In this document: piece by piece, positions 1 to 64,000 of the stretch
Layout: the number at the start of each line of letters is the position of its first letter
Numbering within the stretch: position 1 is the stretch's first letter
NCBI GenBank assembly: GCA_019448385.1
Contig: JAGTXO010000033.1
Span: 201,001-265,000, forward strand
From: Diacronema lutheri
Lineage: Eukaryota > Haptophyta > Pavlovophyceae > Pavlovales > Pavlovaceae
DNA: 64,000 bases
Direction: 5' to 3'
Notes under the pieces: model-generated
The model's input: the letters and a program-made list of their open reading frames with translations, nothing else
What the model was told of the DNA's origin: nothing
Database searches by the model: none
Translations under genes and position numbers: made by a program

Positions 1-1
1 C

Positions 2-3000
2 GTGGACGACTTTGTGCGAGCGGCCGCGCAAGACGCGGCCGCGGCCACGGCCGAGCCGACCGCAGGCGCGGTCGTGGGTGGCGTGGGCCATCCGCGCGAG
101 GGCGCGGATGGCCCACGCCCACGGCCAGCGTGGGCGTGGGCAACGTCGGCGGGCGAGCCGCGCACCGCGCGCGCCGCGCGCGGGCCCGACCAGGCCGCCC
201 CCGCGCCTCGCGCGCGCGCCGCCGAGCCGCCCGATCGCACGGCCATCGTGCGCGCCGCATCTTTCCGGCAATTTCTCGGAATCGACCCCGATGCGTTCGC
301 CGCGGCCGAGCGCGCGGCGAGCGACGAGCCAAGGGGCCGAGCGCTCGTGCCGGTGGCGTTGGACGTGCCCGCGCCCGCCATGCCGCACGCCGCGCCGCGC
401 GCGCGCACGCTGCCCGGTGAGCCTGAGCTTCTGACGCCTGCCGAGCTTGCGGCCAACGGGCCGTGCATCGAGCAGCTCAGCGTGTGGCTACGCTCGTGGG
501 CGCAGCGCGCGCCGGCGCAGCGGCCGTCGCCGCGCCGTGAGGAGCCCGCGCGGCGCGGCCGGCTGGCCAAGCAGCCGCGGCCAGTTGTGCGCGAGCTGAG
601 CTCCGAATCCGATGCGCACGATGGCGGCGATGCGCACGATGGCGGCGATGCGCACGATGGCGGCGATGGCGGCGACGGCGCGCGGGGCGCGGGCGGCGCG
701 CGCCAATCGGATGCTGAGCTTGTGAGCCCTTCGCGCCTGGTGGGCCCGGCGGCGGCCCAATTTGGCGGTGCGCGCATGGACTGCGGCGCGAAGGGCCTTG
801 CGCGCCGCATGGCGCGCAAGCTCCACGCGGACGCGCGCACGAAAGCGCCAAAAGTCCGGGGCGCGCGACGTGCGGCCGCGGACGATTCATCGTGCGATGG
901 CGGCAGCGACGACAGCGGATGCGAGTGCGAGCACGTGGCGGCGGTCGCGCTCGTCGGTCCGACGGGCGTGGGCAAAAGTGCCGCCGTGTACGCGTGCGCG
1001 CACGCGCTGGGTATGCGCGTGATCGAGGTGAACCCGGGCGAGCTGCGTTCGGCCAGGGCGATGAGCCGTTACGAGGAGGCGACCCAATCGAGGCACGTCG
1101 CCTTTGCACGGCCGGCGGGCGCCTGCGCGGGCGCGGGCGCGGGCGCGGGCGTGCAGGCTGTGCAGGGCGCACAGGGCGCGCGGAGCGCGCGCTACGGCTA
1201 CGGCGCGGCGGAGGCGCACGCTGTCGCGCCGTCGCGCAAATCGCGCAGCGCGCTTGCGGCCGGCGATGTTGACGCTGACGACGACGACGACCATGGCGGC
1301 GACGGCAGCGAGGCGCAGGCGGCGTCGCGCGCGGGCAAGCGCAAGACTCAGCCCGCCACGATGGAAGCGGACGCGGCGCGCGCGTGCGCGCGCGGCGCGC
1401 CGCCCAGCTCCGCCGACCTGCACGCCGCCGCCTCCGCCTCCGCTGCCGGCGCGGGCGCGGGCGGCGCGGCTGCTCCAGTCGGGGGCGGTGTGAGTGTGCT
1501 GCTGCTCGACGAAGCTGACGTGCTGTTCGACGACGAAGCCGGCTTCCTGCCGTGCGTCGCGCGGTTGCTGGGCAGCGCGAGCGGGCCGGTCGTGCTGACG
1601 TGCCACGCGCTCCCCCCCGCGCTGCTCGTGCTGCCCCGCGCGCGCGCGCTGCTGCACGAGCTGCGATGGCAGGGCGCACACCCGGCCGCGCTCAGCGGCG
1701 CGCTGCGCGCGCAGGCGCAGCGGCTTGGCGCTCGCGTCTCGTCACGCGCGCTCGATGCGCTCGCTCTCGCCTCCCTCGGTGACGTGCGCCGAGGGAGCCG
1801 CGCGTTGCATCTTGCGGCCGCCTGCTGCCCGCCGTTACCGCTGCCGCCGCCGCTGCCGCCGCCGCCGCCGCCGTGCGCCGCCGCCGCGCCGGCGAGCAGC
1901 GATGGCGGCGGACGCAGCGATGGCGGCGGACGCAGCGATGGCGGCGCACGCAGCGATGGCGGCGCACGCAGCGATGGCGGCGGACGCAGGGATGGCGGCG
2001 CACGCTCCCGGGAAGGCGCAGAGCACGCAGCCGATGGCCTCCTCGCTGCGGAGATGGGCCGGGCGTTTGCTACGGCCGAGTGCTTTGCGCGCGCGGTGCG
2101 CACGGGCGCGGCACGGCCGCTTGCGCGCGATGAGGGCGCGGCCGCCGCCGTTGAGGACGCGCGCACGCTCGCTCTTCAAATCGAGTGGTTCACGCGGCTC
2201 GGCGACGAGGCAAGCGAAGCGGCGGATGATTCTGCGCGCGCCTGTGGCGCAGGCGGCGAGCGCACCGAATGGGGTGTTGCGTGGCTATTCGACCACCGCG
2301 CGCACCTCGCGCGCGCATCGCCGCATCTCGACGCACTTCTTGCGCTCCACGGCACGGCGGAGGCAGGCGGCGCAGCAGACACGACGCCACCGCGCGCCGA
2401 GGAGCAGCCGCGGCGCAAGCAGCAGCGCCTCATGCGGCCCGCCGCAGCGCAGCTCGCGCTTGCGCCGGCCGCGTGCGAGGTCGATGCGCTCGTGGCCGGC
2501 TTGGTGGAGGGCGGCGGCGACGGCGGCGACGGCGGCAGCGACGGCGACGGCGACGGCGGCAGCGACGGCGGCCGCCGCCATCGCCGCCGCCGCAAGGACA
2601 GCGGCGCGGCCGCCGCGTGCTCGCGCGGAGCAGGCGCGCACGGCGGCGGCGCGCCCACGCCACCCGACGCCACGCGCGTCGCCCCCGCCGCGCTCGAGCG
2701 CGCGGCCGACGAGCCGCGCGCGGGCGCGGGCGCGGGTACGCCGCTCACGGGTAGCGCGGCATCGCCCGCATGCCCTCCGCCAGCACGCCCGTCGCGAGCC
2801 GCGCCCGAGACCGTAGGCTTGTCTTCCTCCACGCCGGGTTGCGCGGGCACCAAGCGGCAGGGCTTCGAAGCTGCTCCGTCCTCGGACGACGCTGGCGCCC
2901 TCACCGCCGCGGCCGATGCTGGCGGCGCCGATCCCGCGCACGGCGGGCGCGCGATGTCGCCCGCACGCGCAGCGCGCGCAGCGGTGGCGGCGACGGCGCT

Positions 3001-4155
3001 CGCCTCGCTCGACGCGCTGTGCCACGCGTTGAGCGACGCGCTGCTCCTCGCGACGCCCGGTGACGACGCCGCGGAGCACCCTGCCGACGAGCTGCCCGCC
3101 GTGCGCGCGCCCGCTTTCGACTCGCTCCCGTCGACCAATCACCGGCCGCGCGCGCGCATTCGCGCGCAGCCGCGCGGCGCCCACGCCGGCGCGGGCGGGC
3201 TGAGCGGTGGGCATGGCGTGCTCGGAGCGCAGCTCGCGCTGCAGACTTTGGTTCGCGCGGCGCGCCTCGCGCTCCGCCGCGCGGCGCGCCGCCCCCTCGT
3301 CCGCTCAGACGCGCTCGCGCGCCGAAGTCCGGTGCACCGCTCATTTACCGGACCGCCCGTCCCATTCGCGCGCACTGCGCGCGCCGCGCGCGCAGGCGCT
3401 GCGGCGCGCGGCCGCGGAGCTGACGCGCATTGCCCTCGAGGGGCAGGTTCGGCCGCAGCTCGCGAGGCCGCCCGGCGCCGATGCTTCTCCTTACCCGCAG
3501 TCACAGCCTGGCGTGCATGCGCGCTTGCCTCCTTACCCGCAGTCACAGCCTGGCGTGCATGCGCGCTTGCCTCCTTACCCGCAGTCACAGCCTGGCGTGC
3601 ATGCGCGCTTGCCCCCGCCCTCTTGCGCGCACGCGCCCGGCACGGAGGCGGCCGTGCCGCCGCCCCTCGGCGGCGAGCTGCCGCCCGTCCGCCCGTTGGC
3701 TGCACTCTTCGACCGTTGGCTCGAGCAAATGGGCGCGCACGCCGCTCGGTCGCAATCGGCCGCCGCACGGTGAGACGAGCGCCGCCCGTCGCTCCGGCGC
3801 CGCGCCCGCCGTGCCGCGCGCCTCACGCGCAGCTCCAAATCCCCCGACGCCCCGCCCGTGCCGCCGCCGCACTGTCGCGTCGCGTGGCCGCAGCGCGGAA
3901 GGTGCGCTCAGCACGCTCGAGTTCTGCGCGCTCTCGGCGGACGGGATGCTCTCGCCGCACACGGCGCACGCTCTGCCCCGCAACGGCGCGCGCGCGTCAG
4001 AGGCCGCCGTCTCGCTCGGCTCCTTCGTGCGCGCCGTCGCGCGCTCCGAGGCGGACCGCAAGGCTGTTGCGCGCCGCTTTTACCATTTTCTCAGCCGTTA
4101 CGGCTGCAGGCAGCCGCAGCTTGAGCGCATCACGCGCGCGAGCCGGCTGGGCTGA
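2..4155 (+). CDS. ATAD5: ATAD5/ELG1-like AAA+ ATPase (RFC-like clamp unloader), 5' partial
   Basis: The reading frame is open from the left edge, so the start is probably outside the window. A Walker A loop, GPTGVGKSAAVYACA, lies near residue 319 of the visible frame and is followed by EVN and by EEATQSRHV, a pattern typical of ATAD5/Elg1. Walker B LLLDEADVLFDDE is near residue 500, followed by PVVLTCHALP, again as in ATAD5. The family forms an RFC-like complex that removes PCNA from replicated DNA in the nucleus. Long Ala/Gly/Asp-rich disordered inserts surround the ATPase core. The 3' end is spliced: an intron at 3770-3893 (GTGAG...CGCAG) joins frames in phase, and another, whose borders I could not fix, is needed between about 3100 and 3310. 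The last exon ends at 4155. Three coding minisatellites lie inside. The family call is fairly sure; the 3' gene model is not. Confidence 0.72.
605..668 (+). repeat. 18-bp coding minisatellite, about 3 units
   Basis: Three tandem copies of an 18-bp unit (GATGCGCACGATGGCGGC) encode AHDGGD repeats in a disordered acidic part of the ATAD5-like protein. The copies are identical or nearly so, suggesting recent expansion. Confidence 0.85.
1900..2010 (+). repeat. 18-bp coding minisatellite, about 6 units
   Basis: Five to six copies of an 18-bp unit close to GATGGCGGCGGACGCAGC encode SDGGGR/SDGGAR repeats in a linker of the ATAD5-like protein. Unit length is a multiple of three, so copy-number change keeps frame. 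Confidence 0.85.
3480..3608 (+). repeat. 42-bp coding minisatellite, 3 units
   Basis: Three nearly identical 42-bp units encode PYPQSQPGVHARLP in the frame that continues into the last exon of the ATAD5-like gene. The unit is a multiple of three and has no internal stop in this frame. Confidence 0.85.
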
Positions 4156-4578
4156 CGGCGCACCGGCGCACCGCGTGCCGGGTGGCTGAGTTGGCGGGTG
4201 ACATGGCGCGGCAAGTGGGCAAGTGTGTCTGTCAGTGTCAGTGAGGTGTGTCTGCCGCACACGACTGCAACGTTAGCCGCTTCCCAAACGTCAGTCAACA
4301 CCCATCAGAGATCATGGTTCAAGCTTTTACAGTCGTCGAAAGCCTCGTCGTGCGGCGGTGCCGGACGGCGGCAAGTGCTCTCGATCAGGGGGGCAAGGGG
4401 AACTCAATGACACACACGCCAACCGCTCGGCGCCTCTGCGCGCAGCGCGCGCCATGCCGGAGAGCAGCGGCATGGTCGGTCGCGCCTCGCGCGACGCCAG
4501 GCGCGTATACGCGAGCGGGGTGGGGCAAGGGAAGGGAGGGGAGGGGCGAGGAAATATCCTGCACGGCCGCGGGATCTC
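4156..4578. other. Convergent intergenic gap
   Basis: This gap of roughly 420 bp lies between the 3' ends of the ATAD5-like gene and the kinase-ankyrin gene. It is less GC-rich than its flanks in places (around 4195-4330) and should contain both 3' UTRs. I see no gene or RNA in it. Confidence 0.5.
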
Positions 4579-7500
4579 TCAGCTGATCGCGCAGAGGCAC
4601 GGGCTGGCGCGGCCAATCCCGTGCCTCGCGCCGTGCGCGAGCAGAAACGACGCGACGGCCGCGTGCCTGTATCGCTCCGCGTCGTCGAGCGGCGTGCCGG
4701 ACCACCGGTCCGTCGGCGACGTGTCCACTTTCGCGGCCGAGACGAGCAGCTCGCACGCGTCGAGCTGGCCCTCGGACGCGGCGAGGTGCAGCGGCGTGCG
4801 CTGGTCGTAATCGCACCGCCCGGCAAGGGCCGGCCCATGCTCCTTGAGCAGCTCGCGCATGCTCGCCACGTCGCCGCGCGCGGCCGCCGCGCACAGCTCG
4901 GCGGCCGCGCGCGCGAGCTGGCGCGCCTCCGTGTTGGCCGGCGTCGGCTTGGCGCCGGCGGTGCGCAGCAGCTGCGCCACGTCGACGTGCGCGCAGCGCA
5001 CCGCCTCGTCGAGCGGCGTGCGGCCGAAGCGGTCGACGAGGGCCATGTTTGCGTGCAGCTCGGTCACGAGATATCGCACCACGTCCACACGGCCCTCGCA
5101 CGCGGCGAGGTGCAGCGCGGTACGGCCATCGTAGTCGGTCATGTCGACGGAGAAGGCGTAGCGCTTGACGAGCTCCTTGAGCGCGGGCAGCTTGCCCGTC
5201 GCCGCGAGCGAGCACATCGTCGCGGCATGCACGTCGTCGCGCAGCGCCGACTGCTTGCCCGACGCGCCGTCGCGTGGCGTGGCGGCGGGCGCGCCCGTCG
5301 ATGCGGCGGGCGCGCCGACGGCCGCGTCGTCCTCGGCCTGCATCAGCAGATCGACGGCGGCGGCCGCGCCGCGTCCGGACACGCCGCCGCGCAGCGTGAG
5401 AAGCTCAACGACTTCGAGGTGTTTGTGCCGGAGCGCGTCGTCGAGCGGCGTGCCGCCCCACCGGTCGACGGGCGAGACGTTAGCGTTCGCCTCTTCGACC
5501 AAAAAGCGCACGACGGCGAGCAGGCCCTCGGACGCGGCGAGGTGCAGCGGCGTGCGCTTGTCGTAATCGCCGCCGTTCGGGTCGACGCCCTGCTTGACAA
5601 AGTCGCGCATGTGCACCGTGTCGCCCTTCGCCGCCGCGTCGCACAGGTCGGCGATCGTCGCGTCCTGCCGCGTGCCGCGCGTGCCGCCGTGTCGGAGGAG
5701 GAAGTCGGCGACGTCCTGGTGCTTGGAGCGGATCGCGTCGTCGAGCGGCGTGCCGCCCCACCGGTCAATGGGCGAGACGTTCGCCTTGGCCTCACGCACG
5801 AGTACGCGCACCATCTCAGCGTGCCCGTTCGACGCGGCGAGGTGGAGGGCAGTGCGCTGGTCGTAATCGCCTTTTGAGACGTCCGCGCCCTGCGCGACGA
5901 GGACGCGGATGGCCATCACGTTGCCCTGCGACGCCGCGTCGCACAAGTTCATCGAGTGGTCGGTGGACTGCGCGTTGGCCAGCAGCTTATTCGCGGTGAA
6001 GCCACCCTTCACCTTGAGGTAGGCGGCAACGTCCCGGTGCTTGGAGCGGATCGCATCGTCGAGCGGCGTGCCGCCCCACCGGTCGACCGGGTTGACAGAT
6101 GCATGCGCCTCGTCAATGAGGAACTCGACGACGGCGAGCAGGCCCTCGGACGCGGCGAGGTGCAGCGCCGTGCGCCGGTCGTAGTCGCCCAGGTTGACGT
6201 CGACGCGCTGCTTGACGAGTTCGCGGATCCTTTCCAGGTCGCCCTTGGACGCGCCGTCGATGAGCTCGGCGGTCAGGTCGCCCGCGGGCTTGGCCACCTC
6301 GGCCATCGAGCCGTGCGTCGCGCCCTTGCCCGTCAGGTAGGCCGCGACCTCATCGTGCGAGGAGCGGATCGCGTCGTCGAGCGGCGTGCCGCCCCACCGG
6401 TCGATGGGCGAGACGTTGGCGTTCGCCTCGTCGACCAAAAAGCGCACAACGTCGAGCAGGCCCTCGGACGCGGCGAGGTGCAGCGCCGTTCGCTGGTCGT
6501 AGTCGCCCAGGTTGATGTCGACGCCCGCCTCCTGCAGCGTGCGCAGCCGCTCGAGGTCGCCCTTCGCCGCCGCATCACACACCTCGGCGGACGCGGAGGA
6601 GGAGGAGAGGCCGGACGACGCCCGCTTCACCTTCAGCCCGCCCTTCTTGGCGCCGTGGCCGAAGAGCAAGTCGACGACGCCCTTGTGGTGCGAGCGGATC
6701 GCGTCGTCGAGCGGCGTGCCGCCCCACCGGTCGATGGGCGAGACGTTGGCGTTCGCCTCGTCGACCAAAAAGCGCACAACGTCGAGCAGGCCCTCGGACG
6801 CGGCGAGGTGCAGCGCCGTTCGCTGGTCGTAGTCGCCCAGGTTGATGTCGACGCCCGCCTCGATCTGCGCGCGCAGCGCGGCGAGGTCCGAGTGCGCCGC
6901 CGCCTCACACAGCGCCGCGCTCGCCGCGTACCGCGACGCCACCTCCGAATCGTCCTCGCCAACGTACATGCCAAAGCCCTCCTCCAGCATATCGGCCTCG
7001 CGGTCGGCGACACGCTTGGCCGCGCCGCCGCCCGGCTCGGCGCCGCCGCCGGCGCCGAGGCCGAGGATGGCGGCGCCGCCTGGCGCAAGCAGCGGCTTGA
7101 GTGGTGCGTCGATCTCGCGTCGGAGGAGTTTGTCCCAGTCGAGGCCTGGCGGGCGGGCGGGAGCGTGCGGCATGCGCGGGCGGGCGGGCGGGCGGGCGGG
7201 CGGATGAGCGGGCGGGCGGGTGAGCGGGCGGGCGGGCGAGTGGGCTTGGTCCTGGAAGGAAGTGGTGGCGGCTGCGCACCTTTAAAATAGGCGTGCTTCT
7301 TGAGCTCGGCAAAGCCGTCGGGGCCGCAGCACATGCGCTTTTTCGTTGAAACGGTGAGTAACCGTTTGATCAGGTCAGCCGCCTCCTTGGAGAGGGAGCT
7401 GACGAGACACAGGCCGGGGTGAGGGGTGAGGGCAGGGAGGGCGGTGAGGGCGGTGAGGGCGGGGCGGGCGGTGGGCGGCGCGCAGCCCGACACGCGCGCG

Positions 7501-8174
7501 AGCGGGTTAACGGCACACGCGTCAGCTTGCCGCTGCCACGATGTGCGCGCGTGGGCTCTCACCGAGGGAGGGGCTTGAGATGCTTGCCTGACTTGAATGA
7601 CTCAACACGCGCGGTCATGTTCTCATCGTTGAGGCCGACGAGGGGCAGGTCGCCGGTGATCATCTCGCAGAAGAGCAGGCCGAGCGCCCACCAGTCGACG
7701 CTCTTGCCGTAGTCCTTCTCGAGGAACATCTCCGGCGCAGAGAAGGCCATGGTGCCGATCATCGTGTTGAGCCGACCGCGCGACACCTCCCGGCCCGCGC
7801 CCCCAGATTCGTCCGCCTCCTTGGCGTCGTGCGAGTGGAGCTTCTTCGCGAGGCCGAAGTCCGCGAGCTTCAGGTGGCCGTCGTGCGCGACGAGAATGTT
7901 CTCGGGCTTGAGGTCGCGGTAGACGAAGTCGTGCGAGTGCACGTACTCGATCGCGAGCGCAATCTCGGCGATGTAGATTCTCGCCCACTGCGGCGCAGGA
8001 GGGGAGGGGGGGGGGGGGGGGGGGGGGGGGCGTGCGGCGCGCGGGGTGCGGCGGGCGAAAAGCGCGTGAGAAAGCGCACGCTCGTGACGCCCGTGGCGGC
8101 GTGTGCCCCGCACCAGCCAAGCTCGCGCCCTACGGCCGACTCCCGGGCCGCCCCGCGCGCAACCGCTCGGTCGC

Positions 8175-8251
<77 letters not shown>

Positions 8252-8935
8252 ATTTGTGTGTGTGTGTGTGTGTGTGTGTGACCATCCACCATCCGAGCTT
8301 TCCGGCCCGAGCTCGGGCGCGCGCGACGCGCTCGCATACTGCCCATCCTCCCCGTTCCCCCCAAGCACCCTACACCCAAGACGATGAAGGCGCGGTCCCC
8401 GATGCCCCGATTCCCCATCCCCCTCCACCGGGGAGGGCGCAGTCGTTGGACGCCGCTTCACCTCCTCGGGGAAGGTCTGGCGCTCGAGGTGCGAGTAGAG
8501 GTCGCCGCCGCCGACAAACTCGAGCACAAAGTAGATGTGATTCGAGTCTTGGAAGGCGAAATGCAGCGTCACCACGAACGGGTGCTTGATCTCCTGCATG
8601 GCCGCCGACTCGGAGATGGCGCGCCGCGCGTCGCCCGATCGGCGCATGTTCTTCTTGACGAGCACCTTGAGCGCATACAGCTTGCCGGTGGAGCGCTTGC
8701 GCACGAGGAGCACCGTGCCAAACCCACCCTCGCCGATCTTCGACAGCACCTCAAAGTCTGTAATCGAGAGCGATTGCCCATCGCCGCCGCGCGCGACGCC
8801 TGGTACAATGTTCGACGTGCGCGCGACGGAGGTTGAGTCATCGTCGTCCGCGCTGGACTTGTTCGCGGAGCCGATATCACCCGACGTGGCCTCCGAGCGG
8901 AAGGGCTTGCGGTACAGGCTCGCCGCCCAGCTCAT
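4579..8935 (-). CDS. AGC-family protein kinase fused to about 21 ankyrin repeats
   Basis: Four exons (8935-8462, 7987-7563, 7398-7280, 7145-4579) join in phase to about 1194 residues. Residues 60-345 form an AGC kinase: glycine loop GEGGFG (68-73), lysine K90 in YALKV, catalytic YRDLKPEN (D183), DFG (D201), an expanded activation segment and SAPEMF. Splicing restores family motifs at each junction, for example FPEE/WARIYIAEI and YFKG/LDWDKLL, the latter being the usual AGC tail. No hydrophobic motif (FxxF) follows; instead seven units of about 110 residues each carry three ankyrin repeats, marked by DYDQRTALHLAASEG and DRWGGTPLDDAIR. The first intron holds long G, C and TG runs. The kinase presumably phosphorylates Ser/Thr on partners held by the ankyrin array; the substrate is unknown. 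The head-to-tail order is unlike ILK-type or plant ankyrin-kinases. Confidence 0.85.
6364..6861 (-). repeat. 330-bp-period internal duplication in the ankyrin array
   Basis: The stretches 6364-6531 and 6694-6861 appear identical base for base over about 168 bp, while the other five units have diverged. Period 330 bp equals one 110-residue ankyrin unit. This points to recent unit duplication or gene conversion. Confidence 0.85.
8001..8280. repeat. Low-complexity core of kinase intron 1 (G run, C run, TG repeat)
   Basis: The first intron of the kinase gene (7988-8461) contains a 25-base G run (8006-8030), a C run (8176-8208) and an imperfect TG repeat (8209-8280). On the coding strand this reads (CA)n, then a G run, then a C run near the 3' splice site. 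Confidence 0.9.
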
Positions 8936-9319
8936 GGCACCCTGCCTCTTCGCCGGCGGATGGCGCCGAGCAGCTCAACCAGGTGTGCCCGCTCCTTCGT
9001 AACACCCCGCGAAAACACCGTCGGGTAGAATCTGCTCAGACCCAGCCTCACATAGCGAAGCGGCACAAGAAGTTTTGCAAAGCCGATGGGCGAATCGGTG
9101 AAGGGTCGGCGTGGCGCGGGCTGCGCGCTCTGGCGTTTCCGCTGGTGTGTGTGTGTGCGCGCGCGCGCGCTTTGTCGCAGCGAGCGCGCACAAGGTCGCG
9201 CTCTCGCCCACCGCCCCGTCCTCCCTCCGCCCGGGACGCGCGCGCCACCTTTTGCGCCTTCTCGTCCAGTCGTCAATCTGCTCCAAGAGCCAAGAGACAG
9301 GAAACCCAAAAAAGTCACG
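8936..9319. promoter_or_regulatory. Divergent promoter region, kinase-ankyrin / YL1
   Basis: About 384 bp separate the two start codons. It includes an alternating TG/CG purine-pyrimidine run (about 9143-9172), which could form Z-DNA, and an A-rich leader just before the YL1 ATG. No clear TATA box. Promoter function is inferred only from the gene arrangement. Confidence 0.4.
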
Positions 9320-9759
9320 ATGGCGGCTGACTCGGATGAGGAGGAGCCCGAACGCAAGGCGCTCCCCGCGCGGGCGAACCGCGGCAACCGGTGCGCGGTC
9401 GCGCGCGCTCGTGACCGCCTGCCCGCCAGTCCGCCTGCCGCCCTCGCTCGCGCGCTGACGCTACGTCGCTCAACGCGGCGCGCGCAGCATGGGCCGGCTG
9501 ATGGCCGAGGAGGAGGACCAGGCGGACAAGGAGTTTTACAAGCAGCAGTTTTGGGAGGATGCGGAGGGCGACGACGAGTTCGTCGACACGGACGCGTCCG
9601 GATCGTCTACGTCCGACTCGGACATCTCGGACGCGGAGGATGGCGGCGGTCCGTTTGCGCGCACCCGCGTGGGGCGCTCGTGGCGCGCGCGGCCCGCCCG
9701 TATGCGCCCCTTACGCCCTGCCCACGCGCGATCGCTCCACCGCCCAACCGGCGCGCAGC

Positions 9760-9793
<34 letters not shown>

Positions 9794-10603
9794 CGGCCGT
9801 CGGCCGGCGCGCGCAAGGCGTACACCGACCCGGCGGCGAAGCGTGCAAAGGCGGCGGCGGCCGCGGGTGGTGGCAAACCGGCCAAGGGCAGCAAGGCCGC
9901 GGCGGGTGGGATGGGCTCGCCCGCGCCGCCGGACCCAGCCGTCGCGGCGGCCAAGGCAGCCGCCGCCAAGGAGGTGGCCGCTGCGCGCAAGCGCGCGCGG
10001 GCGGAGGGCGTCAGTGGGCAGCATGTGCAGCTCGGCGGGATCGGCGGCGCCGCGCGCGGCGGCTCGCTTCGCGCCTCGACGATCAAGGCCTCCGTCGACG
10101 CGTCCGAGGAGCGGCTCCGGCAGCAGCAGCAGCAGCAGGACCCGGCACGCAAGGCGGCGGCCGCGAGCGCGCGCAAGCGCGCAGCGCCGCAGCTCCGCCG
10201 ACTGACGCAGGAGGAGCTGCTCGCGGAGGCGAAGCAGACGGAGATCATCAACCGCGCGTCGCTCGAGGCGATGCTCAAGATGGAGGAGGCCAAGCGCGTC
10301 GTGCCGCTCTCGCAGCGCGCGCCTGCCGGCCCGCGCGTGCGCACGCTCTCAAAGGGCGGCCAGACGTTCGTCACGTTCCTCGAGATGGACGCTCTGCCGT
10401 CCGCGCTCAGCGCGAAGGCGCCGCCGCCCGCGCAGCCCGCGCGCTGCGTCGTCACCGGCCTGCCCGCAAAGTATCGCGATCCGCAGACTGGCGCGCCGTA
10501 CGCGACGCTCGAGGCGTTCCGCACGATCCGCGGCCGGGGTCGCTCGCGCTCGCAGTCGCACGGCCCGGCAGAGGCCGTGGCGCTGCGCGCGCAGCTGCTC
10601 TGA
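9320..10603 (+). CDS. VPS72: YL1/VPS72 homologue, SWR1/SRCAP chromatin remodeller subunit
   Basis: Three exons (9320-9390, 9488-9648, 9759-10603) give about 358 residues. The N-terminus RANRGNR joins across intron 1 to MGRLMAEEEDQADKEFYKQ, the YL1 N-terminal signature that chaperones the H2A.Z-H2B dimer. An acidic stretch with a run of Asp follows. The C-terminal YL1 domain is clear: CVVTGLPAKYRDPQTGAPYA then TLEAFRTIR. The middle is Lys/Ala-rich with a short poly-Gln. The family member sits in SWR1/SRCAP (and TIP60 in animals), exchanging H2A for H2A.Z in the nucleus. Intron 1 starts GTGCG; intron 2 has a weak donor (GTCCG) chosen because it keeps frame, so that border is less certain. Length is typical of the family. 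Confidence 0.9.
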
Positions 10604-10992
10604 GAGCGCGCGCGACTGATGGCCGGCAAAATCAGAGTTTTTCTTTCAATATGCAAGCTGTAAAGCGAATGCTTTGCATGCTCGAGGGGGTGGACGTCGT
10701 GGCCACCAGCGTGGCACCGGCTCTCGCTCCGTGGCATTGGCTGGCGGGCCGACCTGGACCACGCACATGCGTCACGCCCACGCCGCCACGGACGGAGTGG
10801 GGCGGGGCAGAGCGGCGGAGCCGGCCGTCGAGGGCCAGCGCGCGCGCGCGCGCGTGGGCCTGGGCGAGCGCGCCATGTGGGTCTTGACGGAGCTCGGCGC
10901 TCACTCGGATCGTTACTTGGCGCCGCGCGTCGATTCCTGGAATGAGAAGATTTGCTCAAATTCGGGAGGCGCGTCCGCGCCAGCGCGCGAGC
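10604..10992. other. Convergent intergenic gap
   Basis: About 390 bp lie between the stops of YL1 and the CEP44-like gene. It holds a CG alternation near 10838-10858. A possible extra short last exon of the CEP44-like gene (minus strand, ending about 10912) falls here: GTGAGC at 10996 and CAG at 10937 would replace the final stop by eight more codons. Otherwise I see nothing. Confidence 0.4.
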
Positions 10993-12024
10993 TCACTGCC
11001 GGCGAGGCGAGCGCGCGCAGGTCCGTGAGTCCAAGAAGTTCAGAGTCGAACGAAGGCATGCGACCTCGGCGTTCATGGCTGCTGCCATCGCCGAGAGCGT
11101 CGAGAGCGAGGCCCTGCGTGGGGAAAAGGCGCCTGTCCTCAACCAGTCACTCGTCGCGCGTGCGCACGCGAGAGGGGCGGCCGCACGCGCGCGCGCGTGT
11201 GTGCAAGGCGGGCGTGACGCAATGGCGGCGCGCGCACTGGAGCTGGTCTCGGTACAGCGCGAGCTCGTCGTCGTTGAAGAACTCGGTCGCGATCCAGCGC
11301 GACGCCGGCTTGCGCGCATTGAGCTCGGACTCGGCAGGCGGCGCGAGCCCGCTGGACGCGCGGCTCGTGTTGGAGCCAGACTCGTCGGTCTCGTTGCGCA
11401 CCTGTAAGTCATCCTCCTCAGCGATTGGGTCGACCGCCGCTATTGGCGGCGGGCCCTGCTTTGCGCGTGCCTGCGCCGCGCGCATGTTGGCCTTGTTGGC
11501 GCTCACGACGCGGTTGTGGATGGCGACGAGTCGCTTGATCACATCGAGCACGAGCGTGACACGCACGGCGACGAGGTCGCGCGCGCGGATAAATTCGGGC
11601 GCGCTGAGCGACGGAGTCCAGCTTGGGCAGATCGCGCGCATGCCCGAATACATGTGCGCGACGATCATCTGGTCGCGCATCGCCGGGTCCTTGGGCCAAC
11701 GTGGTGGCGGGTAGTAGCCGTGCGCGCGGAGTGCCGCGGCAATGGGCTGCGAGAAGTTGGTGCAGAGAAAGCGGAAGATGTCGACGAGCGCGCTAGCGTC
11801 GCCTGAGTAGAGGCTGTGCAGGGAGAGGCGAGACGGGCGCGCGACACAGACGGTCTGGGCTTGTTTGCACGATGCCGCACGCGCGACGCGCTCCGCGCTG
11901 CCGACAGGACTCACCTCGCGTCGTGGATCGTGCCAGTGTACTTGATCGTCAGGCAGCGGAAGCGAAGCACCGCGACCGCGTCCACCGCGCCGAGCTGGTA
12001 GGTGACGTGCTTGGAGAGGCTCAT
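10993..12024 (-). CDS. CEP44: CEP44-like centriole/centrosome protein
   Basis: Three exons (12024-11915, 11813-11238, 11113-10993) give about 268 residues. The start MSLSKHVTYQLG is followed across intron 1 by LYSGDASALVDIFRFL. A helical block containing EFIRARDLVAVRVTLVLDVI and HNRV then aligns by pattern with the N-terminal CEP44 domain (GDP...ISYSF, then QFIQCGF...CDILNCV). The C-terminal part is low complexity and then a short helix. In animals CEP44 binds microtubules at the centriole and helps centriole-to-centrosome conversion. The match is by pattern, not strong identity, so the symbol is tentative. Presence of other ciliary genes in the window (DPCD, roadblock) fits a flagellated cell. 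It is divergent from the carrier gene with 96 bp between start codons. Confidence 0.62.
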
Positions 12025-12120
12025 GGTGCGTGATGGACGGCGTGCGGGTCACAGAGGTTGGACGATTTCGCTCCTGTCAATGGCCTCCTTCCCAGGTTTC
12101 AAAAGGGGCGGAAAATTGGG
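12025..12120. promoter_or_regulatory. Divergent promoter region, CEP44-like / mitochondrial carrier
   Basis: Only 96 bp separate the two start codons, so both promoters and 5' UTRs must overlap here or extend into genes. A lower-GC patch lies at about 12055-12120. No core element is recognisable. Confidence 0.35.
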
Positions 12121-13278
12121 ATGGCGGAGAATCTGGTCGAAGGCGGTCGGCACATGAGCGCGACGGCGAAGCCCGTGGAAGGCTCGCTCGAGTGGGACGA
12201 CCTGGACAAGACCAAACTTATCGCATGCATGCCGCTCTTTGGTCTCGCCGTGCGCGTTCCGGTCTATCCGCCGCAGCTCATCAAGACGCGCATCCAGACC
12301 GGGCTGATCGCCGAACAGTCGTTGCTCACGGCCGCACGGCACATCGTGCGCACCGAGGGGCTTTCCGGGCTCTGGCGTGGGTTTGGCGTGTCGCTCTTTG
12401 GTCTGGCAACGGGCCCAGTGTACATCACGGCACTCGAGTCGTCCAAAAAGGCGCTGCGCGCCCTCAACGCAACGCATCGCGTCGTACCCGACGACTCAGC
12501 CGCGATCGCGATGGCGGCGGGCGCGATCGGCTCGATCGCGGGGCAGACGGTCGCCGTGCCGATGGATGTGGTGTCGCAGCGGCTGCAGGTGGCGGCGGTT
12601 GCGTCGACGGCGAATGCGGCGGGCGCGCCCGCCGCGGCGCCCGCCGCGTCGCCCAGCGCGCTTTCGCTCCTTCGCGAGCTCGGGCCACGCGGGCTCTACA
12701 GGTGGCCGGCCACCGCGCCGCTCGCCGCGCGCATGCCCGCCGCGCGCGTGCCTGCCGCGCGCGCGACGCCTCGGCGCGCATTCGCGCCCGCTCGTTCGCC
12801 GCCCGCTTGGCCGAGCCCCCCTTCCCCCCTTCCCCCCTTCCCCTCTGGCGCGCCTGCCGGTAGGGGATTTGGCGTGAGTCTCGCGCAGTACGTCCCCTCG
12901 TCCGCGCTCACGTGGGGCGGCTTTGACGCCGTCTCGCGGCCGCTACGCACGCTCGCCGCTGAGGGTGCGCAGCGGTGGGGCTGGAGGCCATCGCTTGCCG
13001 ACTTGGCCGCATGCGGCGCATCGGGCGGCGTTGCGGGCGCGGTGACCGCCGTCGTCACGTGCCCGCTCGACGTCGTGCGTACGCGGCTGCAGACGCTGCC
13101 GGCCGCGCAGGCGCACGGCGGCGCGGTCAGCGTGGTCGCGGGGATCTGGGCGGCGCGCGGGCCAGCCGGCTTCTATGCCGGCCTCGGCGCGCGCATCGCC
13201 ACGCTGAGCCCGCTGATGATGGCCATCATGAGCGGTTACGAGGCGCTCAAGCGAACATGTGTCAAGCCAAAACAGTAG
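12121..13278 (+). CDS. SLC25A44: Mitochondrial carrier, SLC25A44-like
   Basis: Two exons (12121-12701, 12864-13278) give about 331 residues, the usual carrier length. Three carrier repeats are visible with signatures PPQLIKTRIQ, PMDVVSQRLQ and PLDVVRTRLQ; the first lacks the acidic residue, as in SLC25A44. The N-terminal LEWDDLDKTK matches the IEWEHLDKKK of human SLC25A44, and GLYRGFGVSLAQYVPSSALTW is restored across the intron (donor AG/GTGGCC, acceptor GGTAG). In animals SLC25A44 imports branched-chain amino acids through the inner mitochondrial membrane; that substrate is a family inference here. An in-frame ATG at 12154 is an alternative start. Confidence 0.85.
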   Translation: MAENLVEGGRHMSATAKPVEGSLEWDDLDKTKLIACMPLFGLAVRVPVYPPQLIKTRIQTGLIAEQSLLTAARHIVRTEGLSGLWRGFGVSLFGLATGPVYITALESSKKALRALNATHRVVPDDSAAIAMAAGAIGSIAGQTVAVPMDVVSQRLQVAAVASTANAAGAPAAAPAASPSALSLLRELGPRGLYRWPATAPLAARMPAARVPAARATPRRAFAPARSPPAWPSPPSPLPPFPSGAPAGRGFGVSLAQYVPSSALTWGGFDAVSRPLRTLAAEGAQRWGWRPSLADLAACGASGGVAGAVTAVVTCPLDVVRTRLQTLPAAQAHGGAVSVVAGIWAARGPAGFYAGLGARIATLSPLMMAIMSGYEALKRTCVKPKQ

Positions 13279-13490
13279 CAGCACGGCAATGGGGGTCGAG
13301 GTTCAGCTGAGCCATTGCCCTTGGCCGACTGAACGGCACGCGGACGACAGTAGCCACTTGCTGGCGCTGGCGCCGACCCCGCCAAAGGCCACGGCAGCGC
13401 GCCGCTTTGCGAAGCGTCGTCGACGGTTTGCCGGCACCGTATGCCCGGTGGTGGCGCAGAGCGCGACGGAGGGACCAGCATCCGCGCGGG

Positions 13491-13691
13491 TCACGCTTGC
13501 CGAGCGGCGGCGTCCGCAGCTGCGCGCTCGCGCGACCGTTGCGCCTCGCGCTTTTCCGCCATCGTCTCGTAGCTGCCGCGCTCGCGGTCTTTCCGGCGGT
13601 AGTAAATGGGCACGGCGCCGAGCGCGCACACGATGGCGGTGCCAACCACGACGAAGATGCGCTCCCTGCGGGTCAGCGGCGCCGTGCTCAT
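13491..13691 (-). CDS. Small single-pass membrane protein, possibly SMIM20/MITRAC7-like
   Basis: A 66-residue frame starts at MSTAPLTRRER. One transmembrane segment, about residues 11-28 (IFVVVGTAIVCALGAVPIYY), is followed by a highly charged tail rich in Arg, Glu and Lys. The layout (short basic N-terminus, one helix ending in PIYY/PIYF, charged tail) resembles SMIM20/MITRAC7, a cytochrome-c-oxidase assembly micropeptide of the mitochondrial inner membrane. Such short proteins give weak evidence, so the function is only a suggestion. It converges on the carrier gene with about 210 bp between stops and is divergent from prefoldin 6. Confidence 0.5.
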   Translation of the reverse strand: MSTAPLTRRERIFVVVGTAIVCALGAVPIYYRRKDRERGSYETMAEKREAQRSRERAAADAAARQA

Positions 13692-13904
13692 CGCTGGCGG
13701 GCGTCGCGCGTACTTTCGCGACAATGGCGCCCGGCTGGAACTTTTACAATGCGTTGTGAGTAATAAGTTCTGGCCTGGCGTAAAAGATATATTGGAACAT
13801 AAAAGATAAAAGCCCTCGACGGTCGGCAGCCCCGGAGTACGCGGCGGTTGGAGTCGAGGAGCCCGGCGTCGTCACGCGCCGTCCGCGGCTGAAGGCGCCA
13901 AGCC
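13692..13904. promoter_or_regulatory. Divergent promoter region with AT-rich core
   Basis: The 213 bp between the SMIM20-like gene and prefoldin 6 contain a marked AT-rich patch (about 13755-13812) including GATATATT and ATAAAAGATAAAAG, which stands out in this GC-rich window and may be a TATA-like core promoter for prefoldin 6. Confidence 0.45.
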
Positions 13905-14463
13905 ATGGCCGAAATCGAGGGCGAGATCACAGTATTCCGCCAGATCCAGAAGGGTGCGCTGCCGCGCACGAGGCTGTGCGGGCAGAGCGCGCGTGCGCAC
14001 GCGTTCCTCACGGTTGGTGCGCCTGCCGCGTGGGCGCGCGCGCGCAGAGCTGGAGCGCGCGATCAATCTGAAGCACCAGGCGTTGTCGCAAGTGGGGGAG
14101 AATGAGATGGTCGTTGCTGAGCTCCAGTTTCTCGAGGAGGATGCCAAGGTCTTCAAGCTGATCGGCCCCGTGCTCGTGCAGCAGGACGTCGTTGAGGTGA
14201 AGGCCAACGTGAGCACTCGGATCGAATTCATCAAAAAGGACATGGCCAAGATCGACGCGCAGATCAAGGACTACGAGAAGAAAGCGGAGGAGCAGCGCCA
14301 AAAGGTGCGCGCGCCGCCGCGCTGCTGCGCCGTGCGAGCGCGCGGCGGGCGCTTGGCCGTGCCTCGGCTGTGCTCGCGGCTCATGCGAGCGATTGCTGCG
14401 CGGTGCGGCCACGCGACGCGGCAGGTGATGCGCATGCAACAAAGCAAGGCCGCCGCGCAATAG
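13905..14463 (+). CDS. PFDN6: Prefoldin subunit 6
   Basis: Three exons (13905-13953, 14048-14304, 14425-14463) give 114 residues, close to the usual size of beta-type prefoldin subunits. Exon 1 encodes MAEIEGEITVFRQIQK; exon 2 carries LERAINLKHQALSQVGENE, then VFKLIGPVLVQQDVVE, the conserved hairpin of PFDN6; exon 3 encodes VMRMQQSKAAAQ. Both helices are coiled-coil-like. The protein is part of the hexameric prefoldin chaperone, which hands unfolded actin and tubulin to CCT in the cytosol. Both introns start GTGCGC and end CAG, and both joins are in phase. Confidence 0.92.
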
Positions 14464-14510
14464 AGTCAATTGTTCTCTGACTGGGCCGATGAGCCAGGAT
14501 TGCGATCATG

Positions 14511-14662
14511 TACTAACGACGCTTCCGACGGGTCAACAGATGGGGTCAGGAAGTGCGGGGTCAGGAAGTGCGCAGCGAGGCGCCAGGCGGAGCAGGCCCA
14601 AAGGCCCACACGCGCCTAGCCACCGCGCGCCGCCGCCCGCGCGCCGCCGCACCGGTGGCCGC
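14511..14662 (+). repeat. Dispersed repeat, copy A
   Basis: This 152-bp segment matches 36538-36675 in inverted orientation almost perfectly. Copy A has an internal 15-bp tandem duplication (GGGTCAGGAAGTGCG) missing from copy B; copy B has one extra T; one substitution is seen. It lies between the 3' ends of two genes. ATG flanks it on both sides, possibly a 3-bp target duplication, but that is weak. Confidence 0.85.
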
Positions 14663-14682
14663 ATGGGCGCCCCATACATGCC

Positions 14683-17600
14683 TCACGCGCGTGAGAACTC
14701 GCGCGTGCAGACAATGTCGCCGTACGTCATCTCGAGCACGAGCTTTGCGTCCGCGCCGGAGCCGAGCAGATACCGACGCCTGCGCACGGCGCGCGGCGGC
14801 GCGCGGCAGCACACAATGTAAGCTCCGCTACAGCGCGCGCGCGCGTCGGGACGGCGGCCGAGGCGCGCGCGGGCGATCGTGTGGCACGCGCGCGCGCACA
14901 TGGTCATTCGCGCCATCTTGCTACGCCGCGCCGGGTCGGTGGGCGTCACGTCTGTGACGAGCACGTCGCCCTCCCACCTGCTGAGCTTGAGCACGGCGAT
15001 TCCGTCAACGTCGTCGTCGACCTCGCGCCCTGCCCGAAGCGAAGCAGCGCGCGGTGGCGGGGGGAGGCATGCGCGACACGGTTGGTGGCGAGCGGGTGGG
15101 ACGATGGGAGGCGCGGCGCAGCGCGGCGCAGACGAGCGGGGAGGCAGCGTGCAGAGGCGAGGGGAGCAGTATGCCCGACTGATGCGCGCAGGGCCGCCAG
15201 CCGCATCGCAGGACGCCACGCCCGCACGAGCGCGCGCCACGCACCGATGGGCAACGCCTCGGTCTTGGGCCCGAGCGCCGGCCTCTGCGTCGTGAACTGC
15301 CAGCCCTCGTCCGTCCGCTCCCACTCGTGCTTGGGCGCCATCCGAGCAGCCGCGGCGCGCTTGATGTAATTGACACCGAGAGCGCTGAGATACTCGTCAA
15401 GCTTGGCCGAGCGCGTCAGCACCCAGCTGCCCGAGAAGTCAACCGACGAACCCGGCGCGCTTGGCGTCGGCGGCGCGCTCGCCGCCGCCTCGACCGCCGC
15501 GGCCGTCAGCTGCGCGCCGCTTGGCGAGCTCGGCGCGTTCGGCGCGACCGCGCCGTCGCCGTCGCCGCCTGCGCCCGCGCTGGCCGGCGGCGGCGGCGCC
15601 GAGCTGGGCGCGCGCACGGGCGAGGGCGTGGGCGTGCCCGCGGGCGTGCGCGGGCCGGCGCCGTGCCGCGCGAATGCCGCCATCGACGCCGCGTGCACCG
15701 CCTCGCCCTCGTCCTCGCCGACGGCGGTGACGGCGAGCGCGGGCGCCTCGGGCCGCGCCGTGCGAGGTGGCGCGCCACCATCGCCGCCACCATCGCCGAG
15801 CGAGCCGCGGCTGTCGCCGCCCGCACCGACAGGATTGACGGCGCGTACGTACCCGGCCGGGCGAGCAAAGACGCGCTCGCACACCACGCCCGCGGCCTCC
15901 ATCTCGAGCACGAGCTCCTCGCCACCGCCATCGCGCGCGCGCACGTACCGCCGGCTGGGGCGCGAGAGCGCACAGGGAACAAAGGAGGGGAAAGGAGGGG
16001 AAAGGAGGGGAAAGGAGGGGAAAGGAGGGGAAAGGGGGGGAAAGGGGGGGAAAGGAGGGGAAAGGAGGGAGGGGGGGGGGGGGGGGGGGTTGGGGCGGTG
16101 CGAATGAGTGCGCGGCGCGGCGCGAATGCGGGCGGGTGGGTGGGCGGGTGGGTGGGCGGGCGGGCTGGCGGGCAGGCTGGCGGGCGGGCTGGCGGGCTGG
16201 CTGGCGGGCGGGATGGCGGGCGGGCGGGCGGGGGGAAGGGGGGGGCGGGGGGAGAGAAAGAAGGGAGGGGACGGGGCGCGCGCGCGCACAGCGTGATGTC
16301 CGGAAGCTGCGGCTCGCCCTTGCGCCTTGGCTCGCGCTGCGTAACGGTTGTAACGAGCGCGCCCCGCTCCCAGTGGCTCGTCTTGACCAGCGGTATCCCG
16401 TCGATCTCGTCAGAGATTGGCCGCCCTGAGCGCAGAGGCGCGCGCCGCGTGTGCGAGTAGGCCCGTGAAAAGGGGACACGAACAAAGAAAAGGGAGGGAA
16501 AACAAAACAGGAAAAGCGCCCACCCCGCGGTGAGCGCTGGCCATGCGCGACGACGGGACGCGCGCGGCGCACGCCGGCGACGCGCAGCGGCGCGCACCGA
16601 TCGGCAGCAGCTCCGTCTTGGCGCCCACGGGCGACTGCACGACCATCTGCCAGTCGCCATGCGCATTGCGATTCCACTCTTGGCTCGGTTTGAAGCCGCT
16701 CGCCAATTTGCGCTTGAGCGGGCCGACGTTGAGCGCGCGGAGGAACTCGTCGAGGCGTTCTGAGCTGTGCAGCACCCACGCACCAGAGAAGTCGGCGTGC
16801 ACACCACCCGCCATGCCGCGCGCCGCGCCGCCCGCCGCGCGATCGGCCGCGAGCGCGCCCTCGCGCGCCGCCTCGTCGCGCTGCGCGTGCCTCGCCTCGG
16901 CGGGAAGGAGGACGCGCACCTGCACGCAGCGGCGGCGGAGCGCGCGCCCGCCGTAGCCGCGGCACGTGATCGCGAGGCCGAGCGGCTCGGCGTCCGCGCC
17001 GAGCGCGCGCATCCGCGTGATCAGATCCGCCTTCACCGTCTGCGCGCGCTGCAGCGACAAATCGTCGTTGTACTGCGCGGGCTCGGCGTTTGCCGTGTGG
17101 CCCTCGAGAGCGATGGCGAGCGGCGGCAGGCCGCGCGCGCCCATCCGGCCGTTGACGGCGTGCAGCGCGGCGGCGAGCTCGTCGAGCAGCTCGTCCTCGG
17201 CCTGGTCCGACTTGTAGGTTGCCGCATCGCCCGCGAACTCAAACTGCCGCTCGAGCCCGATTTGCAACGCCGGCAGGTCGAGGGTCACGAGCCGGAGCGC
17301 GCACACCAACGGCGTCACCTCGGCCTGCACCTCGCCGAGCAGCGCGCGGTACGCTTTGGCCTCGTCGTCGTCATCCGCGCCGTCACCGCCAACGGCGCCA
17401 CTGCCACGGCCACCGCTCGCCGTGCTCGAATCGGCCGCTGCCGCCGCGTCGGCGGGTGCGAGGAGCGTGACGGTGACGCACCGGCGTAACATCACCGAGC
17501 CGCCATACCCGCGGCAGACGATGCGCATCGGCTCGCCCTCCGCGTCCGTCGCCAGGCCGCGCAGCCGCGCGGAGAGGTCGTCGCGCACGCGCTGCGCGCG

Positions 17601-20522
17601 GAGGAGCGAGAGAGCCTCGTTGTCGCCGCGCGGCTCGGCGTTGGCCGTGTGCCCGCCCAGCTCGACGACGGGCGGCGGAAGGGCCGCACCGCGCGCCGCG
17701 TCGCCGACGGCGTGCAGCGCGGCGGCGAGCTCGTCGAGCAGCTCGTCCTCGGCCTGATTCGACTCGTAGGTCGCCGCATCGCCCGCGAATTCAAACTGCC
17801 GCTCGAGCCCGATTTGCAAGCCGCCCAACCGTACGCGCACGAGCGGTGCCGTTTCGCCCAGCCGCGCGTCGAGCGCCGGCTGCAGCGCGCCGAGCGCGCG
17901 CGCGTACGCTGCGCGCTCAGCGGTGCCGCCGGGCGGCGAGCCTGGCGGCGTCGAGCGGCGCGCCGGCAGCGTGCCCGCGCGGCCGCGCTCGAGCTCGCGC
18001 GCGCGCGCCGCCTCCGCCTCATCCGGCGAGAGGATGGCCAACTCGACGCACGAGCCACGTCCGAGCACGCCGCCGTGGCCGACAGCGGAGAAGAGCGCGT
18101 GCACGTCAGCGGCGGTCGCGTGGCTCGCCGCGCCGCGCGGCAGCGCGAGCAGCCGCGCGACAATGTCGTCCATTACGCGCACCGCGCGCGCGAGCGAGCG
18201 CGTCTCGACCTCGGCGCGAGGCTGCGAGTGGTAGGTGTGCCCTTCGACGCTCACGTGCGGCGGCGGCAGGCCGCGCGCCTCGCACTCGGCGTGCACGGCG
18301 CCGAGCACGGCCGCCAGCTCGTCGAGCAGCTCGCCCTCGGCCTGCTCGTCGGCATACGCTGCCTCCTCGGCAAAGTCGAATTGGCGCGCGAGGCGGATCG
18401 TGAGGTTGCGCAGGTCGAGCGTGACGAGCCGCAGCGGCGAGCGGAGGCGCGCCTCGGCGCCCGGCTGCACCGCCGCCAGCTCGCGCCCGTACGCCTGCCG
18501 CGCCGCCGCCGAGGCGCTCGTCGCCACCGCCGGCAGCTGCGACGCGGTCGAAGTCTCGGACGAGCTCACGCGCTTGAACGCGGCCGCGCGCGCGCCGTCG
18601 GCAAGCGACGCGGCGGCGGTGTCGGTGGCGACGGCGGCGGCGACGCCCGCCGCGCCCGCCGCGCCGTGCGCGCGCAGCTGCTCCGTCGCCTCGCTCGGCG
18701 CGAGCACGCGCAGCCGCACCGAACGCTCGCGCAGCGTGCTGCCGCCCAGCCCGCGCGCGACGATGCGCGCGCGCAGGTCGTCGTGCGACACGGCGCCGTC
18801 GGGCAGCGCGATGAGCAGCGCGTCGAGAAGGTCGGTGCGCACGCGCTGCGCGCGGAGGAGCGAGAGAGCCTCGTTGAAGTCGGCGGGCTCGGCGTTCACC
18901 GTGTGACCCTCGAGCACGACGACGAGCGGCCGCATGCCGCGCGCGGCGAGCGCGGCATGCACCTCGCCGAGCGCGAGCGCGAGCTGAGCGGTCAGTTCGC
19001 GCTCCGCCGCGGCCTCGATGTATTCGGCCTCGTTGCCTTTGAACTCCCACTGGCGTGCGAGGCTGATCCGCAAGTCGCGCAGCTCGAGTCGGACCAGCGG
19101 CGCGCGCGCGCCGATCTGCCGCTCGGCATCCGCCTGCACCTCGCCAAGCGACTGGCCGTACGCGGCGCGCTCCGCCTTGTCGGTGCGCGCGTCCGCTGCG
19201 GCCTCAACGCCGACGCTGCCCGGCGGCACGCCGCCGCCGATCGCGCGGCCTTTGCCGCCACCACCGCTACCCGTCGCCGCCGCCGCCGCCGCCTCGGCCG
19301 CCGCCTCCTCGCGGATGCGCGCGGCCTCGCCGGCGCTGAGAAGCCGTGCCTCGAGCGCGCGGCGCGCGCGCGCGCGCGAGCCGCCGTGGCCGACGGCGTC
19401 GATGAGGACGTGCGTGTCGTGCACGCCGGCGCGCGTGAGCTCGGCGGGCCACACCGCGCGCAGCTTGTCGCGCAGGAGCGCACGCGCCGCCTCGGCCCGG
19501 CGCAGCGTGAGCGCGGCCATCTTGGCGCGCGGCTCGGTGTCGGCGGAGTGGGCTTCGAGGGAGAGCGCGAGCGGTGGCTGGCTGTGCGCGCGCAGGAGGA
19601 GGGCGGCCTCGACGAGAGCGCGCGCGAGCTGCTCGAACAGCGCCTCCGCCTCCGCCTCCGCCTCAAACTTGGCCTCGCCCACCGCGAACTCGACGCCGGC
19701 GCGCAGCTCGACGTGGAGCGCTGCGAGGGCGATGGCGACGCGGTCGATGGGCGGGCGCGCGCTCCCGATCGCAGAGTCGAGCTCGGGCTGAAGCTCTGCG
19801 AGCTCGGCGGCGTAGGTGCGCCGCTCCTCCTCTTCGCGCCGCTCGCGGTCCACCTCGAGCGTTAGCGCCACCATCTGCTCGTCCGCGCCGGTTGCAGCGG
19901 TGTGCGGCAGCAGCTCCGCCGTCTGCGCGAGCGTCGCGCGCAGCTCGGCGGCAAAATGGCGCACGCCGAGCTGACCGCCGTGCGCCTCGAGGCCGAGCGC
20001 GCGGGCGAGCGCGTCCGCTCGCGCGTCCGCGCCGCGCGCGCCCTCTGCGCCGCCGTCCGACGCCGCCGCGGCGAGGCGGAGCGCGTCGCGCACCTTGCCG
20101 ATCGGCAGCGCGCCGTCGTGGTCCTCGTCGAACATGCCGAACGCGCGGCGGATGGCGACGTCGAGGGTCTGCCCCGTCGCGACGAGGCGAAGGTAGAGTG
20201 TGCAGAACTCTTCGCGCGACAGCTTCGGCTTGTCCAGCATCTCGGGCCCCGCGAGCGCGACGAGCTCGCGCTCGCTCAGTGCAAAGCCGCACACGGAGAG
20301 CGCGCCGAGCAGCTCGGACGTGTGCAGCTGCTTGTGCTTCTCGACGATGCGCCAGGCGAGGTCAAACTCGGCGCGTAGCGCGGCCGGCATGCTCCCGTCC
20401 GGTCGCAGCTCGTCGTACGGCGCGACGCGCACGTCGTGCACCAGAGTCAGCGCGCTCATGTTTGGCAACAGCGCCGTGTTCTTGCGGCCAGCAGCCAGGG
20501 AACCCAGGGATGCGCGTGACAT
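14683..20522 (-). CDS. EF-hand, five OmpA-like modules and two FABP-like modules in one protein
   Basis: Five exons (20522-16598, 16425-16290, 15954-15245, 15029-14900, 14779-14683) give about 1665 residues; an in-frame ATG at 20459 is an equally good start. Near the N-terminus an EF-hand-like loop, DEDHDGALPIGK, is visible. Five tandem modules of 180-200 residues follow, each ending with an OmpA-C-like signature such as LEGHTANAEP, then LSLxRAQxVxxDL and CRGYGG. After these come two lipid-binding-protein-like modules, beginning FSGAWVLHSSERLDEFLRAL and FSGSWVLTRSAKLDEYLSAL and ending ELVLEMEAAGVVCERVF and KLVLEMTYGDIVCTREF, the FABP pattern. Each FABP module is split by introns at the same two sites and phases. 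There is no evident signal peptide, so OmpA-type peptidoglycan binding is unlikely. Function is unknown; lipid binding is inferred. Confidence 0.82.
15975..16240. repeat. Simple repeats inside an intron of the OmpA-FABP gene
   Basis: The 335-nt intron 15955-16289 contains about nine GGGGAAAGGA-like units (15978-16065), a G run (16070-16090) and GGGC/GGCT tetranucleotide-like repeats (16128-16235). On the coding strand these are pyrimidine-rich. Confidence 0.85.
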
Positions 20523-20581
20523 ATGTCACTGCTCCGTGACGGGTGTTTCGTGCTGCAACGCGGTGCTACAAAACGTCCAGC
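20523..20581. promoter_or_regulatory. Very short divergent promoter region
   Basis: Only 59 bp (or 122 bp if the OmpA-FABP gene starts at 20459) separate two divergent start codons. The sequence is less GC-rich than its flanks. Shared promoter function is inferred from arrangement. Confidence 0.35.
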
Positions 20582-23221
20582 ATGCTGCCCGCCGCCGTGG
20601 ACGACGACGACGACGCGCTCGTGCTCGCGGGAGCGCTCTCGCGCGACGACGAGGCGCCGCCGGTCCCGCTGTCGTACGTGGCACATCCGCACCGGCCGCG
20701 GTGGGGCACGGGCGCGGCCGGCGAGCATCGGCGCTCGCGCCCCGGCTCCGCCGCGCTCCAGCCCATCCGGCCGAGCGCAGGCGTCCTCGGCGACGACAGC
20801 GCGCCGCCGCGCCCGGCCGCGCGCGCGCCGACGCCGCCCGCGGCGCCGACTGTTGCACTCGACGTCGAGTTCGTCGGCGGCGCGGGGCGCGTGTCGCTCG
20901 CCGACGTCTCGCGCCCTGACCGGCCCCCGCCCGCCGGCGCGCTCGCGCTCGACCCGTCGATCGAGGCGCGCACGGCGCGGCGCGAGGCGGCGTCCGCGTC
21001 GGCAACGCCGCGCGCATCGGCGGGCGCGGTGTCCGACGGCGGGCCAGCCGGCTTGCCCGCGCGCCCGCCCGAGTTGTTGGCCGCCGACCGGCGCTCGGCG
21101 GGCAGCACGCCGCCCCGCGGCCTGCACGCGCTCGCGTCCGCGCCCGCGCCGCCGCGCGCGGCATTGCTCGGCGCGCCGACGCCACTCACCGAGCTGAGCG
21201 CGCCCAAGCGGCCGCCAAGCGCGCACGAGCGCCGGCTGCCCGCGCTGCCGAGCCGCGCGAGCGGTGGTGGCGGCAACGGCGCCGGCGCGCGCTGCCCGCC
21301 GCCGCTCGCCGCGCCCGTGCCCGCACGCGCACCAACGCTGTGCGCACCGCTCGCGCGTGGCGCGTCGGCGAGCCCGGCGGCGTGCGGCGCAGCATCGCCG
21401 CCCTCGCCCGTCGCCACGTCGCCCTCGCCCTCGCGCGTCGAGCACGCCACACTTCTTCGCCCGCCGTCTGCCGATTCGTCGACGCGCTCGGCGCGCAACA
21501 GCTCGAACGCGTCCGTCTGCTCGGCGGCCAACGGCGCGCCGTCGCACCGGCCGCTCGTCGCCTTTCCCGCGCGCGACGGGAGCGGCTGCCGAGGCGAGGC
21601 GCCCGTCGACTCGGCCGCCGCAGCCGCGCGCGAGCCGCACGCCGCGCTCGCCGAGGCCACGCGCCGCGCGCGCGCGGGCGCGGGCGCGGCCGAGGGCGGC
21701 AACGGCACGGCGTCGTGGCCGTCGCTCGCCCCCGCCGTGCGCGGCGCGCCCGCGCGACTGACGGCGCGGCAAAAGCGGCAGCTCGGCGCGGCGGGCGGCT
21801 GCGCGCTGTGCTCGTGGGCATGCGCGTGGGCTGCGGCGCACTGGGCCACATGGGCCGCCGCGCGCACGCTCGCACGCTCCGGTACGCCGACCGCGTGCGC
21901 CTTTGAGGCGGTCGGCGCGTACGTGGTCGCACTGTGCTGCGCGCTGCTCTGGGCGGGCGTGCTCGGCGCGGTCGGCGTCGCGGTGCGCGCGCCGTCGCGC
22001 CGCGCGAGCGTCGCCGCGCTTTGCGCCGCGCTCGTCGCCGCGGCCGCGCAGGGCGTGGCGACGGGTGCCTCGGCCGCGCTCGCGGCGCCGTCGACACGCG
22101 AGCTCGAGTGCGCGGCCGCGTACGGCGCCGACGTGTGGGCGGGGTGCGTGCACAAGCTCTTCGGCTGCGCGAGCGCTCGCGCGCTCAGCCTCGCGTCGCT
22201 CGAGCGCAACAGTTCGTCACCCGCCGCGCCGCCGCGCGCAGCGGCCGCGCCACCGGCCGCGCGGCCGTGCGCGTGCGCGTCGCTCGACTTGTCGTCGCGA
22301 TCCCTCGCGGCCGTGCCGCGCGGCGCGCTCGCGCTCGGCGCGGAGCTCAGGTCCCTCTCGCTCGCGTCGAACGAGCTGCGCGAGCTGCCCGTCGAGCTCC
22401 TCGCTGCGCTGACGCGCCTCGTTGCGCTCGACGTCTCGTCCAACCAGCTCGCCGCGTTGCCCGTCGAGCTGGGCGCGCTCACGCAGCTGCGCGAGCTCGA
22501 CGTCAGTGGCAACCGCGACCTCGAGAGCCTCCCTTCCGAGGCCCTTGCCAAACTCGCCAAGCTCGCCGTCCTGCGCGCCGCGCGCGCAGGCCTCACCTCC
22601 CTCCCGCCATCGCTTGCCCGCCTGCCCAAGCTGCAACTCGTCGACGCGAGCGACAACCAGCTGCGCGCGCTGCCCGACGGGCTCGTCGGAGGCGCGCCCG
22701 CGCTGCGCGCGCTGCTCCTCGGGGGCAACGCGCTCACCGCGCTCTCCACCGACGACGCCGCCGACGAGCCGTCGGATGGCATGGACGGCGCGGGCGCGCT
22801 TGAGTTCCTGCACGTGCGCGGCAACGCGCTCACCGAACTGCCGCGCGCGCTGCTCCGGCGGCTCGCGCCGCGGCTCGGCGTGCTCGACGTGCGCGACAAC
22901 GCGCTCGTCGAGCTCGACGGGGACGAGCTCGACGAGATGCGCAAGCTGCGCGTCGTCGCGGCCGGCGGCAACGCGCTGAGCGCGGCCGCGCGCGACGCGC
23001 TCGCGCGGATCGGCGCGCGCGGCGTCTCGGTGGACGCCGCGACGCGCGAGGTGTGCGACGCGCGCCTCGAGCTCGACTGGAGCGAGCCGTGCGCGCCACC
23101 CGGCGACGCCGACGGCGCGGCGATAGGCGGCGCGAACGCGTCCGCGCCTTCGCGCGGAGCCAACGCGACGGGCGGCGACTGCCCACCGCCGCCATTATTG
23201 TCGACCTATTGCGCGCGATGA
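20582..23221 (+). CDS. Leucine-rich-repeat protein with multiple membrane segments
   Basis: A single-exon frame of 879 residues. The first 390 residues are Pro/Ala/Ser-rich and look disordered. Around residues 395-520 there are hydrophobic stretches (CALCSWACAWAAAHWATWAA; VVALCCALLWAGVLGAVGVA; VAALCAALVAAAAQGVATG) that look like three membrane helices. A Cys-rich segment follows, then seven to nine leucine-rich repeats of the LxxLPxxL type, for example LVALDVSSNQLAALPVELG and LRELDVSGN. The C-terminus is Cys-containing with a probable N-glycosylation site (NAS). LRR arrays usually bind proteins; topology suggests a membrane receptor-like or adhesion protein, but no kinase or other effector is present. 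It converges on the sulfotransferase gene with 46 bp between stops. Confidence 0.75.
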   Translation: MLPAAVDDDDDALVLAGALSRDDEAPPVPLSYVAHPHRPRWGTGAAGEHRRSRPGSAALQPIRPSAGVLGDDSAPPRPAARAPTPPAAPTVALDVEFVGGAGRVSLADVSRPDRPPPAGALALDPSIEARTARREAASASATPRASAGAVSDGGPAGLPARPPELLAADRRSAGSTPPRGLHALASAPAPPRAALLGAPTPLTELSAPKRPPSAHERRLPALPSRASGGGGNGAGARCPPPLAAPVPARAPTLCAPLARGASASPAACGAASPPSPVATSPSPSRVEHATLLRPPSADSSTRSARNSSNASVCSAANGAPSHRPLVAFPARDGSGCRGEAPVDSAAAAAREPHAALAEATRRARAGAGAAEGGNGTASWPSLAPAVRGAPARLTARQKRQLGAAGGCALCSWACAWAAAHWATWAAARTLARSGTPTACAFEAVGAYVVALCCALLWAGVLGAVGVAVRAPSRRASVAALCAALVAAAAQGVATGASAALAAPSTRELECAAAYGADVWAGCVHKLFGCASARALSLASLERNSSSPAAPPRAAAAPPAARPCACASLDLSSRSLAAVPRGALALGAELRSLSLASNELRELPVELLAALTRLVALDVSSNQLAALPVELGALTQLRELDVSGNRDLESLPSEALAKLAKLAVLRAARAGLTSLPPSLARLPKLQLVDASDNQLRALPDGLVGGAPALRALLLGGNALTALSTDDAADEPSDGMDGAGALEFLHVRGNALTELPRALLRRLAPRLGVLDVRDNALVELDGDELDEMRKLRVVAAGGNALSAAARDALARIGARGVSVDAATREVCDARLELDWSEPCAPPGDADGAAIGGANASAPSRGANATGGDCPPPPLLSTYCAR

Positions 23222-23267
23222 TGATGGACGGGCGCTGTTTTGAGTGCTTTCCAGACTTCTCAAGTTG

Positions 23268-26200
23268 TCATGCAGTTCGTCTCTGACCGCCGCGGCCGCC
23301 CCTGCCGCCCGTGCCCTTGCCACTGCGCATGCGCTCGACGAGCTGCGCGATGGGCAGCCCGGCGTTCTGCCGCTCGTGGAAGTTGGGCTCGAACCCCTCC
23401 AAGTTGAGGTGCAGTCGAAAGTTGAGCGGCGCGCCGCACTGCACGGACGCGCGGTGCGCAAACGGGCCAGGCAGGCGCGGCGCGCCCTGGCGCGTGCTGT
23501 TCAGCCAGCGGCCGTAGAGCAGGGCGCGCGCGGCGTCGGAGAAGGAAGACGGCTGAGAGAGCAGCACATGGCGCGAGAGCGAGAGCAGCGAGATCTCGAC
23601 GAGGCCGAGCGCCTGGCATGGCGCGGAGCGCGAGTCAACCGTGCAGCCGGCCGCACGCGCGCACGGCACGTGGTCGGTGATCGAGCCGACGCGCGCGGCG
23701 CCGACGGCGGCGCGCAGGCCGTTATAGCATGCCGCGTCATCGCACGCGACGTAGAAGCGCGCGCCGCCGCCCGTCGCGCGCACAAGCCGCCGCATCGTTG
23801 CCGCAAAGTAGCGCCAATGGCACGCACGCCTGCGCGTCGCGTATGCCTCCGCCGCCTCTGCGGAGTCCATAGCAAAGTGCGAGGCGGCGACGGCGGCGGC
23901 GGTGGTGGCGGTGGTGGCGCGCGCGTCCGTCGAGACGCCGACGCCGCCGCCGCTGCCGCCGGTCGGCCCCGCCTCCACGCCGAAGACGGTGCTCGTGTGG
24001 TCTGTGGTCATGCGCACGTGCACGCCGACGCGCAGCCGCAGCAGCGCCTCGCGCGCGATCTGCTGCACGAGCGCACCGAGTTCGGCGCGCGGACGGAGCC
24101 ACGCGAAGCGCTCGGCGTACGCCTGCAGCGAATGGCGGCGCACGCGCGAGCGGAGCAGCTGCTGCGTGCGCACGTACACGTTCGTGCCCGTCGAGTGCGC
24201 GCGCGTGAGCATGGGCATCGCGTCGCCGGGGTCGTACTCGGCCCACGCCCTCGTCGGCCACGCGGCGGGCTTTGCCGAGAGCGTGATGAAGCGCTCGTCG
24301 GGCGCGAAGAGCTCGTCGAAGCGCGCGTCGCACTCGGTGTTGGGCTCCCACACGATGGCGTACGCATAACCGAGCGCGTCCGCGAGCGCCCAGCCGGACG
24401 CGAGCGCACGCAGACGGTTGCCCAGGCCGCCCTCCACGTGCACGACGAGGAGTGGGCGCGCGCGCGACGCGTATGCGCTCCACGTCGCCCACGCCGCCGC
24501 CTCCGCGCTGCGCGACGTGCAACCGCCCGACGGTGGCGCGTCGGCGAGGGCCTCAACGTCGGCGACGAGCGCGTCGCGCTCTGCGACGCCGACGCCGTCC
24601 GCGCGCCGCTCGGCGAGGGCGACGACGTGGCCGACGAGGCCCCAGCGGCACGAGCCGTCGATTCCCGCGCCCGCGCGCGCGCGCACGAGCAGCGCGACCT
24701 CGCGCTCCGCGTCGAGGCTGCTCGTGTGTACGGCGGTTGTTGCGTTGGCGTCGCAGCGCGCGCCGCCGCCGGCGCCGTCGTCGTCGCTGGCGGCGGCCGT
24801 CGCGTTCGAGGCGCGCGCGCGCAGCGCACCCGCGACCGAGTCGAGCTTGGCTACGGCCGCCGGCCCGACCCGCCACCAGCGCGCCCAGCCGCGCGCGGGC
24901 GCGCGCGCGCACGCGCCGGGCGGACACGGCAGCCATTGTGGCGCCACGCTGAGCGCCTCGAGTGCAGAGGCGAGGTAACGGTCGGCGTGCGGCGCGGACG
25001 CGACTGCCTCCGACAGGCCGCGCGCCGCGTGCCACAACGCCGCGGGCATGAGCAGCCCCGCCGACGCGGCCGACGCGAGCGCGCGCGTGTCGCAGGCGCT
25101 CGACGGCGCGCCGGCTGGGAGCGCGCACGCGCGCACGAGGAAGGCGCGCAGCCCGCCCGCGCGCGGCGCGCCGAGCGCCGTCGGCGCAAGCGCGCTCGCC
25201 GGCTCGCGCGCCACGCGCGCGCCGAGCAGCGCAGCGAAGAAGGGCTCGACGAACTGCGCGCCGAACGACGCGGCGAGAATCAGCTCGGCGCACGCCGCGC
25301 GGATGCCGACGTTGAGCGCGGCGGTCTCGAGCGTGCGCACTGCGCGCGCGTACCTGCGCAGCGTGCGCTCGTGCGACGCGCCGCGCACGCGCACGACGCG
25401 CACGCGCAGCGCGTCGCGCAGCGCGGCGGGCAGCTCGGGCGGCAGGACGGACGGCGCGCGCGCGCCCGCGCTGTCATGCCACGCCACGGCGACGAGCTCG
25501 AGGCGCAGCGCGGCGCGCGCCGCGCCCGTCGCGAGGTTGAGCGCCAGCTCGTCGAGCTGCTGCTGCACGTCGATCGCGGCGCGCGCGCCGCGCGCGGCGC
25601 GCGCGCCGCCGCCGCCGTCGCCGTCGCCGCCGTCGGGCGCCGCGAGCAGCGCCAGCGATGCGCTCGCCCACGTGCAGCTCACGACGATCGACGCGTCGAT
25701 GCGCAGCGCGTCGCGCCACGCGCGCACCGCGCGCGAGAAGGCGCCGTCCCCACGCGCGGCAAGCGCCGCGCGCGCGACGTCGGCGGGCACGGCGGCGGGC
25801 GGCTGCTCTGGCCGGACGCCGCGTGCGAGTGTATGCCACGCTGCAGGGAGCACCCACAGACCGCCGCGCCGCAGCCGCTGCGCGAGGGCACCGCCGAGCG
25901 CCGCGCGCAGCGCGCGCGCGCGCACGGCCGCCGGGCGCGGCGCGCAGCGCGCGACGAGCGCGGCGGCGGTGCGCGGCGCGCGCGCGCGCGCGGCGTCGGC
26001 AGCGTCGGCGGCGTCGGCGTCGGCGTCGGCGAGCACGCTGCCCGCGTCGGGCCCCTCGCAGCTCACGAGCCGCACGGCGTCGGTGAGGATCAGGAGTCGC
26101 ACCTCCGCCCCGCCGCCGCCGCCACCGTCGCCACCCGCGCCGTCCGCGCCGTCCGCGCCGCCCGGTGGCAGGCGAAGGGCCACGACCCACCCACCGAGGC

Positions 26201-28229
26201 CACCTTTCGCCACATCCGGCGACAGCCGCGACCAGACGGCGTCGCGCGCGCTGTCGAGGAGCGCGTTGAGCGCGCCCTCGTCACCACCCGCCGTCGGCCC
26301 CTCGCGCACCGCCCACGCGAGCAGCCGGCGCGCGCCCTTGGTCGGAGACCAGCGTGCGAGCGCGAGCGCGAGCCGCGCGCGCACGTGCGCGGCCGTCGCG
26401 GGCACGCCCGGGCTCGCGCGCGTGCGCGGCGCGGCGAGCGCGACGAGGTCGGCGCGCGCCACCGCCGCCGCGCGCGCGAGCGCGCCCGCCACGTCCGTCC
26501 CGCCCCACAAAGCGTCGGGCTCTGCGAGCACGACCGCGTGGCCCTCGCCGACGAGCGCGGCGGCCACCTCGGCGCGCTCCACGCGCACGCCGTCGCGCGC
26601 GCCGTCGCCCTCGTGGTCGCGCGTGCCGCCGTGCGCGACGAAGCGCGGGATCAGCGGGAACGCCGGCGCGCCGAGCGCGCCGAGCGCGTCGAACTCGGCC
26701 CAGCCCTCCGCGCCGATAAGCAAGCGCCCGCCCCACTCGACCGGCAACACATCCGTGTTGCCCTCTACGATGGCGGCGGCGCGGCGCGGCGCGGGCAGCG
26801 CGGCGAGGAGCCAGTTGAGGCACACGTCCAGCTCGCCCGCCGCCGCGCTGACGAAGAGCACAGGATCCGCACGTTCCAAATCCGCGCGATCCGCCGCGCC
26901 GTGTGTCGCGCCGTTGCCGCCGCCGCCGTCGCCGCGCGCCGCGCGTTCGGCGAGGCTCGGCGGCAGCGGCGCGCGGCCGCGCGCGAGCGCGAGCGCGAGC
27001 TCGTCGCGCGAGTGGCACGGGCGCGGCGGCGCATGCCCGAGCGCTCTGGCCGTGTGCCCGAGCACCGCCCACACGCGGCACACCGCCAGCTCGCTCCACG
27101 CGTCGGCAGCGCGCACGTACGGTTCGGCGCCGTGCCCTGCCGCAGCCGAGCGCTTGATCGAGCGGTCGGTGCGGTTACACGCCTGCGCGATGCGCCAGCC
27201 GTACGCGCCCTCAGCCTCGCCGCCCGCCACGCCCGCCACGCCGCCGCCCACCGGCGGCGCGAGCCAGCTCAACACGCGTCGCAGCGTCGCCTCGCACCGC
27301 GCGGACAGGTCGGCGAAGGGCACGAGCGCGACCGCACCGGACGCACCGGCGGCGGTGGCGGCGGCGGCGTCGCGCGGCGTCGCGCCGCGCGCGGCCGCGG
27401 CCGCGGCCGCGCCCGCCGCGCGGCCCACGTCGCGCGCGAAGGACAGGTGCGACGTGATCGACGCGACGTAGCCGGCGGCTGCGCGCTCCGCCGAGCGCAG
27501 CCAATGACGCTCGTCGAATTCGGCGGGCCGCACGCGCGCGACGTGCCCGCCGTTGTCGCCCTCGACGAAGCGGCGCTGGAACTCGGACCAGATCGCGCCG
27601 TACGGCTCGCGGTCGATCACGAGCGCGCGCTCCGCCCGCCAACGGGCGCACTTGCCTAAAAAGTTGCGGAAGGTCAGGTGCACGAGACGCTTGCCAGGCG
27701 CGTCGGTCAGCCCACCGTGCCACGGGATGGAGCGGCGGACGCCGGCGACTGCAGGCCTCGCCCAGTAGCGGAGCAACTCGAACGGTGTGTGCACCGCGTG
27801 CGCCTTCACCACGAGCACGTCCGGCGCGCAGTGCCGCTCGGCCGGGAAGATGCCGAGTAGCGAGTTGTCGTTGTACACCGAACCCGTTGCAAAGTCGGTC
27901 GCCGTCTCGAGCATCTGGCGCATCCACGTGTTGCCGCTGCCCGGGAAGGACCAGAGCACGGGCGGCGACCAATTGCACGCCAGCGGCACCAGCGCGCGCG
28001 ACGGCCCCGTCCCATTCGGATCGAGCGCACGCGGCGGCTGGATCCGCGTGCGCGCCGCAAACGCATCCGCGTCGCACGGCGTCGCGCCACGGAAGCGCTC
28101 GGGCGCGTCGGCCCAAAGCGAGAGCGCGCGCAGCTCGGCGCTTGTGTCGCCGCGCGCGCCCGCCGACCAGGCCAACACCACCATGGCGGCGAGGCTCAGC
28201 GCGAGGCCGCTCGCCGGCGCGCACATCAT
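23268..28229 (-). CDS. Three-domain sulfotransferase / glycosyltransferase, secretory pathway
   Basis: A single exon of 1653 residues starts MMCAPASGLALSLAAMVVLA, a signal peptide or anchor. Residues 90-330 carry a WSCD-type sulfotransferase fold: LWSFPGSGNTWMRQMLE is the PAPS-binding loop, followed by GSVYND, FPAERHC and VLVVKAHAVHTP. A middle region (about 470-720) has VLFVSAAAGELDVCLNWLL and GDEGALNALL, as in nucleotide-diphospho-sugar transferases of the PF03407/GT77 kind. The C-terminal 400 residues contain HVEGGLGNRLRALASGWALA and later GVHVRMTTDH and FYVACDD, a fucosyltransferase-like pattern. The protein would act in the Golgi on glycans, adding sugars and sulfate; acceptor and donor are unknown. 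The frame remains open far upstream antisense to the next gene, but the signal peptide sets the start. Confidence 0.72.
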   Translation of the reverse strand: MMCAPASGLALSLAAMVVLAWSAGARGDTSAELRALSLWADAPERFRGATPCDADAFAARTRIQPPRALDPNGTGPSRALVPLACNWSPPVLWSFPGSGNTWMRQMLETATDFATGSVYNDNSLLGIFPAERHCAPDVLVVKAHAVHTPFELLRYWARPAVAGVRRSIPWHGGLTDAPGKRLVHLTFRNFLGKCARWRAERALVIDREPYGAIWSEFQRRFVEGDNGGHVARVRPAEFDERHWLRSAERAAAGYVASITSHLSFARDVGRAAGAAAAAAARGATPRDAAAATAAGASGAVALVPFADLSARCEATLRRVLSWLAPPVGGGVAGVAGGEAEGAYGWRIAQACNRTDRSIKRSAAAGHGAEPYVRAADAWSELAVCRVWAVLGHTARALGHAPPRPCHSRDELALALARGRAPLPPSLAERAARGDGGGGNGATHGAADRADLERADPVLFVSAAAGELDVCLNWLLAALPAPRRAAAIVEGNTDVLPVEWGGRLLIGAEGWAEFDALGALGAPAFPLIPRFVAHGGTRDHEGDGARDGVRVERAEVAAALVGEGHAVVLAEPDALWGGTDVAGALARAAAVARADLVALAAPRTRASPGVPATAAHVRARLALALARWSPTKGARRLLAWAVREGPTAGGDEGALNALLDSARDAVWSRLSPDVAKGGLGGWVVALRLPPGGADGADGAGGDGGGGGGAEVRLLILTDAVRLVSCEGPDAGSVLADADADAADAADAARARAPRTAAALVARCAPRPAAVRARALRAALGGALAQRLRRGGLWVLPAAWHTLARGVRPEQPPAAVPADVARAALAARGDGAFSRAVRAWRDALRIDASIVVSCTWASASLALLAAPDGGDGDGGGGARAARGARAAIDVQQQLDELALNLATGAARAALRLELVAVAWHDSAGARAPSVLPPELPAALRDALRVRVVRVRGASHERTLRRYARAVRTLETAALNVGIRAACAELILAASFGAQFVEPFFAALLGARVAREPASALAPTALGAPRAGGLRAFLVRACALPAGAPSSACDTRALASAASAGLLMPAALWHAARGLSEAVASAPHADRYLASALEALSVAPQWLPCPPGACARAPARGWARWWRVGPAAVAKLDSVAGALRARASNATAAASDDDGAGGGARCDANATTAVHTSSLDAEREVALLVRARAGAGIDGSCRWGLVGHVVALAERRADGVGVAERDALVADVEALADAPPSGGCTSRSAEAAAWATWSAYASRARPLLVVHVEGGLGNRLRALASGWALADALGYAYAIVWEPNTECDARFDELFAPDERFITLSAKPAAWPTRAWAEYDPGDAMPMLTRAHSTGTNVYVRTQQLLRSRVRRHSLQAYAERFAWLRPRAELGALVQQIAREALLRLRVGVHVRMTTDHTSTVFGVEAGPTGGSGGGVGVSTDARATTATTAAAVAASHFAMDSAEAAEAYATRRRACHWRYFAATMRRLVRATGGGARFYVACDDAACYNGLRAAVGAARVGSITDHVPCARAAGCTVDSRSAPCQALGLVEISLLSLSRHVLLSQPSSFSDAARALLYGRWLNSTRQGAPRLPGPFAHRASVQCGAPLNFRLHLNLEGFEPNFHERQNAGLPIAQLVERMRSGKGTGGRGGRGGQRRTA

Positions 28230-28311
28230 CCGAACCGGGTCGCGCCAAGGTTGGAGAGGGGAAGGAAAACGCCACAACGGCCGGCTGGGCCGCGGCCGCC
28301 GCGCGGCGCGC
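28230..28311. promoter_or_regulatory. Divergent promoter region
   Basis: 82 bp separate the start codons of the sulfotransferase/glycosyltransferase gene and the coiled-coil RING-like gene. It includes a purine-rich patch (about 28252-28272). No core promoter motif recognised. Confidence 0.35.
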
Positions 28312-30360
28312 ATGTCCATCTCGGGGCTCAAGGGCGCACGCGAGCTGCGCGGCTCGCGGCAGGCGTCGCTCGAGCGCCTGCCGCTCGCCCGGCCGGCGAA
28401 TGCGGGCAGCTTTGCGACCACGTCCGCTTCCGGCGCGGCGTGCGCGGGCGCGGCGGGCGCGGCGCTCGGCGCGGCGAGCGACCGGCTGAGCAAGCTCGCG
28501 GTGCTCTCGTCGGCGGACAAGGAGCTGATCCTGCAGCTGCAGCTCAAGATCGACGAGCAGAACGCCGAGCTCGACTCGCGCTCCGCGTCCGTCGGCGCGA
28601 TCCAGCGCAACTTTGAGGACCTCTCTGCCCTCGTCCAGCGCGAGCGCTCCGAGCTCGAGCGGCTGCGCGGCGCGCACAAGGCGGCGCTCGCGGAGAAGGC
28701 GGAGCTGCTCGCGCAGCTCGGCGCGCAGCACCGCGCCGCTGCCTCCGCCAGCGACGCCGTCGACGCCGCGCGCGCCGACGCGGCCGCGCGCGCCGACGCG
28801 GCCGAGGCGGCCGCTGCCGAGCTGCGCGCCGCCGCCGACGCGCTCCGCGCGCAGCTCAAGGCGGCCGCGCACGGCAAGGGCGTCGCGGACGCGCAGGCGG
28901 ACGCCGCGCGCGAACGCGAGCGCGCCGCGCACGCCACCGCCGCCGCCGCCGAGCGCGCGCGCGCCGAGGCGGCCGCGCGCGCGGACGCGGCGGACGCGGC
29001 GCGCGCCTCCGCCGACGCGGACGCGCGCGGCGCGAGCGAGCGCGAGACGCGCGCGCTCGCGGATGCGGCGGCGGCGCGCGCGCAGGCAGAGGCGGCGCTC
29101 GCGGATGCGGCCGCCGCGCGCGCGCGCGCCGACGGCGGCGTCGACGCGGCTGGCGCCGCGCTGCGCGCAGCGCGCGCCGACGCGGCAGCGGCGCGGCGCG
29201 AAGCGGCGGACGCGGCGGCCGCGCGCGCGCTCGCCGCGCGCCAGCTCGACGCCGCGCGCGACGAGACGGCGCGCGAGCTGCGCGCCGCGCTCGACGCGCG
29301 CGACGCCGCGCTCGACGCCGCCGCCGTCGCGCGCGCTGCGGCCGCCACCGCCGACGGCGCGGCGGCGGACGCGCGCGCGTCCGCGGCGGCGGACGCGGCG
29401 GACGCGCGCGCGTCCGCCGCCGACGCGCGGCGCGCGCGTGACGAGCTGGCGGCGGAGCGCGCGGCGGGCGCGGCGCGGCAGCGCACGACGGCAGGCATGG
29501 ACGAGTCGCTCGCGCGCGCGCTCGGCGAGGCGCGCGAGCTGCGCGCGGCGCTCGGTGCGGCCGATGCGCGCGCGGCCGGCGCGGAGCGCGCGCTCGCCGA
29601 CGCGTCCACGCTCGCCAACGCGCGCGCGGCCGAGCTCGCGGAGGCGCGCGCGGAGGCGGACGGGCTGATGGCGCGGCTGGCGCGGGCAGAGGCTGCGCTC
29701 GCCGAACTGCGCGACGCGCGACACGCCGACGCCGTTGCGGCCGCGGCGGCCGCGCGCGACGCGAGCGCGCGCGAGCGCGACGCGCGCGACGAGGCCGCGC
29801 GGCTCGTCGCGATCCGCACGTCGACGGAGGGCATGCTGCGCGCCGCGGAGGGCGAGCGGGCCGCGGCGGAGGCGCGTGTGTCGCTGCTCGACGCCGAGCT
29901 CCGCCGCGTGGGCGGCCGCGTCGCTGAGTCGGACGCGCGCGACGGCGAGCGCGAGCGCGCCGAGAGCGCCTTCCAGCAACGGCTACGCGCGCTCCTCAAG
30001 CGCGAGGCCGAGTTCTCCGTCGCGCTTGCGAAGGTGACCAACTCGGCGGGCGCGGTTGAGGCGGCCCTCACCTGCCTCGGATGCATGCGCCTGCTCCGTG
30101 GCGGCGCCGTTCGGCGCGGCTGCGGCCATGCGCTCTGCGGTGAATGCGCGGCGGGCGCGGCCGCGCGCGCGGACGGCGGGCGCTCGCCGTCAGAGTGCGC
30201 CGAGTGTGGCGACGCTTCGGAGCTCGTCGTGCTGCCCATGATCGACGAGCTTGCTGCAAAGTTTGGCTACCAGAAGCAGGCGATGGCCGCGCTTCCGCCG
30301 CTCGGCGAGCTCGGGCGTGCAGACAGCCTAGGCAGCGTCGGCGCGGCTGCTGCGCGCTGA
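28312..30360 (+). CDS. Coiled-coil protein with C-terminal RING-like zinc finger
   Basis: A single-exon frame of 682 residues. After a short N-terminal tail, residues 65-570 are predicted coiled coil, beginning with LILQLQLKIDEQNAELDS and continuing as an extremely Ala/Arg/Asp/Glu-rich heptad region. The C-terminus has CLGCMRLLRGGAVRRGCGHA followed by LCGEC and later CAEC, spaced like a RING or RING-like finger (CxxC...CxHxxCxxC...CxxC). This architecture recalls coiled-coil RING E3 ligases such as Bre1, but flagellar coiled-coil proteins can look alike and the finger lacks other specific motifs. E3 ubiquitin ligase activity is inference. The Ala bias of the coil follows from the high GC content. 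Confidence 0.72.
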   Translation: MSISGLKGARELRGSRQASLERLPLARPANAGSFATTSASGAACAGAAGAALGAASDRLSKLAVLSSADKELILQLQLKIDEQNAELDSRSASVGAIQRNFEDLSALVQRERSELERLRGAHKAALAEKAELLAQLGAQHRAAASASDAVDAARADAAARADAAEAAAAELRAAADALRAQLKAAAHGKGVADAQADAARERERAAHATAAAAERARAEAAARADAADAARASADADARGASERETRALADAAAARAQAEAALADAAAARARADGGVDAAGAALRAARADAAAARREAADAAAARALAARQLDAARDETARELRAALDARDAALDAAAVARAAAATADGAAADARASAAADAADARASAADARRARDELAAERAAGAARQRTTAGMDESLARALGEARELRAALGAADARAAGAERALADASTLANARAAELAEARAEADGLMARLARAEAALAELRDARHADAVAAAAAARDASARERDARDEAARLVAIRTSTEGMLRAAEGERAAAEARVSLLDAELRRVGGRVAESDARDGERERAESAFQQRLRALLKREAEFSVALAKVTNSAGAVEAALTCLGCMRLLRGGAVRRGCGHALCGECAAGAAARADGGRSPSECAECGDASELVVLPMIDELAAKFGYQKQAMAALPPLGELGRADSLGSVGAAAAR

Positions 30361-30548
30361 GCGGCGCGCCGACGGCTGCTGGGATTTTGAATGCCGGGCG
30401 CCCCGCCGCCACGCTTCCTTCTGTGCGCTCAAGATGGGGCATGGCGGGGAAAGGAAGAAGAGATGCGATGTTTTCTTTTTTTTTTCTTTGGGCATAGCCA
30501 GCGTAGAGTGACTCGAAGGGGGCCAGAAGATGGTCTCGGGCCACCTGC

Positions 30549-31385
30549 TCATCGCAGTGAGCGCACCTCTTGGTGATCCCCCAACCTGGCCGTCCGCCGA
30601 AAGCTGCTGAGGACGACGTCGTGGGTGCGTCCCTCCCATTCGGTCGGCACGACGCGCTCCGCCTCTCGCACGCCCTCCGGCGCAAAGCCGCACGCGAGCA
30701 TCGCCTCGCGCAGACGCGGACGGAACGGGCGCGTGGCAAGGTCAGCCAGAACAAACCGCCCGTCCGGCCGCAGCACGCGCCGCACCACCGCCGCGACGTG
30801 CTCTGCGGCGCCAGCCTCGTAGATCACATCGGCAGCGACCACGAGCGAGTACTCGTGCGCCGGCCAGCGGTGCGGCTCGGTCCAGTCGAGCTGCGCACTG
30901 TCGACAAGGTGGCCCACGCCGTTCTCCACGGCCGACGCAAGCCCAAGCTCCACCGCCACCGGGTCGTGGTCGACAAGTGTCACGCGCGCAGCGCGGCCGG
31001 TGAGCGCGGCCGCGATGCCGCACAACCCGAGCCCCGCGCCGAGCTCGAGCACGGCGTCGCCGTCGGCCACACGGCCGCGCGCGCCGAGGTCCCGCGCGAG
31101 CCCGACCGCTGCCGGCCAGACCACGCCGTAATAGGGTGTGCGCCCGCCGAACGCCTCCTCGTGCTCGACGTACGCGTCGAGGAGCCGGTCGGCGCACGCG
31201 GGCGTGTAGAGCGTGATGGCCGCGTCGCGCGCGGTGGGCACGGCGAGCTCAGCGAGGCCAACGTGATGCACAACCAAGCGCATCGCCGCGCTCTCGCCCG
31301 CGCCGCCACGCAGCGCACGCGCGCGCGGCAGCGCGGCGGTCGTGAGCACCGCGGCGAGCCGGCCGGCGACCCGCATCGTGGGCAT
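30549..31385 (-). CDS. METTL21-type protein methyltransferase
   Basis: A single-exon frame of 278 residues from ATG at 31385. After about 50 residues comes a class I SAM-dependent methyltransferase of the METTL21/METTL23 (family 16) type: motif I LELGAGLGLCGIAAAL, an acidic VTLVDHDP for the ribose, DWTE, and the family's post-motif VAADVIYE (DxxY). Members methylate lysines of chaperones and elongation factors in the cytosol; the substrate here cannot be told. The N-terminus MPTMRVAGRLAAVLTTAALP could be a weak signal or transit peptide. It is divergent from MANF with only 42 bp between start codons. Confidence 0.82.
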   Translation of the reverse strand: MPTMRVAGRLAAVLTTAALPRARALRGGAGESAAMRLVVHHVGLAELAVPTARDAAITLYTPACADRLLDAYVEHEEAFGGRTPYYGVVWPAAVGLARDLGARGRVADGDAVLELGAGLGLCGIAAALTGRAARVTLVDHDPVAVELGLASAVENGVGHLVDSAQLDWTEPHRWPAHEYSLVVAADVIYEAGAAEHVAAVVRRVLRPDGRFVLADLATRPFRPRLREAMLACGFAPEGVREAERVVPTEWEGRTHDVVLSSFRRTARLGDHQEVRSLR

Positions 31386-31427
31386 TCCTTTTGCTGTTTA
31401 CAAAAACGGCGGCACGACACGTCAGCC
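31386..31427. promoter_or_regulatory. 42-bp divergent promoter region
   Basis: The start codons of the methyltransferase and MANF genes are 42 bp apart, with a T/A-rich patch (CCTTTTGCTGTTTACAAAAA). Both genes probably share a core promoter; 5' UTRs must be very short. Confidence 0.4.
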
Positions 31428-32116
31428 ATGGGCTCGATGCGCCGTCTGGGCGCGATCGCGGTGGCGGCCGCGCTGGTCGCGGCGGTGACGGGCGCAAAGG
31501 TGGACGAGTCGGAATGCGAGGGTGCGCGCGCGCGGCATTTGGCGCGCTGTTGACCGGTCGGCTGTGCCGCCTCGCGCACGTCGCTCGCCCGCCACACGGC
31601 CGCGCCATGCACTGACGCCTCCGCGCCACCGCGCCGCGCGCCGCGCCGCTTCGCGCCGCGCATCGCCGCGCGCCGCGCGCAGTGTGCATCGCTACGCTCG
31701 GCGAGATCGACGCGTCACTCACGTCGGACGAGCGCAAGGACGTGCTTAAGATCGAGGCCGCGATGCAAAAGTACTGCGACGGCGTGTCTGGAAAGAACAA
31801 GCAGATGTGCTACTACATGGGCATCGGCGACAAGATCTCGGGCTCGGCGGGCGGCGTGAAGCGGGAAATTAGCGGCAGCTTTGCGCGCGGGATCAACTCG
31901 AACCGCCTGTGCAAGCGGTTGAAGAAGATGGACCAGCAGATGTGCGAGCTCAAGTATGAGAAGCAGATCGACCTCGAGACCGTCGACCTCGCCAAGCTCA
32001 AAGTGAAGGAGCTGCGCAAGGTGATGGACGAGAAGAACATCGAGTGCGTCGGCTGCGCCGAGAAGGCAGACTTCATCCGCGCGATCAACAAGCACCTGGG
32101 CAAGGACGAGGTGTAG
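31428..32116 (+). CDS. MANF: MANF/CDNF-family ER-resident protein
   Basis: Two exons (31428-31521, 31683-32116) give 175 residues. A signal peptide covers about residues 1-23 (MRRLGAIAVAAALVAAVTGA within it). The intron splits CE/VC of the first cysteine pair. All eight cysteines of the family are present: C-x2-C at the start, KYC and MCYYMG, RLC and MCELKYEKQID, and a CVGC (CxxC) in the C-terminal SAP-like domain, which reads LKVKELRKVMDE. The C-terminus is KDEV, an ER-retention-like variant of the RTDL found in animal MANF. In animals MANF supports ER proteostasis, binds BiP and is secreted under stress. The identification is strong. Confidence 0.95.
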
Positions 32117-32366
32117 GCCGTGCGAGGCGTGTCGCGCGCCGGCCGTACGGCAAAACGCGTCTGCTCTAGCGGCCGCGAGGGGGTCTGCTGCCCGAAGCGC
32201 TGCAAGCGCAGCCCGCAACCTTTGGCCTTGCACGGCGCTCGCGCCTCCAGTCAGTCGCCACTCGCCCCTCTCTGTGAAGACATCGTGCCCTTGGTGATGA
32301 GAGTCGACGGCCACTCACGCAAGAAAGGCAAAAGTCAGTGAAAAGTGGAGCCCGCACGGCGCAAGA
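32117..32366. other. Intergenic gap, MANF to acyl-CoA-synthetase-like gene
   Basis: 250 bp between two genes on the same strand, presumably the MANF 3' UTR followed by the promoter of the next gene. A less GC-rich patch (about 32295-32345) precedes the ATG. No other feature seen. Confidence 0.4.
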
Positions 32367-33341
32367 ATGTCGGCGGAGATCGACGCGGCGCTCGACGCAG
32401 CACGCGCCGCGCTGGCGGGGACGGCGTACGCCGCGGCGTTTGCGGTGGAGGCGCGCGACGCGCCGTTCCTCGATTATTACTGCCCCGCCGCCGCGCCCGC
32501 GCCCGACGGCGGCGGCGCCGCCGCCGCCGCCGCCGAGCCCAAGCCGCTCGTGCGCGTGAGCTACACGCGCGGCGACTTTTTGGCGCTCGCCGCGCGCTGC
32601 GCGCGCGCGCTGCGCGCTCACGGCGTGGAGCGCGCGGGCGACGCGCACGCGCACTGGTTTACGGGCAACGCGCCCGAAGACCTCGCCTGCCGCCTCGCCG
32701 CCGTCATGCTCCGCTCGACGCCCGTCACGATCAACTGGCAGGCTGACTCGGCCGAGCGCGTCGCGCACAAGGCGCGCGCGACGCGCTCGCGCGTGCTCGT
32801 CGTCGACGCGGGCGTGACGGCGGGCGCGCTGGCGGAGGTGCGCGCGCTGCTCGGCGACGAGCTGCGCGTCCTTCACGCCGAGCAGCTTGCCGCGTACCCG
32901 CTCGACGGCCGCGGCGATGCGCCGGCGGCGCAGCCGCCGCCGCCTCCGCCCGCCGACGGCGACGACCGCATAGTCATCTTCACGTCGGGCACGACGGGGC
33001 TGCCCAAGGGTGTGCGGCTGAGCTATGGCTCGTACGCGTGCAACGCCGCCACCTTTGATGCCTTCCTCCACCTTGCCGACCCCGCCCTCCGCCTGCGCGC
33101 GCTCCTCACCAATCCGCTTCACCACACAAACTCAACCGCCATCGCCGACTGGGCGACGCGCCGGCCGAACGCAGCGATCGCGCTCGTGCGCGCGTACACG
33201 ACGGCGTACTGGCGGCTGCTCGTCGACGTCGCGGCGGACGCGCCGTACGGCGCCGCGCCCGGCGCCGCGCCCGACGCCGCCGCCGACGCGGCCGCGGCCG
33301 ACGCCGCCGCCGACGCGTCGGCGTCGGCGGCGGCGCGCGCC

Positions 33342-33374
<33 letters not shown>

Positions 33375-34590
33375 GCCGACGACGCGGCCGCGCTGGCGCC
33401 GGTCGACGCGGCGCTGCGCGACGCGCTCGCCACCGCCGCCGCGTCCGGCCTGCGCGTCGTCGCGCCACTCGTCTCGCGTCATCTCGACTTTGCCGCCGAG
33501 CTCGCGCGCGGCGCACGTCTTCCCGTCTCACGCGCCGCGCTCGCCGGCGCGGCAGGCGCGGCGCACGTGACGCTGCTGCTCGGCTCGGCGCCGGTTGGGC
33601 CGACGACCGTCGCGCGCTTGCAGCGCCTCGCCGGCGGCGCGCTCCCCATCGTGCGCTTCGGCTCAACGGAGACGTGCCTGCAGGTCGCGGGCACGCCGCT
33701 CGGCCGGCCGCGCGCACTCGCGCTCGGCGCCTTCCGCGCGGGCTGGAGGCACATGAACGCGGAGGGCGGCGCGCAGTGCGGCTATTACATTGGTCGCGCA
33801 CACCCGCCGTACACCGACGCAGCCGTCGTCCGCTCGACCGACCCGGCCGACAGCTCCTTCCTTGCGCCGTGCGCGGAGGGTGAGGCGGGCAGACTCGTCG
33901 CGCGCGGGCGCAACGTGATGGCGGGCTACGTGGGCGACGAGCGCGCGACGGCCGCGGCGATCGACGCGGCGACGGGCTGGTACCTCAACCTGGGCGACGT
34001 CTGCTTCTGGCTGCGCGCCGCCGACGGCGGGGTCGACCTTTACTGGTTGACGCGCGAGAGCACGCTGCTCATCCGTGGCGGCGCGAACTATGCCTACGAG
34101 CAGCTCGCGGCGGAGCTTGGTGAGTTCGCGGCGCGCACGGCGGGCGTGCCGCGCGCCGAGCTCGGCGTCGAGGTCGTTGGCCTCCGCCTCGCCTCGGAGC
34201 ACGAGGACGAGTGCTGCGTCGCGCTCGAATTGAAATCGGACGGCGCGCGCGCGCGCGCCGCCGCGCTCGCGTGCGCGCTGCTCGTCGACGCGCGCGCGGC
34301 GCGCGGCGGCGTCTCGAAGGGCGCGCGACCCGACCGCGTGAGCGTCGGCGCGCTCGCCGTGCCGCGCAACTTTAAGGGCGCCGTGCTGCACAAGGAGCTC
34401 GCCGCCGCGTGGCGCGTGCGCGCCGCGCCGCGCCGCGCCGCGCCGCGGCCGCCGCGCCGTGCGTGCGCGGCGTGCGCGCCGCGGCGTGGCGCGCGCGCTC
34501 ACACGCGCCGCGCGCGCCGCGCGCCGCGGCGCACAGGAGGCGATCGCGCGCGATCCGCGCTTCGGGCTCGATGTGCCCGTCCAGCCGTGA
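32367..34590 (+). CDS. AMP-binding (acyl-CoA synthetase-like) enzyme
   Basis: Two exons (32367-34415, 34537-34590) give about 700 residues. The adenylate-forming superfamily motif FTSGTTGLPKGVRLSY is near residue 210; FGSTETCLQ and WYLNLGDVCFW follow, the latter the A7-type Asp motif, then LLIRGGANYAYEQLAAEL and a C-terminal catalytic lysine segment VPRNFKGAVLHKEL. The last exon encodes EAIARDPRFGLDVPVQP. An Asp/Ala-rich insert (about 290-335) is low complexity. The enzyme should activate a carboxylic acid with ATP to acyl-AMP and pass it to CoA; the acid (fatty or aromatic) cannot be told. No organelle or PTS1 signal is evident. The intron is GTGCGC...CACAG. Confidence 0.82.
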
Positions 34591-34779
34591 CGCGCTGTGC
34601 GACCCGTCTTCGAGCGCGAGCGATACGCCCGCGCGCCTTTTCGACCGAGAGCGAGAAGACTCGCGTTCCTTGCACTCATCGGCCCCTGCTCACTGGCCGC
34701 TGGCCGCGGCGCGGGACCGCGTTGTTAGCAGCTCGCTGGGCGCGGCGCGCTCCCGCGGCGCGCTCGGCTACGCAACAAT
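34591..34779. other. Convergent intergenic gap
   Basis: 189 bp between the stops of the AMP-binding gene and the EEP hydrolase gene, holding both 3' UTRs. Nothing else seen. Confidence 0.4.
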
Positions 34780-35976
34780 TTACACCGCGGTCGCAGTCGG
34801 AGGCCGGTTGTCCCCCGCTGAGTCGAGCAACAGACGCGCGACGACGGCGGCATGGTCGGTCGCCAAAAGGCCGGTGCGTGCGTGCCGAGGGCGCAGCGCC
34901 TCGCACGCGCCGTCGAAACGAACCGCGCCGCCGCCACCGCCGTCCTCGCCGCCCGCCGCGAGCAGCCACGCGTGGTCGACCGTCCGGCCGCCATGCGTCC
35001 GCGGCCACGCGCCCGCGCGGCGCGGCGCGAGGTCGGCGGGCGCACCGGGCGCCCAGCCGTTGATGGCGGCCGGCGCGCCCGGCTCGGTAAGCGCGCCAAC
35101 GAGTGCCGCCCACTCGCCCTCGCCCTCACTTTCGCCACCGCCAGTGCCGCCGTCGCCGTCGCGCCCGCCGCAGCCGGCCGGCGGCGCCACGTTGAAGTCG
35201 CCGCACAGGACGAGCGCGCATGCGCGCTCGGGGGGCGCGCGCGCGAGCGCGCCGCGCGCCGCGCCGCCTAGCTCAGCGAGCTGCGCCGTCTTGGCGCATC
35301 CCGACCGCTTGTCGAGGTGCGCGACGCAGATGACCACCGGACTTGCCGCGCCCGGCGGGTGCACGAGCGCGACGAGCGCGCCCTTGCGGTTGAGGCGCTC
35401 GCGCGTGCGCGCAAAGGTGAGCGAGCGCACCGTGTCGAGTGGCCATCGGCTGAAGAGCGCCAGTCCAGAGTTGTGCCCGAAGAAGCGCGGGAGCGACGCG
35501 TCGGGCGCCGAGCGGTGCAACAGGCCGGCCGCTGCCATGCGCTCGGCGAAGCGCGCCCACGCGCCGCGCAGGACGAGCGGGCCGACGCGCAGCACGAAGA
35601 GCTCCTGCACGCTGACGATGTCCGCGCCCGCGAGCGCGTCCGCGATCGCGTCGAGCCGCGCGCCAAACGGCACCATGGGCATGAGCGCGGGCGCGCGCGG
35701 TGGCGCGCGGCGCCAGCACGCGCGCGGCGAAGGGACGAGCGATCGGAGCGCGGCGAAGTGGTGGCACCAGACATTCACCGAGACGAGCCGCACGGCGTGC
35801 GGCAGCGGCGTCGGCGGCTGCAGCGACGCGGCGGGCAGCGCGGCGGCGGGCGGCGCATCGGAGGCCGGCGCGGCGCCGGCCGGCGCGGCTACATTGCGCG
35901 CACCTGGCGCGTCGCGCGCGGCCGTCGTGTCGTGCGCGCGCAAAAGCGGCGTGCGCGCATCCGAGGGCGGCGCCAT
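34780..35976 (-). CDS. Endonuclease/exonuclease/phosphatase (EEP) family hydrolase
   Basis: A single-exon frame of 398 residues starting MAPPSDARTPLLRAHD. The EEP fold is shown by LVSVNVWCHH (first metal-ligand Asn), IVSVQELF (metal-binding Glu), GHNSGLALFSRWPL, CVAHLDKR, VLCGDFNVAPP (the D-x-N motif) and the terminal TVDHAW with LLATDHAAVVA. The S-x-H in SDH appears here as TDH. The layout is that of neutral sphingomyelinase/DNase-I-like enzymes: divalent-metal-dependent phosphodiesterases. Substrate (lipid, nucleic acid or nucleotide) is not decidable. The N-terminal 55 residues are Ala/Pro-rich and contain a LLRAHD-type dileucine-like sequence. Confidence 0.82.
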   Translation of the reverse strand: MAPPSDARTPLLRAHDTTAARDAPGARNVAAPAGAAPASDAPPAAALPAASLQPPTPLPHAVRLVSVNVWCHHFAALRSLVPSPRACWRRAPPRAPALMPMVPFGARLDAIADALAGADIVSVQELFVLRVGPLVLRGAWARFAERMAAAGLLHRSAPDASLPRFFGHNSGLALFSRWPLDTVRSLTFARTRERLNRKGALVALVHPPGAASPVVICVAHLDKRSGCAKTAQLAELGGAARGALARAPPERACALVLCGDFNVAPPAGCGGRDGDGGTGGGESEGEGEWAALVGALTEPGAPAAINGWAPGAPADLAPRRAGAWPRTHGGRTVDHAWLLAAGGEDGGGGGAVRFDGACEALRPRHARTGLLATDHAAVVARLLLDSAGDNRPPTATAV

Positions 35977-36673
35977 CGTGGCCACGAATATTTAAATGCG
36001 CTCCGCGCGCCCCGCCGCCCCTGCCCATCGACTGCGCCGGCACCGCGAACAACGTACTTTTCGCCCCGGTCGGTGGGTTTGGGGGTGGCGGGGCGCGCGC
36101 GCACGGCCGCACGAGCGACGGCGGCGTGGCCTTCTCTACGACGAAACCTTCGCTTGCGACGGCTGCGCCCTCGCGCTCTGCTGGCCGCGCTCCGCGCGCC
36201 CCGCCGCCCCTGCCCATCGACTGCGCCGGCACCGCGAACAACGTACTTTTCGCCCCGGTCGGTGGGTTTGGGGATGGCGGGGCGCGCGTGCGCGGCCACG
36301 CGGCCAGCATCGCGGCGCTTGCCACGCTGGCGGCGGGTGGCGGTACGCTTCGCGGCGGCGGCAGGGGGCTGCGACGCGGCGGGGAGGGCGGCGGCTCGCT
36401 GGCGGCGGGCGTCGCGCTCTGCAGCGGCGGCGGGCGGCTTGGCGACGTGGCAGGCGGCGGCTCGGGGGTGGCGGTCGTCGCCGACGATCTTCGGGCCTCG
36501 GCGTGCGCGTGCGCGTCGGCCGGTGGTGTGATTGACGGCGGCCACCGGTGCGGCGGCGCGCGGGCGGCGGCGCGCGGTGGCTAGGCGCGAGTGGGCCTTT
36601 GGGCCTGCTCCGCCTGGCGCCTCGCTGCGCACTTCCTGACCCCATCTGTTGACCCGTCGGAAAGCGTCGTTAG
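35977..36673. other. Intergenic region with tandem duplication and dispersed repeat B
   Basis: This stretch upstream of the Fanzor gene contains the 189-bp-period tandem duplication, a Gly/Ala-codon-like GC-rich segment (36300-36530) open in some frames but without a good start, and dispersed repeat B. I could not support a gene here. It may contain the promoter and 5' exon(s) of the Fanzor gene. Confidence 0.45.
35998..36298. repeat. Tandem direct duplication, 189-bp period
   Basis: The segments 35999-36100 and 36188-36289 are nearly identical over about 100 bp (shared core GCGAACAACGTACTTTTCGC), differing for example by G versus A in GGGGGTGG/GGGGATGG. The 85 bp between them differ. Both copies lie just upstream of the EEP gene start. 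Confidence 0.85.
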
Positions 36674-36675
36674 TA
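36538..36675 (-). repeat. Dispersed repeat, copy B
   Basis: This 138-bp segment is the inverted, nearly identical partner of 14511-14662. It ends exactly at the start of a TATAAAA sequence (36674-36680) and abuts the open frame of the Fanzor gene. Confidence 0.85.
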
Positions 36676-36680
36676 TAAAA
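36674..36680 (+). promoter_or_regulatory. TATAAAA box candidate upstream of the Fanzor frame
   Basis: A consensus TATAAAA is rare in so GC-rich a sequence. It sits at the junction of dispersed repeat B and the Fanzor reading frame, and would place transcription start near 36705. Confidence 0.4.
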
Positions 36681-37003
36681 GTTGGTCTCCCCGAGGAAGA
36701 GAGCTAAAGGACGGCCTCCGGAGGCGTCTTCCACAACTGCCGCCGCGCCCGGTCGGGCTGCTCGTCGCCGACCGGCCGACGGACGACTCGCGCCCGGCCG
36801 CGCTCGTGCGCTACGACTTTGCGCCGCTCGACGCGGACGTGGCCGTCGCGGTCGGCGCGCATGCCGTCGCGCTGGCCAGTGCGATCTGGCCGCTGCTCGC
36901 GGCCGAGGGGGAGCCGCGGCCATCGCCCGTCGTGCGCTCGCAGCCGCGCGGCGGCGACGATGGCGCGCGTGCGCTCGCAACGTTCGCGTGCCTCGACGCG
37001 CTG

Positions 37004-40000
37004 ATGACCGCCAGCGTCGGCGCGCACGGCCTCGCGGGCGGCGCGGGCATGCTGCCCGCGCTGGTCGCGCGAGGCGCCGCGGCCGCCCAGCGCGAGCGGC
37101 AGCTGCGCGCGGCCGCCGAGAGGCTGGGCGGCACGGTCGCTGGGTGGCCGGACACGGGCGCGAGCGCGGCGGGCGCGAGCGTCGACGAGGAGGCGCGCAC
37201 GTACGAGGTCGAGGCGGTCGTCGACGAGCGCCGCAAGGCGGGCAAGAAGGTGACGTTCCAGTTCCGGATCAGGTGGCGGGGCTACGACGAGAGCGCCGAC
37301 ACGTGGGAGCCTGAGGCCAACGTGAGCAGCGACCTCGTCGCCCAGTTCCGCAAGACGCGCGACGAGCAGAAGCGGCGCGCGGGCGTATCGGGCAGCGGCA
37401 GCGGCGGCGCGGGCGCGGCGTCGGCATTGGCGTCGGCGCCGCTTCGCGCGCACGGCGAGTCGGGCGCCGCGGGCAAGCGCGCCGCGGCGGGTGCCGCCGC
37501 GAGCGCGCGCGACGCCGCGGGCGCGCGCGCGCCGAGCGTTCCCCGCGCGCGCGGCGTCGAGCGCGCGCGCGTGGACGAGCCCGCTGCGCCGAGCGCGCGC
37601 GCCGCCGGCGGCGCGACGGCGCGCACGCGCGGCAGCGTGCTCCCGGGCTTCGTGGTCAAGCGCTCGACGCTCAACGCGGGGCCGCAGGCGGTGACGGCGC
37701 AGCCCGGTGCGCGGAAGGAGCTGCGGCGCATCGCGGCGGCCGTGCACAGGCTCACGACACAGGCGTACCGCGTCATCAACAAGGTGGTGCGCGACGAGGC
37801 TGCGGTGGCGAGCGCGCAGGCCGTCGGCGCGGCGTCGGGCGGCCCGTCGACCAGCGTGCACACGTCGACCACGATGGACAAGGGAACCGTCCGTGCGATC
37901 TTCTCGGCCATCGGCTGGCACAAGGACGAGAGCACGTACGGTGCAGCGCCCCGAGGCAAGCCCGCCGAGCAAGCCGCCGCGCAGACCAAGGCGGCGACGG
38001 CGCGCGCCGTCGGCGAGATGGCCGAGGGCGTCCAGCCCGTCTGCGCGGTGGGCCTCACGGAGATCCTCGAGGCGGAGGCGACGCAGGTGTCCACCGCGTG
38101 CCTGATGCATCCATCGCGCGTCGTGAACGGGCTGCTCCGCGACGTCGTCCGCGCGGCAGTCGAGCGCGACGAGGCGCTCGTCGCGCTGCCCGAGATGCAG
38201 CGAAACGCGCGCGTGCGCGAGCTGTGCGAGCGGCTGCTGCGCGGCGACGTGGAGGGCGCGCGCGTCGGCTGCCCCGCCGCGCTCGACCGCCACCTGCCCG
38301 ACATGGTCCTCCACAAGATCGACTACAAGTGCACGCCCACGAAAAGGTGGAACTACGACCGGCACACGACGCGCTACTTCCTCGTGCAGATCCGCACCCT
38401 GCAGCACGTGGCCGAGGGGCAGGCGCTGCTCTGCCGGCTCGCGCACATCCACACGCAGCTGACCGGACGGCCGCCGCGGTACAATGTGGCGCCGCTGCGC
38501 ACGCACAATGTGCGCGCGAGGCGTGGCTGCCGCTGCCGCCGCCGAGCGCCCAAGCGCGCGCGCCGCCGCCGTGCGCGCCGCCCCGCGGCCAGGTTGGTCA
38601 CGCGCCCGCGCGCTCGCGCGCCGCGCGCTGCGCGCAGGTGCCGCGCAACGTGCGCCTCGCCGCGAGCGCCATCTGGGTGACGCTTTCGGATGACGAGCGC
38701 AAGGAGCTGCGCGCGCGGCTCAAGGCGCTGGACCTGCGCGACCACGATGGCGAGCCGATCAAGTGGACAGGCACAAACGGCAACACCCCGCCGATGTCGG
38801 ACGTGCGCGTCAGGTACGCCGTCTTTGCGACGCGCTTCGACATCTCCAACCGCGTCTTCGACTACGCCGGGCGCGAGCGGCCGCCGGCCGATCTGCCGTG
38901 GCACGCGCGGCGCTCGTGGGTTGGCCTCGCGCCGCTGCCGCGCGTGCCGCTCCCGGGCCGGCAGCCCGTCAAGTCGGTGGTGACAGATGGCGTCGCCGTG
39001 CACGCCGTCGGGACCGTCCTCGTGCCGAAGGCGCAGGCGCCGGCCGGCGGCTCGGGCGTCCTGCACCGCTGGCGCCGGCCGGACGGGCGCATCGCCGTCG
39101 CGCTCGGCTCCGAGCTGCGGCGGGCGATCGACGTCGAGGCGGCGGTCGTCGTCGCGGCCGACCCGAACATGGGCAACATCACCACCTACTCTGCGCACGT
39201 CGGGCGGGCGGCCGTCTGGCGGCAGTTCACGCAGCGCGCGCGCGCGCGCGCCGCGGGCTTTGCGCGCGAGACGGCCAAGACCAACGCGGCGCGGCGGCGC
39301 GTGCGCAAGGACGGGCGCGGCGAGGAGTTCAGCGTGGAGGCGGACGAGGCGCGGCTTGGCGAGGCGCACAGCGCCAAGGTGCTCGGCGAGGGCGAGTTCC
39401 ACGCCTTCCACCGCGAGAGCGCGCGGGTGCGCGAGCGCGCCGCCGAGCACGTGTACGACGCGCCGGCGCGCCGGAAGGAGCGCTGGCGGCGCGACAGCGG
39501 CGGGCGGTCCAACGCGGCGCGCGTCGCCGAGGCGCTCATCGCGGCGCACTGTGTCGACGGCGTGACGCGCGACCGGCTGCTCGTGTGCGTGGGCAAGTGG
39601 CTGCGCGACCACAAGGGCGCGCAGCCCAAGGGCGCGCCGCCCGCCTTCCAGGTGGGGCTGCTGCGCGAGCTGCGGCGGCGCGGCGTCGCGGCCGTCTTCG
39701 TGCCCGAGCCGTACACGTCGATGCACTGCTCGATGCCGCGGCTCGCCAAGGGCGGCAGGCTGCAGCGCTGCGGCGCGGAGCTCGCGCAGAACCCGCGCCT
39801 GCCCGTGGCAAAGGGCGGCACGCGCACGGTGCACGCGCTCGTCATCTGCCCGGCGTGCAACGGCGGCAAGAAGCCCGTGCACCGCGACTACAACGCCGCG
39901 CGCAACATCTTCTACGACGTGCACGACATGGCGGCGCACGCGGCCGGGCGCGACACCACGTCGACGCCTGAGCGCTTTGCCCTCGTGCTCGCCTGGTGGG

Positions 40001-40362
40001 CGCGCGGCGAGGTGTGGGAGCGTGAGGAGCGCATGGTGCACGGCGAGGGCGACGACTGCGACGACGAGTGCGACGGCGACGACGAGGGCGACGACGAGGG
40101 CGACGACGACGACGACGACGATGGCAGCGGCGACGGCGGCGGCGGCGAGGGCGACGCCGACGGCGACGGCGACGGAGGCGGCGGCGGCGACGACGACGAT
40201 GACGGCGGGGGAGGCGGCGGCGGCGACGGCGGTGGCGACGACGGCGGCGGGCGCGGCGGCGGTGGCGGCGGCGGCTCTCGCGCCCGCACCCCCGCCCGCG
40301 GAGCTGCCAGCGCCAGTGCCGGCGGCGGCAGCGCGCGCGGGCCGAAGCGCGGCCGGCGTTGA
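37004..40362 (+). CDS. Chromodomain-Fanzor (eukaryotic TnpB-like RuvC nuclease)
   Basis: Two exons (to 38509; 38638-40362) join in phase across a GTGCGC...GCGCAG intron. The first in-frame ATG is 37004 (1076 residues), but the frame is open from 36674, so the true start is unsure. Residues 67-115 form an HP1-like chromodomain: TYEVEAVVDERRKAGK, then FRIRWRGYDESADTWEPEAN, with all three cage aromatics (Y67, W91, Y94). The C-terminal half is Fanzor/TnpB: RuvC-I VVVAADPNMGN (D677), RuvC-II VFVPEPYTSMHCS (E859), a CPAC knuckle and RuvC-III VHRDYNAARNIF (D919). The first zinc knuckle looks incomplete (CSMP). A long Asp/Gly-rich tail ends in the basic RGPKRGRR. Fanzors are RNA-guided DNA endonucleases in the nucleus, often carried by transposons; no other transposase is seen here. 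The triad is intact. Confidence 0.85.
40040..40340 (+). repeat. Asp/Gly low-complexity coding tract
   Basis: About 300 bp of GAC/GGC/GGT codon repeats encode the acidic then glycine-rich tail of the Fanzor protein. Its trinucleotide nature makes length change in frame likely. Confidence 0.8.
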
Positions 40363-41112
40363 CGCACGGCCGAGCCGCGCAGCGGTCGACGCTTTGCGGG
40401 CTCTGCCCAGGTCGCGCGCGGCTGGCGACGCGTGCCGCGCGCGGCACGACCGTGCACGCCGCCACCCGTGGCCGAGCGCGCCGCACCAGCCGGCCCGCTC
40501 CAACCGCCGTGCGGATCACGGACGCTCGCTACGGCTCGTCGGCGCGCGTCACCTGCGCCGGCGGCCACGGCGCCGTCTGCTCCGGCCTCGTCGCGAGCAG
40601 CCCGACCGCTGCTCGCCGCCCGCACGCCGCCGCAGCAACGCTGCGCGTCGTGCTCCCCCGCTCGCCAAACGCGAAGAGCTCCCTCACAAGGACGTCCTTC
40701 CGAACGGCCCGCGCTGCACTCGGGGCGCGATCGTGCCCCTGATCGGATTTGGCTTGACCATCTATACTTGATCATTTCTCATGGTGTCACCTTTTCGCTC
40801 GCTCTCTTGCCGACTGCCAGGGAGCCACGCGATGCGGGAAGGGGGCTGGAACGGGCGACACCTTGATGTTGCTTGCGAACGGCGCGCAGAGCGAGCGGTC
40901 GGCTGCGGCGCTCAGAGCAACCGGCCGCTCTGCGCTCGCGACGGAGGGTCACACTTTTGCCTTGACCTTGGGCTCGGGCGCGCCAGAGCGCCTCGCCACG
41001 CTCCGCAAGCAGCTGGAACGCGGCATGGCAGGTGGCGAGAAAGCACGCGCGGCGAGGAGCGCTGGAGGGCGCGGGGTCGACCGCAGGCCACTGTGGAGGA
41101 AGAAAAGCCCAA
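40363..41112. other. Intergenic region 3' of the Fanzor gene
   Basis: About 750 bp without a supportable gene. The first 350 bp remain GC-rich and coding-like in one frame, which overlaps the Fanzor stop and lacks an own start; the rest, from about 40735, includes lower-GC patches (40735-40800). A guide RNA (omega RNA) for the Fanzor could lie here, since family members often encode it at or beyond the 3' end, but I see no repeat or structure that proves it. Confidence 0.4.
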
Positions 41113-41166
41113 TGGTTGTTAAGGGATTCGAACCCTTGCCCAGATGTCTGGAAGCGCGCCTAAAGC
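41113..41166 (-). pseudogene. Truncated tRNA-Leu 3' half
   Basis: This part of the left 88-bp copy carries the discriminator, acceptor 3' strand, T-arm, variable arm and half the anticodon arm of tRNA-Leu, but no 5' half. It cannot fold as a tRNA and is a duplication relic. Confidence 0.85.
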
Positions 41167-41190
41167 GACCGCAGGCCACTGTGGAGGAAG

Positions 41191-41194
41191 AAAA
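41191..41194 (-). terminator. RNA polymerase III terminator (TTTT)
   Basis: A run of four T on the minus strand begins seven bases after the tRNA-Leu 3' end, as expected for a Pol III terminator. Confidence 0.65.
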
Positions 41195-41200
41195 GCCCAA

Positions 41201-41284
41201 TGGTTGTTAAGGGATTCGAACCCTTGCCCAGATGTCTGGAAGCGCGCCTAAAGCGCTCTGTTTCGACCGCTCACACAAACAACC
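41201..41284 (-). tRNA. tRNA-Leu (anticodon UAG)
   Basis: The minus strand folds into a complete 84-nt type II tRNA: acceptor GGTTGTT pairs perfectly with AACAACC plus discriminator A; a 3-bp D-stem (TGT/ACA) with loop GAGCGGTCGAA; anticodon stem AGCGC/GCGCT with loop TTTAGGC, giving anticodon TAG; a long variable arm with stem CCAGA/TCTGG; T-stem AAGGG/CCCTT with loop TTCGAAT. The D-stem length and long variable arm fit leucine. No intron, no encoded CCA (only the usual A follows). It reads CUA codons, which must be rare in this GC-rich coding sequence. Confidence 0.95.
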
Positions 41285-41623
41285 ACCAAAGGTGAGTGAT
41301 TTCTGTGTACTTGAACGCCTTTTGTGAGAGGCAGACATGACCACAGCTCCGCAGCAAGCATCGCGACGACCTGGCGCGCAGCGTCGGTCGCCGGCGTGTT
41401 TGTGCGCCGCCTTCACCGCGAGCAGCGTGCTATCGCATCCGGCGCGAGCAGCGCGCCGTTGCCGCCGCACATCGCCGCGTCAAAACCGAGCAGCTCGACC
41501 GTGGTCGAGATGGCGCGCGCGTCACGGTGCGCGAGCGCGAGCGCGGCCGCGAGCGCGACGGCCGCGTCGACAGCCGTGAGCGCCCCCGCGGGCAGTCGAA
41601 ACTCTATACCGGGCTCAAGGCCG
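41285..41623. other. Gap between tRNA-Leu and the helical-repeat gene, with a gene fragment
   Basis: About 340 bp. The left third is lower in GC; the right part holds the diverged duplicate fragment described separately. Nothing else seen. Confidence 0.4.
41413..41580 (-). pseudogene. Diverged partial duplicate of the neighbouring helical-repeat gene
   Basis: On the minus strand this stretch reads AVDAAVALAAALALAHRDAR then TTVELLGFDAAMCGGNGALL, which clearly matches GIDASAALAAALAHRDARV and TAVELLGLIAAAGGGGGALL encoded at about 42795-42945. Only one or two helical repeats are copied and there is no start, so it is a fragment, or an alternative last exon. Confidence 0.65.
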
Positions 41624-43072
41624 TCAGCTGCACCCGTCCATTCCGTACAGCGGGTGCGCATCGGCGCCGAAGAAGCGCTCGAGCGGCAGCGGCTGGCACT
41701 CGCGCGGAGCGCACCCGCCGTAACGCACGGCGTGCGCCCCGTTGCGGCCTCCACCGCCACGCGAGAGCGCGCAGCGCGGCGCACGTTGCCCGCCGCCGCC
41801 GCCACCGCCAACGCCGCCATCCGCGCCGGCCGCCGTCGCGTGGATCGCCACGCACAGCGCGCGCGCCGCCGCGCGGACGCGCGGACGCTCGTCTTTGGCG
41901 AGCGAGGCGCACGTGGCACGCACGGCCAGCGCCTCGCGCGCGCGCGCTCGCGCGAGGGCCGGCGCAGCGGCGTGCAGACGGCGGAGGGCGTGCATGATTG
42001 CAAGCAGGACGCGGCTCTCGCCGTCAACGCTGCCGCCGCCGCCACCGCCGCCGTCATGACCAACAGCTCTACGCAGCATCGCGGCGAGCGCGCCGTGCAC
42101 CGGGCCGGCGAGCGGCGCGCAGCAGCGGAGCGCGAGCGTGTCGGTCAGCGCGCCGAGCGCGGCGGCGGCGTGCTCCGCGTCGGCGGGCGGCGGCGCGCGC
42201 GCGCCGAGCCGCACGCGCGCCGCCGTGCACGCGGCCGCACACGCGACCGCACAGCCGCAGTGCCCCTGTGCGCGCGCGCCGGCGAGCGCGCCGAGCGCGC
42301 GCGCGCGGCCAAGGCCGGCAAGCGCATCGAGCGCGCACTCCGCGCCGGCGCCGTTGCCGGAGCGAAGGGCCGTCCACAGCGCGGCGGGGAGCGCAGCGAC
42401 GCGCAGCGCGCCGAGCGCGCGCGCAGCGCGCTGCGTGCGTGCCGCCGCGGCCGCCGCCGCCGCGCGCTCGCCGAGCGCGAGCGCGAGGCCGGCGAGCGCC
42501 GGCGCGGCGTCGTCAAAGCGCCGTGCGGCGCGCACGGCATGGCGTAGCGCGGTGCGCGACGGGCCGGGCTCAGCGGCGAGCAGCGCGGCGAGCGCGCCCA
42601 GCGCGGCGCGGCCTGCGCGCCCGCGCGCCGCGCCTGCCGCGAGCAGCGCGTCGGCGCGCACGGGCGCGAGCAGTGCGGCCGCCGCCTCGCCTCCGCGCAC
42701 GGCGCACACGGCACGCAGCGCGCGTGCTGCCGCGTGCGCGACGGCTAGCGCGGGCGAAGCGGGCGCGAGGCGCGCGGCGAGCGCGACGCGCACCGGTGCG
42801 CCCGGCGCGAGCAGCGCGCCGCCGCCGCCGCCCGCCGCCGCGATGAGCCCGAGCAGCTCGACGGCGGTTGCAGCAACGCGCGCGTCGCGGTGCGCAAGCG
42901 CAGCCGCGAGCGCGGCGGATGCATCGATGCCCGTGGCCGCGCCGTCGAGCAGCGCGGGCGCGGCCGCGAGCGCCGCGCGCGCCCATGCGAGGAACGCCGC
43001 GCACGCCAGCTCGCTCGCCGGACCGCGTGACGCGCCGAGCAGCGCGATGTTTTCCGACATGCAGCGCTGCAT
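41624..43072 (-). CDS. Ala-rich armadillo/HEAT-like helical-repeat protein
   Basis: A single-exon frame of about 482 residues (ATG at 43072 or 43060). Almost all of it is amphipathic helices of about 40-residue period, e.g. AALAAALAHRDARVAATAVE and ALGALAALLAAEPGPSRTAL, which suggests ARM or HEAT repeats. There is no catalytic motif. The C-terminal 90 residues become Gly-rich and then end PLERFFGADAHPLYGMDGCS. Such alpha-solenoids are protein scaffolds; no specific family is recognisable, partly because composition bias hides similarity. It is divergent from the channel gene. Confidence 0.6.
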   Translation of the reverse strand: MQRCMSENIALLGASRGPASELACAAFLAWARAALAAAPALLDGAATGIDASAALAAALAHRDARVAATAVELLGLIAAAGGGGGALLAPGAPVRVALAARLAPASPALAVAHAAARALRAVCAVRGGEAAAALLAPVRADALLAAGAARGRAGRAALGALAALLAAEPGPSRTALRHAVRAARRFDDAAPALAGLALALGERAAAAAAAARTQRAARALGALRVAALPAALWTALRSGNGAGAECALDALAGLGRARALGALAGARAQGHCGCAVACAAACTAARVRLGARAPPPADAEHAAAALGALTDTLALRCCAPLAGPVHGALAAMLRRAVGHDGGGGGGGSVDGESRVLLAIMHALRRLHAAAPALARARAREALAVRATCASLAKDERPRVRAAARALCVAIHATAAGADGGVGGGGGGGQRAPRCALSRGGGGRNGAHAVRYGGCAPRECQPLPLERFFGADAHPLYGMDGCS

Positions 43073-43308
43073 CACGGATGAACTTCCGATCGGCACCGTG
43101 TGTCGCCGCCCAGCGCGAGGAGTGCGCCCCGCGCTGCGTTGATCGGACGAGTAGATGTAGCACGCCGATGATCGGCTTGTGAATAGTTGGGGCGAATCAA
43201 TAGATTGTATGAATACTCAATACTGTCCCGTAAATTTGTATTTCGTGCTAGGCAGTAGGCCTCGGCCGCAAGTTTAAGACTGGGCCTTGGCCCTCTCAAC
43301 GTTTTTCC
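43073..43308. promoter_or_regulatory. Divergent promoter region with AT-rich island
   Basis: Of the 236 bp between the two start codons, about 43175-43262 is distinctly AT-rich (for example GATTGTATGAATACTCAATA and GTAAATTTGTATTTCG). It is the clearest low-GC island in the window and a good candidate core promoter. Confidence 0.45.
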
Positions 43309-46300
43309 ATGGTGGTGGGGGGCGGTGGCCCGGAGCGCGAGCCGCCGCCGGACACTGCGGTGGCGCGGCCGGCGGCGAGCGGCACGGCCGACGTCGAGGC
43401 GTTCCATCCCGCCCCCTTCGGCAGCCGCCGTGGCTCGGCGTTCTCGCCGGCGGACGCCGGGCCGCCTGCGGCGCTCGACGAGGGGGACGCGGGCGCGGAC
43501 GGCAGCGCGGCCTCGGCGCCGCGCAAGTTGCCAAGCCGGCTAGGCGGGGTCGAGGTGCTTCGCGCCGACCGCCATTCCCGATCCTCGGTTGAACCGAGCC
43601 CGCGCCGCATCGTGATCGACCAGGCCGAGGAGATCCCGACGCGCTATAAGAAGACGCGCCGCGCCTACGCGGGCCAAAAGCGCTCGCTCACACATCGCAT
43701 ACGGCAGCTGCGCGACGAGGAGCACGAGCTCAAGTGCGCGCCGCCCATGCCGCCACCGCCGCGCTCGAGTGCATTCGCGCACTCACGCGCCGCGCGCCGC
43801 GCGCGTCGCGCTGCGCCGCGCCGCGCGACGCGCTCCGCCGCGCAGGATGTACGAGATGCTCGTCTCGCGCAGCCTGCAAGACCTGGGCGTGGAGCGGTCA
43901 GAGTTCGACTCCAAGGTGCAGGAGCGTACTGGTCCCGAGGTGCGCGAACTTCACCGCCAGATGACGTGCCATGGCGGCCACTGGACTGCCGACGAGCGTT
44001 TCAAACTCGCGTCGTCCTTCGCGAAGCTCGCGGTCTGGCGGATCGACCCGGGCTCGATCGAGTGGGCGCGGACGCGCGCGCGATCCCTCTTCGTCGTCGC
44101 GCACGACCCGCGCTGGCGCTGGGGCGTGCGCGCGTGCCTCGCCATTTACCTCGCCCTCATCTGGGTCGAGCAGGGCCGCACGTCTGTGCCGCCGGCCGCG
44201 CTCGAGCTCGGCGGCAAGCCGTGGGCGTGGTGGATGCAGCTGCTCGAGGGCGTGGCGGCGTGCGGGCTGCTCGCGGACCTCGCCGTCAGCTTTGGCTACC
44301 AGCGCGTCGAGACGCTCCTCGAGTCGGTGCGACCCGCGCGTCCCGCGCGACCCGCGCGACCCCCGCGCGCCGCCGCTGAACCGCCCCCCCCCCCCCCCGC
44401 CGCTCTCTCCCCTCGCGCCCGCGCGCGCACCAGCGGCAAAACTACCTGCGCGCCTTCATCGCGCTCTCGTGCTTCGTCGACTACCTCCTCGCGCTCGGCA
44501 CGTACCACGCCACCGGCGGTCGCATCGCCTACGTGCGCTGGTCGCGTCCGTTACGCCTGCTCTACCTGCCCTTCGCGGACAAGGCTTCGTTCAACTCGGT
44601 GCTGTCAATTTTGGACACGCTGCCCACGCTGGGCGACCTGCTGCTGCTCGGGCTCGTCGTCACGTTCATCTGGGCCGTCATCGGCGTCTCGGCGCTTGCG
44701 AACGCCGACCTGCGCGCGTCACACGCCGGCGACGACTCGAACGCGTTCGACTCATTCGACGTCGCGTTCGTCGCGCTCGCGACGCTGCTCACGGGCGAGA
44801 ACTTCCCCAACGTGATGTGGCCCGCGCTCAACTATGAGCCGGCGACGGCCGCCTTCTTCTTCAGCTTTGTGCTCGTCGGCACGATCATGATCATGCCCGC
44901 GACCGTCGCGATCGTCTTCGAGTACTACAAGCGCTTCCACGGCCTCAAGGTGCTCGAGGAGAAGATGATTGAGCGACGCTGCCTGCTCATGGCCTTTGCG
45001 CTCGTCGACGAGGACAACTCGGGATCGATCAGCTTCCACGAGTACGCCAAGCTCTCGTCGGCCGTCCACCCCGACTCGTCGGCCGCTGAGCGCTCGCTGC
45101 TGTACAAGCTTCTCGACTCGGACGGCTCGGCGTCCGTCTCAGCCGCCGAGTTCGTGCGGCTGTCGGACGTGCTGCTGCTCGGCGTCAAGGCCGACTCGCA
45201 CGAGTTGACGCGGCGTTGGCCCTTCCTCAAGCGGCGCGTGCCGCGCATCCGCGCGCTGATCGAGAACCCGTGGTTCGAGCGGTCTGTGCTCCTATGCATC
45301 GTGCTCTACGTGACGCTCCTCGCGCTGCAGGCGCACCCAGGCACGCACGCGCGCGCGCTCGCGAGCAACTCGGCCGAGGCGCTCGTCGACGCGCTCTTCG
45401 TCGTGCTCTTTGCGCTCGAGGTGGCGCTCAAGATGGCGGGCCTTTCCATCGCCGGCTACTTCTCCGATACGTGGAACCGCATCGACTTTTGCGTGATCGT
45501 CGCGTCGGTGATGATGGTGCTCATCCGCTCGGCGATCTCGTCGCTCTTCGCCGCGGGCGTGCTCGTCCTCGCGCCCGCGCGCGCGGTGCGGCTGCTGCGC
45601 ATCCTGCGTACGATTCGCACGATCTCCATCTTCTCGCACTCGCACAAGCTGCGCACGCTCACGCGCCTCTTCGTGCAGATGCGCCCGGTGATCGTCACGA
45701 TCCTCGGTACGATCCTGATGATCCTTTACGCGTACCTCGTGATTGGGATCGAGGCCTTCAAGGGCAAGGCGGTCTACTCAGCGGAGGAGCGGCAGGCGTG
45801 CGGCGCCTACTGCCCGAGCTTTGATAGCCCGCTCCTCGCGACGATCACGCTCGCGCAGCTCGTGCTCGCGTCCAACTGGCCCGAGCTCACCTACGCGCTG
45901 CGCGGCGATGGCGGCGTCTTCCTCACGTGGCTCTACCTCGTCTCGTTCGTGCTCCTCACGAACGCGATCATGCTGCCGCTCCTCTCCGCCCTCATCCTCG
46001 AGATCTACTCGATGGAGACGGACAAGATGGTCGCGCGCAGCTCAAGCGAAAACCAGCTCGCGACGCTCTTCCCGCAGGACGCGCTCTGGCGGCAGCAGGG
46101 CGGCGTCGGCGCCGACAAGTACGTCGTCGTCCTGTCGAACGGTGTGCGCACCATGTTTGAGCGGTATGACACGGATGCGTCCGGCTCGATCTCGGCGCTC
46201 GAGCTGGGCAAGCTGCTCGCCGACCTGGGTGAGCGCCTCTCGACGGCGGAGCTCAAGGAGGTGCTCGGCACGCTCGACGTCGACGCGAACGGGCACGTCT

Positions 46301-46861
46301 CGTTTGGCGAGTTTCTGGCCTGGTGGCAGCGGTACGGCCTTGAGAAGTGCTTTCGGCGGTTCGATGTGGATGATTCGGGCACGATTGACGCGACCGAGCT
46401 CGGCGCGCTGATGGCGGAGGTGTCGTCGGGCGTCGCGCTCTCGGCGGAGGAGCTCGATCTGGCCGTCGCCGAGCTCGACAAGGACGGGTCGGGCGCGATC
46501 GGCTTTGATGAGTACGCCTCGTGGTTTGGCGACTTTGACGTGCGCAAGGTCTTCTCATCCTTCGACAAGGACAACTCGGGCCTCATCTCGCGGCCCGAGC
46601 TCGAGCAGATTCTCGCGCACATGGGCTTCGAGCTTAGCCAGGCCGAGCTCAAGGCCGCGCTGCAGCGCCTCGACTCGGACGAGGATGGCGGCATCAGCTT
46701 TGACGAATTCCTGCCCTGGTGGAAGGCGAGCGCCCTTCGGGCGGGCGGGCGGGCGGGCGGGCGGGCCGGGCGCGCACGCGCGTGGGTGGGACTGCGTCGA
46801 ACGGGAAGGCGAGAACGAAGCCGCCGCTGCCGCAGCCGCCGCTGCCGCCGCCGCTGAGCGT

Positions 46862-46910
<49 letters not shown>

Positions 46911-47834
46911 GCGCCACAGGAGCTGCAACGCAGCAAGGAGGAGAAGACGTTCATGGTCGAGCACGACCGCGGCCGTCGGTGGGAGGAGAACCTCTTCTTG
47001 CGCAAGCGCGATGACAACGGCCTCGCAACGATGCTGCAGGAGAGCGGCACAGAGGGCGAGCGCGGCGGCGCGCGTGACGACTCGTCCTTCGTGCGCGGCG
47101 CGCTGCTCCGGCGGATCGCGGCGGACGCGGACGCGGGCGTCGAGCTGACCGCCGACTACTTGCTCGCGCGCTACTCCACCTTCGACGCGTCCGCCGCGCG
47201 CGCCTTCGCGCGGCCGCAGTCGATCGAGCGGCCGGTCGGCCGAGCGTCAGACGAGCGGGCGTCAGAGGCCCTGGGCGGTGCGCCCGCCGGCGGCGGCGGC
47301 GGGCTCGGCGGCGGCGGCGGGTTCGGCGGCAGCGGCGCGTGCGGCAGCGGCGGCGCAGGCGCAGGCGCGTCAGGCGCGTGCTTCGTGCCCAAACGCGAGC
47401 CCTCGCACAACTCAGCAAACTCGCTTCTCGCTGCGGGCGCGTGCGCGCGCCGGACGAGCGCCGGCGCGTCCGGTGCGTCCGGTGCGACGTCGCCGGCGGC
47501 GGCGGCGGCGGCGGCGGTGGGCGAGTCGCCCGAGCGCTCAAAGTTCGACTCGTTCCCGACGATCCTCACGCGCTTCGCCCAACACTCGCCGCGCAGGCGT
47601 AGCGGGCGCGCCTCGTCCTCGTCGTCCGCGCGGCACAGCGGCGGCGAGGCGGGCGCCGAGCGCAAGGGGTCGGGCGACCGCGCGATGCTGCCCGGCGCCG
47701 GCTCGCGCAGGCCGAGCGCCGGGCTGTTTGGCGGCGGCGGCGACGCGGCTGGCGGCGCGGGTGGCTCGCGCGCGCGCGTGTCGCCCGCGTCACCCGACCC
47801 GCCGCACGCCGTGGCGGCGGCTGGCGAAGCGTAG
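43309..47834 (+). CDS. TPC: Two-pore-type voltage-gated cation channel with eight EF-hands
   Basis: Four exons (43309-43733, 43846-44326, 44434-46725, 46920-47834) give about 1370 residues. Two six-helix channel domains are visible. Domain I has pore LATLLTGENFPNVM near residue 420; domain II has an Arg-rich S4, RAVRLLRILRTIRTI, and pore LAQLVLASNWPEL near 778. Between them lie two EF-hands (DEDNSGSISFHEY, DSDGSASVSAAEF), exactly as in plant TPC1. After domain II come six more EF-hands, from DTDASGSISALEL to DSDEDGGISFDEF (about 880-1060). The third intron (46726-46919) appears to be GC-AG (AAG/GCGAGC). The N- and C-terminal tails are disordered. Family members are vacuolar/endolysosomal cation channels gated by voltage, Ca2+ or lipids; dense EF-hands imply strong Ca2+ control. 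Confidence 0.87.
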
Positions 47835-48076
47835 TGTATTTATTCTGGAAGGGGAGGAGGGGTGGTGTGAGCGCCGCATTCGCCGCGCGAGGCGGAGGCG
47901 CACGCAGGCACTCCCATCCGCAGAGACGAAACAGCGGCCCTTTTTGCGACCCACGGTCGCTGCTGTCGCTCATGGGCTGCTTGGCGAGTAGTAAATGGCG
48001 ACGATAAGCCAACGTCATAGACAACTCGAAAATTCCCCTCTTTTCTTCCTACTCGCAATAGTCGTGCCCGACACTC
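47835..48076. other. Intergenic gap
   Basis: 242 bp between two genes on the same strand. The right end (48000-48060) is lower in GC and probably the promoter of the next gene. No other feature seen. Confidence 0.4.
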
Positions 48077-48928
48077 ATGTTCGTCGCCACCCACGCGCTC
48101 ACATCGCCTTGCTCCCGCGATCCGCGCTGCGTCAAGGAGGGCCGCCACCGCGGACGATGCCGCATCCAGTCGAAGCCGATCGAGCTCGGCCTGACTGATT
48201 TGGGCAGCCGAATCGACGAGCTAGAGGCCGAGCTCGCGCGAGCGCAGGCGCGGTGCGAGCGGCTCGAGCGCGAGCGCGCCGCGGCCAGCCAGACGCTCGC
48301 GCAGGCGGTGTTGGTGGTCCGTGGCTTTGTGAAGGAGCGCCTACAAACGCCAAGGTCCACCGAGTTTACCGCGAACGAGTGCCGCGCCGAGCTGCGCAGG
48401 ATTGTACTCAACGTGCTGCTCGACGCCAAGAAGGAGGCCGTCGAGAGTACCTCGGTGAACGAGGGCGATGAACTGTCGCTAGAGCTCGTCGAAGCGCATT
48501 GCCGCAACCCCATAGCCGAGTACGAGGAGCGCGCGGAGACAATCGCGGCGCAGCTGCTCTCGCACGTCGCGTCACCCGCGCGCCCGGCGATCGTCGGCGC
48601 GCCGAGGCACGGAAACTCGTACGACACCATGCACACGCGACCGAGCTTCAGCCCCCCACAGGGCGCGCCAGGCTATTCACCTTGCGGCACGTACGCGGGG
48701 GGTGGCGTCGTTGCTGTCGTTGGCCCGCCGCGCGCCTGGCCGTCGGCGCAGCACTTCTACCACCCGCCGGCGGCGATGTGGATGGTGCAGCAGCAGCTGC
48801 CGCACCACCCGCCGCCGCACGTGGCGCTACATCCAGCGTTGCTCCCGCTGACGCCGCACGCGCAGCCCGCGCCGTGGGTGCCGCACGAGCACGGCCGGGC
48901 GTACGACGCGCACCCCGGCCACGTCTAG
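48077..48928 (+). CDS. Unrecognised protein with Cys/His motif and coiled coil
   Basis: A single-exon frame of 283 residues. Residues 12-28 read CSRDPRCVKEGRHRGRCR, a C-x5-C-x8-C spacing with one His that could bind zinc. A coiled coil follows (about 42-72, IDELEAELARAQARCERLER), then a mixed helical part to about 170. The C-terminal 110 residues are Pro/His/Tyr-rich (PPAAMWMVQQQLPHHPPPH) and look disordered. The N-terminal Cys motif plus Pro/His-rich tail suggests a nuclear regulatory protein, but I do not recognise the family and give no function. Confidence 0.6.
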   Translation: MFVATHALTSPCSRDPRCVKEGRHRGRCRIQSKPIELGLTDLGSRIDELEAELARAQARCERLERERAAASQTLAQAVLVVRGFVKERLQTPRSTEFTANECRAELRRIVLNVLLDAKKEAVESTSVNEGDELSLELVEAHCRNPIAEYEERAETIAAQLLSHVASPARPAIVGAPRHGNSYDTMHTRPSFSPPQGAPGYSPCGTYAGGGVVAVVGPPRAWPSAQHFYHPPAAMWMVQQQLPHHPPPHVALHPALLPLTPHAQPAPWVPHEHGRAYDAHPGHV

Positions 48929-48994
48929 GCACTAGAGGGGGGGGGGGGGGGGGGGAAGGGGGGGGGAAGGGAGATCTAAAATCTTGCTGACTCT
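48929..48994. repeat. G run in a 66-bp convergent gap
   Basis: Two runs of G (about 48937-48954 and 48959-48966) fill much of the gap between the stops of two convergent genes. A G-quadruplex between convergent genes could help stop transcription, but that is conjecture. Confidence 0.8.
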
Positions 48995-51948
48995 TCAACG
49001 CGCCGGCGCGCGTTGCCCGGCTTCGCCGCCGCACAGCGGGTGGGCTGTCGGCTGCACGCCCGTCGCCGCTTTGGCGTACGGCCCACGCGCGCCGTCAGCC
49101 GCCGCGCCCGCCGCAGCCTCGGCGGGCGCGTGCGCACAATTCGCCGCAGGTGCGCCCGCGCTGGCGCAGCCCTCTGCGCACTCGAGCGCGAGCGCCATCG
49201 CGGCGCGGAGCACGTCGAGTGAGAAGCGGCAGTCCAGCCCGAGCACGTATTGCAGCAGCTCGAGCCGGAAGACGGGCTTGTTCATCTCTGACGTCTGCGG
49301 CGGCGGCGGGCAGCGACGGCGGCGTGAGGCGGGGCGGCGGCGAATAAATCGCGCGCGCGCAGCTCGGTGCCCACTTCCGTTCGCCGCGCGCGGCGCGAGC
49401 GCACCATCTGCACGAGCCGGCGGAAATAGCGCGCGGGTTCGTTCACCTCCTGCTGCAGCATCAGCAGATGCTCGTAGAAGCGACCACGGTTCACGATGGC
49501 ACGGTCACCCGTGTATGCGGTAATCTGCTTCTGCGAGAGATGCACCTGCGCGCAGAAGCGGCAGACGCGCCGCCCGTCCATCCACGAGGCGACGCGGAAC
49601 GCCGACGAGCCCGATTGGCGCAGCCACTCGGCGACCGTGAAGCAGACCGCGCCCAATCGCCGCTCGGCCGCGCGCGAGAGGAGCGCGGCGGTCGCGAGCC
49701 ACGCGCCCAGAACGGCAAGCATCTCTGGTCGCCATTCCTCCGCGCAGATGACGCCAAAGCCATGGCGATCGGGTGCGCGCGCGCTGCCCGCCGGTCCGAA
49801 CGCGCCGAGCGCGTACTGCCCGCGTGGCGCATCCCACGCCTCAAACTCGCTGAAGGCGCCAATCCCCGCCTCCGCGCCCGCCGCTGCGAGCCGCTCGACT
49901 GCGACGCGCACGATCGGCCGGAGCGCGCGCGCGTTGCCTGCGCGCAGCGCGGCGCGCGCTGCGACGACGAGGACACGCGCCGCGGCGCTCGCGTCCGCGT
50001 TGCCGATCTGCGCGCGCGCCGCGCCGCCGCCACCACCGCCGCCGCCAACGCCGGCCGCGCGCGCGCCACCGCCGCCGCCACCGCCACCGCCGAGTCCGGT
50101 GGCGCGTCCGGCTCCAAAGACAAGGCCAATGCCATAATGGAAGCCGAGCTGAAGCAGCCCGCCGCCAGCGGTCGCGGCCGCGCCGTCGCCGACGCTGCCG
50201 CCGCCGCCTTCCGATGCCTCGCCCACGCCGCCGTCAGCGGCGCGCTGGTCGGCGGCGGGTGCGCCGTCCGCGCCGCCGGCGCGCGCGCGGTCGGCGGCGG
50301 CCGCCTCCGCGTCCGCCGCGCCGGCGAGCGCGCGCACCGCGTCGAGCGTGGCGCCAAAGCCGCCGTACGCGGCGGCGATCTCGTTGGCGCTGAGCAGCGC
50401 CGCGACCGACGGCGGCAGCGCGAGGGGCAGCGCAAAGTCGCGCAGCTCTGCTGAGCGTGCGCCCTCGCCCATCGTGCCGTAATCGCGCACGGCGCGCGCG
50501 AGCGCCTCGTCCGAGAGCACGCGCGCGCGCGCGTCGGGCGCGCACAGGAGCACGACGGGAAGCGGCGGCTCGGCGGACAGCGCCGCCGCCGCGCTGAGCG
50601 CGCCCGCCGCCGCGAGCGCGCACAGCACGCCCTCGGCGGTGGGCAGTCGCGCGAACGCGCCGATCACCGCGCGCGCGACAACGGGCGCAAGCACCTCATT
50701 GAACGGCGCTGCTACGGGCGGCTGCGCCCACGAGGCGGAGTAGGCGAGCGCGGCGGGCGGGTGCGGCGCGGGCGGCTCGGCAACGCATCCCTCACCGTTG
50801 CCGCTGTCACTCGCCGCGCGGAGCGCAGCCGCGTGCGCGTCGAGGTAGCGGGCGGCCGACGCGGCGATCGCCTCATTCGCGGTGGCGAGGCGGGCGATCG
50901 TGGTGAGCGCCTCCTTGCGGCCGTTGAGCAGCTCGCCCTGCGCGTTCATGTTGAACTCCACCTTTGCGTAGTACCCCGATGGCCACGCGTAGTAGTTGGC
51001 TGCGGCCGCGGCGCGCGCGCCCATGCCGCCCCAGACGGCCGACAAAAAGGGGGTACTCCGGGGCGCACCATTGCCATCGGGCGCGGCGCAGCCGTCGGTG
51101 AGGCCGAGCGCGGGCTCGTCGAAGAGCAGCCCGGCGCAGTGCGCCGTGCACGAGCCGTACAGCCGCATCCCGAGGCCCTCGGGCGGCAGCAGCGACGTCG
51201 ACGTGCGCAGCGGGGCCGCACGGCCGCCAACGCCGCCGCCATCGCCGGCCGCCGCGCACGCCACGTCCGATGTGGCCGCCATCTTGCGCAGCAGCGCGGG
51301 CCACTCGTGGTTCGCGACCGTTTTGACGAGCGCGCGCCCCGACGCGATCCGCGCCGCCACGCGTGCCGCGCGCGGCTCGCGCGCGTCGTCCGCGTCGGCG
51401 CGCGCCTCGTCCGAGAGCACGAAACGGCGAAAGAGGGCTGCGACCTCCGTCGAGCGCGGCTTGGGCGGTGCGGACGCGAGTGGCGCGGTGAGTTCCATGG
51501 CAACGACGGCGCGCCGCGAGCTTCGCAGCGCGCCGGGCAGGTCGCTCGCCGGCAGCGTGTTCGCGCGCTGCGAGACGCCCGCGTGGGGCGGCGCGCCGTG
51601 CCGCGCGCGCGAGAGGCGCGACGCCACGGCCGCGGCCACCTGGCCGCCGTCGGGCGCGTCGGCGGCGATGCACACTCCATGATGCGCGCAGAGCGCGCGC
51701 GCGAGAGCGTGCGCGCTCGCGACCGACGCGTGCGTGCGCGTCACCGCCTCGCCCAGCTCGTCCACGCCGCCGTCGCCGCGCGCAGCCAGCGGCGCGACGG
51801 ACGCGTCGCCCACGGGCGCGAGCAAGTCGGCGCGGACGCCGAGGTGCTCGCATAGGGCGGCGAGGAGGGCGCGCGTGCCCTCGGCCGACTCGCACGCGCG
51901 CGCCTGCGCCGCGCGCAGCTCGGCGACGTGCCCGACGCTGCTCATCAT
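48995..51948 (-). CDS. Unrecognised large protein, about 957 residues
   Basis: Exon 1 runs from ATG at 51948 to 49375 and, with a short 80-nt intron (49295-49374), joins in phase to 49294-48995. Without the intron the protein would stop at 49282. The N-terminal half has helices and a conserved-looking segment around GMRLYGSCTAHCAGLLFDEP and GYYAKVEFNMNAQGELLNGR. The middle has Gly-rich linkers. The C-terminal part looks ordered: FSEFEAWDAPRGQYALGAF, VAEWLRQSGSSAFRVASWMD, CRFCAQVHLSQKQITAYTGD and FYEHLLMLQQEVNEPARYFR. CRFC followed later by an isolated His may bind metal. I do not recognise the family. Kinetoplastid-like or alga-specific origin is possible. Confidence 0.6.
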
Positions 51949-52189
51949 GGCGGGGGCGTCCGACTTTCCACCTTCTCGCGTCACCGTCACGTGTCACGTA
52001 AGAGGGAGGAATGGACGAGTCGCTCCGGCCTTGGGTCGGAGTCGGTCAGAGAGTTCTCATGTCAGAGATGGGTCTCGCACTCCACGTCTGATGAGCCCCA
52101 ACTTTCATCAGCTCCATGCCCGCAGCCGAGCTGCGATGCTCGCCCCGCCGAGAGCCAGACGTAGGCTCGCGACTCGACGCGAGCACCTC
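51949..52189. other. Intergenic gap
   Basis: 241 bp between two minus-strand genes: 3' UTR of the roadblock gene and promoter of the 957-residue gene. A moderately lower-GC patch at 51990-52110. Nothing else seen. Confidence 0.4.
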
Positions 52190-52898
52190 TCATTCGGACT
52201 GCACGGTGCCCTGCACGACCATCATGACGAAGCCGGTGTCTGCGCGCGGGAGGCGAGCAGCGCGCGGAGGCCGTGGCCGGAGACGCATTGGCCGATTGCC
52301 GCGCGCCGGCGACCGCGACGGTCGGCACGCGCGCGGCTGCGCGGCCGCACAGCCGACGGCCGCAGTTCGAGCGCACACCTTTGGAGATCATCAGCTCCTT
52401 CTTCTTGGTCTGCACGCGGACGAAACGCATGACGTTCTGCTCGTCACGACGCGCGGCGCGGCGCGTGTGGCGGCGCGCGACGCGGACCCGTGAGGCACGC
52501 GCACACACCGCGCGCGCGCGCGCGAGCTGCGTGCGCGCGCCGCGCCCAGCACGTCGCCAGCGGCACGCGGCGGCGCGCACCGTGGGGTCCAAGTCGCGCA
52601 CAGCCGACGATGCTCGCGCCGCGAGTGCTGGCAGGTCTTGCGACAGCTTGGCCACCATGTCCCTGTCGGGCTCGTCTGTGAAGGTCGTGCGTAGCACGTT
52701 GCCAACCTCGTCGGCGATGATGTAGCCCTCAACGCCCTTCTGTTGGCTGATACGCTTGAGCGTCTCTTCAATTTGCTGCGCGGCGCGCGCGCGAGGCGAG
52801 CCAAGCCCGCGCGTGAACCGCCGCCTGCCGGGCGCGCCGCGCGACTTGGTGGCGCGCGCCGCGCGACCCGGTGGCGCGCTCCGCACCAAGCTCCCCAT
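52190..52898 (-). CDS. DYNLRB: Dynein light chain, roadblock/LC7 family
   Basis: Four exons (52898-52887, 52775-52581, 52436-52379, 52239-52190) give 104 residues, the usual roadblock length. The first exon encodes only MGSL. Exon 2 carries IEETLKRISQQKGVEGYIIA and ARASSAVRDLDPT; exon 3 NVMRFVRVQTKKKELMISK; exon 4 DTGFVMMVVQGTVQSE. This matches roadblock ([52 protein letters not shown]) across all exons. The protein homodimerises and binds dynein intermediate chains in cytoplasmic, axonemal or IFT dynein. All introns are 110-145 nt. It is divergent from DPCD, 64 bp between start codons. Confidence 0.93.
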
Positions 52899-52962
52899 TG
52901 TGCTTTGGAGAGTCCACGGCGAGAAACGGCAAGGGCGGTTGGGTGCCTTTTTAACGGCCGCG
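52899..52962. promoter_or_regulatory. 64-bp bidirectional promoter between two ciliary genes
   Basis: The start codons of roadblock and DPCD are only 64 bp apart, so one promoter region very likely serves both. Co-expression during flagellum assembly would make sense but is inferred. The right part has GGGTGCCTTTTTAACGG, a weak TA-rich element. Confidence 0.5.
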
Positions 52963-53577
52963 ATGTCGGCCCTCGCGCCTGCGGGCGCTAAGCAGACGGC
53001 GATCGTCAGCGGCGGGCGGCGCAAGGTGCACACGATCATGCCCGATGGCTCGGAGATGATGGAGGAGTTTGAGCTGCAAACCGACCAGCTCGTCGTGCGC
53101 AAGCGCCGCGGCAAGACGGTTCTCGGCCGCGAGCTCGACTGGGTGTACGAGGTCGGCCTGCCGCCGCAGCGCATCACGATCGCAAACGAGACGCTTGCGG
53201 AGAGTGGCGCGAACCCGGTGTTTTGCCGGCTCGACCACATCGACCGCTTCGAGTTCCGCGTGCGCAACTTGCCCTACGCCAAGCACAACTACTCGGTGAC
53301 GGTCGACGCCGCCGAGCGCAAGATCGTCGTGCGCACGGCCAACAAAAAGTACTACAAGTGCATCGCGATCGAGGACATGGATCGGGCGGGCCTCCCGCTC
53401 GACGAGCATGCGCTCGCGTGGGAGCACGAGAACAACACGCTCATCGTGCAGTACCGCAAGCCGACACAACTGATCGCCGCTGAGCGGCAGGCGGCCGCCG
53501 CGCGGCAAAAGCTCGGCGCCGCCGACTCTGACGCGCCCGCCAAGGGCGAAGGCGACGTGCAATGCCCGCAGCAGTAG
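52963..53577 (+). CDS. DPCD: DPCD homologue
   Basis: A single-exon frame of 204 residues, the same length as human DPCD (203). Conserved segments: GGRRKVHTIMPDGSEMMEEF, LVVRKRRGKTVLG, ANPVFCRLD, FEFRVRNLPYAKHNYSVTVD, KIVVRTANKKYYK and DRAGLPLDEHALAWEHENNT. DPCD works with the R2TP complex (RUVBL1/2) in ciliary dynein arm assembly in animals and is found only in ciliated lineages. The identification is strong. A second ATG is not needed; ATG at 52963 lies at the expected distance from the conserved block. Confidence 0.95.
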   Translation: MSALAPAGAKQTAIVSGGRRKVHTIMPDGSEMMEEFELQTDQLVVRKRRGKTVLGRELDWVYEVGLPPQRITIANETLAESGANPVFCRLDHIDRFEFRVRNLPYAKHNYSVTVDAAERKIVVRTANKKYYKCIAIEDMDRAGLPLDEHALAWEHENNTLIVQYRKPTQLIAAERQAAAARQKLGAADSDAPAKGEGDVQCPQQ

Positions 53578-53708
53578 GACCTCACAAGGCTTCCGTCTCA
53601 CGGCCTGCAACGTGGCTGCTGCTGCGGGCATTCCTTCCTGGACTGACAAACCTTACTCAACTTGACGGACGTTAGACCGGCGGGGTCGCGTGAGACCGCG
53701 CGCTCGAG

Positions 53709-55444
53709 ATGCCGAGCAGCTCGGCGCGCGCGACAGCGGCGGCGCACAAGCCCGGGGAGGCGTGGGCGAGCAGGAGCGCGCGCGGCGGGTCGCCCGCACC
53801 GGCAACGCCCGTCGCGCCGCCCGCCGACTCGATCAGCGAGACGCTCAGCCGCCTCTGGGAGGGGCTCGGCGGCACGCCGCGCGGCGGCACGCCCGCGACG
53901 CCGCGCTCGACCGCGGCCAAGCCGCCACCCACGCCCTCGCCGTTGGCGGCTGAGTCCGCGTCGTCGGCGTCGTCGGCGCCGCGCGCATTTGCTGGCTCGA
54001 TCCGCTCGAGCTGGTCCGAGCTCCTTGCAGCCGCGGGCTTCACGCCGCGCGCGGGCGCCGGCGAATCGGCCGCGCGAGCGCCGCAGGGATCGGCGGCGCC
54101 GGCGATGCGCGAGCTGCAGCGCGAGCTGGCGGAGCTGCGCGCTCGCTCGCTCGCTCAGGAGGCTCTGCTCGACGGCTGGACGCGCTTCACGCGCGATCTC
54201 CTTTTCGCTGCGCTCTTCGCGCGGCGCGAGGAGAATTATCGCGCAGCGCTCGGCGCGTCGCTCGGCGCGCGCGCGACCGAGCTCGACGGCGTGCGCGCGC
54301 TCGAGGTGGTGTCGGTGAGGCTGCCGACGGAGGTGGCGCACACACCGTCGCTCGCGCTGCTCAAGCACGAGGCCGAGGGCGTCACGCGCTGGGCCGTCGA
54401 CTGGCGGCCGCCCGCGGCGAACTGCTCGGTGGTCGTGCGCGTCGACGGCGCCGCGCCGTTCGGCCGCGCCTTCTCCGTGCAGTGCGCCGTCTCGGAGGTG
54501 CGGCTGAGCGGCACGCTGCGCGTCGCGATCGAGCATGCGCGCGGCGTCAAGGGCGAGCTCGCCATCTCCTTCCTCACGCCGCCGCACCTCGACTTTCGAG
54601 TAGCGGTGGTGGGCTCTTGGATGGGTGGTAAGCGCGCGCGCGCGGTGGGGCCGCCTGTCCGTGCCGTGGATGGGGGTGAGCGCGCACCGGGCGCATTGCA
54701 GTGCGCGCGCCGGCCCTCGAAGCGCCGAGCTCAACTCGCGGGGCGCGCGGTGCTGCCTGTGAGTGGGCCTGGCCCGGTCCACCCCGCACATATGATCTGC
54801 CAGCCTCCTCCTCCTCACGACGCGCGCGCTGGCCGCGTGCCGCAGGCGCGCCGCTCAAGCCTCTTCTCGTCCACCTCTTCTCGCGCCACATCGAGCGCTC
54901 GCTCGTCGAGCCCAACCGGCTCCGGCGCGACGTGCCCGGACTCACGCCCGTCTCGAGCGCGGACGGTGGGATGGAAGGAGCGCGCGTGGAAGGCGGCGCG
55001 GCGGCGCGCTCGGCGGGCGCTGACGCGTGGCCGGCGGCCGCGCCGAGGCACTCGGAGGCCGAGATCGCGGCCGCCGCCGACCCGCGGCTGCTCGCGCTTC
55101 TCGCCCAGCAGCGCACTGACGGCCTCTGGGCGTTTGACTCGCGCCTCGCGGCCGCGCTCGGCGCGTCGCTCGGTGCGCTGCAGGCGGCGATGCCGGCGGA
55201 GCTGGAGGAGAGGCAGCTCGACGAAGGCACCGAGGCGGACGCTCCGCCAGCAAAGTCGTGGGCGTCTGCGCTCGTGCTCGCCGCACTCCGGTTACAGCAC
55301 CACGACGCCCTTCACTCGTGGCAGCCTCGCGCGGCGGTCGCCGAGCAGCTGCCGGCGTGGTTGCAGCGCGCGGCCATGGAGGCGGTGATCCTGCTCGGCG
55401 CCGGGCCGTCCGGAGGCAAAGGTGACGGCAAACCGCCGCCCTGA
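53709..55444 (+). CDS. SMP-domain-like lipid-transfer protein with a VWA5-like C-terminal segment
   Basis: Two exons (53709-54627, 54846-55444) give about 505 residues; the donor GTAAGC is one of two in the same phase. The first 130 residues are disordered. A coiled part (LQRELAELRARSLAQE) and then a beta-rich segment follow: VSEVRLSGTLRVAIEHARGV, LAISFLTPPHLDFRVAVVGS and, after the intron, LKPLLVHLFSRHIERSLVEP. This fits an SMP (synaptotagmin-like mitochondrial lipid-binding) domain, which carries lipids at membrane contact sites. The C-terminal 110 residues (LLALLAQQRTDGLWAFDSRL, ASALVLAALRLQHHD, LPAWLQR) resemble the segment that ends VWA5/PARP4-type proteins. No transmembrane helix is obvious. 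Both domain calls are by pattern. Confidence 0.65.
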
Positions 55445-55578
55445 TTCTTCCGTGTCTGCCCGCCCTGACTCCTCACTGTGACACTGTCTGGCCGCCCACT
55501 ACGGTGACTCAGCCCCGTTTGGAGAGCTTGCTGCCCGTAATGATGGCGACGGCAAGCTGACTTGGTTGGTTTGGGCAG
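55445..55578. other. Intergenic gap
   Basis: 134 bp between two plus-strand genes, somewhat lower in GC than the flanks. No specific motif. Confidence 0.4.
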
Positions 55579-57591
55579 ATGCAGGACGGCTCAGCACCGG
55601 GCGCGGCCGCCGCCGCCGCCGCCGCCGCCGTCGTCGCCACCGCTGTCGCCAACTCGGAGGACGGCGGTGCGGCGGCCGGCTCGCACGGGTGAGGCGCAGG
55701 TGCACGCGCCGGATGCGCGCCGGCGGGCTGCCCTCGACCGTGCGCTCCGCATGCCACGCGCTGGCCTGGCACGGCCGCCGTCGCGCGACGTGATCGCGGG
55801 AAGCGCCTCATCAACACCTGCTCGCCGGCCTTCTCTGTGCGCTCACGCGATCCGCGTCGCGCCCGGCCTGCGCGCGTGCGCGCTACAGGTACGGGCTCGT
55901 CCTCGCCTTTGTAGCGTCCGCATCCAACAACATTGGCAAGGCGTTGCAGAAGCGCGGCACGCAGGATCTGCCGCGCATGTCACTCGAGCGCAAGGTACGG
56001 CCATCGGGCACCGGCAGCCGGTCGCGCATCGCATGGCGCGCCGGGCTGCGCGGCGCGAGGGGCGTGTGGGGCGCCCACGCGCTGCGCGCTCGTGCCTATG
56101 CGCGCAAACGGTAGGCGGCCAGAGCAAGCGAGCGCGCGACGGCGCCCGTTCGCGTAAGGTAGCTGTGTGAAGAGGAGGATTGGGCGCGTGGGGGCGCGGC
56201 GCTCAGGCTGCAGGCGGCAACGTGCGATCGCATCGCGCCGCTCTTTGCCCGCCTATTTGCCCTGCCCTGCCCTGCCCTGCCCTGCCCTGCCCCGCCCTGC
56301 CATCTCCCGCCCACCCTACCGTCGACCAACACCGCCCCCTACCCGCCATGCACGCTGCCTTCAGGTCCTCCTCGCCTACGCGCGCCACTCAACATGGCGT
56401 CTCGGTTTCGTCGCAGACGTCTCCGGCGCCATCGTGATGCTCCTCGCGCTGCAGGCGGCCCCTCTCTCCCTCGTGCGCGCGCGTGCGCGCAATGCGGCGG
56501 TCGGTCGGTCGCGTGCAGCGCCCCCGCTCCTGAGTACTCTGCAGCCCCTTTTAAAAACCCGGAGACATCCCTTGGGGCACAGCGGCGCGGCGCCGAGGCG
56601 GCGCGGTCGCGCCGCGCTCGTGCGGCGCGTACCGATGCGCCCCCCCCCCCCCCCCCCCCTCCCCCCCCCGCCATCACCGATGCGCCCGCCCCCCCCCCCC
56701 CCCCCCCCAACCCCGCCATCACCGATGCGCCCCCAGCCCCCCCCCCCCCCCCCCCCCCCCACCCCCCCACCCCGCCATCACCGATGCGCCCCCCCCCCCC
56801 CCCCCCCCCCTTTCCCTTGTAGGTGCAGCCCATAGCGGGCTCAGGCATGGTGGTGCTTGCCCTCTTCTCCCACTTGTACCTCGAGGAGGAGCTGCGCGCT
56901 CTCGAATGGCTTGGGGTGAGCGGCAGCCAATGCGCATTGCAGCTCAAGGGTGCAATTCAGTTGCAGCGCCAGTCACATTCGCACCCACAGTCACGCCCAC
57001 ACCCACAGTCACATTCACACCCACAGTCACGCCCACCTCACACTCACCCACACCCACAGCCCTAACCGCTGCATCTCAGCTGCGCTTCGTCAACCGCGAG
57101 TCGCCTGTTTCGCAAGCTCACCTGCCACTCGCCCACCCGCACCCACCCGTGTCGCGCGCGTCCGGGTACCCCTCCTGTGCATGGCACCCGGACGCGTCCG
57201 GGTACCCCCCTGTGCATGGCACCCGGACGCGTCCGGGTACCCCCCTGTGCATGGCACCCGGACGCGTCCGGGTACCACGCTGTGCATGGCAGGTCTTCAT
57301 CGCAGCTGCGGGCGCTGTCGGGATTGGGTCGGTTGCCGCGCCGGTGTCGCACGATGGCGACGGCGCTCAGCTCGTGCTCTCGCTCTCGGCTGCGCTGCTG
57401 CTCCTTGTGCTGGTGCGCCCTTGCCCCTTCCCCCTTCCCCTTCCCCCTTCCCCTTCCCCTTCCCCTTCCCCTTCCCCTTCCCCTTCCCCTTCCCCTTCCC
57501 CTTCCCCTTCCCCTTCCCCTTCCCCTTCCCCTTCCCCTTCCCCTTCCCCCTTCCCCTTCCCCCTTCCCCTCCCCCTTTGCCTTCAGGTGAG

Positions 57592-57626
<35 letters not shown>

Positions 57627-58806
57627 CTGCCTTCAGGTGAGCCCCCCCCCCCCCCCCCCCCCCCCTTCCCTTTGCCTTCAGGTGGGCGCTCTCGCTGCCC
57701 TCGAGCTCCTCGCGCGTGCCGTGCAGCTGCGCGAAAGGGGCGGTGCGCTCTGCGAGCTCTCCATGCGTTCACGCTCTCTCCACGAGCTCGCCACCGGCAT
57801 TCAGGCACGCGCCCCCCCCCCCCCCCCCCCTCCTCTCCCCCCCCCCCCACCCGCACCCGCACCCGCACCCGCACTTTGCTCCCGCCACGCGCTGCCCAAC
57901 GGTTGAGCGCGAGGGCGCAGCGACAACGCGGTGAAGGGGGCGCGCGTCCCGCTTACCGTTGGGGGGGGGGGGGGGGGGGGGGGGGGCAGGCAGGCAGGGG
58001 CGGCACGCGTCCCGCTCACCACCCGACGCGCGACTGCCGCCGCCTCGGGCGACCGCGTGCGCTCCTACCAGCATATGCTCCCCTCCCCTCCTCCCCGCAT
58101 GACCCCCCTCTCATCCCCGACCGCCCCCTCCTCCCCGCATGACCCCCCTCTCATCCCCGACCGCCCCCCCCCCCCCCCCCCTCCCCGCGCGCAGGGCGGT
58201 TTGCTCTTTGGCCTCTCCGCAGCGGCGTCCCGAGCGGCGCTGCTGCTCAGCGCGCAGCTCGCCTTCCCGCCGCTCATCCCGCTCGGTGCGTCCAGCACGC
58301 CATGCGCGGCATGTGCCATATGCGCCCCCCCCCTTCCCTTCCCCCTCCCCCCTCCCCTCCCCCCTCCCCTCCCCTCTTCTCCCCTCCCCTCTTCTCCCCT
58401 CCCCTCTTCTCCCCTCCCCTCCCCCCTCCCCTCCTCCCCCCCCCTCCCCCCTCCCCTTGCTTCCCGCCTTGCGCCCTTCCGTGCTCGCCGCGCTGACCGC
58501 GTACCTCAGCCGCTCTCGCGTCTTCCAGGCGTCGTGTGCTCGGTGCTGCTCACGGCGGCCGGCTTCTTCTTGCAGGCGCGCGGCCTCAAGGATGGGCGTG
58601 CCGTCGTTGTGTGCACGTACGCGGCGATCTCGAACATCGCGAGCGGCGTGCTGATTGGGGTCGTCGCGCTGAGCGAGGCGCTGCCGCAGACGGGCGCCGA
58701 GCTCGGCGCGTGGTGGTTGTCGCTCGGCGCGATCGTGGCGGGCGTCTCGTTGCTCGTGCGGCGGGGCGCGGCTGCGGGCGCCGTCGTGCCCAAGCACATG
58801 CAGTGA
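55579..58806 (+). CDS. NIPA-like (DMT superfamily) probable magnesium transporter
   Basis: Eight exons (55579-55688, 55889-55994, 56365-56472, 56823-56915, 57293-57412, 57682-57804, 58195-58285, 58529-58806) join in phase to 342 residues, typical of NIPA proteins. After an Ala-rich start, GLVLAFVASASNNIGKALQK is helix 1; FVADVSGAIVMLLALQAAPL, VQPIAGSGMVVLALFSHLYL and VFIAAAGAVGIGSVAAP follow the NIPA order (A.AP..LV.P......V...I...L.E.L). The last exon has VVVCTYAAISNIASGVLIGV. Family members move Mg2+ across endosomal or plasma membranes; specificity here is unproven. It is the most intron-rich gene in the window, its introns (200-390 nt) full of pyrimidine repeats. The donor after exon 6 appears to be GC (CAG/GCACGC). 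Confidence 0.8.
56638..56812. repeat. Poly-C tracts alternating with a CCATCACCGATGCGC unit
   Basis: Within the third NIPA-like intron (56473-56822), C runs of 15-25 bases alternate with three or four copies of a short unit containing CCATCACCGATGCGCC. The tract ends right before the 3' splice site and serves as its pyrimidine tract. Confidence 0.85.
57158..57292 (+). repeat. 35-bp minisatellite, 4 units, ending at a 3' splice site
   Basis: Four units of 35-36 bp, each with GACGCGTCCGGGTACC and CTGTGCATGGCA, lie at the end of the NIPA-like intron 56916-57292. Each unit contains the palindrome CGGACGCGTCCG. The last unit changes its end to ATGGCAG, which is the intron's AG acceptor. Confidence 0.88.
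57420..57670. repeat. CCCCTT repeat and C runs in an intron
   Basis: The NIPA-like intron 57413-57681 consists almost wholly of CCCCTT hexamers (57420-57570) and two C runs separated by GCTGCCTTCAGGTGAGCC, which mimics a 3' and a 5' splice site back to back. Confidence 0.88.
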
Positions 58807-58990
58807 CTTCGTCTGAGTCGTGACTGACCGGGGGGCTGAGGGGCCCACGGACCCCGACTGATGACCGCTCACTCGCAACACCAAACTGCGGCTCACGTGC
58901 CATCCCCGCCCGCCGTCGCCATCGTGCGCCTCGCGTTTCAAATCTCCGCGCAGATTTGCGCGCGCGCCGGCGAGGTCGGGCGCGGGGCAG
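58807..58990. other. Intergenic gap
   Basis: 184 bp between two plus-strand genes, with a lower-GC patch near 58815-58900 that may hold the poly(A) site and next promoter. Nothing more specific. Confidence 0.4.
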
Positions 58991-61339
58991 ATGCTGGAGG
59001 ACGCATTCCTGCGCCACCTGCCGCACCGGCTCGCCGACGTGATCGCGTCGGCCTTCTTCGTGCTCGGTTCGCTGCCCGCGTGCGCCGAGCTCGCGTCGAC
59101 GCTCGTCGACTACGTGTGGTACGGAACCGCGTTCGCGCTCCAGTGGGTGCCCGGCGCGCGCGCGCTCTCGCGCCGGCTGATGGCGCGCGCGCTGCGGCTG
59201 GACGCGCCAACGTTTGGGATCTCGGTCACGCCGATTGACACGGCGACAGTCAACGACGGCCGCGACACGCTGCGCGGCACGCTCTGGCTCCCGGCCGGCC
59301 CGCGCGCGCCCTCGGGGCCGTTCCCCGTCGTCATCATCCGCACGCCGTACGGGCAGCGCGCCCACCTCGAGGTGGGGCAGGGCGTGCTCGCCGAGCGCGG
59401 GTATGCCGTGCTCTACCAGAACACGCGCGGCCGGTGCGGCTCGGACGGCGAGTTCGTCCCGGTCGAGCACGAGCGCGCGGACGGCGCCGCGACGGTCCGG
59501 TGGGTGCGCGCGCAGCCATGGTGCAACGGGCGCGTCGCCGTGTGCGGCTTTTCGTACCTGGGCTTCACGGCGTGGGCGTGCGTGGGCGCGTGCGCTCCGG
59601 GCGAGCTGCAGGCCGCGATCCCGCTCGTCTCCCAGTCGCGCATCCACTCCGCCGCGTTCGTGCAGGGCGGCGCGCTCTCGCTGGAGCTCGTCATCTTGTG
59701 GCTCTTCCTCGTGCTGCGTGTGCTCGCGACCGCATCGCCGCTCGCGCAGGCGCGCGCGTGGCTCGACGCGTGGCGCGGCGCAACCTTCTCGCGCGCGCAG
59801 ATGCACACGCCCCTCCGCGAGCTCGACAGGCTCCTCCTCGGCAAGCACGTCGCGTTCATCCGCGGCGCGCTCGCACATCCCGACGCCGACGGGCCCTTCT
59901 GGCGCTCGCGCGACAAGCTGTGCGACATCGCGGACGTTGCGGCGCGCGGCGCGCTACCGACGATGCACATCGTCACCGGCTGGTGCGCGCGTGCGAGCTC
60001 GCCGCTGCGCGCGCGCGCGCGGCGCGCCCCTGCCCGCGCGCGCGCGCGCGCGCCGTCGTGGCCCACAGCGCGCCGCGCGCGCCGCGCGCTGCCCTGAGCG
60101 CGCCGCGCCGCGACGGGCCCCCCCCATCGGGCCATCGCCTCCTCCTCGCCTCGTGCCAGGTACGACTTCTTCGTGCACGAGTGCCTGCGCGACTTTGAGC
60201 TCGTGTGCGCGGCGCAGCCCGACGCACGGCTCACCGTCGGCGCGCACGACCACTGGGGCATCGTGCACCTGCCCCACCTGCAGCACGCGTACCGCTGCCT
60301 GCTCGCCACGCTCGACCAGGCGGTCGGACCCGCGCTTCCGCGCGCGCGCGTTGCAGGCGGCGTGGCTGGGCGCGCGGCGGGGCGGGGCGCCGACGATGGC
60401 GGCGAGCGGGCAGCGGACGGTGCTAAGGGCAGCGCGCACGCGCCGCTCCGCCGTGCCTATCCCGCGCTGCACGGCTTCGCGTCCAAGCGCGGCGCGCGCG
60501 GTCGGCGAACGGCGGCCGTCGCCGCGGGCGCAGCGTCGGAGCCGGCCGAGCGCGAAGCCGAGCTTGAGCTGCCGGTCCAAATTTGCATGCTCGGCTCAGG
60601 CCGTTGGAAGGGGTACGCACGATGGCCGCCGGGCGAGAGCCGCGACGAGCGCCTCTGGCTGACGGCACACGCGGGCCTCTCCAACCACGCGCCCGCCGAC
60701 GCGCCGCCCGCCCGCGCGGCGGCGGGCGGCGCGGTCGGCCCACACCGCCGCGCGACGCTGAGCTACGCGTACGACCCCGCCGACCCGACGCCATCGTGCG
60801 GAGGGCCGGCGTTCAACCCGCTCAACAGCGGCGCGCGCAACCAGCGCGCGCTCGAACGCCGGCGCGACATGCTGATCTTCTCGTCCGAGCCGATGCGCCG
60901 GCATGTGCGCATTGTGGGCCACGTGCGGCTGCGGCTGCGCGTGAGCAGCAGCGCGCACTCCATCGACCTCGTCGCGCGGCTGTGCGAGGCCTCGCCTTTG
61001 CTCGGCTCGACCAACATCTGCGAGGGTGTCGTGCGGCTGCGCGCCTCGCCGCCCGCCGCGCCTCCGCCGACGCTCGCCGCCGAGCGCTGCAACGCCGCGC
61101 GGATCGGCGGCGAGGATGGTATCGTCGCCGTCGTCGAGCTCGGGCCAGTTGGCGTCGATTTCTCGGCGGGCTCGCGCGTGAGGCTGCACGTGTGCTCGGC
61201 CGCCCACCCGCGGTGGATGCGCAACCTGAACAGTGCGAGCTCGACGCCGCTCGAGGAGCAGATGTGCGGCCCGCCGTCGACGCAGCAGATATGGGTTGAC
61301 TGTGCGGACAGCTTCCTCGTCCTGCCCGTCGACTCGTGA
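58991..61339 (+). CDS. CocE/NonD-type (peptidase S15) alpha/beta hydrolase
   Basis: Two exons (58991-59982, 60160-61339) give about 723 residues. Residues 20-55 are hydrophobic and may anchor the protein. The S15 core follows: LRGTLWLPAG, FPVVIIRTPYGQR, LYQNTRGRCGSDGEF, then the nucleophile elbow CGFSYLGF (S188) and a helical lid. Across the intron TGW/YDFFVHECLRDF is restored, and AHDHWG carries the probable catalytic His. The C-terminal 250 residues form the jelly-roll domain of the family (RRDMLIFSSEP, HVRIVGHVRLRLRVSSSAHS, FSAGSRVRLHVCS). Bacterial relatives cleave X-Pro dipeptides, cocaine esters or glutaryl-7-ACA; the substrate here is unknown. A eukaryotic intron shows it is not contamination, but distant bacterial origin is possible. 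Confidence 0.85.
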
Positions 61340-61492
61340 GTAGGACTCGGCATCCCGACACACGCTGTGCACAGCCTCCGAGTGCAAAGAGCGCTAAAAC
61401 TGTTCTACACAGCGTGTAAGGGAAAGAAAGACAACGAGTCGACCGCCACGTGGTGCGCGCCTTTGCCCTCGGCAATTGGCACGCGGCGGTGC
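61340..61492. other. Convergent intergenic gap
   Basis: 153 bp between stops of the hydrolase and lactonase genes. Lower GC around 61395-61440. Nothing else seen. Confidence 0.4.
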
Positions 61493-63298
61493 TCAGTTGA
61501 GGACGAGAGGCTGGTCGGCATCGTCGAGGATGCAGATGCAGCGCGGCGAGGCGGGCACGGCGGTAATCGCCGGCTTGGAGAGCATGCCCGACTTGCAGTC
61601 AATCTGGAAGAGCGCAATGTCACACGATGATTGGTTCGCAACGACGAGGAAATCTCCGGACGGGCTGATTTGAAAATGGCGGGGTGTCTTGCCGCCGCAC
61701 GGCACGTTGGCGTGCATCGAGAGCTTGCCCGTCGCCTCGTCCACCTTGAGGATCGAGATCGAGTGGTTCTGCCTGCGAGCGGGCAGGGCGGACAGCGCGA
61801 CGGGCGCGTGTTGAACGGGAGGGGGGGGGGGGAGGGGGGGTGGAAGGGGGGGGTGGCCCGCGTCGAACGGCGCGCCGCGCACACACCGGTTGGATGCGTA
61901 GACAAACTTGCCGCTCGGGTGCATGGCAATCTCCGCCGAGCCGCAGTGCCCTTCCCGCGTGGGCTGCACATAGTGCGGGAGCAGGCTGACTGTCTGCAGC
62001 TCAGTGAGGGAACCGTCCGAGTCATTGAGCTGCAGCACGCATGCGGTGCCGTCCATCTCACACAGCGCGTAGACGAGGTGAGCGGCGCGCGAGGGCTGCG
62101 GCGCGCGGGAGCGGCGCGAGAGGGCGGCGCGCGGCGGTGGGGCACACACCGCGCGGATGAGACGGCAAAAGGTGGAAAGGCGGAAAGGCGAATTTTTGGC
62201 GAATTCCAACGCTCGTCGCCAGCCATGGCCGAGTGCTTGCGCGACGCGCGTGCCACGCGTGCGCATGGCGCGTGCCCGGCGCGTGCACGCGGCCGCGGCG
62301 CGTTGGCCCGCCTGCGCGGCGCGGCGTGGCGCAGCGCGCACGGGCGAGAAGCAAATGTGTCGGGGGCCGGCGCCCTCCCGCGCCCTCCAGTGGCGCGTGG
62401 CGTTGGGCGCGCCGGCGAGCACGCCCTTGGCCGCGTCGTACGCGTACACGAGCACCGTGTCGAGGCCGAGGTCGGGCACGAGCGCCCACTTGCCCGCCCA
62501 TGGGTCGACACGAACCGAATGTGGGTGAGCCGATGCCTGCCGATCTGCGAGGTGCGGCTTGGGATCATCGATCACGTGGTGCTTCGCGTCGGTCGCGGCG
62601 CCGAGCGATCCGTCGGGAAGGACGGGGAGGACGCACACGCTGCCGCCCGCATAGTTGGCCGCGAGCACGTGCCGGCACGCGCGCCCGTCTGGCGCGGCGT
62701 ACGCGGTACCTTGGCCGTTCGACGATTGCGCTCCGCCCAGGAGGGCAAGCGTCGCGTCGCGCGCGTCCGCAGCGACGGCGGAGACGGCGCCCTCGTGCGC
62801 GACGTAAAGCACGTGCTTGCCCGTCGACGTGCTCGCGCTCACAAACGATGGGTTGGCCCCCACCTTGAGCGGCTCGCCGACCGCGGCGGCGGCAGTGCGC
62901 GACGGCGAGATGCGGAAGGCGAAGACACTCTCAGAACCGCCGCCGGTGCCGACGATGACGAGCGGGCCGGTGCGGCAGCCGCCGGCAAGCCAGCGCGCGG
63001 TCTCGTCCATCGCCTCGATCTGCTCGCGCAGCGACGCCATCTCCGCCGCGATCGCCTCCACGCCGCGCGCGGTCGACGACGCGGCGAGCGCCTCCGCGGT
63101 CGGCGTGTCAGGCTTTGGCTTCTCGAGGTAGTCGTTGTACAGCCAGAGCGCGGCGCCCGCGTAGCACGCGCCGATCACGGCGGCGTTGCCCAGGTTGTCC
63201 ATCGTGCTTCGCCCCGCCAAACCGCCGCCTGGCGCCGATGAGAACGCGCGCGACAGGCGGGCGCGGTGCGCGCCGAGCGCGCGCGCCAGGAGCGACAT
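61493..63298 (-). CDS. Lactonase-type beta-propeller (6-phosphogluconolactonase-like), membrane-anchored
   Basis: Three exons (63298-62342, 62095-61887, 61772-61493) give about 481 residues. The start MSLLARALGAHRARLSRAFS looks like a mitochondrial presequence and is followed by a hydrophobic helix, AAVIGACYAGAALWLYNDY, and a short coiled region. The rest is a seven-bladed lactonase (YbhE-type) propeller: HVLAANYAGGSVCVLPVLPD, HPHSVRVDP, GPRHICFSP, HLVYALCEMDGTACVLQLND, SGKFVYASNR/QNHSISILKV (restored by splicing) and TPRHFQISPSGDFLVVANQS. Bacterial relatives hydrolyse 6-phosphogluconolactone; fungal ones act on carboxymuconolactone. Organelle targeting together with a membrane anchor is unusual. 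Exact substrate unknown. Confidence 0.83.
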   Translation of the reverse strand: MSLLARALGAHRARLSRAFSSAPGGGLAGRSTMDNLGNAAVIGACYAGAALWLYNDYLEKPKPDTPTAEALAASSTARGVEAIAAEMASLREQIEAMDETARWLAGGCRTGPLVIVGTGGGSESVFAFRISPSRTAAAAVGEPLKVGANPSFVSASTSTGKHVLYVAHEGAVSAVAADARDATLALLGGAQSSNGQGTAYAAPDGRACRHVLAANYAGGSVCVLPVLPDGSLGAATDAKHHVIDDPKPHLADRQASAHPHSVRVDPWAGKWALVPDLGLDTVLVYAYDAAKGVLAGAPNATRHWRAREGAGPRHICFSPVRAAPRRAAQAGQRAAAACTRRARAMRTRGTRVAQALGHGWRRALEFAKNSPFRLSTFCRLIRAVCAPPPRAALSRRSRAPQPSRAAHLVYALCEMDGTACVLQLNDSDGSLTELQTVSLLPHYVQPTREGHCGSAEIAMHPSGKFVYASNRCVRGAPFDAGHPPLPPPLPPPPPVQHAPVALSALPARRQNHSISILKVDEATGKLSMHANVPCGGKTPRHFQISPSGDFLVVANQSSCDIALFQIDCKSGMLSKPAITAVPASPRCICILDDADQPLVLN

Positions 63299-63396
63299 TG
63301 CGTTTTTCGTGTTTTGTTGGGGGGCTTGCGCAGTGGCCGGCGTGCCGCGCCGCGCGCCGGGCCACGTGAACGCGGACGCGGCTGCGGACGGGCGAG
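63299..63396. promoter_or_regulatory. Divergent promoter region
   Basis: 98 bp between the start codons of the lactonase gene and the last gene. A T-rich patch (GCGTTTTTCGTGTTTTGTTG, 63300-63319) is next to the lactonase start. Promoter function is inferred. Confidence 0.35.
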
Positions 63397-64000
63397 ATGG
63401 GGTCGACCGAGCTGCGTGCGCTCATGGGGCCCGTCAACCCGGAGGCGGTGGTGGGGATGGACCTTCGCCACCTCGTCGATCTGGGCGAGCAAGGGCTCGA
63501 CCTCCTCCTCGCGGGCGTCGACGCGTTCCGACGCCGCGTCGAATCGCGCGGCGTCGGCGCGGCGCTCGCGGCCGACTACGCGGCGCTCTCACCACGGTGG
63601 GCGGAGGTGCACGACGCGTGGGACGCGTTCGCGCGCGCGGAGAACGCTCGCGGCGTGGGCGCCGCCGTCCGTCTGCTCGCCGCCCTCCTCGAGTCGGCGA
63701 GCGCCGGCGGGCACGACGATACGCGCCCACCCGCGGGCACGCGAGCGCCCGCCGTCGGCGCGCGCGCGCGCGAGCTGTGGCACGCGCGCGGCGCCGAGCT
63801 CGTCGCGCAGCTCGGCACGGGCAAGCTCGCGCTCGTCGTGCCCGCGCTCGTCCTCCTCCGCGCCCTTGTCCGCGCGCACCGCCCGCTCGCGAGCGCGCTC
63901 GCTGCGACCGTCGACGGCGCGGCGCTGCGCTTGGGCAACCTCGCGCGGCACGCGCCGGCCGCGGGCGCGGCGGCGCGCGACGGCGGCGGCGATGGCGCGG
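63397..64000 (+). CDS. 5' part of a helical protein, possibly URB1/Npa1-like
   Basis: From ATG at 63397 the frame stays open to the window end (201 codons). It begins MGSTELRALMGPVNPEAVVG and is predicted almost all helical, with ALSPRWAEVHDAWDAFARAE resembling the YL.LSP.c.el...W motif near the N-terminus of URB1/Npa1, a very large nucleolar protein needed for 60S ribosome assembly. Only a small part is visible and the similarity is short, so the family is a suggestion. Coding character is supported by an uninterrupted frame, sensible hydrophobic periodicity and a divergent arrangement with the lactonase gene. Confidence 0.55.
   Translation, partial: MGSTELRALMGPVNPEAVVGMDLRHLVDLGEQGLDLLLAGVDAFRRRVESRGVGAALAADYAALSPRWAEVHDAWDAFARAENARGVGAAVRLLAALLESASAGGHDDTRPPAGTRAPAVGARARELWHARGAELVAQLGTGKLALVVPALVLLRALVRAHRPLASALAATVDGAALRLGNLARHAPAAGAAARDGGGDGA

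Follow-up and report, generated by a model that had tools for sequence, protein, structure and literature searches.

The largest reading frame of a recently amplified 31-kb transposon-like element in Diacronema lutheri ends in a chromodomain-Fanzor

Fanzors are nucleases of eukaryotic transposons and viruses, and their role for the element that carries them is described as unsettled in the accessible text of the work on Spizellomyces punctatus SpuFz1 (PMC10432273), whose locus is given there as roughly 2.1 kb. Chlamydomonas CRe-1, 2 and 3, in the available part of their description, are Fanzor1 elements of Helitron2 type (PMC3627910). Here, we present the analysis of a window of 64,000 nucleotides from Diacronema lutheri (contig JAGTXO010000033.1, positions 201,001 to 265,000), which carries, on the same strand, a chromodomain and a Fanzor1-type RuvC/zinc-finger core with a probable 128-nt intron between them. 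As far as the CRe elements are described in that source, the locus resembles them in having a Fanzor1 gene with intron(s) in an algal element, in the lack of a target-site duplication (for CRe, in copies that end at the consensus 5' end) and in 5'-truncated copies with intact 3' ends. It is unlike them in that the element is 31 kb long, that the Fanzor is fused to a chromodomain and a giant exonuclease-domain frame, that no Rep was found, and that its 5' and 3' ends occur in similar numbers. In chromoviruses, which are LTR retrotransposons, the chromodomain is tied to the integrase. The chromodomain has been named an accessory domain of LTR retrotransposons (PMC6338049, accessible text), and the D. 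lutheri element is like chromoviruses in being a mobile element whose polyprotein includes a chromodomain. It differs in that no reverse transcriptase or integrase was matched in the scanned frames and that the partner of the chromodomain is predicted to be an RNA-guided-type nuclease. Giant eukaryotic transposons span tens of kb and carry several genes, and the D. lutheri element is like them in both respects. The terms 'Fanzor' and 'chromodomain' are both absent from the searchable text of a giant-transposon review (PMC6431247), and no paper on a Fanzor-chromodomain fusion was found among titles and abstract starts, a coverage outside which most subscription papers and many preprints lie.

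In a recently amplified transposon-like element with constant ends and a length of 31.04 kb (31,039 positions), the largest reading frame has the chromodomain-Fanzor at its C-terminus. A search of the assembly returned 249 sites for the left-end pattern and 231 for the right-end pattern, and 0 for reversed-pattern controls. On contigs C1-C43, 27 of 44 exact 5' ends have a same-strand partner among the listed 3' ends, and 13 of these 27 pairs are spaced 30.96-31.08 kb apart. Flank similarity breaks off at CTATATACGG at the left junctions (n=12, of which 10 were chosen through a search that already contained these bases), and CTATAC is the right end in 21 of 23 copies with flank. Paired copies sort into length classes that represent deletions with both ends kept. 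The copies sit at unrelated genomic sites; neither an in-register target-site duplication of at least 3 bp (absent in 9/9 copies inspected) nor an empty target site (search with the joined flanks of nine copies) was observed. Copies of the Fanzor exon number at least 76 at 99-100% identity, and for 60 of the 76 listed a listed chromodomain lies 1,427-1,438 bp upstream, such that the joining of chromodomain and Fanzor claimed in the sequence-only reading proves to be a conserved arrangement; of the remaining 16, 11 are on contigs 85-100, which have no chromodomain list entries, and 5 are elsewhere. The element is recently amplified to about 200 copies, many of them near-identical, and marker counts give an estimated share of the assembly of ~5.9 Mb, or 13-14%. 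Telomere targeting was considered since at least 10 of 100 listed right ends lie ~10 bases or less from a contig end, and was rejected; these are taken as assembly breakage because a repeat of this size exceeds most reads (subread N50 of 23.5 kb in the accessible text of the D. lutheri genome paper).

The copy in the window (36739-40767, plus strand) is 5'-truncated, runs from element position 27014 to the 3' end and matches C9:1154575-1158600 at 99.7% identity over 4026 bp. It therefore comprises the final 4.0 kb of the element with the first 27 kb missing, and no further element piece above the score limit is present within the 64-kb window. Its right end, GGCTTGACCATCTATAC, is the same as in other copies. 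Since the window copy is a 3' fragment, the first in-frame ATG of its exon 1, at 37004, is not the start codon in long copies. A different dispersed repeat of 752 bp (35998-36749, plus strand, 99.5% identical to C13:161780-162531) adjoins the truncated element, with ~11 bp common to both (36739-36749). Both the repetition of the gene and the fragmentary state of the window copy had escaped the sequence-only reading. The truncated copy with its exact 3' end also suggested LINE-like retrotransposition, which was dropped because of the nearly equal numbers of 5' and 3' ends, the both-ended length classes and the lack of a reverse transcriptase in the scanned frames.

Could this gene instead be a domesticated host factor, as was one of two suggestions made before, the other being a mobile element? 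In the window copy, the frame that encodes chromodomain and Fanzor is still open, and TATAAAAG is found ~330 bp 5' of the first ATG, within another repeat. However, at least 76 copies at 99-100% identity and 231 right ends argue against domestication, and the window copy is not special in its changes relative to the C9 copy, of which 2 fall in the 1,771 coding sites 5' of the intron and 11 in the 1,722 coding sites 3' of it; most other near-identical copies have 9 to 10 changes in exon 2. With multiple near-identical copies and constant element ends, a single-copy host gene is excluded and domestication is extremely unlikely. The Fanzor-type protein and the mobile element, the better of the two suggestions, stand; the simple two-domain protein does not, because in long copies both domains together occupy the last fifth, at the C-terminus, of a giant frame that also encodes an exonuclease domain.

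Exon 1, as kept in the truncated copy (36739-38509, plus strand, in an open frame of 36674-38677), contains the remainder of the giant frame, the chromodomain, a linker and what we infer to be the N-terminal part of the Fanzor. The HP1/CDY-type chromodomain (37202-37354, plus strand) matches Pfam PF00385 with an E value of 6.9e-13 and is nearly full length (model positions 1-52 of 53). As had been claimed, the TWEP motif and the cage residues are present, the latter (Y67, W91 and Y94 in the previous numbering) corresponding to Y177, W201 and Y204 of the spliced 1186-aa translation. For the chromodomain of the C9 copy, the nearest solved chains are CDYL, CDY1 and HP1 chromodomains (E 3e-9, 1.5e-7 and 2.5e-7; PDB chains 2dnt, 6v41 and 1kna). 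The intact aromatic cage agrees with a plausible steering of the Fanzor by methylated histones.

The probable intron (38510-38637, plus strand, 128 nt) has GT...AG borders and phase 0. One alternative is that the 128-nt stretch is unspliced, that ORF2 stops at 38680 and that the Fanzor is a separate protein with its own start. This would fit with the two exons being in different frames, each of which continues open across 38510-38637, and with the lack of a significant match between exon 1 alone and the second Fanzor family of the genome. The GT/AG borders with an in-phase junction speak against it, as does the rate of change in C75t, a 98%-identical copy in which the stretch has 7/128 changes relative to 62/3,691 in coding sites (Fisher P 0.008), although it is not faster in C46 (2/128). 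Moreover, the extra 2 nt are located within the stretch in 8/8 copies, all chosen for a 2-nt longer spacing or a matching shorter frame; the C75t row of this alignment covers another stretch and is left out. We consider separate proteins improbable and keep the intron, which had been called before at these borders, as probable.

Exon 2 (38638-40362, plus strand) encodes the C-terminal half of the Fanzor, with a TDG motif, RuvC and a C4 zinc finger followed by an acidic/glycine-rich tail. The three acidic residues named in the sequence-only reading as D677, E859 and D919 are all in place as D787, E969 and D1029 of the spliced translation: the predicted catalytic RuvC-I Asp D787 in DPN (39160-39162), the RuvC-II Glu E969 at the Fanzor (Ealt) position six residues N-terminal of the zinc finger (39706-39708; E969-PYTSMH-C), and the RuvC-III Asp D1029 in HRDYNAARN (39886-39888), all on the plus strand. 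A Cas12f1-like TNB/zinc-finger region (39670-39909, plus strand) matches Pfam PF07282 above the family cut-off (E 4e-6). The Fanzor1 motif D-X(125,275)-[TS][TS]xx-C4 zinc finger-X(5,50)-RD, as given in the available text of PMC3627910, is found here as D787, 184 residues, TSMHC, the C4 and RD at 1028-1029; its [TS][TS]xx-C4-RD core occurs in 4 of 20,000 shuffles, with C4 spacings of our own choice. The TDG motif of the WED domain, described for Fanzors in the accessible part of PMC10711439, is present as SVVTDGVAV, which aligns with SIQTDGKAA of L065. The RuvC-I DPG found 'near exclusively' in Fanzors is absent, with DPN here and DQN in the old copy L070; it is present in L065, L069, L073 and L075, the other Fanzor sequences of the D. 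lutheri genome that read across the motif.

A profile of seven sequences (A1) matches the Spizellomyces Fanzor 8gkh (E 7e-12) and Parasitella Fanzor 1 9cf0 (E 3e-4), which together with PF07282 places the C-terminal half inside the TnpB/Fanzor family, in agreement with the first assignment. The relation to solved Fanzors depends on the relatives in the profile, because the single window frame returned no Fanzor-type match in the PDB. The resemblance to both solved proteins concerns the RuvC and zinc-finger region by profile, and the D. lutheri protein is unlike them in having DPN for DPG, an N-terminal chromodomain and a giant frame. The confidence of the structure predictions is too low for any argument (pLDDT 36 for the single sequence, 41 for the AlphaFold model with a seven-row alignment), and for this reason the Foldseek matches of the predicted model, to Fanzor and Cas12f, carry little weight and are consistent only. 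Older copies show selection on the coding sequence: synonymous changes in C75t number 26 against an expectation of 14.7, a number reached in 0 of 2,000 simulations, and those in L070 number 20 against 12.6 (P 0.0055). Three of the five copies compared have no synonymous excess (P 0.17, 0.82 and 0.65), which is expected for very recent copies but lends no support. The C9 reference copy itself carries 9 exon 2 changes absent from most other copies, 7 of which are non-synonymous.

In long copies, the chromodomain lies near the C-terminus of a ~4,500-aa frame in which a lambda-exonuclease/YqaJ/RecE-type domain is also encoded; exon 1 of the window is the end of a 4513-aa frame in C9:1142975-1156513. 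Among the 146 listed chromodomains of the family, 102 are inside an open frame of at least 4,000 aa and 20 inside a frame of less than 2,000 aa. The sequence suggests that the polyprotein would be encoded by one open frame plus one intron. The giant frame has a RecE-like exonuclease match (PHROG, E 1e-15) and matches to the lambda-exonuclease family (1e-5) and YqaJ (0.013) that are both below their cut-offs; more than 3,000 aa of it are without any match. PIF1-helicase (E 1e-24 and 1.7e-15) and UCH-peptidase (4e-8) matches lie 5' of the giant frame. ORF1 and ORF2 of the element overlap in different frames; two Ulp1-like protease domains read from motifs in them were unsupported by PDB searches and Pfam and were discarded. 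One hypothesis for this gene content is that the 31-kb unit as a whole represents a virus-like replicon that has integrated, and not a transposon. Helicases of PIF1 type and exonucleases of YqaJ type are also encoded by large DNA viruses, and the unit is large. Large DNA viruses carry Fanzors as well, according to the available text of PMC3627910. However, the Pfam and PHROG searches gave no match to a structural protein, the Fanzor exon, PIF1 protein and exonuclease region have no close relatives in a viral contig collection, and left and right ends number over 200 each, with deletion classes among the copies, which leaves a viral origin quite improbable.

A fundamental question is how does the element move? 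One answer is that Fanzor and chromodomain are cargo of an element moved by a diverged conventional transposase, such as a Helitron-like Rep, a tyrosine recombinase or a DDE enzyme, and that the nuclease merely biases inheritance or suppresses rivals. Helitrons carry a helicase related to PIF1, and the element encodes a PIF1 helicase. The lack of an in-register duplication in nine of nine copies also favors cargo, as do the CRe Fanzor elements, whose copies, in the accessible description, are likewise truncated at the 5' side with 3' ends intact. Against it, the element frames scanned gave no match to a known transposase or reverse transcriptase: HUH, tyrosine/serine recombinase, DDE and RT were all unmatched, a result that weak relatives could escape and for which the Pfam search took in the minus strand at element positions 1-3400 and 5500-11874 and the plus strand, which at 3400-5500 and 11800-31039 was represented by its long ORFs. 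None of nine HxH motif matches was convincing by eye. The Helitron combination of Rep (HUH) and PIF1-like helicase is thus represented by PIF1, with Rep unmatched in the scanned frames. The element ends are not TC...CTRR and have one short hairpin near the right end; for the other Helitron/Helitron2 arrangement, asymmetric inverted repeats and a hairpin at each end, they were compared by eye only. Finally, the near parity of 5' and 3' ends means that loss from one side is not general. We take cargo seriously, at less than even odds.

Our preferred hypothesis, to which we give a rough probability of 0.5, is that this is a Fanzor-bearing transposon variant in which a chromatin-tethered RNA-guided nuclease probably serves copying by repair. 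The chromodomain-Fanzor would act as other TnpB/Fanzor nucleases do and would load an RNA transcribed through the element right end, whose 3' part would be flanking sequence. DNA that matches the flank, for example on an element-free allele or sister chromatid, would then be cut. Because a resecting exonuclease is in the same frame and a helicase is encoded by the element, we infer that the cut would enter homologous repair with long DNA synthesis, by which the 31-kb element would be copied into the site (retention and homing). Through the chromodomain, the complex may be held at chromatin that bears methylated histone H3 and would contain the silenced copies. The unrelated insertion sites of the copies are not producible by homing alone, and the activity moving the element to new unrelated sites may reside in the unmatched part of the giant frame. 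The candidate scaffold of the guide RNA (omega RNA) is the ~400-nt right end of the element (40363-40767, plus strand). The stretch 40603-40783 folds no better than shuffles (z -0.15), which, like DPN for DPG at RuvC-I, weighs against the hypothesis, and a short hairpin at 40722-40739 lies 28 nt from the element right end.

A bolder version of this copy-by-repair hypothesis, which we regard as rather unlikely, is that such giant DNA elements form a superfamily of their own, new to science, and would spread without a classical transposase: with an RNA-guided nuclease, a resecting exonuclease and a histone reader on a ~5,000-aa protein and a helicase from the element, chosen chromatin sites would be cut and 31 kb copied in by host homologous repair. 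If true, chromatin-state guidance would be layered upon RNA guidance. With a Fanzor linked to a histone reader and a resecting exonuclease, and with a share of ~1/7 of a compact 43-Mb genome by marker counts, the element offers a natural system for testing the use of a Fanzor to its element and the chromatin-state gating of an RNA-guided nuclease. The D. lutheri genome paper, in its accessible text, reports 22.9% repeats, with LTR and LINE foremost among the annotated classes, and a large part of these repeats belongs to an element unnamed in that text. The genome also holds a second Fanzor family (L065/L068, C1:154701), the core of which is 26% identical over 332 aligned columns. It is unlike the family described here in that it has DPG and that its frame, over the 1,000 aa upstream, gives no Pfam match to a chromodomain or any other domain, and it shares TDG, Ealt and C4.

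The gene in the window joins a chromodomain to a Fanzor core, as the sequence-only reading had proposed. The chromodomain is matched at nearly full length on the plus strand (window 37202-37354; Pfam E 6.9e-13), and a Cas12f1-like TNB domain lies on the same strand at window 39670-39909 (Pfam E 4e-6, above its cut-off). The RuvC residues numbered D677, E859 and D919 in that reading correspond to D787, E969 and D1029 in the translation spliced at 38509/38638, and all are present. A profile of the window sequence and six relatives, all from the same genome, places the core with the Spizellomyces Fanzor (E 7e-12) and Parasitella Fanzor 1 (E 3e-4), which bears out the proposed family assignment; the window frame alone gave no Fanzor match among solved structures, and the NCBIfam guided_TnpB model reached only E 0.085. 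The Bao-Jurka Fanzor motif is present, its spacing being 184; the C-terminal core of the motif, for which the C4 spacings were picked by the analyst, was found in 4 of 20,000 shuffles. The window Fanzor also contains a Glu six residues ahead of the zinc finger (the Ealt position) and a TDG motif, two traits that passages of PMC10711439 ascribe to Fanzors or Fanzor1, and its DPG motif reads DPN.

The gene forms the right end of a transposon-like repeat. Comparison of the copies on contigs C9 and C26 defines the unit as C9:1127562-1158600, ~31.04 kb with 76% GC, and element positions are counted from its left end. In the C26 copy, two frames at element ~3367-5771 match PIF1 helicase (E 1.7e-15 and 1e-24) and ~6869-8362 gives a UCH match (E 4e-8); six-frame Pfam scans of element 1-3400 and 5500-11800 found nothing further, and in the remaining parts scanning covered the long plus-strand ORFs. 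ORF1 (1,345 aa, element 11717-15751) had no match in profile searches. ORF2 (4,513 aa, element 15414-28952) carries an exonuclease domain at ~23.8-24.3 kb (RecE-like PHROG, E 1e-15; lambda-exonuclease family, E 1e-5, and YqaJ, E 0.013, both under cut-off) and the chromodomain at 27.47 kb, and is followed 3' by a probable intron and the Fanzor exon, extending to ~30.63 kb. In ORF1, ORF2 and the Fanzor exon, third codon positions have the highest GC in almost all 900-base windows, with an exception starting at element 18001. Judged from sequence, the Fanzor nuclease appears to share one reading frame with a histone reader and an end-resecting exonuclease, and the same element carries a helicase. 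A ~0.87-kb stretch at element ~2000-2870 also matches in inverted orientation between C9 and C26 (92% over 877 columns), and since it matches both ways it contains an inverted repeat.

The Chromo model gave at least 150 matches across the genome, 4 from other genes and at least 146 near-equal in score. Among the 146 family chromodomains listed, the surrounding open frame reaches 4,000 aa or more in 102; it spans 4,470-4,620 aa in 69 and less than 2,000 aa in 20. The Fanzor exon is present in at least 76 copies among 455 candidates, all listed copies being 99-100% identical. For 60 of the 76, the chromodomain matches listed include one on the same strand at 1,427-1,438 bp upstream; the 16 unlinked copies comprise 11 on contigs 85-100, without entry among the chromodomain matches listed, and 5 elsewhere. 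With up to two mismatches, the left and right end patterns occur at 249 and 231 sites genome-wide and their reversed controls at 0, and inner markers at element 3630, 13046 and 24071 occur at 147, 170 and 218 sites. Straight lines through these five counts give a rough element total of ~5.91 Mb, or 13.6% of the assembly, excluding fragments that lack the five marks. The assembly, in which the window is C13:201001-265000, has 43,492,796 bases in 103 contigs, with C9 the longest seen (3,042,068 bases); passages of PMC8379373 give 43.503 Mb, 103 contigs, a longest contig of 3.042 Mb and 73.25% GC for the published Diacronema lutheri NIVA-4/92 assembly.

Similarity starts at CTATATACGG in the 12 left junctions read; because 10 of these came from a search containing CTATATACGG bases, the finding is the unrelated flank and not the common start. 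Of 23 flanked copies, 21 terminate on the right in ...CCATCTATAC, and the exceptions are CTTTAC (copy C75t) and CTA (C9); copies whose contig stops ahead of or inside the final bases are not counted. No in-register duplication of at least 3 bp was found at the borders of nine copies, and the constant CTATA at both ends could be element or target sequence. On contigs C1-C43, a listed right end could be assigned to 27 of the 44 exact left ends, leaving 17 unpaired; paired lengths are 31.0-31.1 kb (13 copies), 29.1-29.2 kb (5), 26.0-26.5 kb (2), 21.4-21.6 kb (6) and 12.7 kb (1). At least 10 contig termini (10 of 100 right ends listed) fall within ~10 bases of an element right end, at the start of C1, C5, C6, C10 and C12 and the end of C3, C8, C13, C32 and C33. 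The assembly probably broke here at repeats exceeding the read length, and contig ends may therefore often not be chromosome ends. The copies at C26:1-36000 and C85:936288-940660 have identical left flanks where compared (~80 bases), and a 501-base piece farther from the element was found only in these two contigs; for this reason C26 appears to be a duplicate or an allelic contig.

Relative to the C9 copy, C75t (98% identical) carries 26 synonymous and 36 other changes with 14.7 synonymous expected, an excess reached by 0 of 2,000 simulations, and the C49 copy (L070) carries 20 and 24 (expected 12.6, P 0.0055). No synonymous excess over C9 was seen in C46 (16/44, P 0.17), C37 (7/30, P 0.82) or C26 (9/39, P 0.65). 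Exon 2 of C9 has 9 changes absent from most other copies, 7 of them non-synonymous, and these act against a synonymous excess. The C75t intron has 7 changes in 128 bases versus 62 in 3,691 coding bases (P 0.008); that of C46 has 2 in 128, with no rate difference from coding sequence. The distance from chromodomain to Fanzor exon is 2 nt longer in 14 of 60 linked pairs, and the extra GC falls inside the intron in all eight copies inspected (7 of the 14 longer-spaced pairs and C88, with the same 633-aa frame).

Fanzors are RNA-guided endonucleases whose cutting may promote element propagation (passages of PMC10432273), and Fanzor RNA derives from the element end (passages of PMC10711439). A repair-copy model may describe the spread of the element, and the chromodomain would tether the nuclease to chromatin. 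Within an incomplete literature coverage, titles and abstract starts yielded no description of a Fanzor fused to a chromodomain or of an element of this kind, nor did term searches in passages of PMC3627910, PMC10711439, PMC10432273, PMC11423790, PMC6431247 and PMC6338049; the element might be a new superfamily. A TNB search of the genome returned further Fanzor-like matches. One of these, at C1:154701, is 26% identical to the window Fanzor over 332 aligned columns and likewise has TDG, Ealt and C4, but reads DPG where the window has DPN; the 1,000 aa that precede it in frame, a stretch read for this locus alone among the other Fanzor families, gave no match to a chromodomain or any other Pfam domain.

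The window copy comprises only element 27014-31039 (window 36739 to 40764-40767), and no sequence from the element's left part exceeded the score limit in the window. Its left border sits in ~11 bp common with the end of a separate 752-bp repeat (99.5% identical to C13:161780-162531), and the copy therefore likely arose, on this sequence reading, by joining at short homology after a 27-kb loss. Within the 752-bp repeat, TATAAAAG adjoins GCGTCGTTAGTAT at window 36663-36690, ~330 bp 5' of the truncated gene's first ATG, and, as judged by eye, similar CGYCGTTAGTAT-like stretches occur close to the borders of several further element copies. The L070 copy (C49:215000-216000) is old, with 90% identity across the aligned Fanzor part; a deletion in it has placed the beginning of the chromodomain region immediately before the RuvC exon. 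Elsewhere in the window, an endonuclease/exonuclease/phosphatase family protein is encoded on the minus strand at 34783-35991 (Pfam E 1e-9), and a tRNA-Leu gene (41200-41285, minus strand) lies ~430 bp beyond the element right end, its 3' part falling in the second copy of an 88-bp sequence that is duplicated exactly in tandem at 41078-41253.
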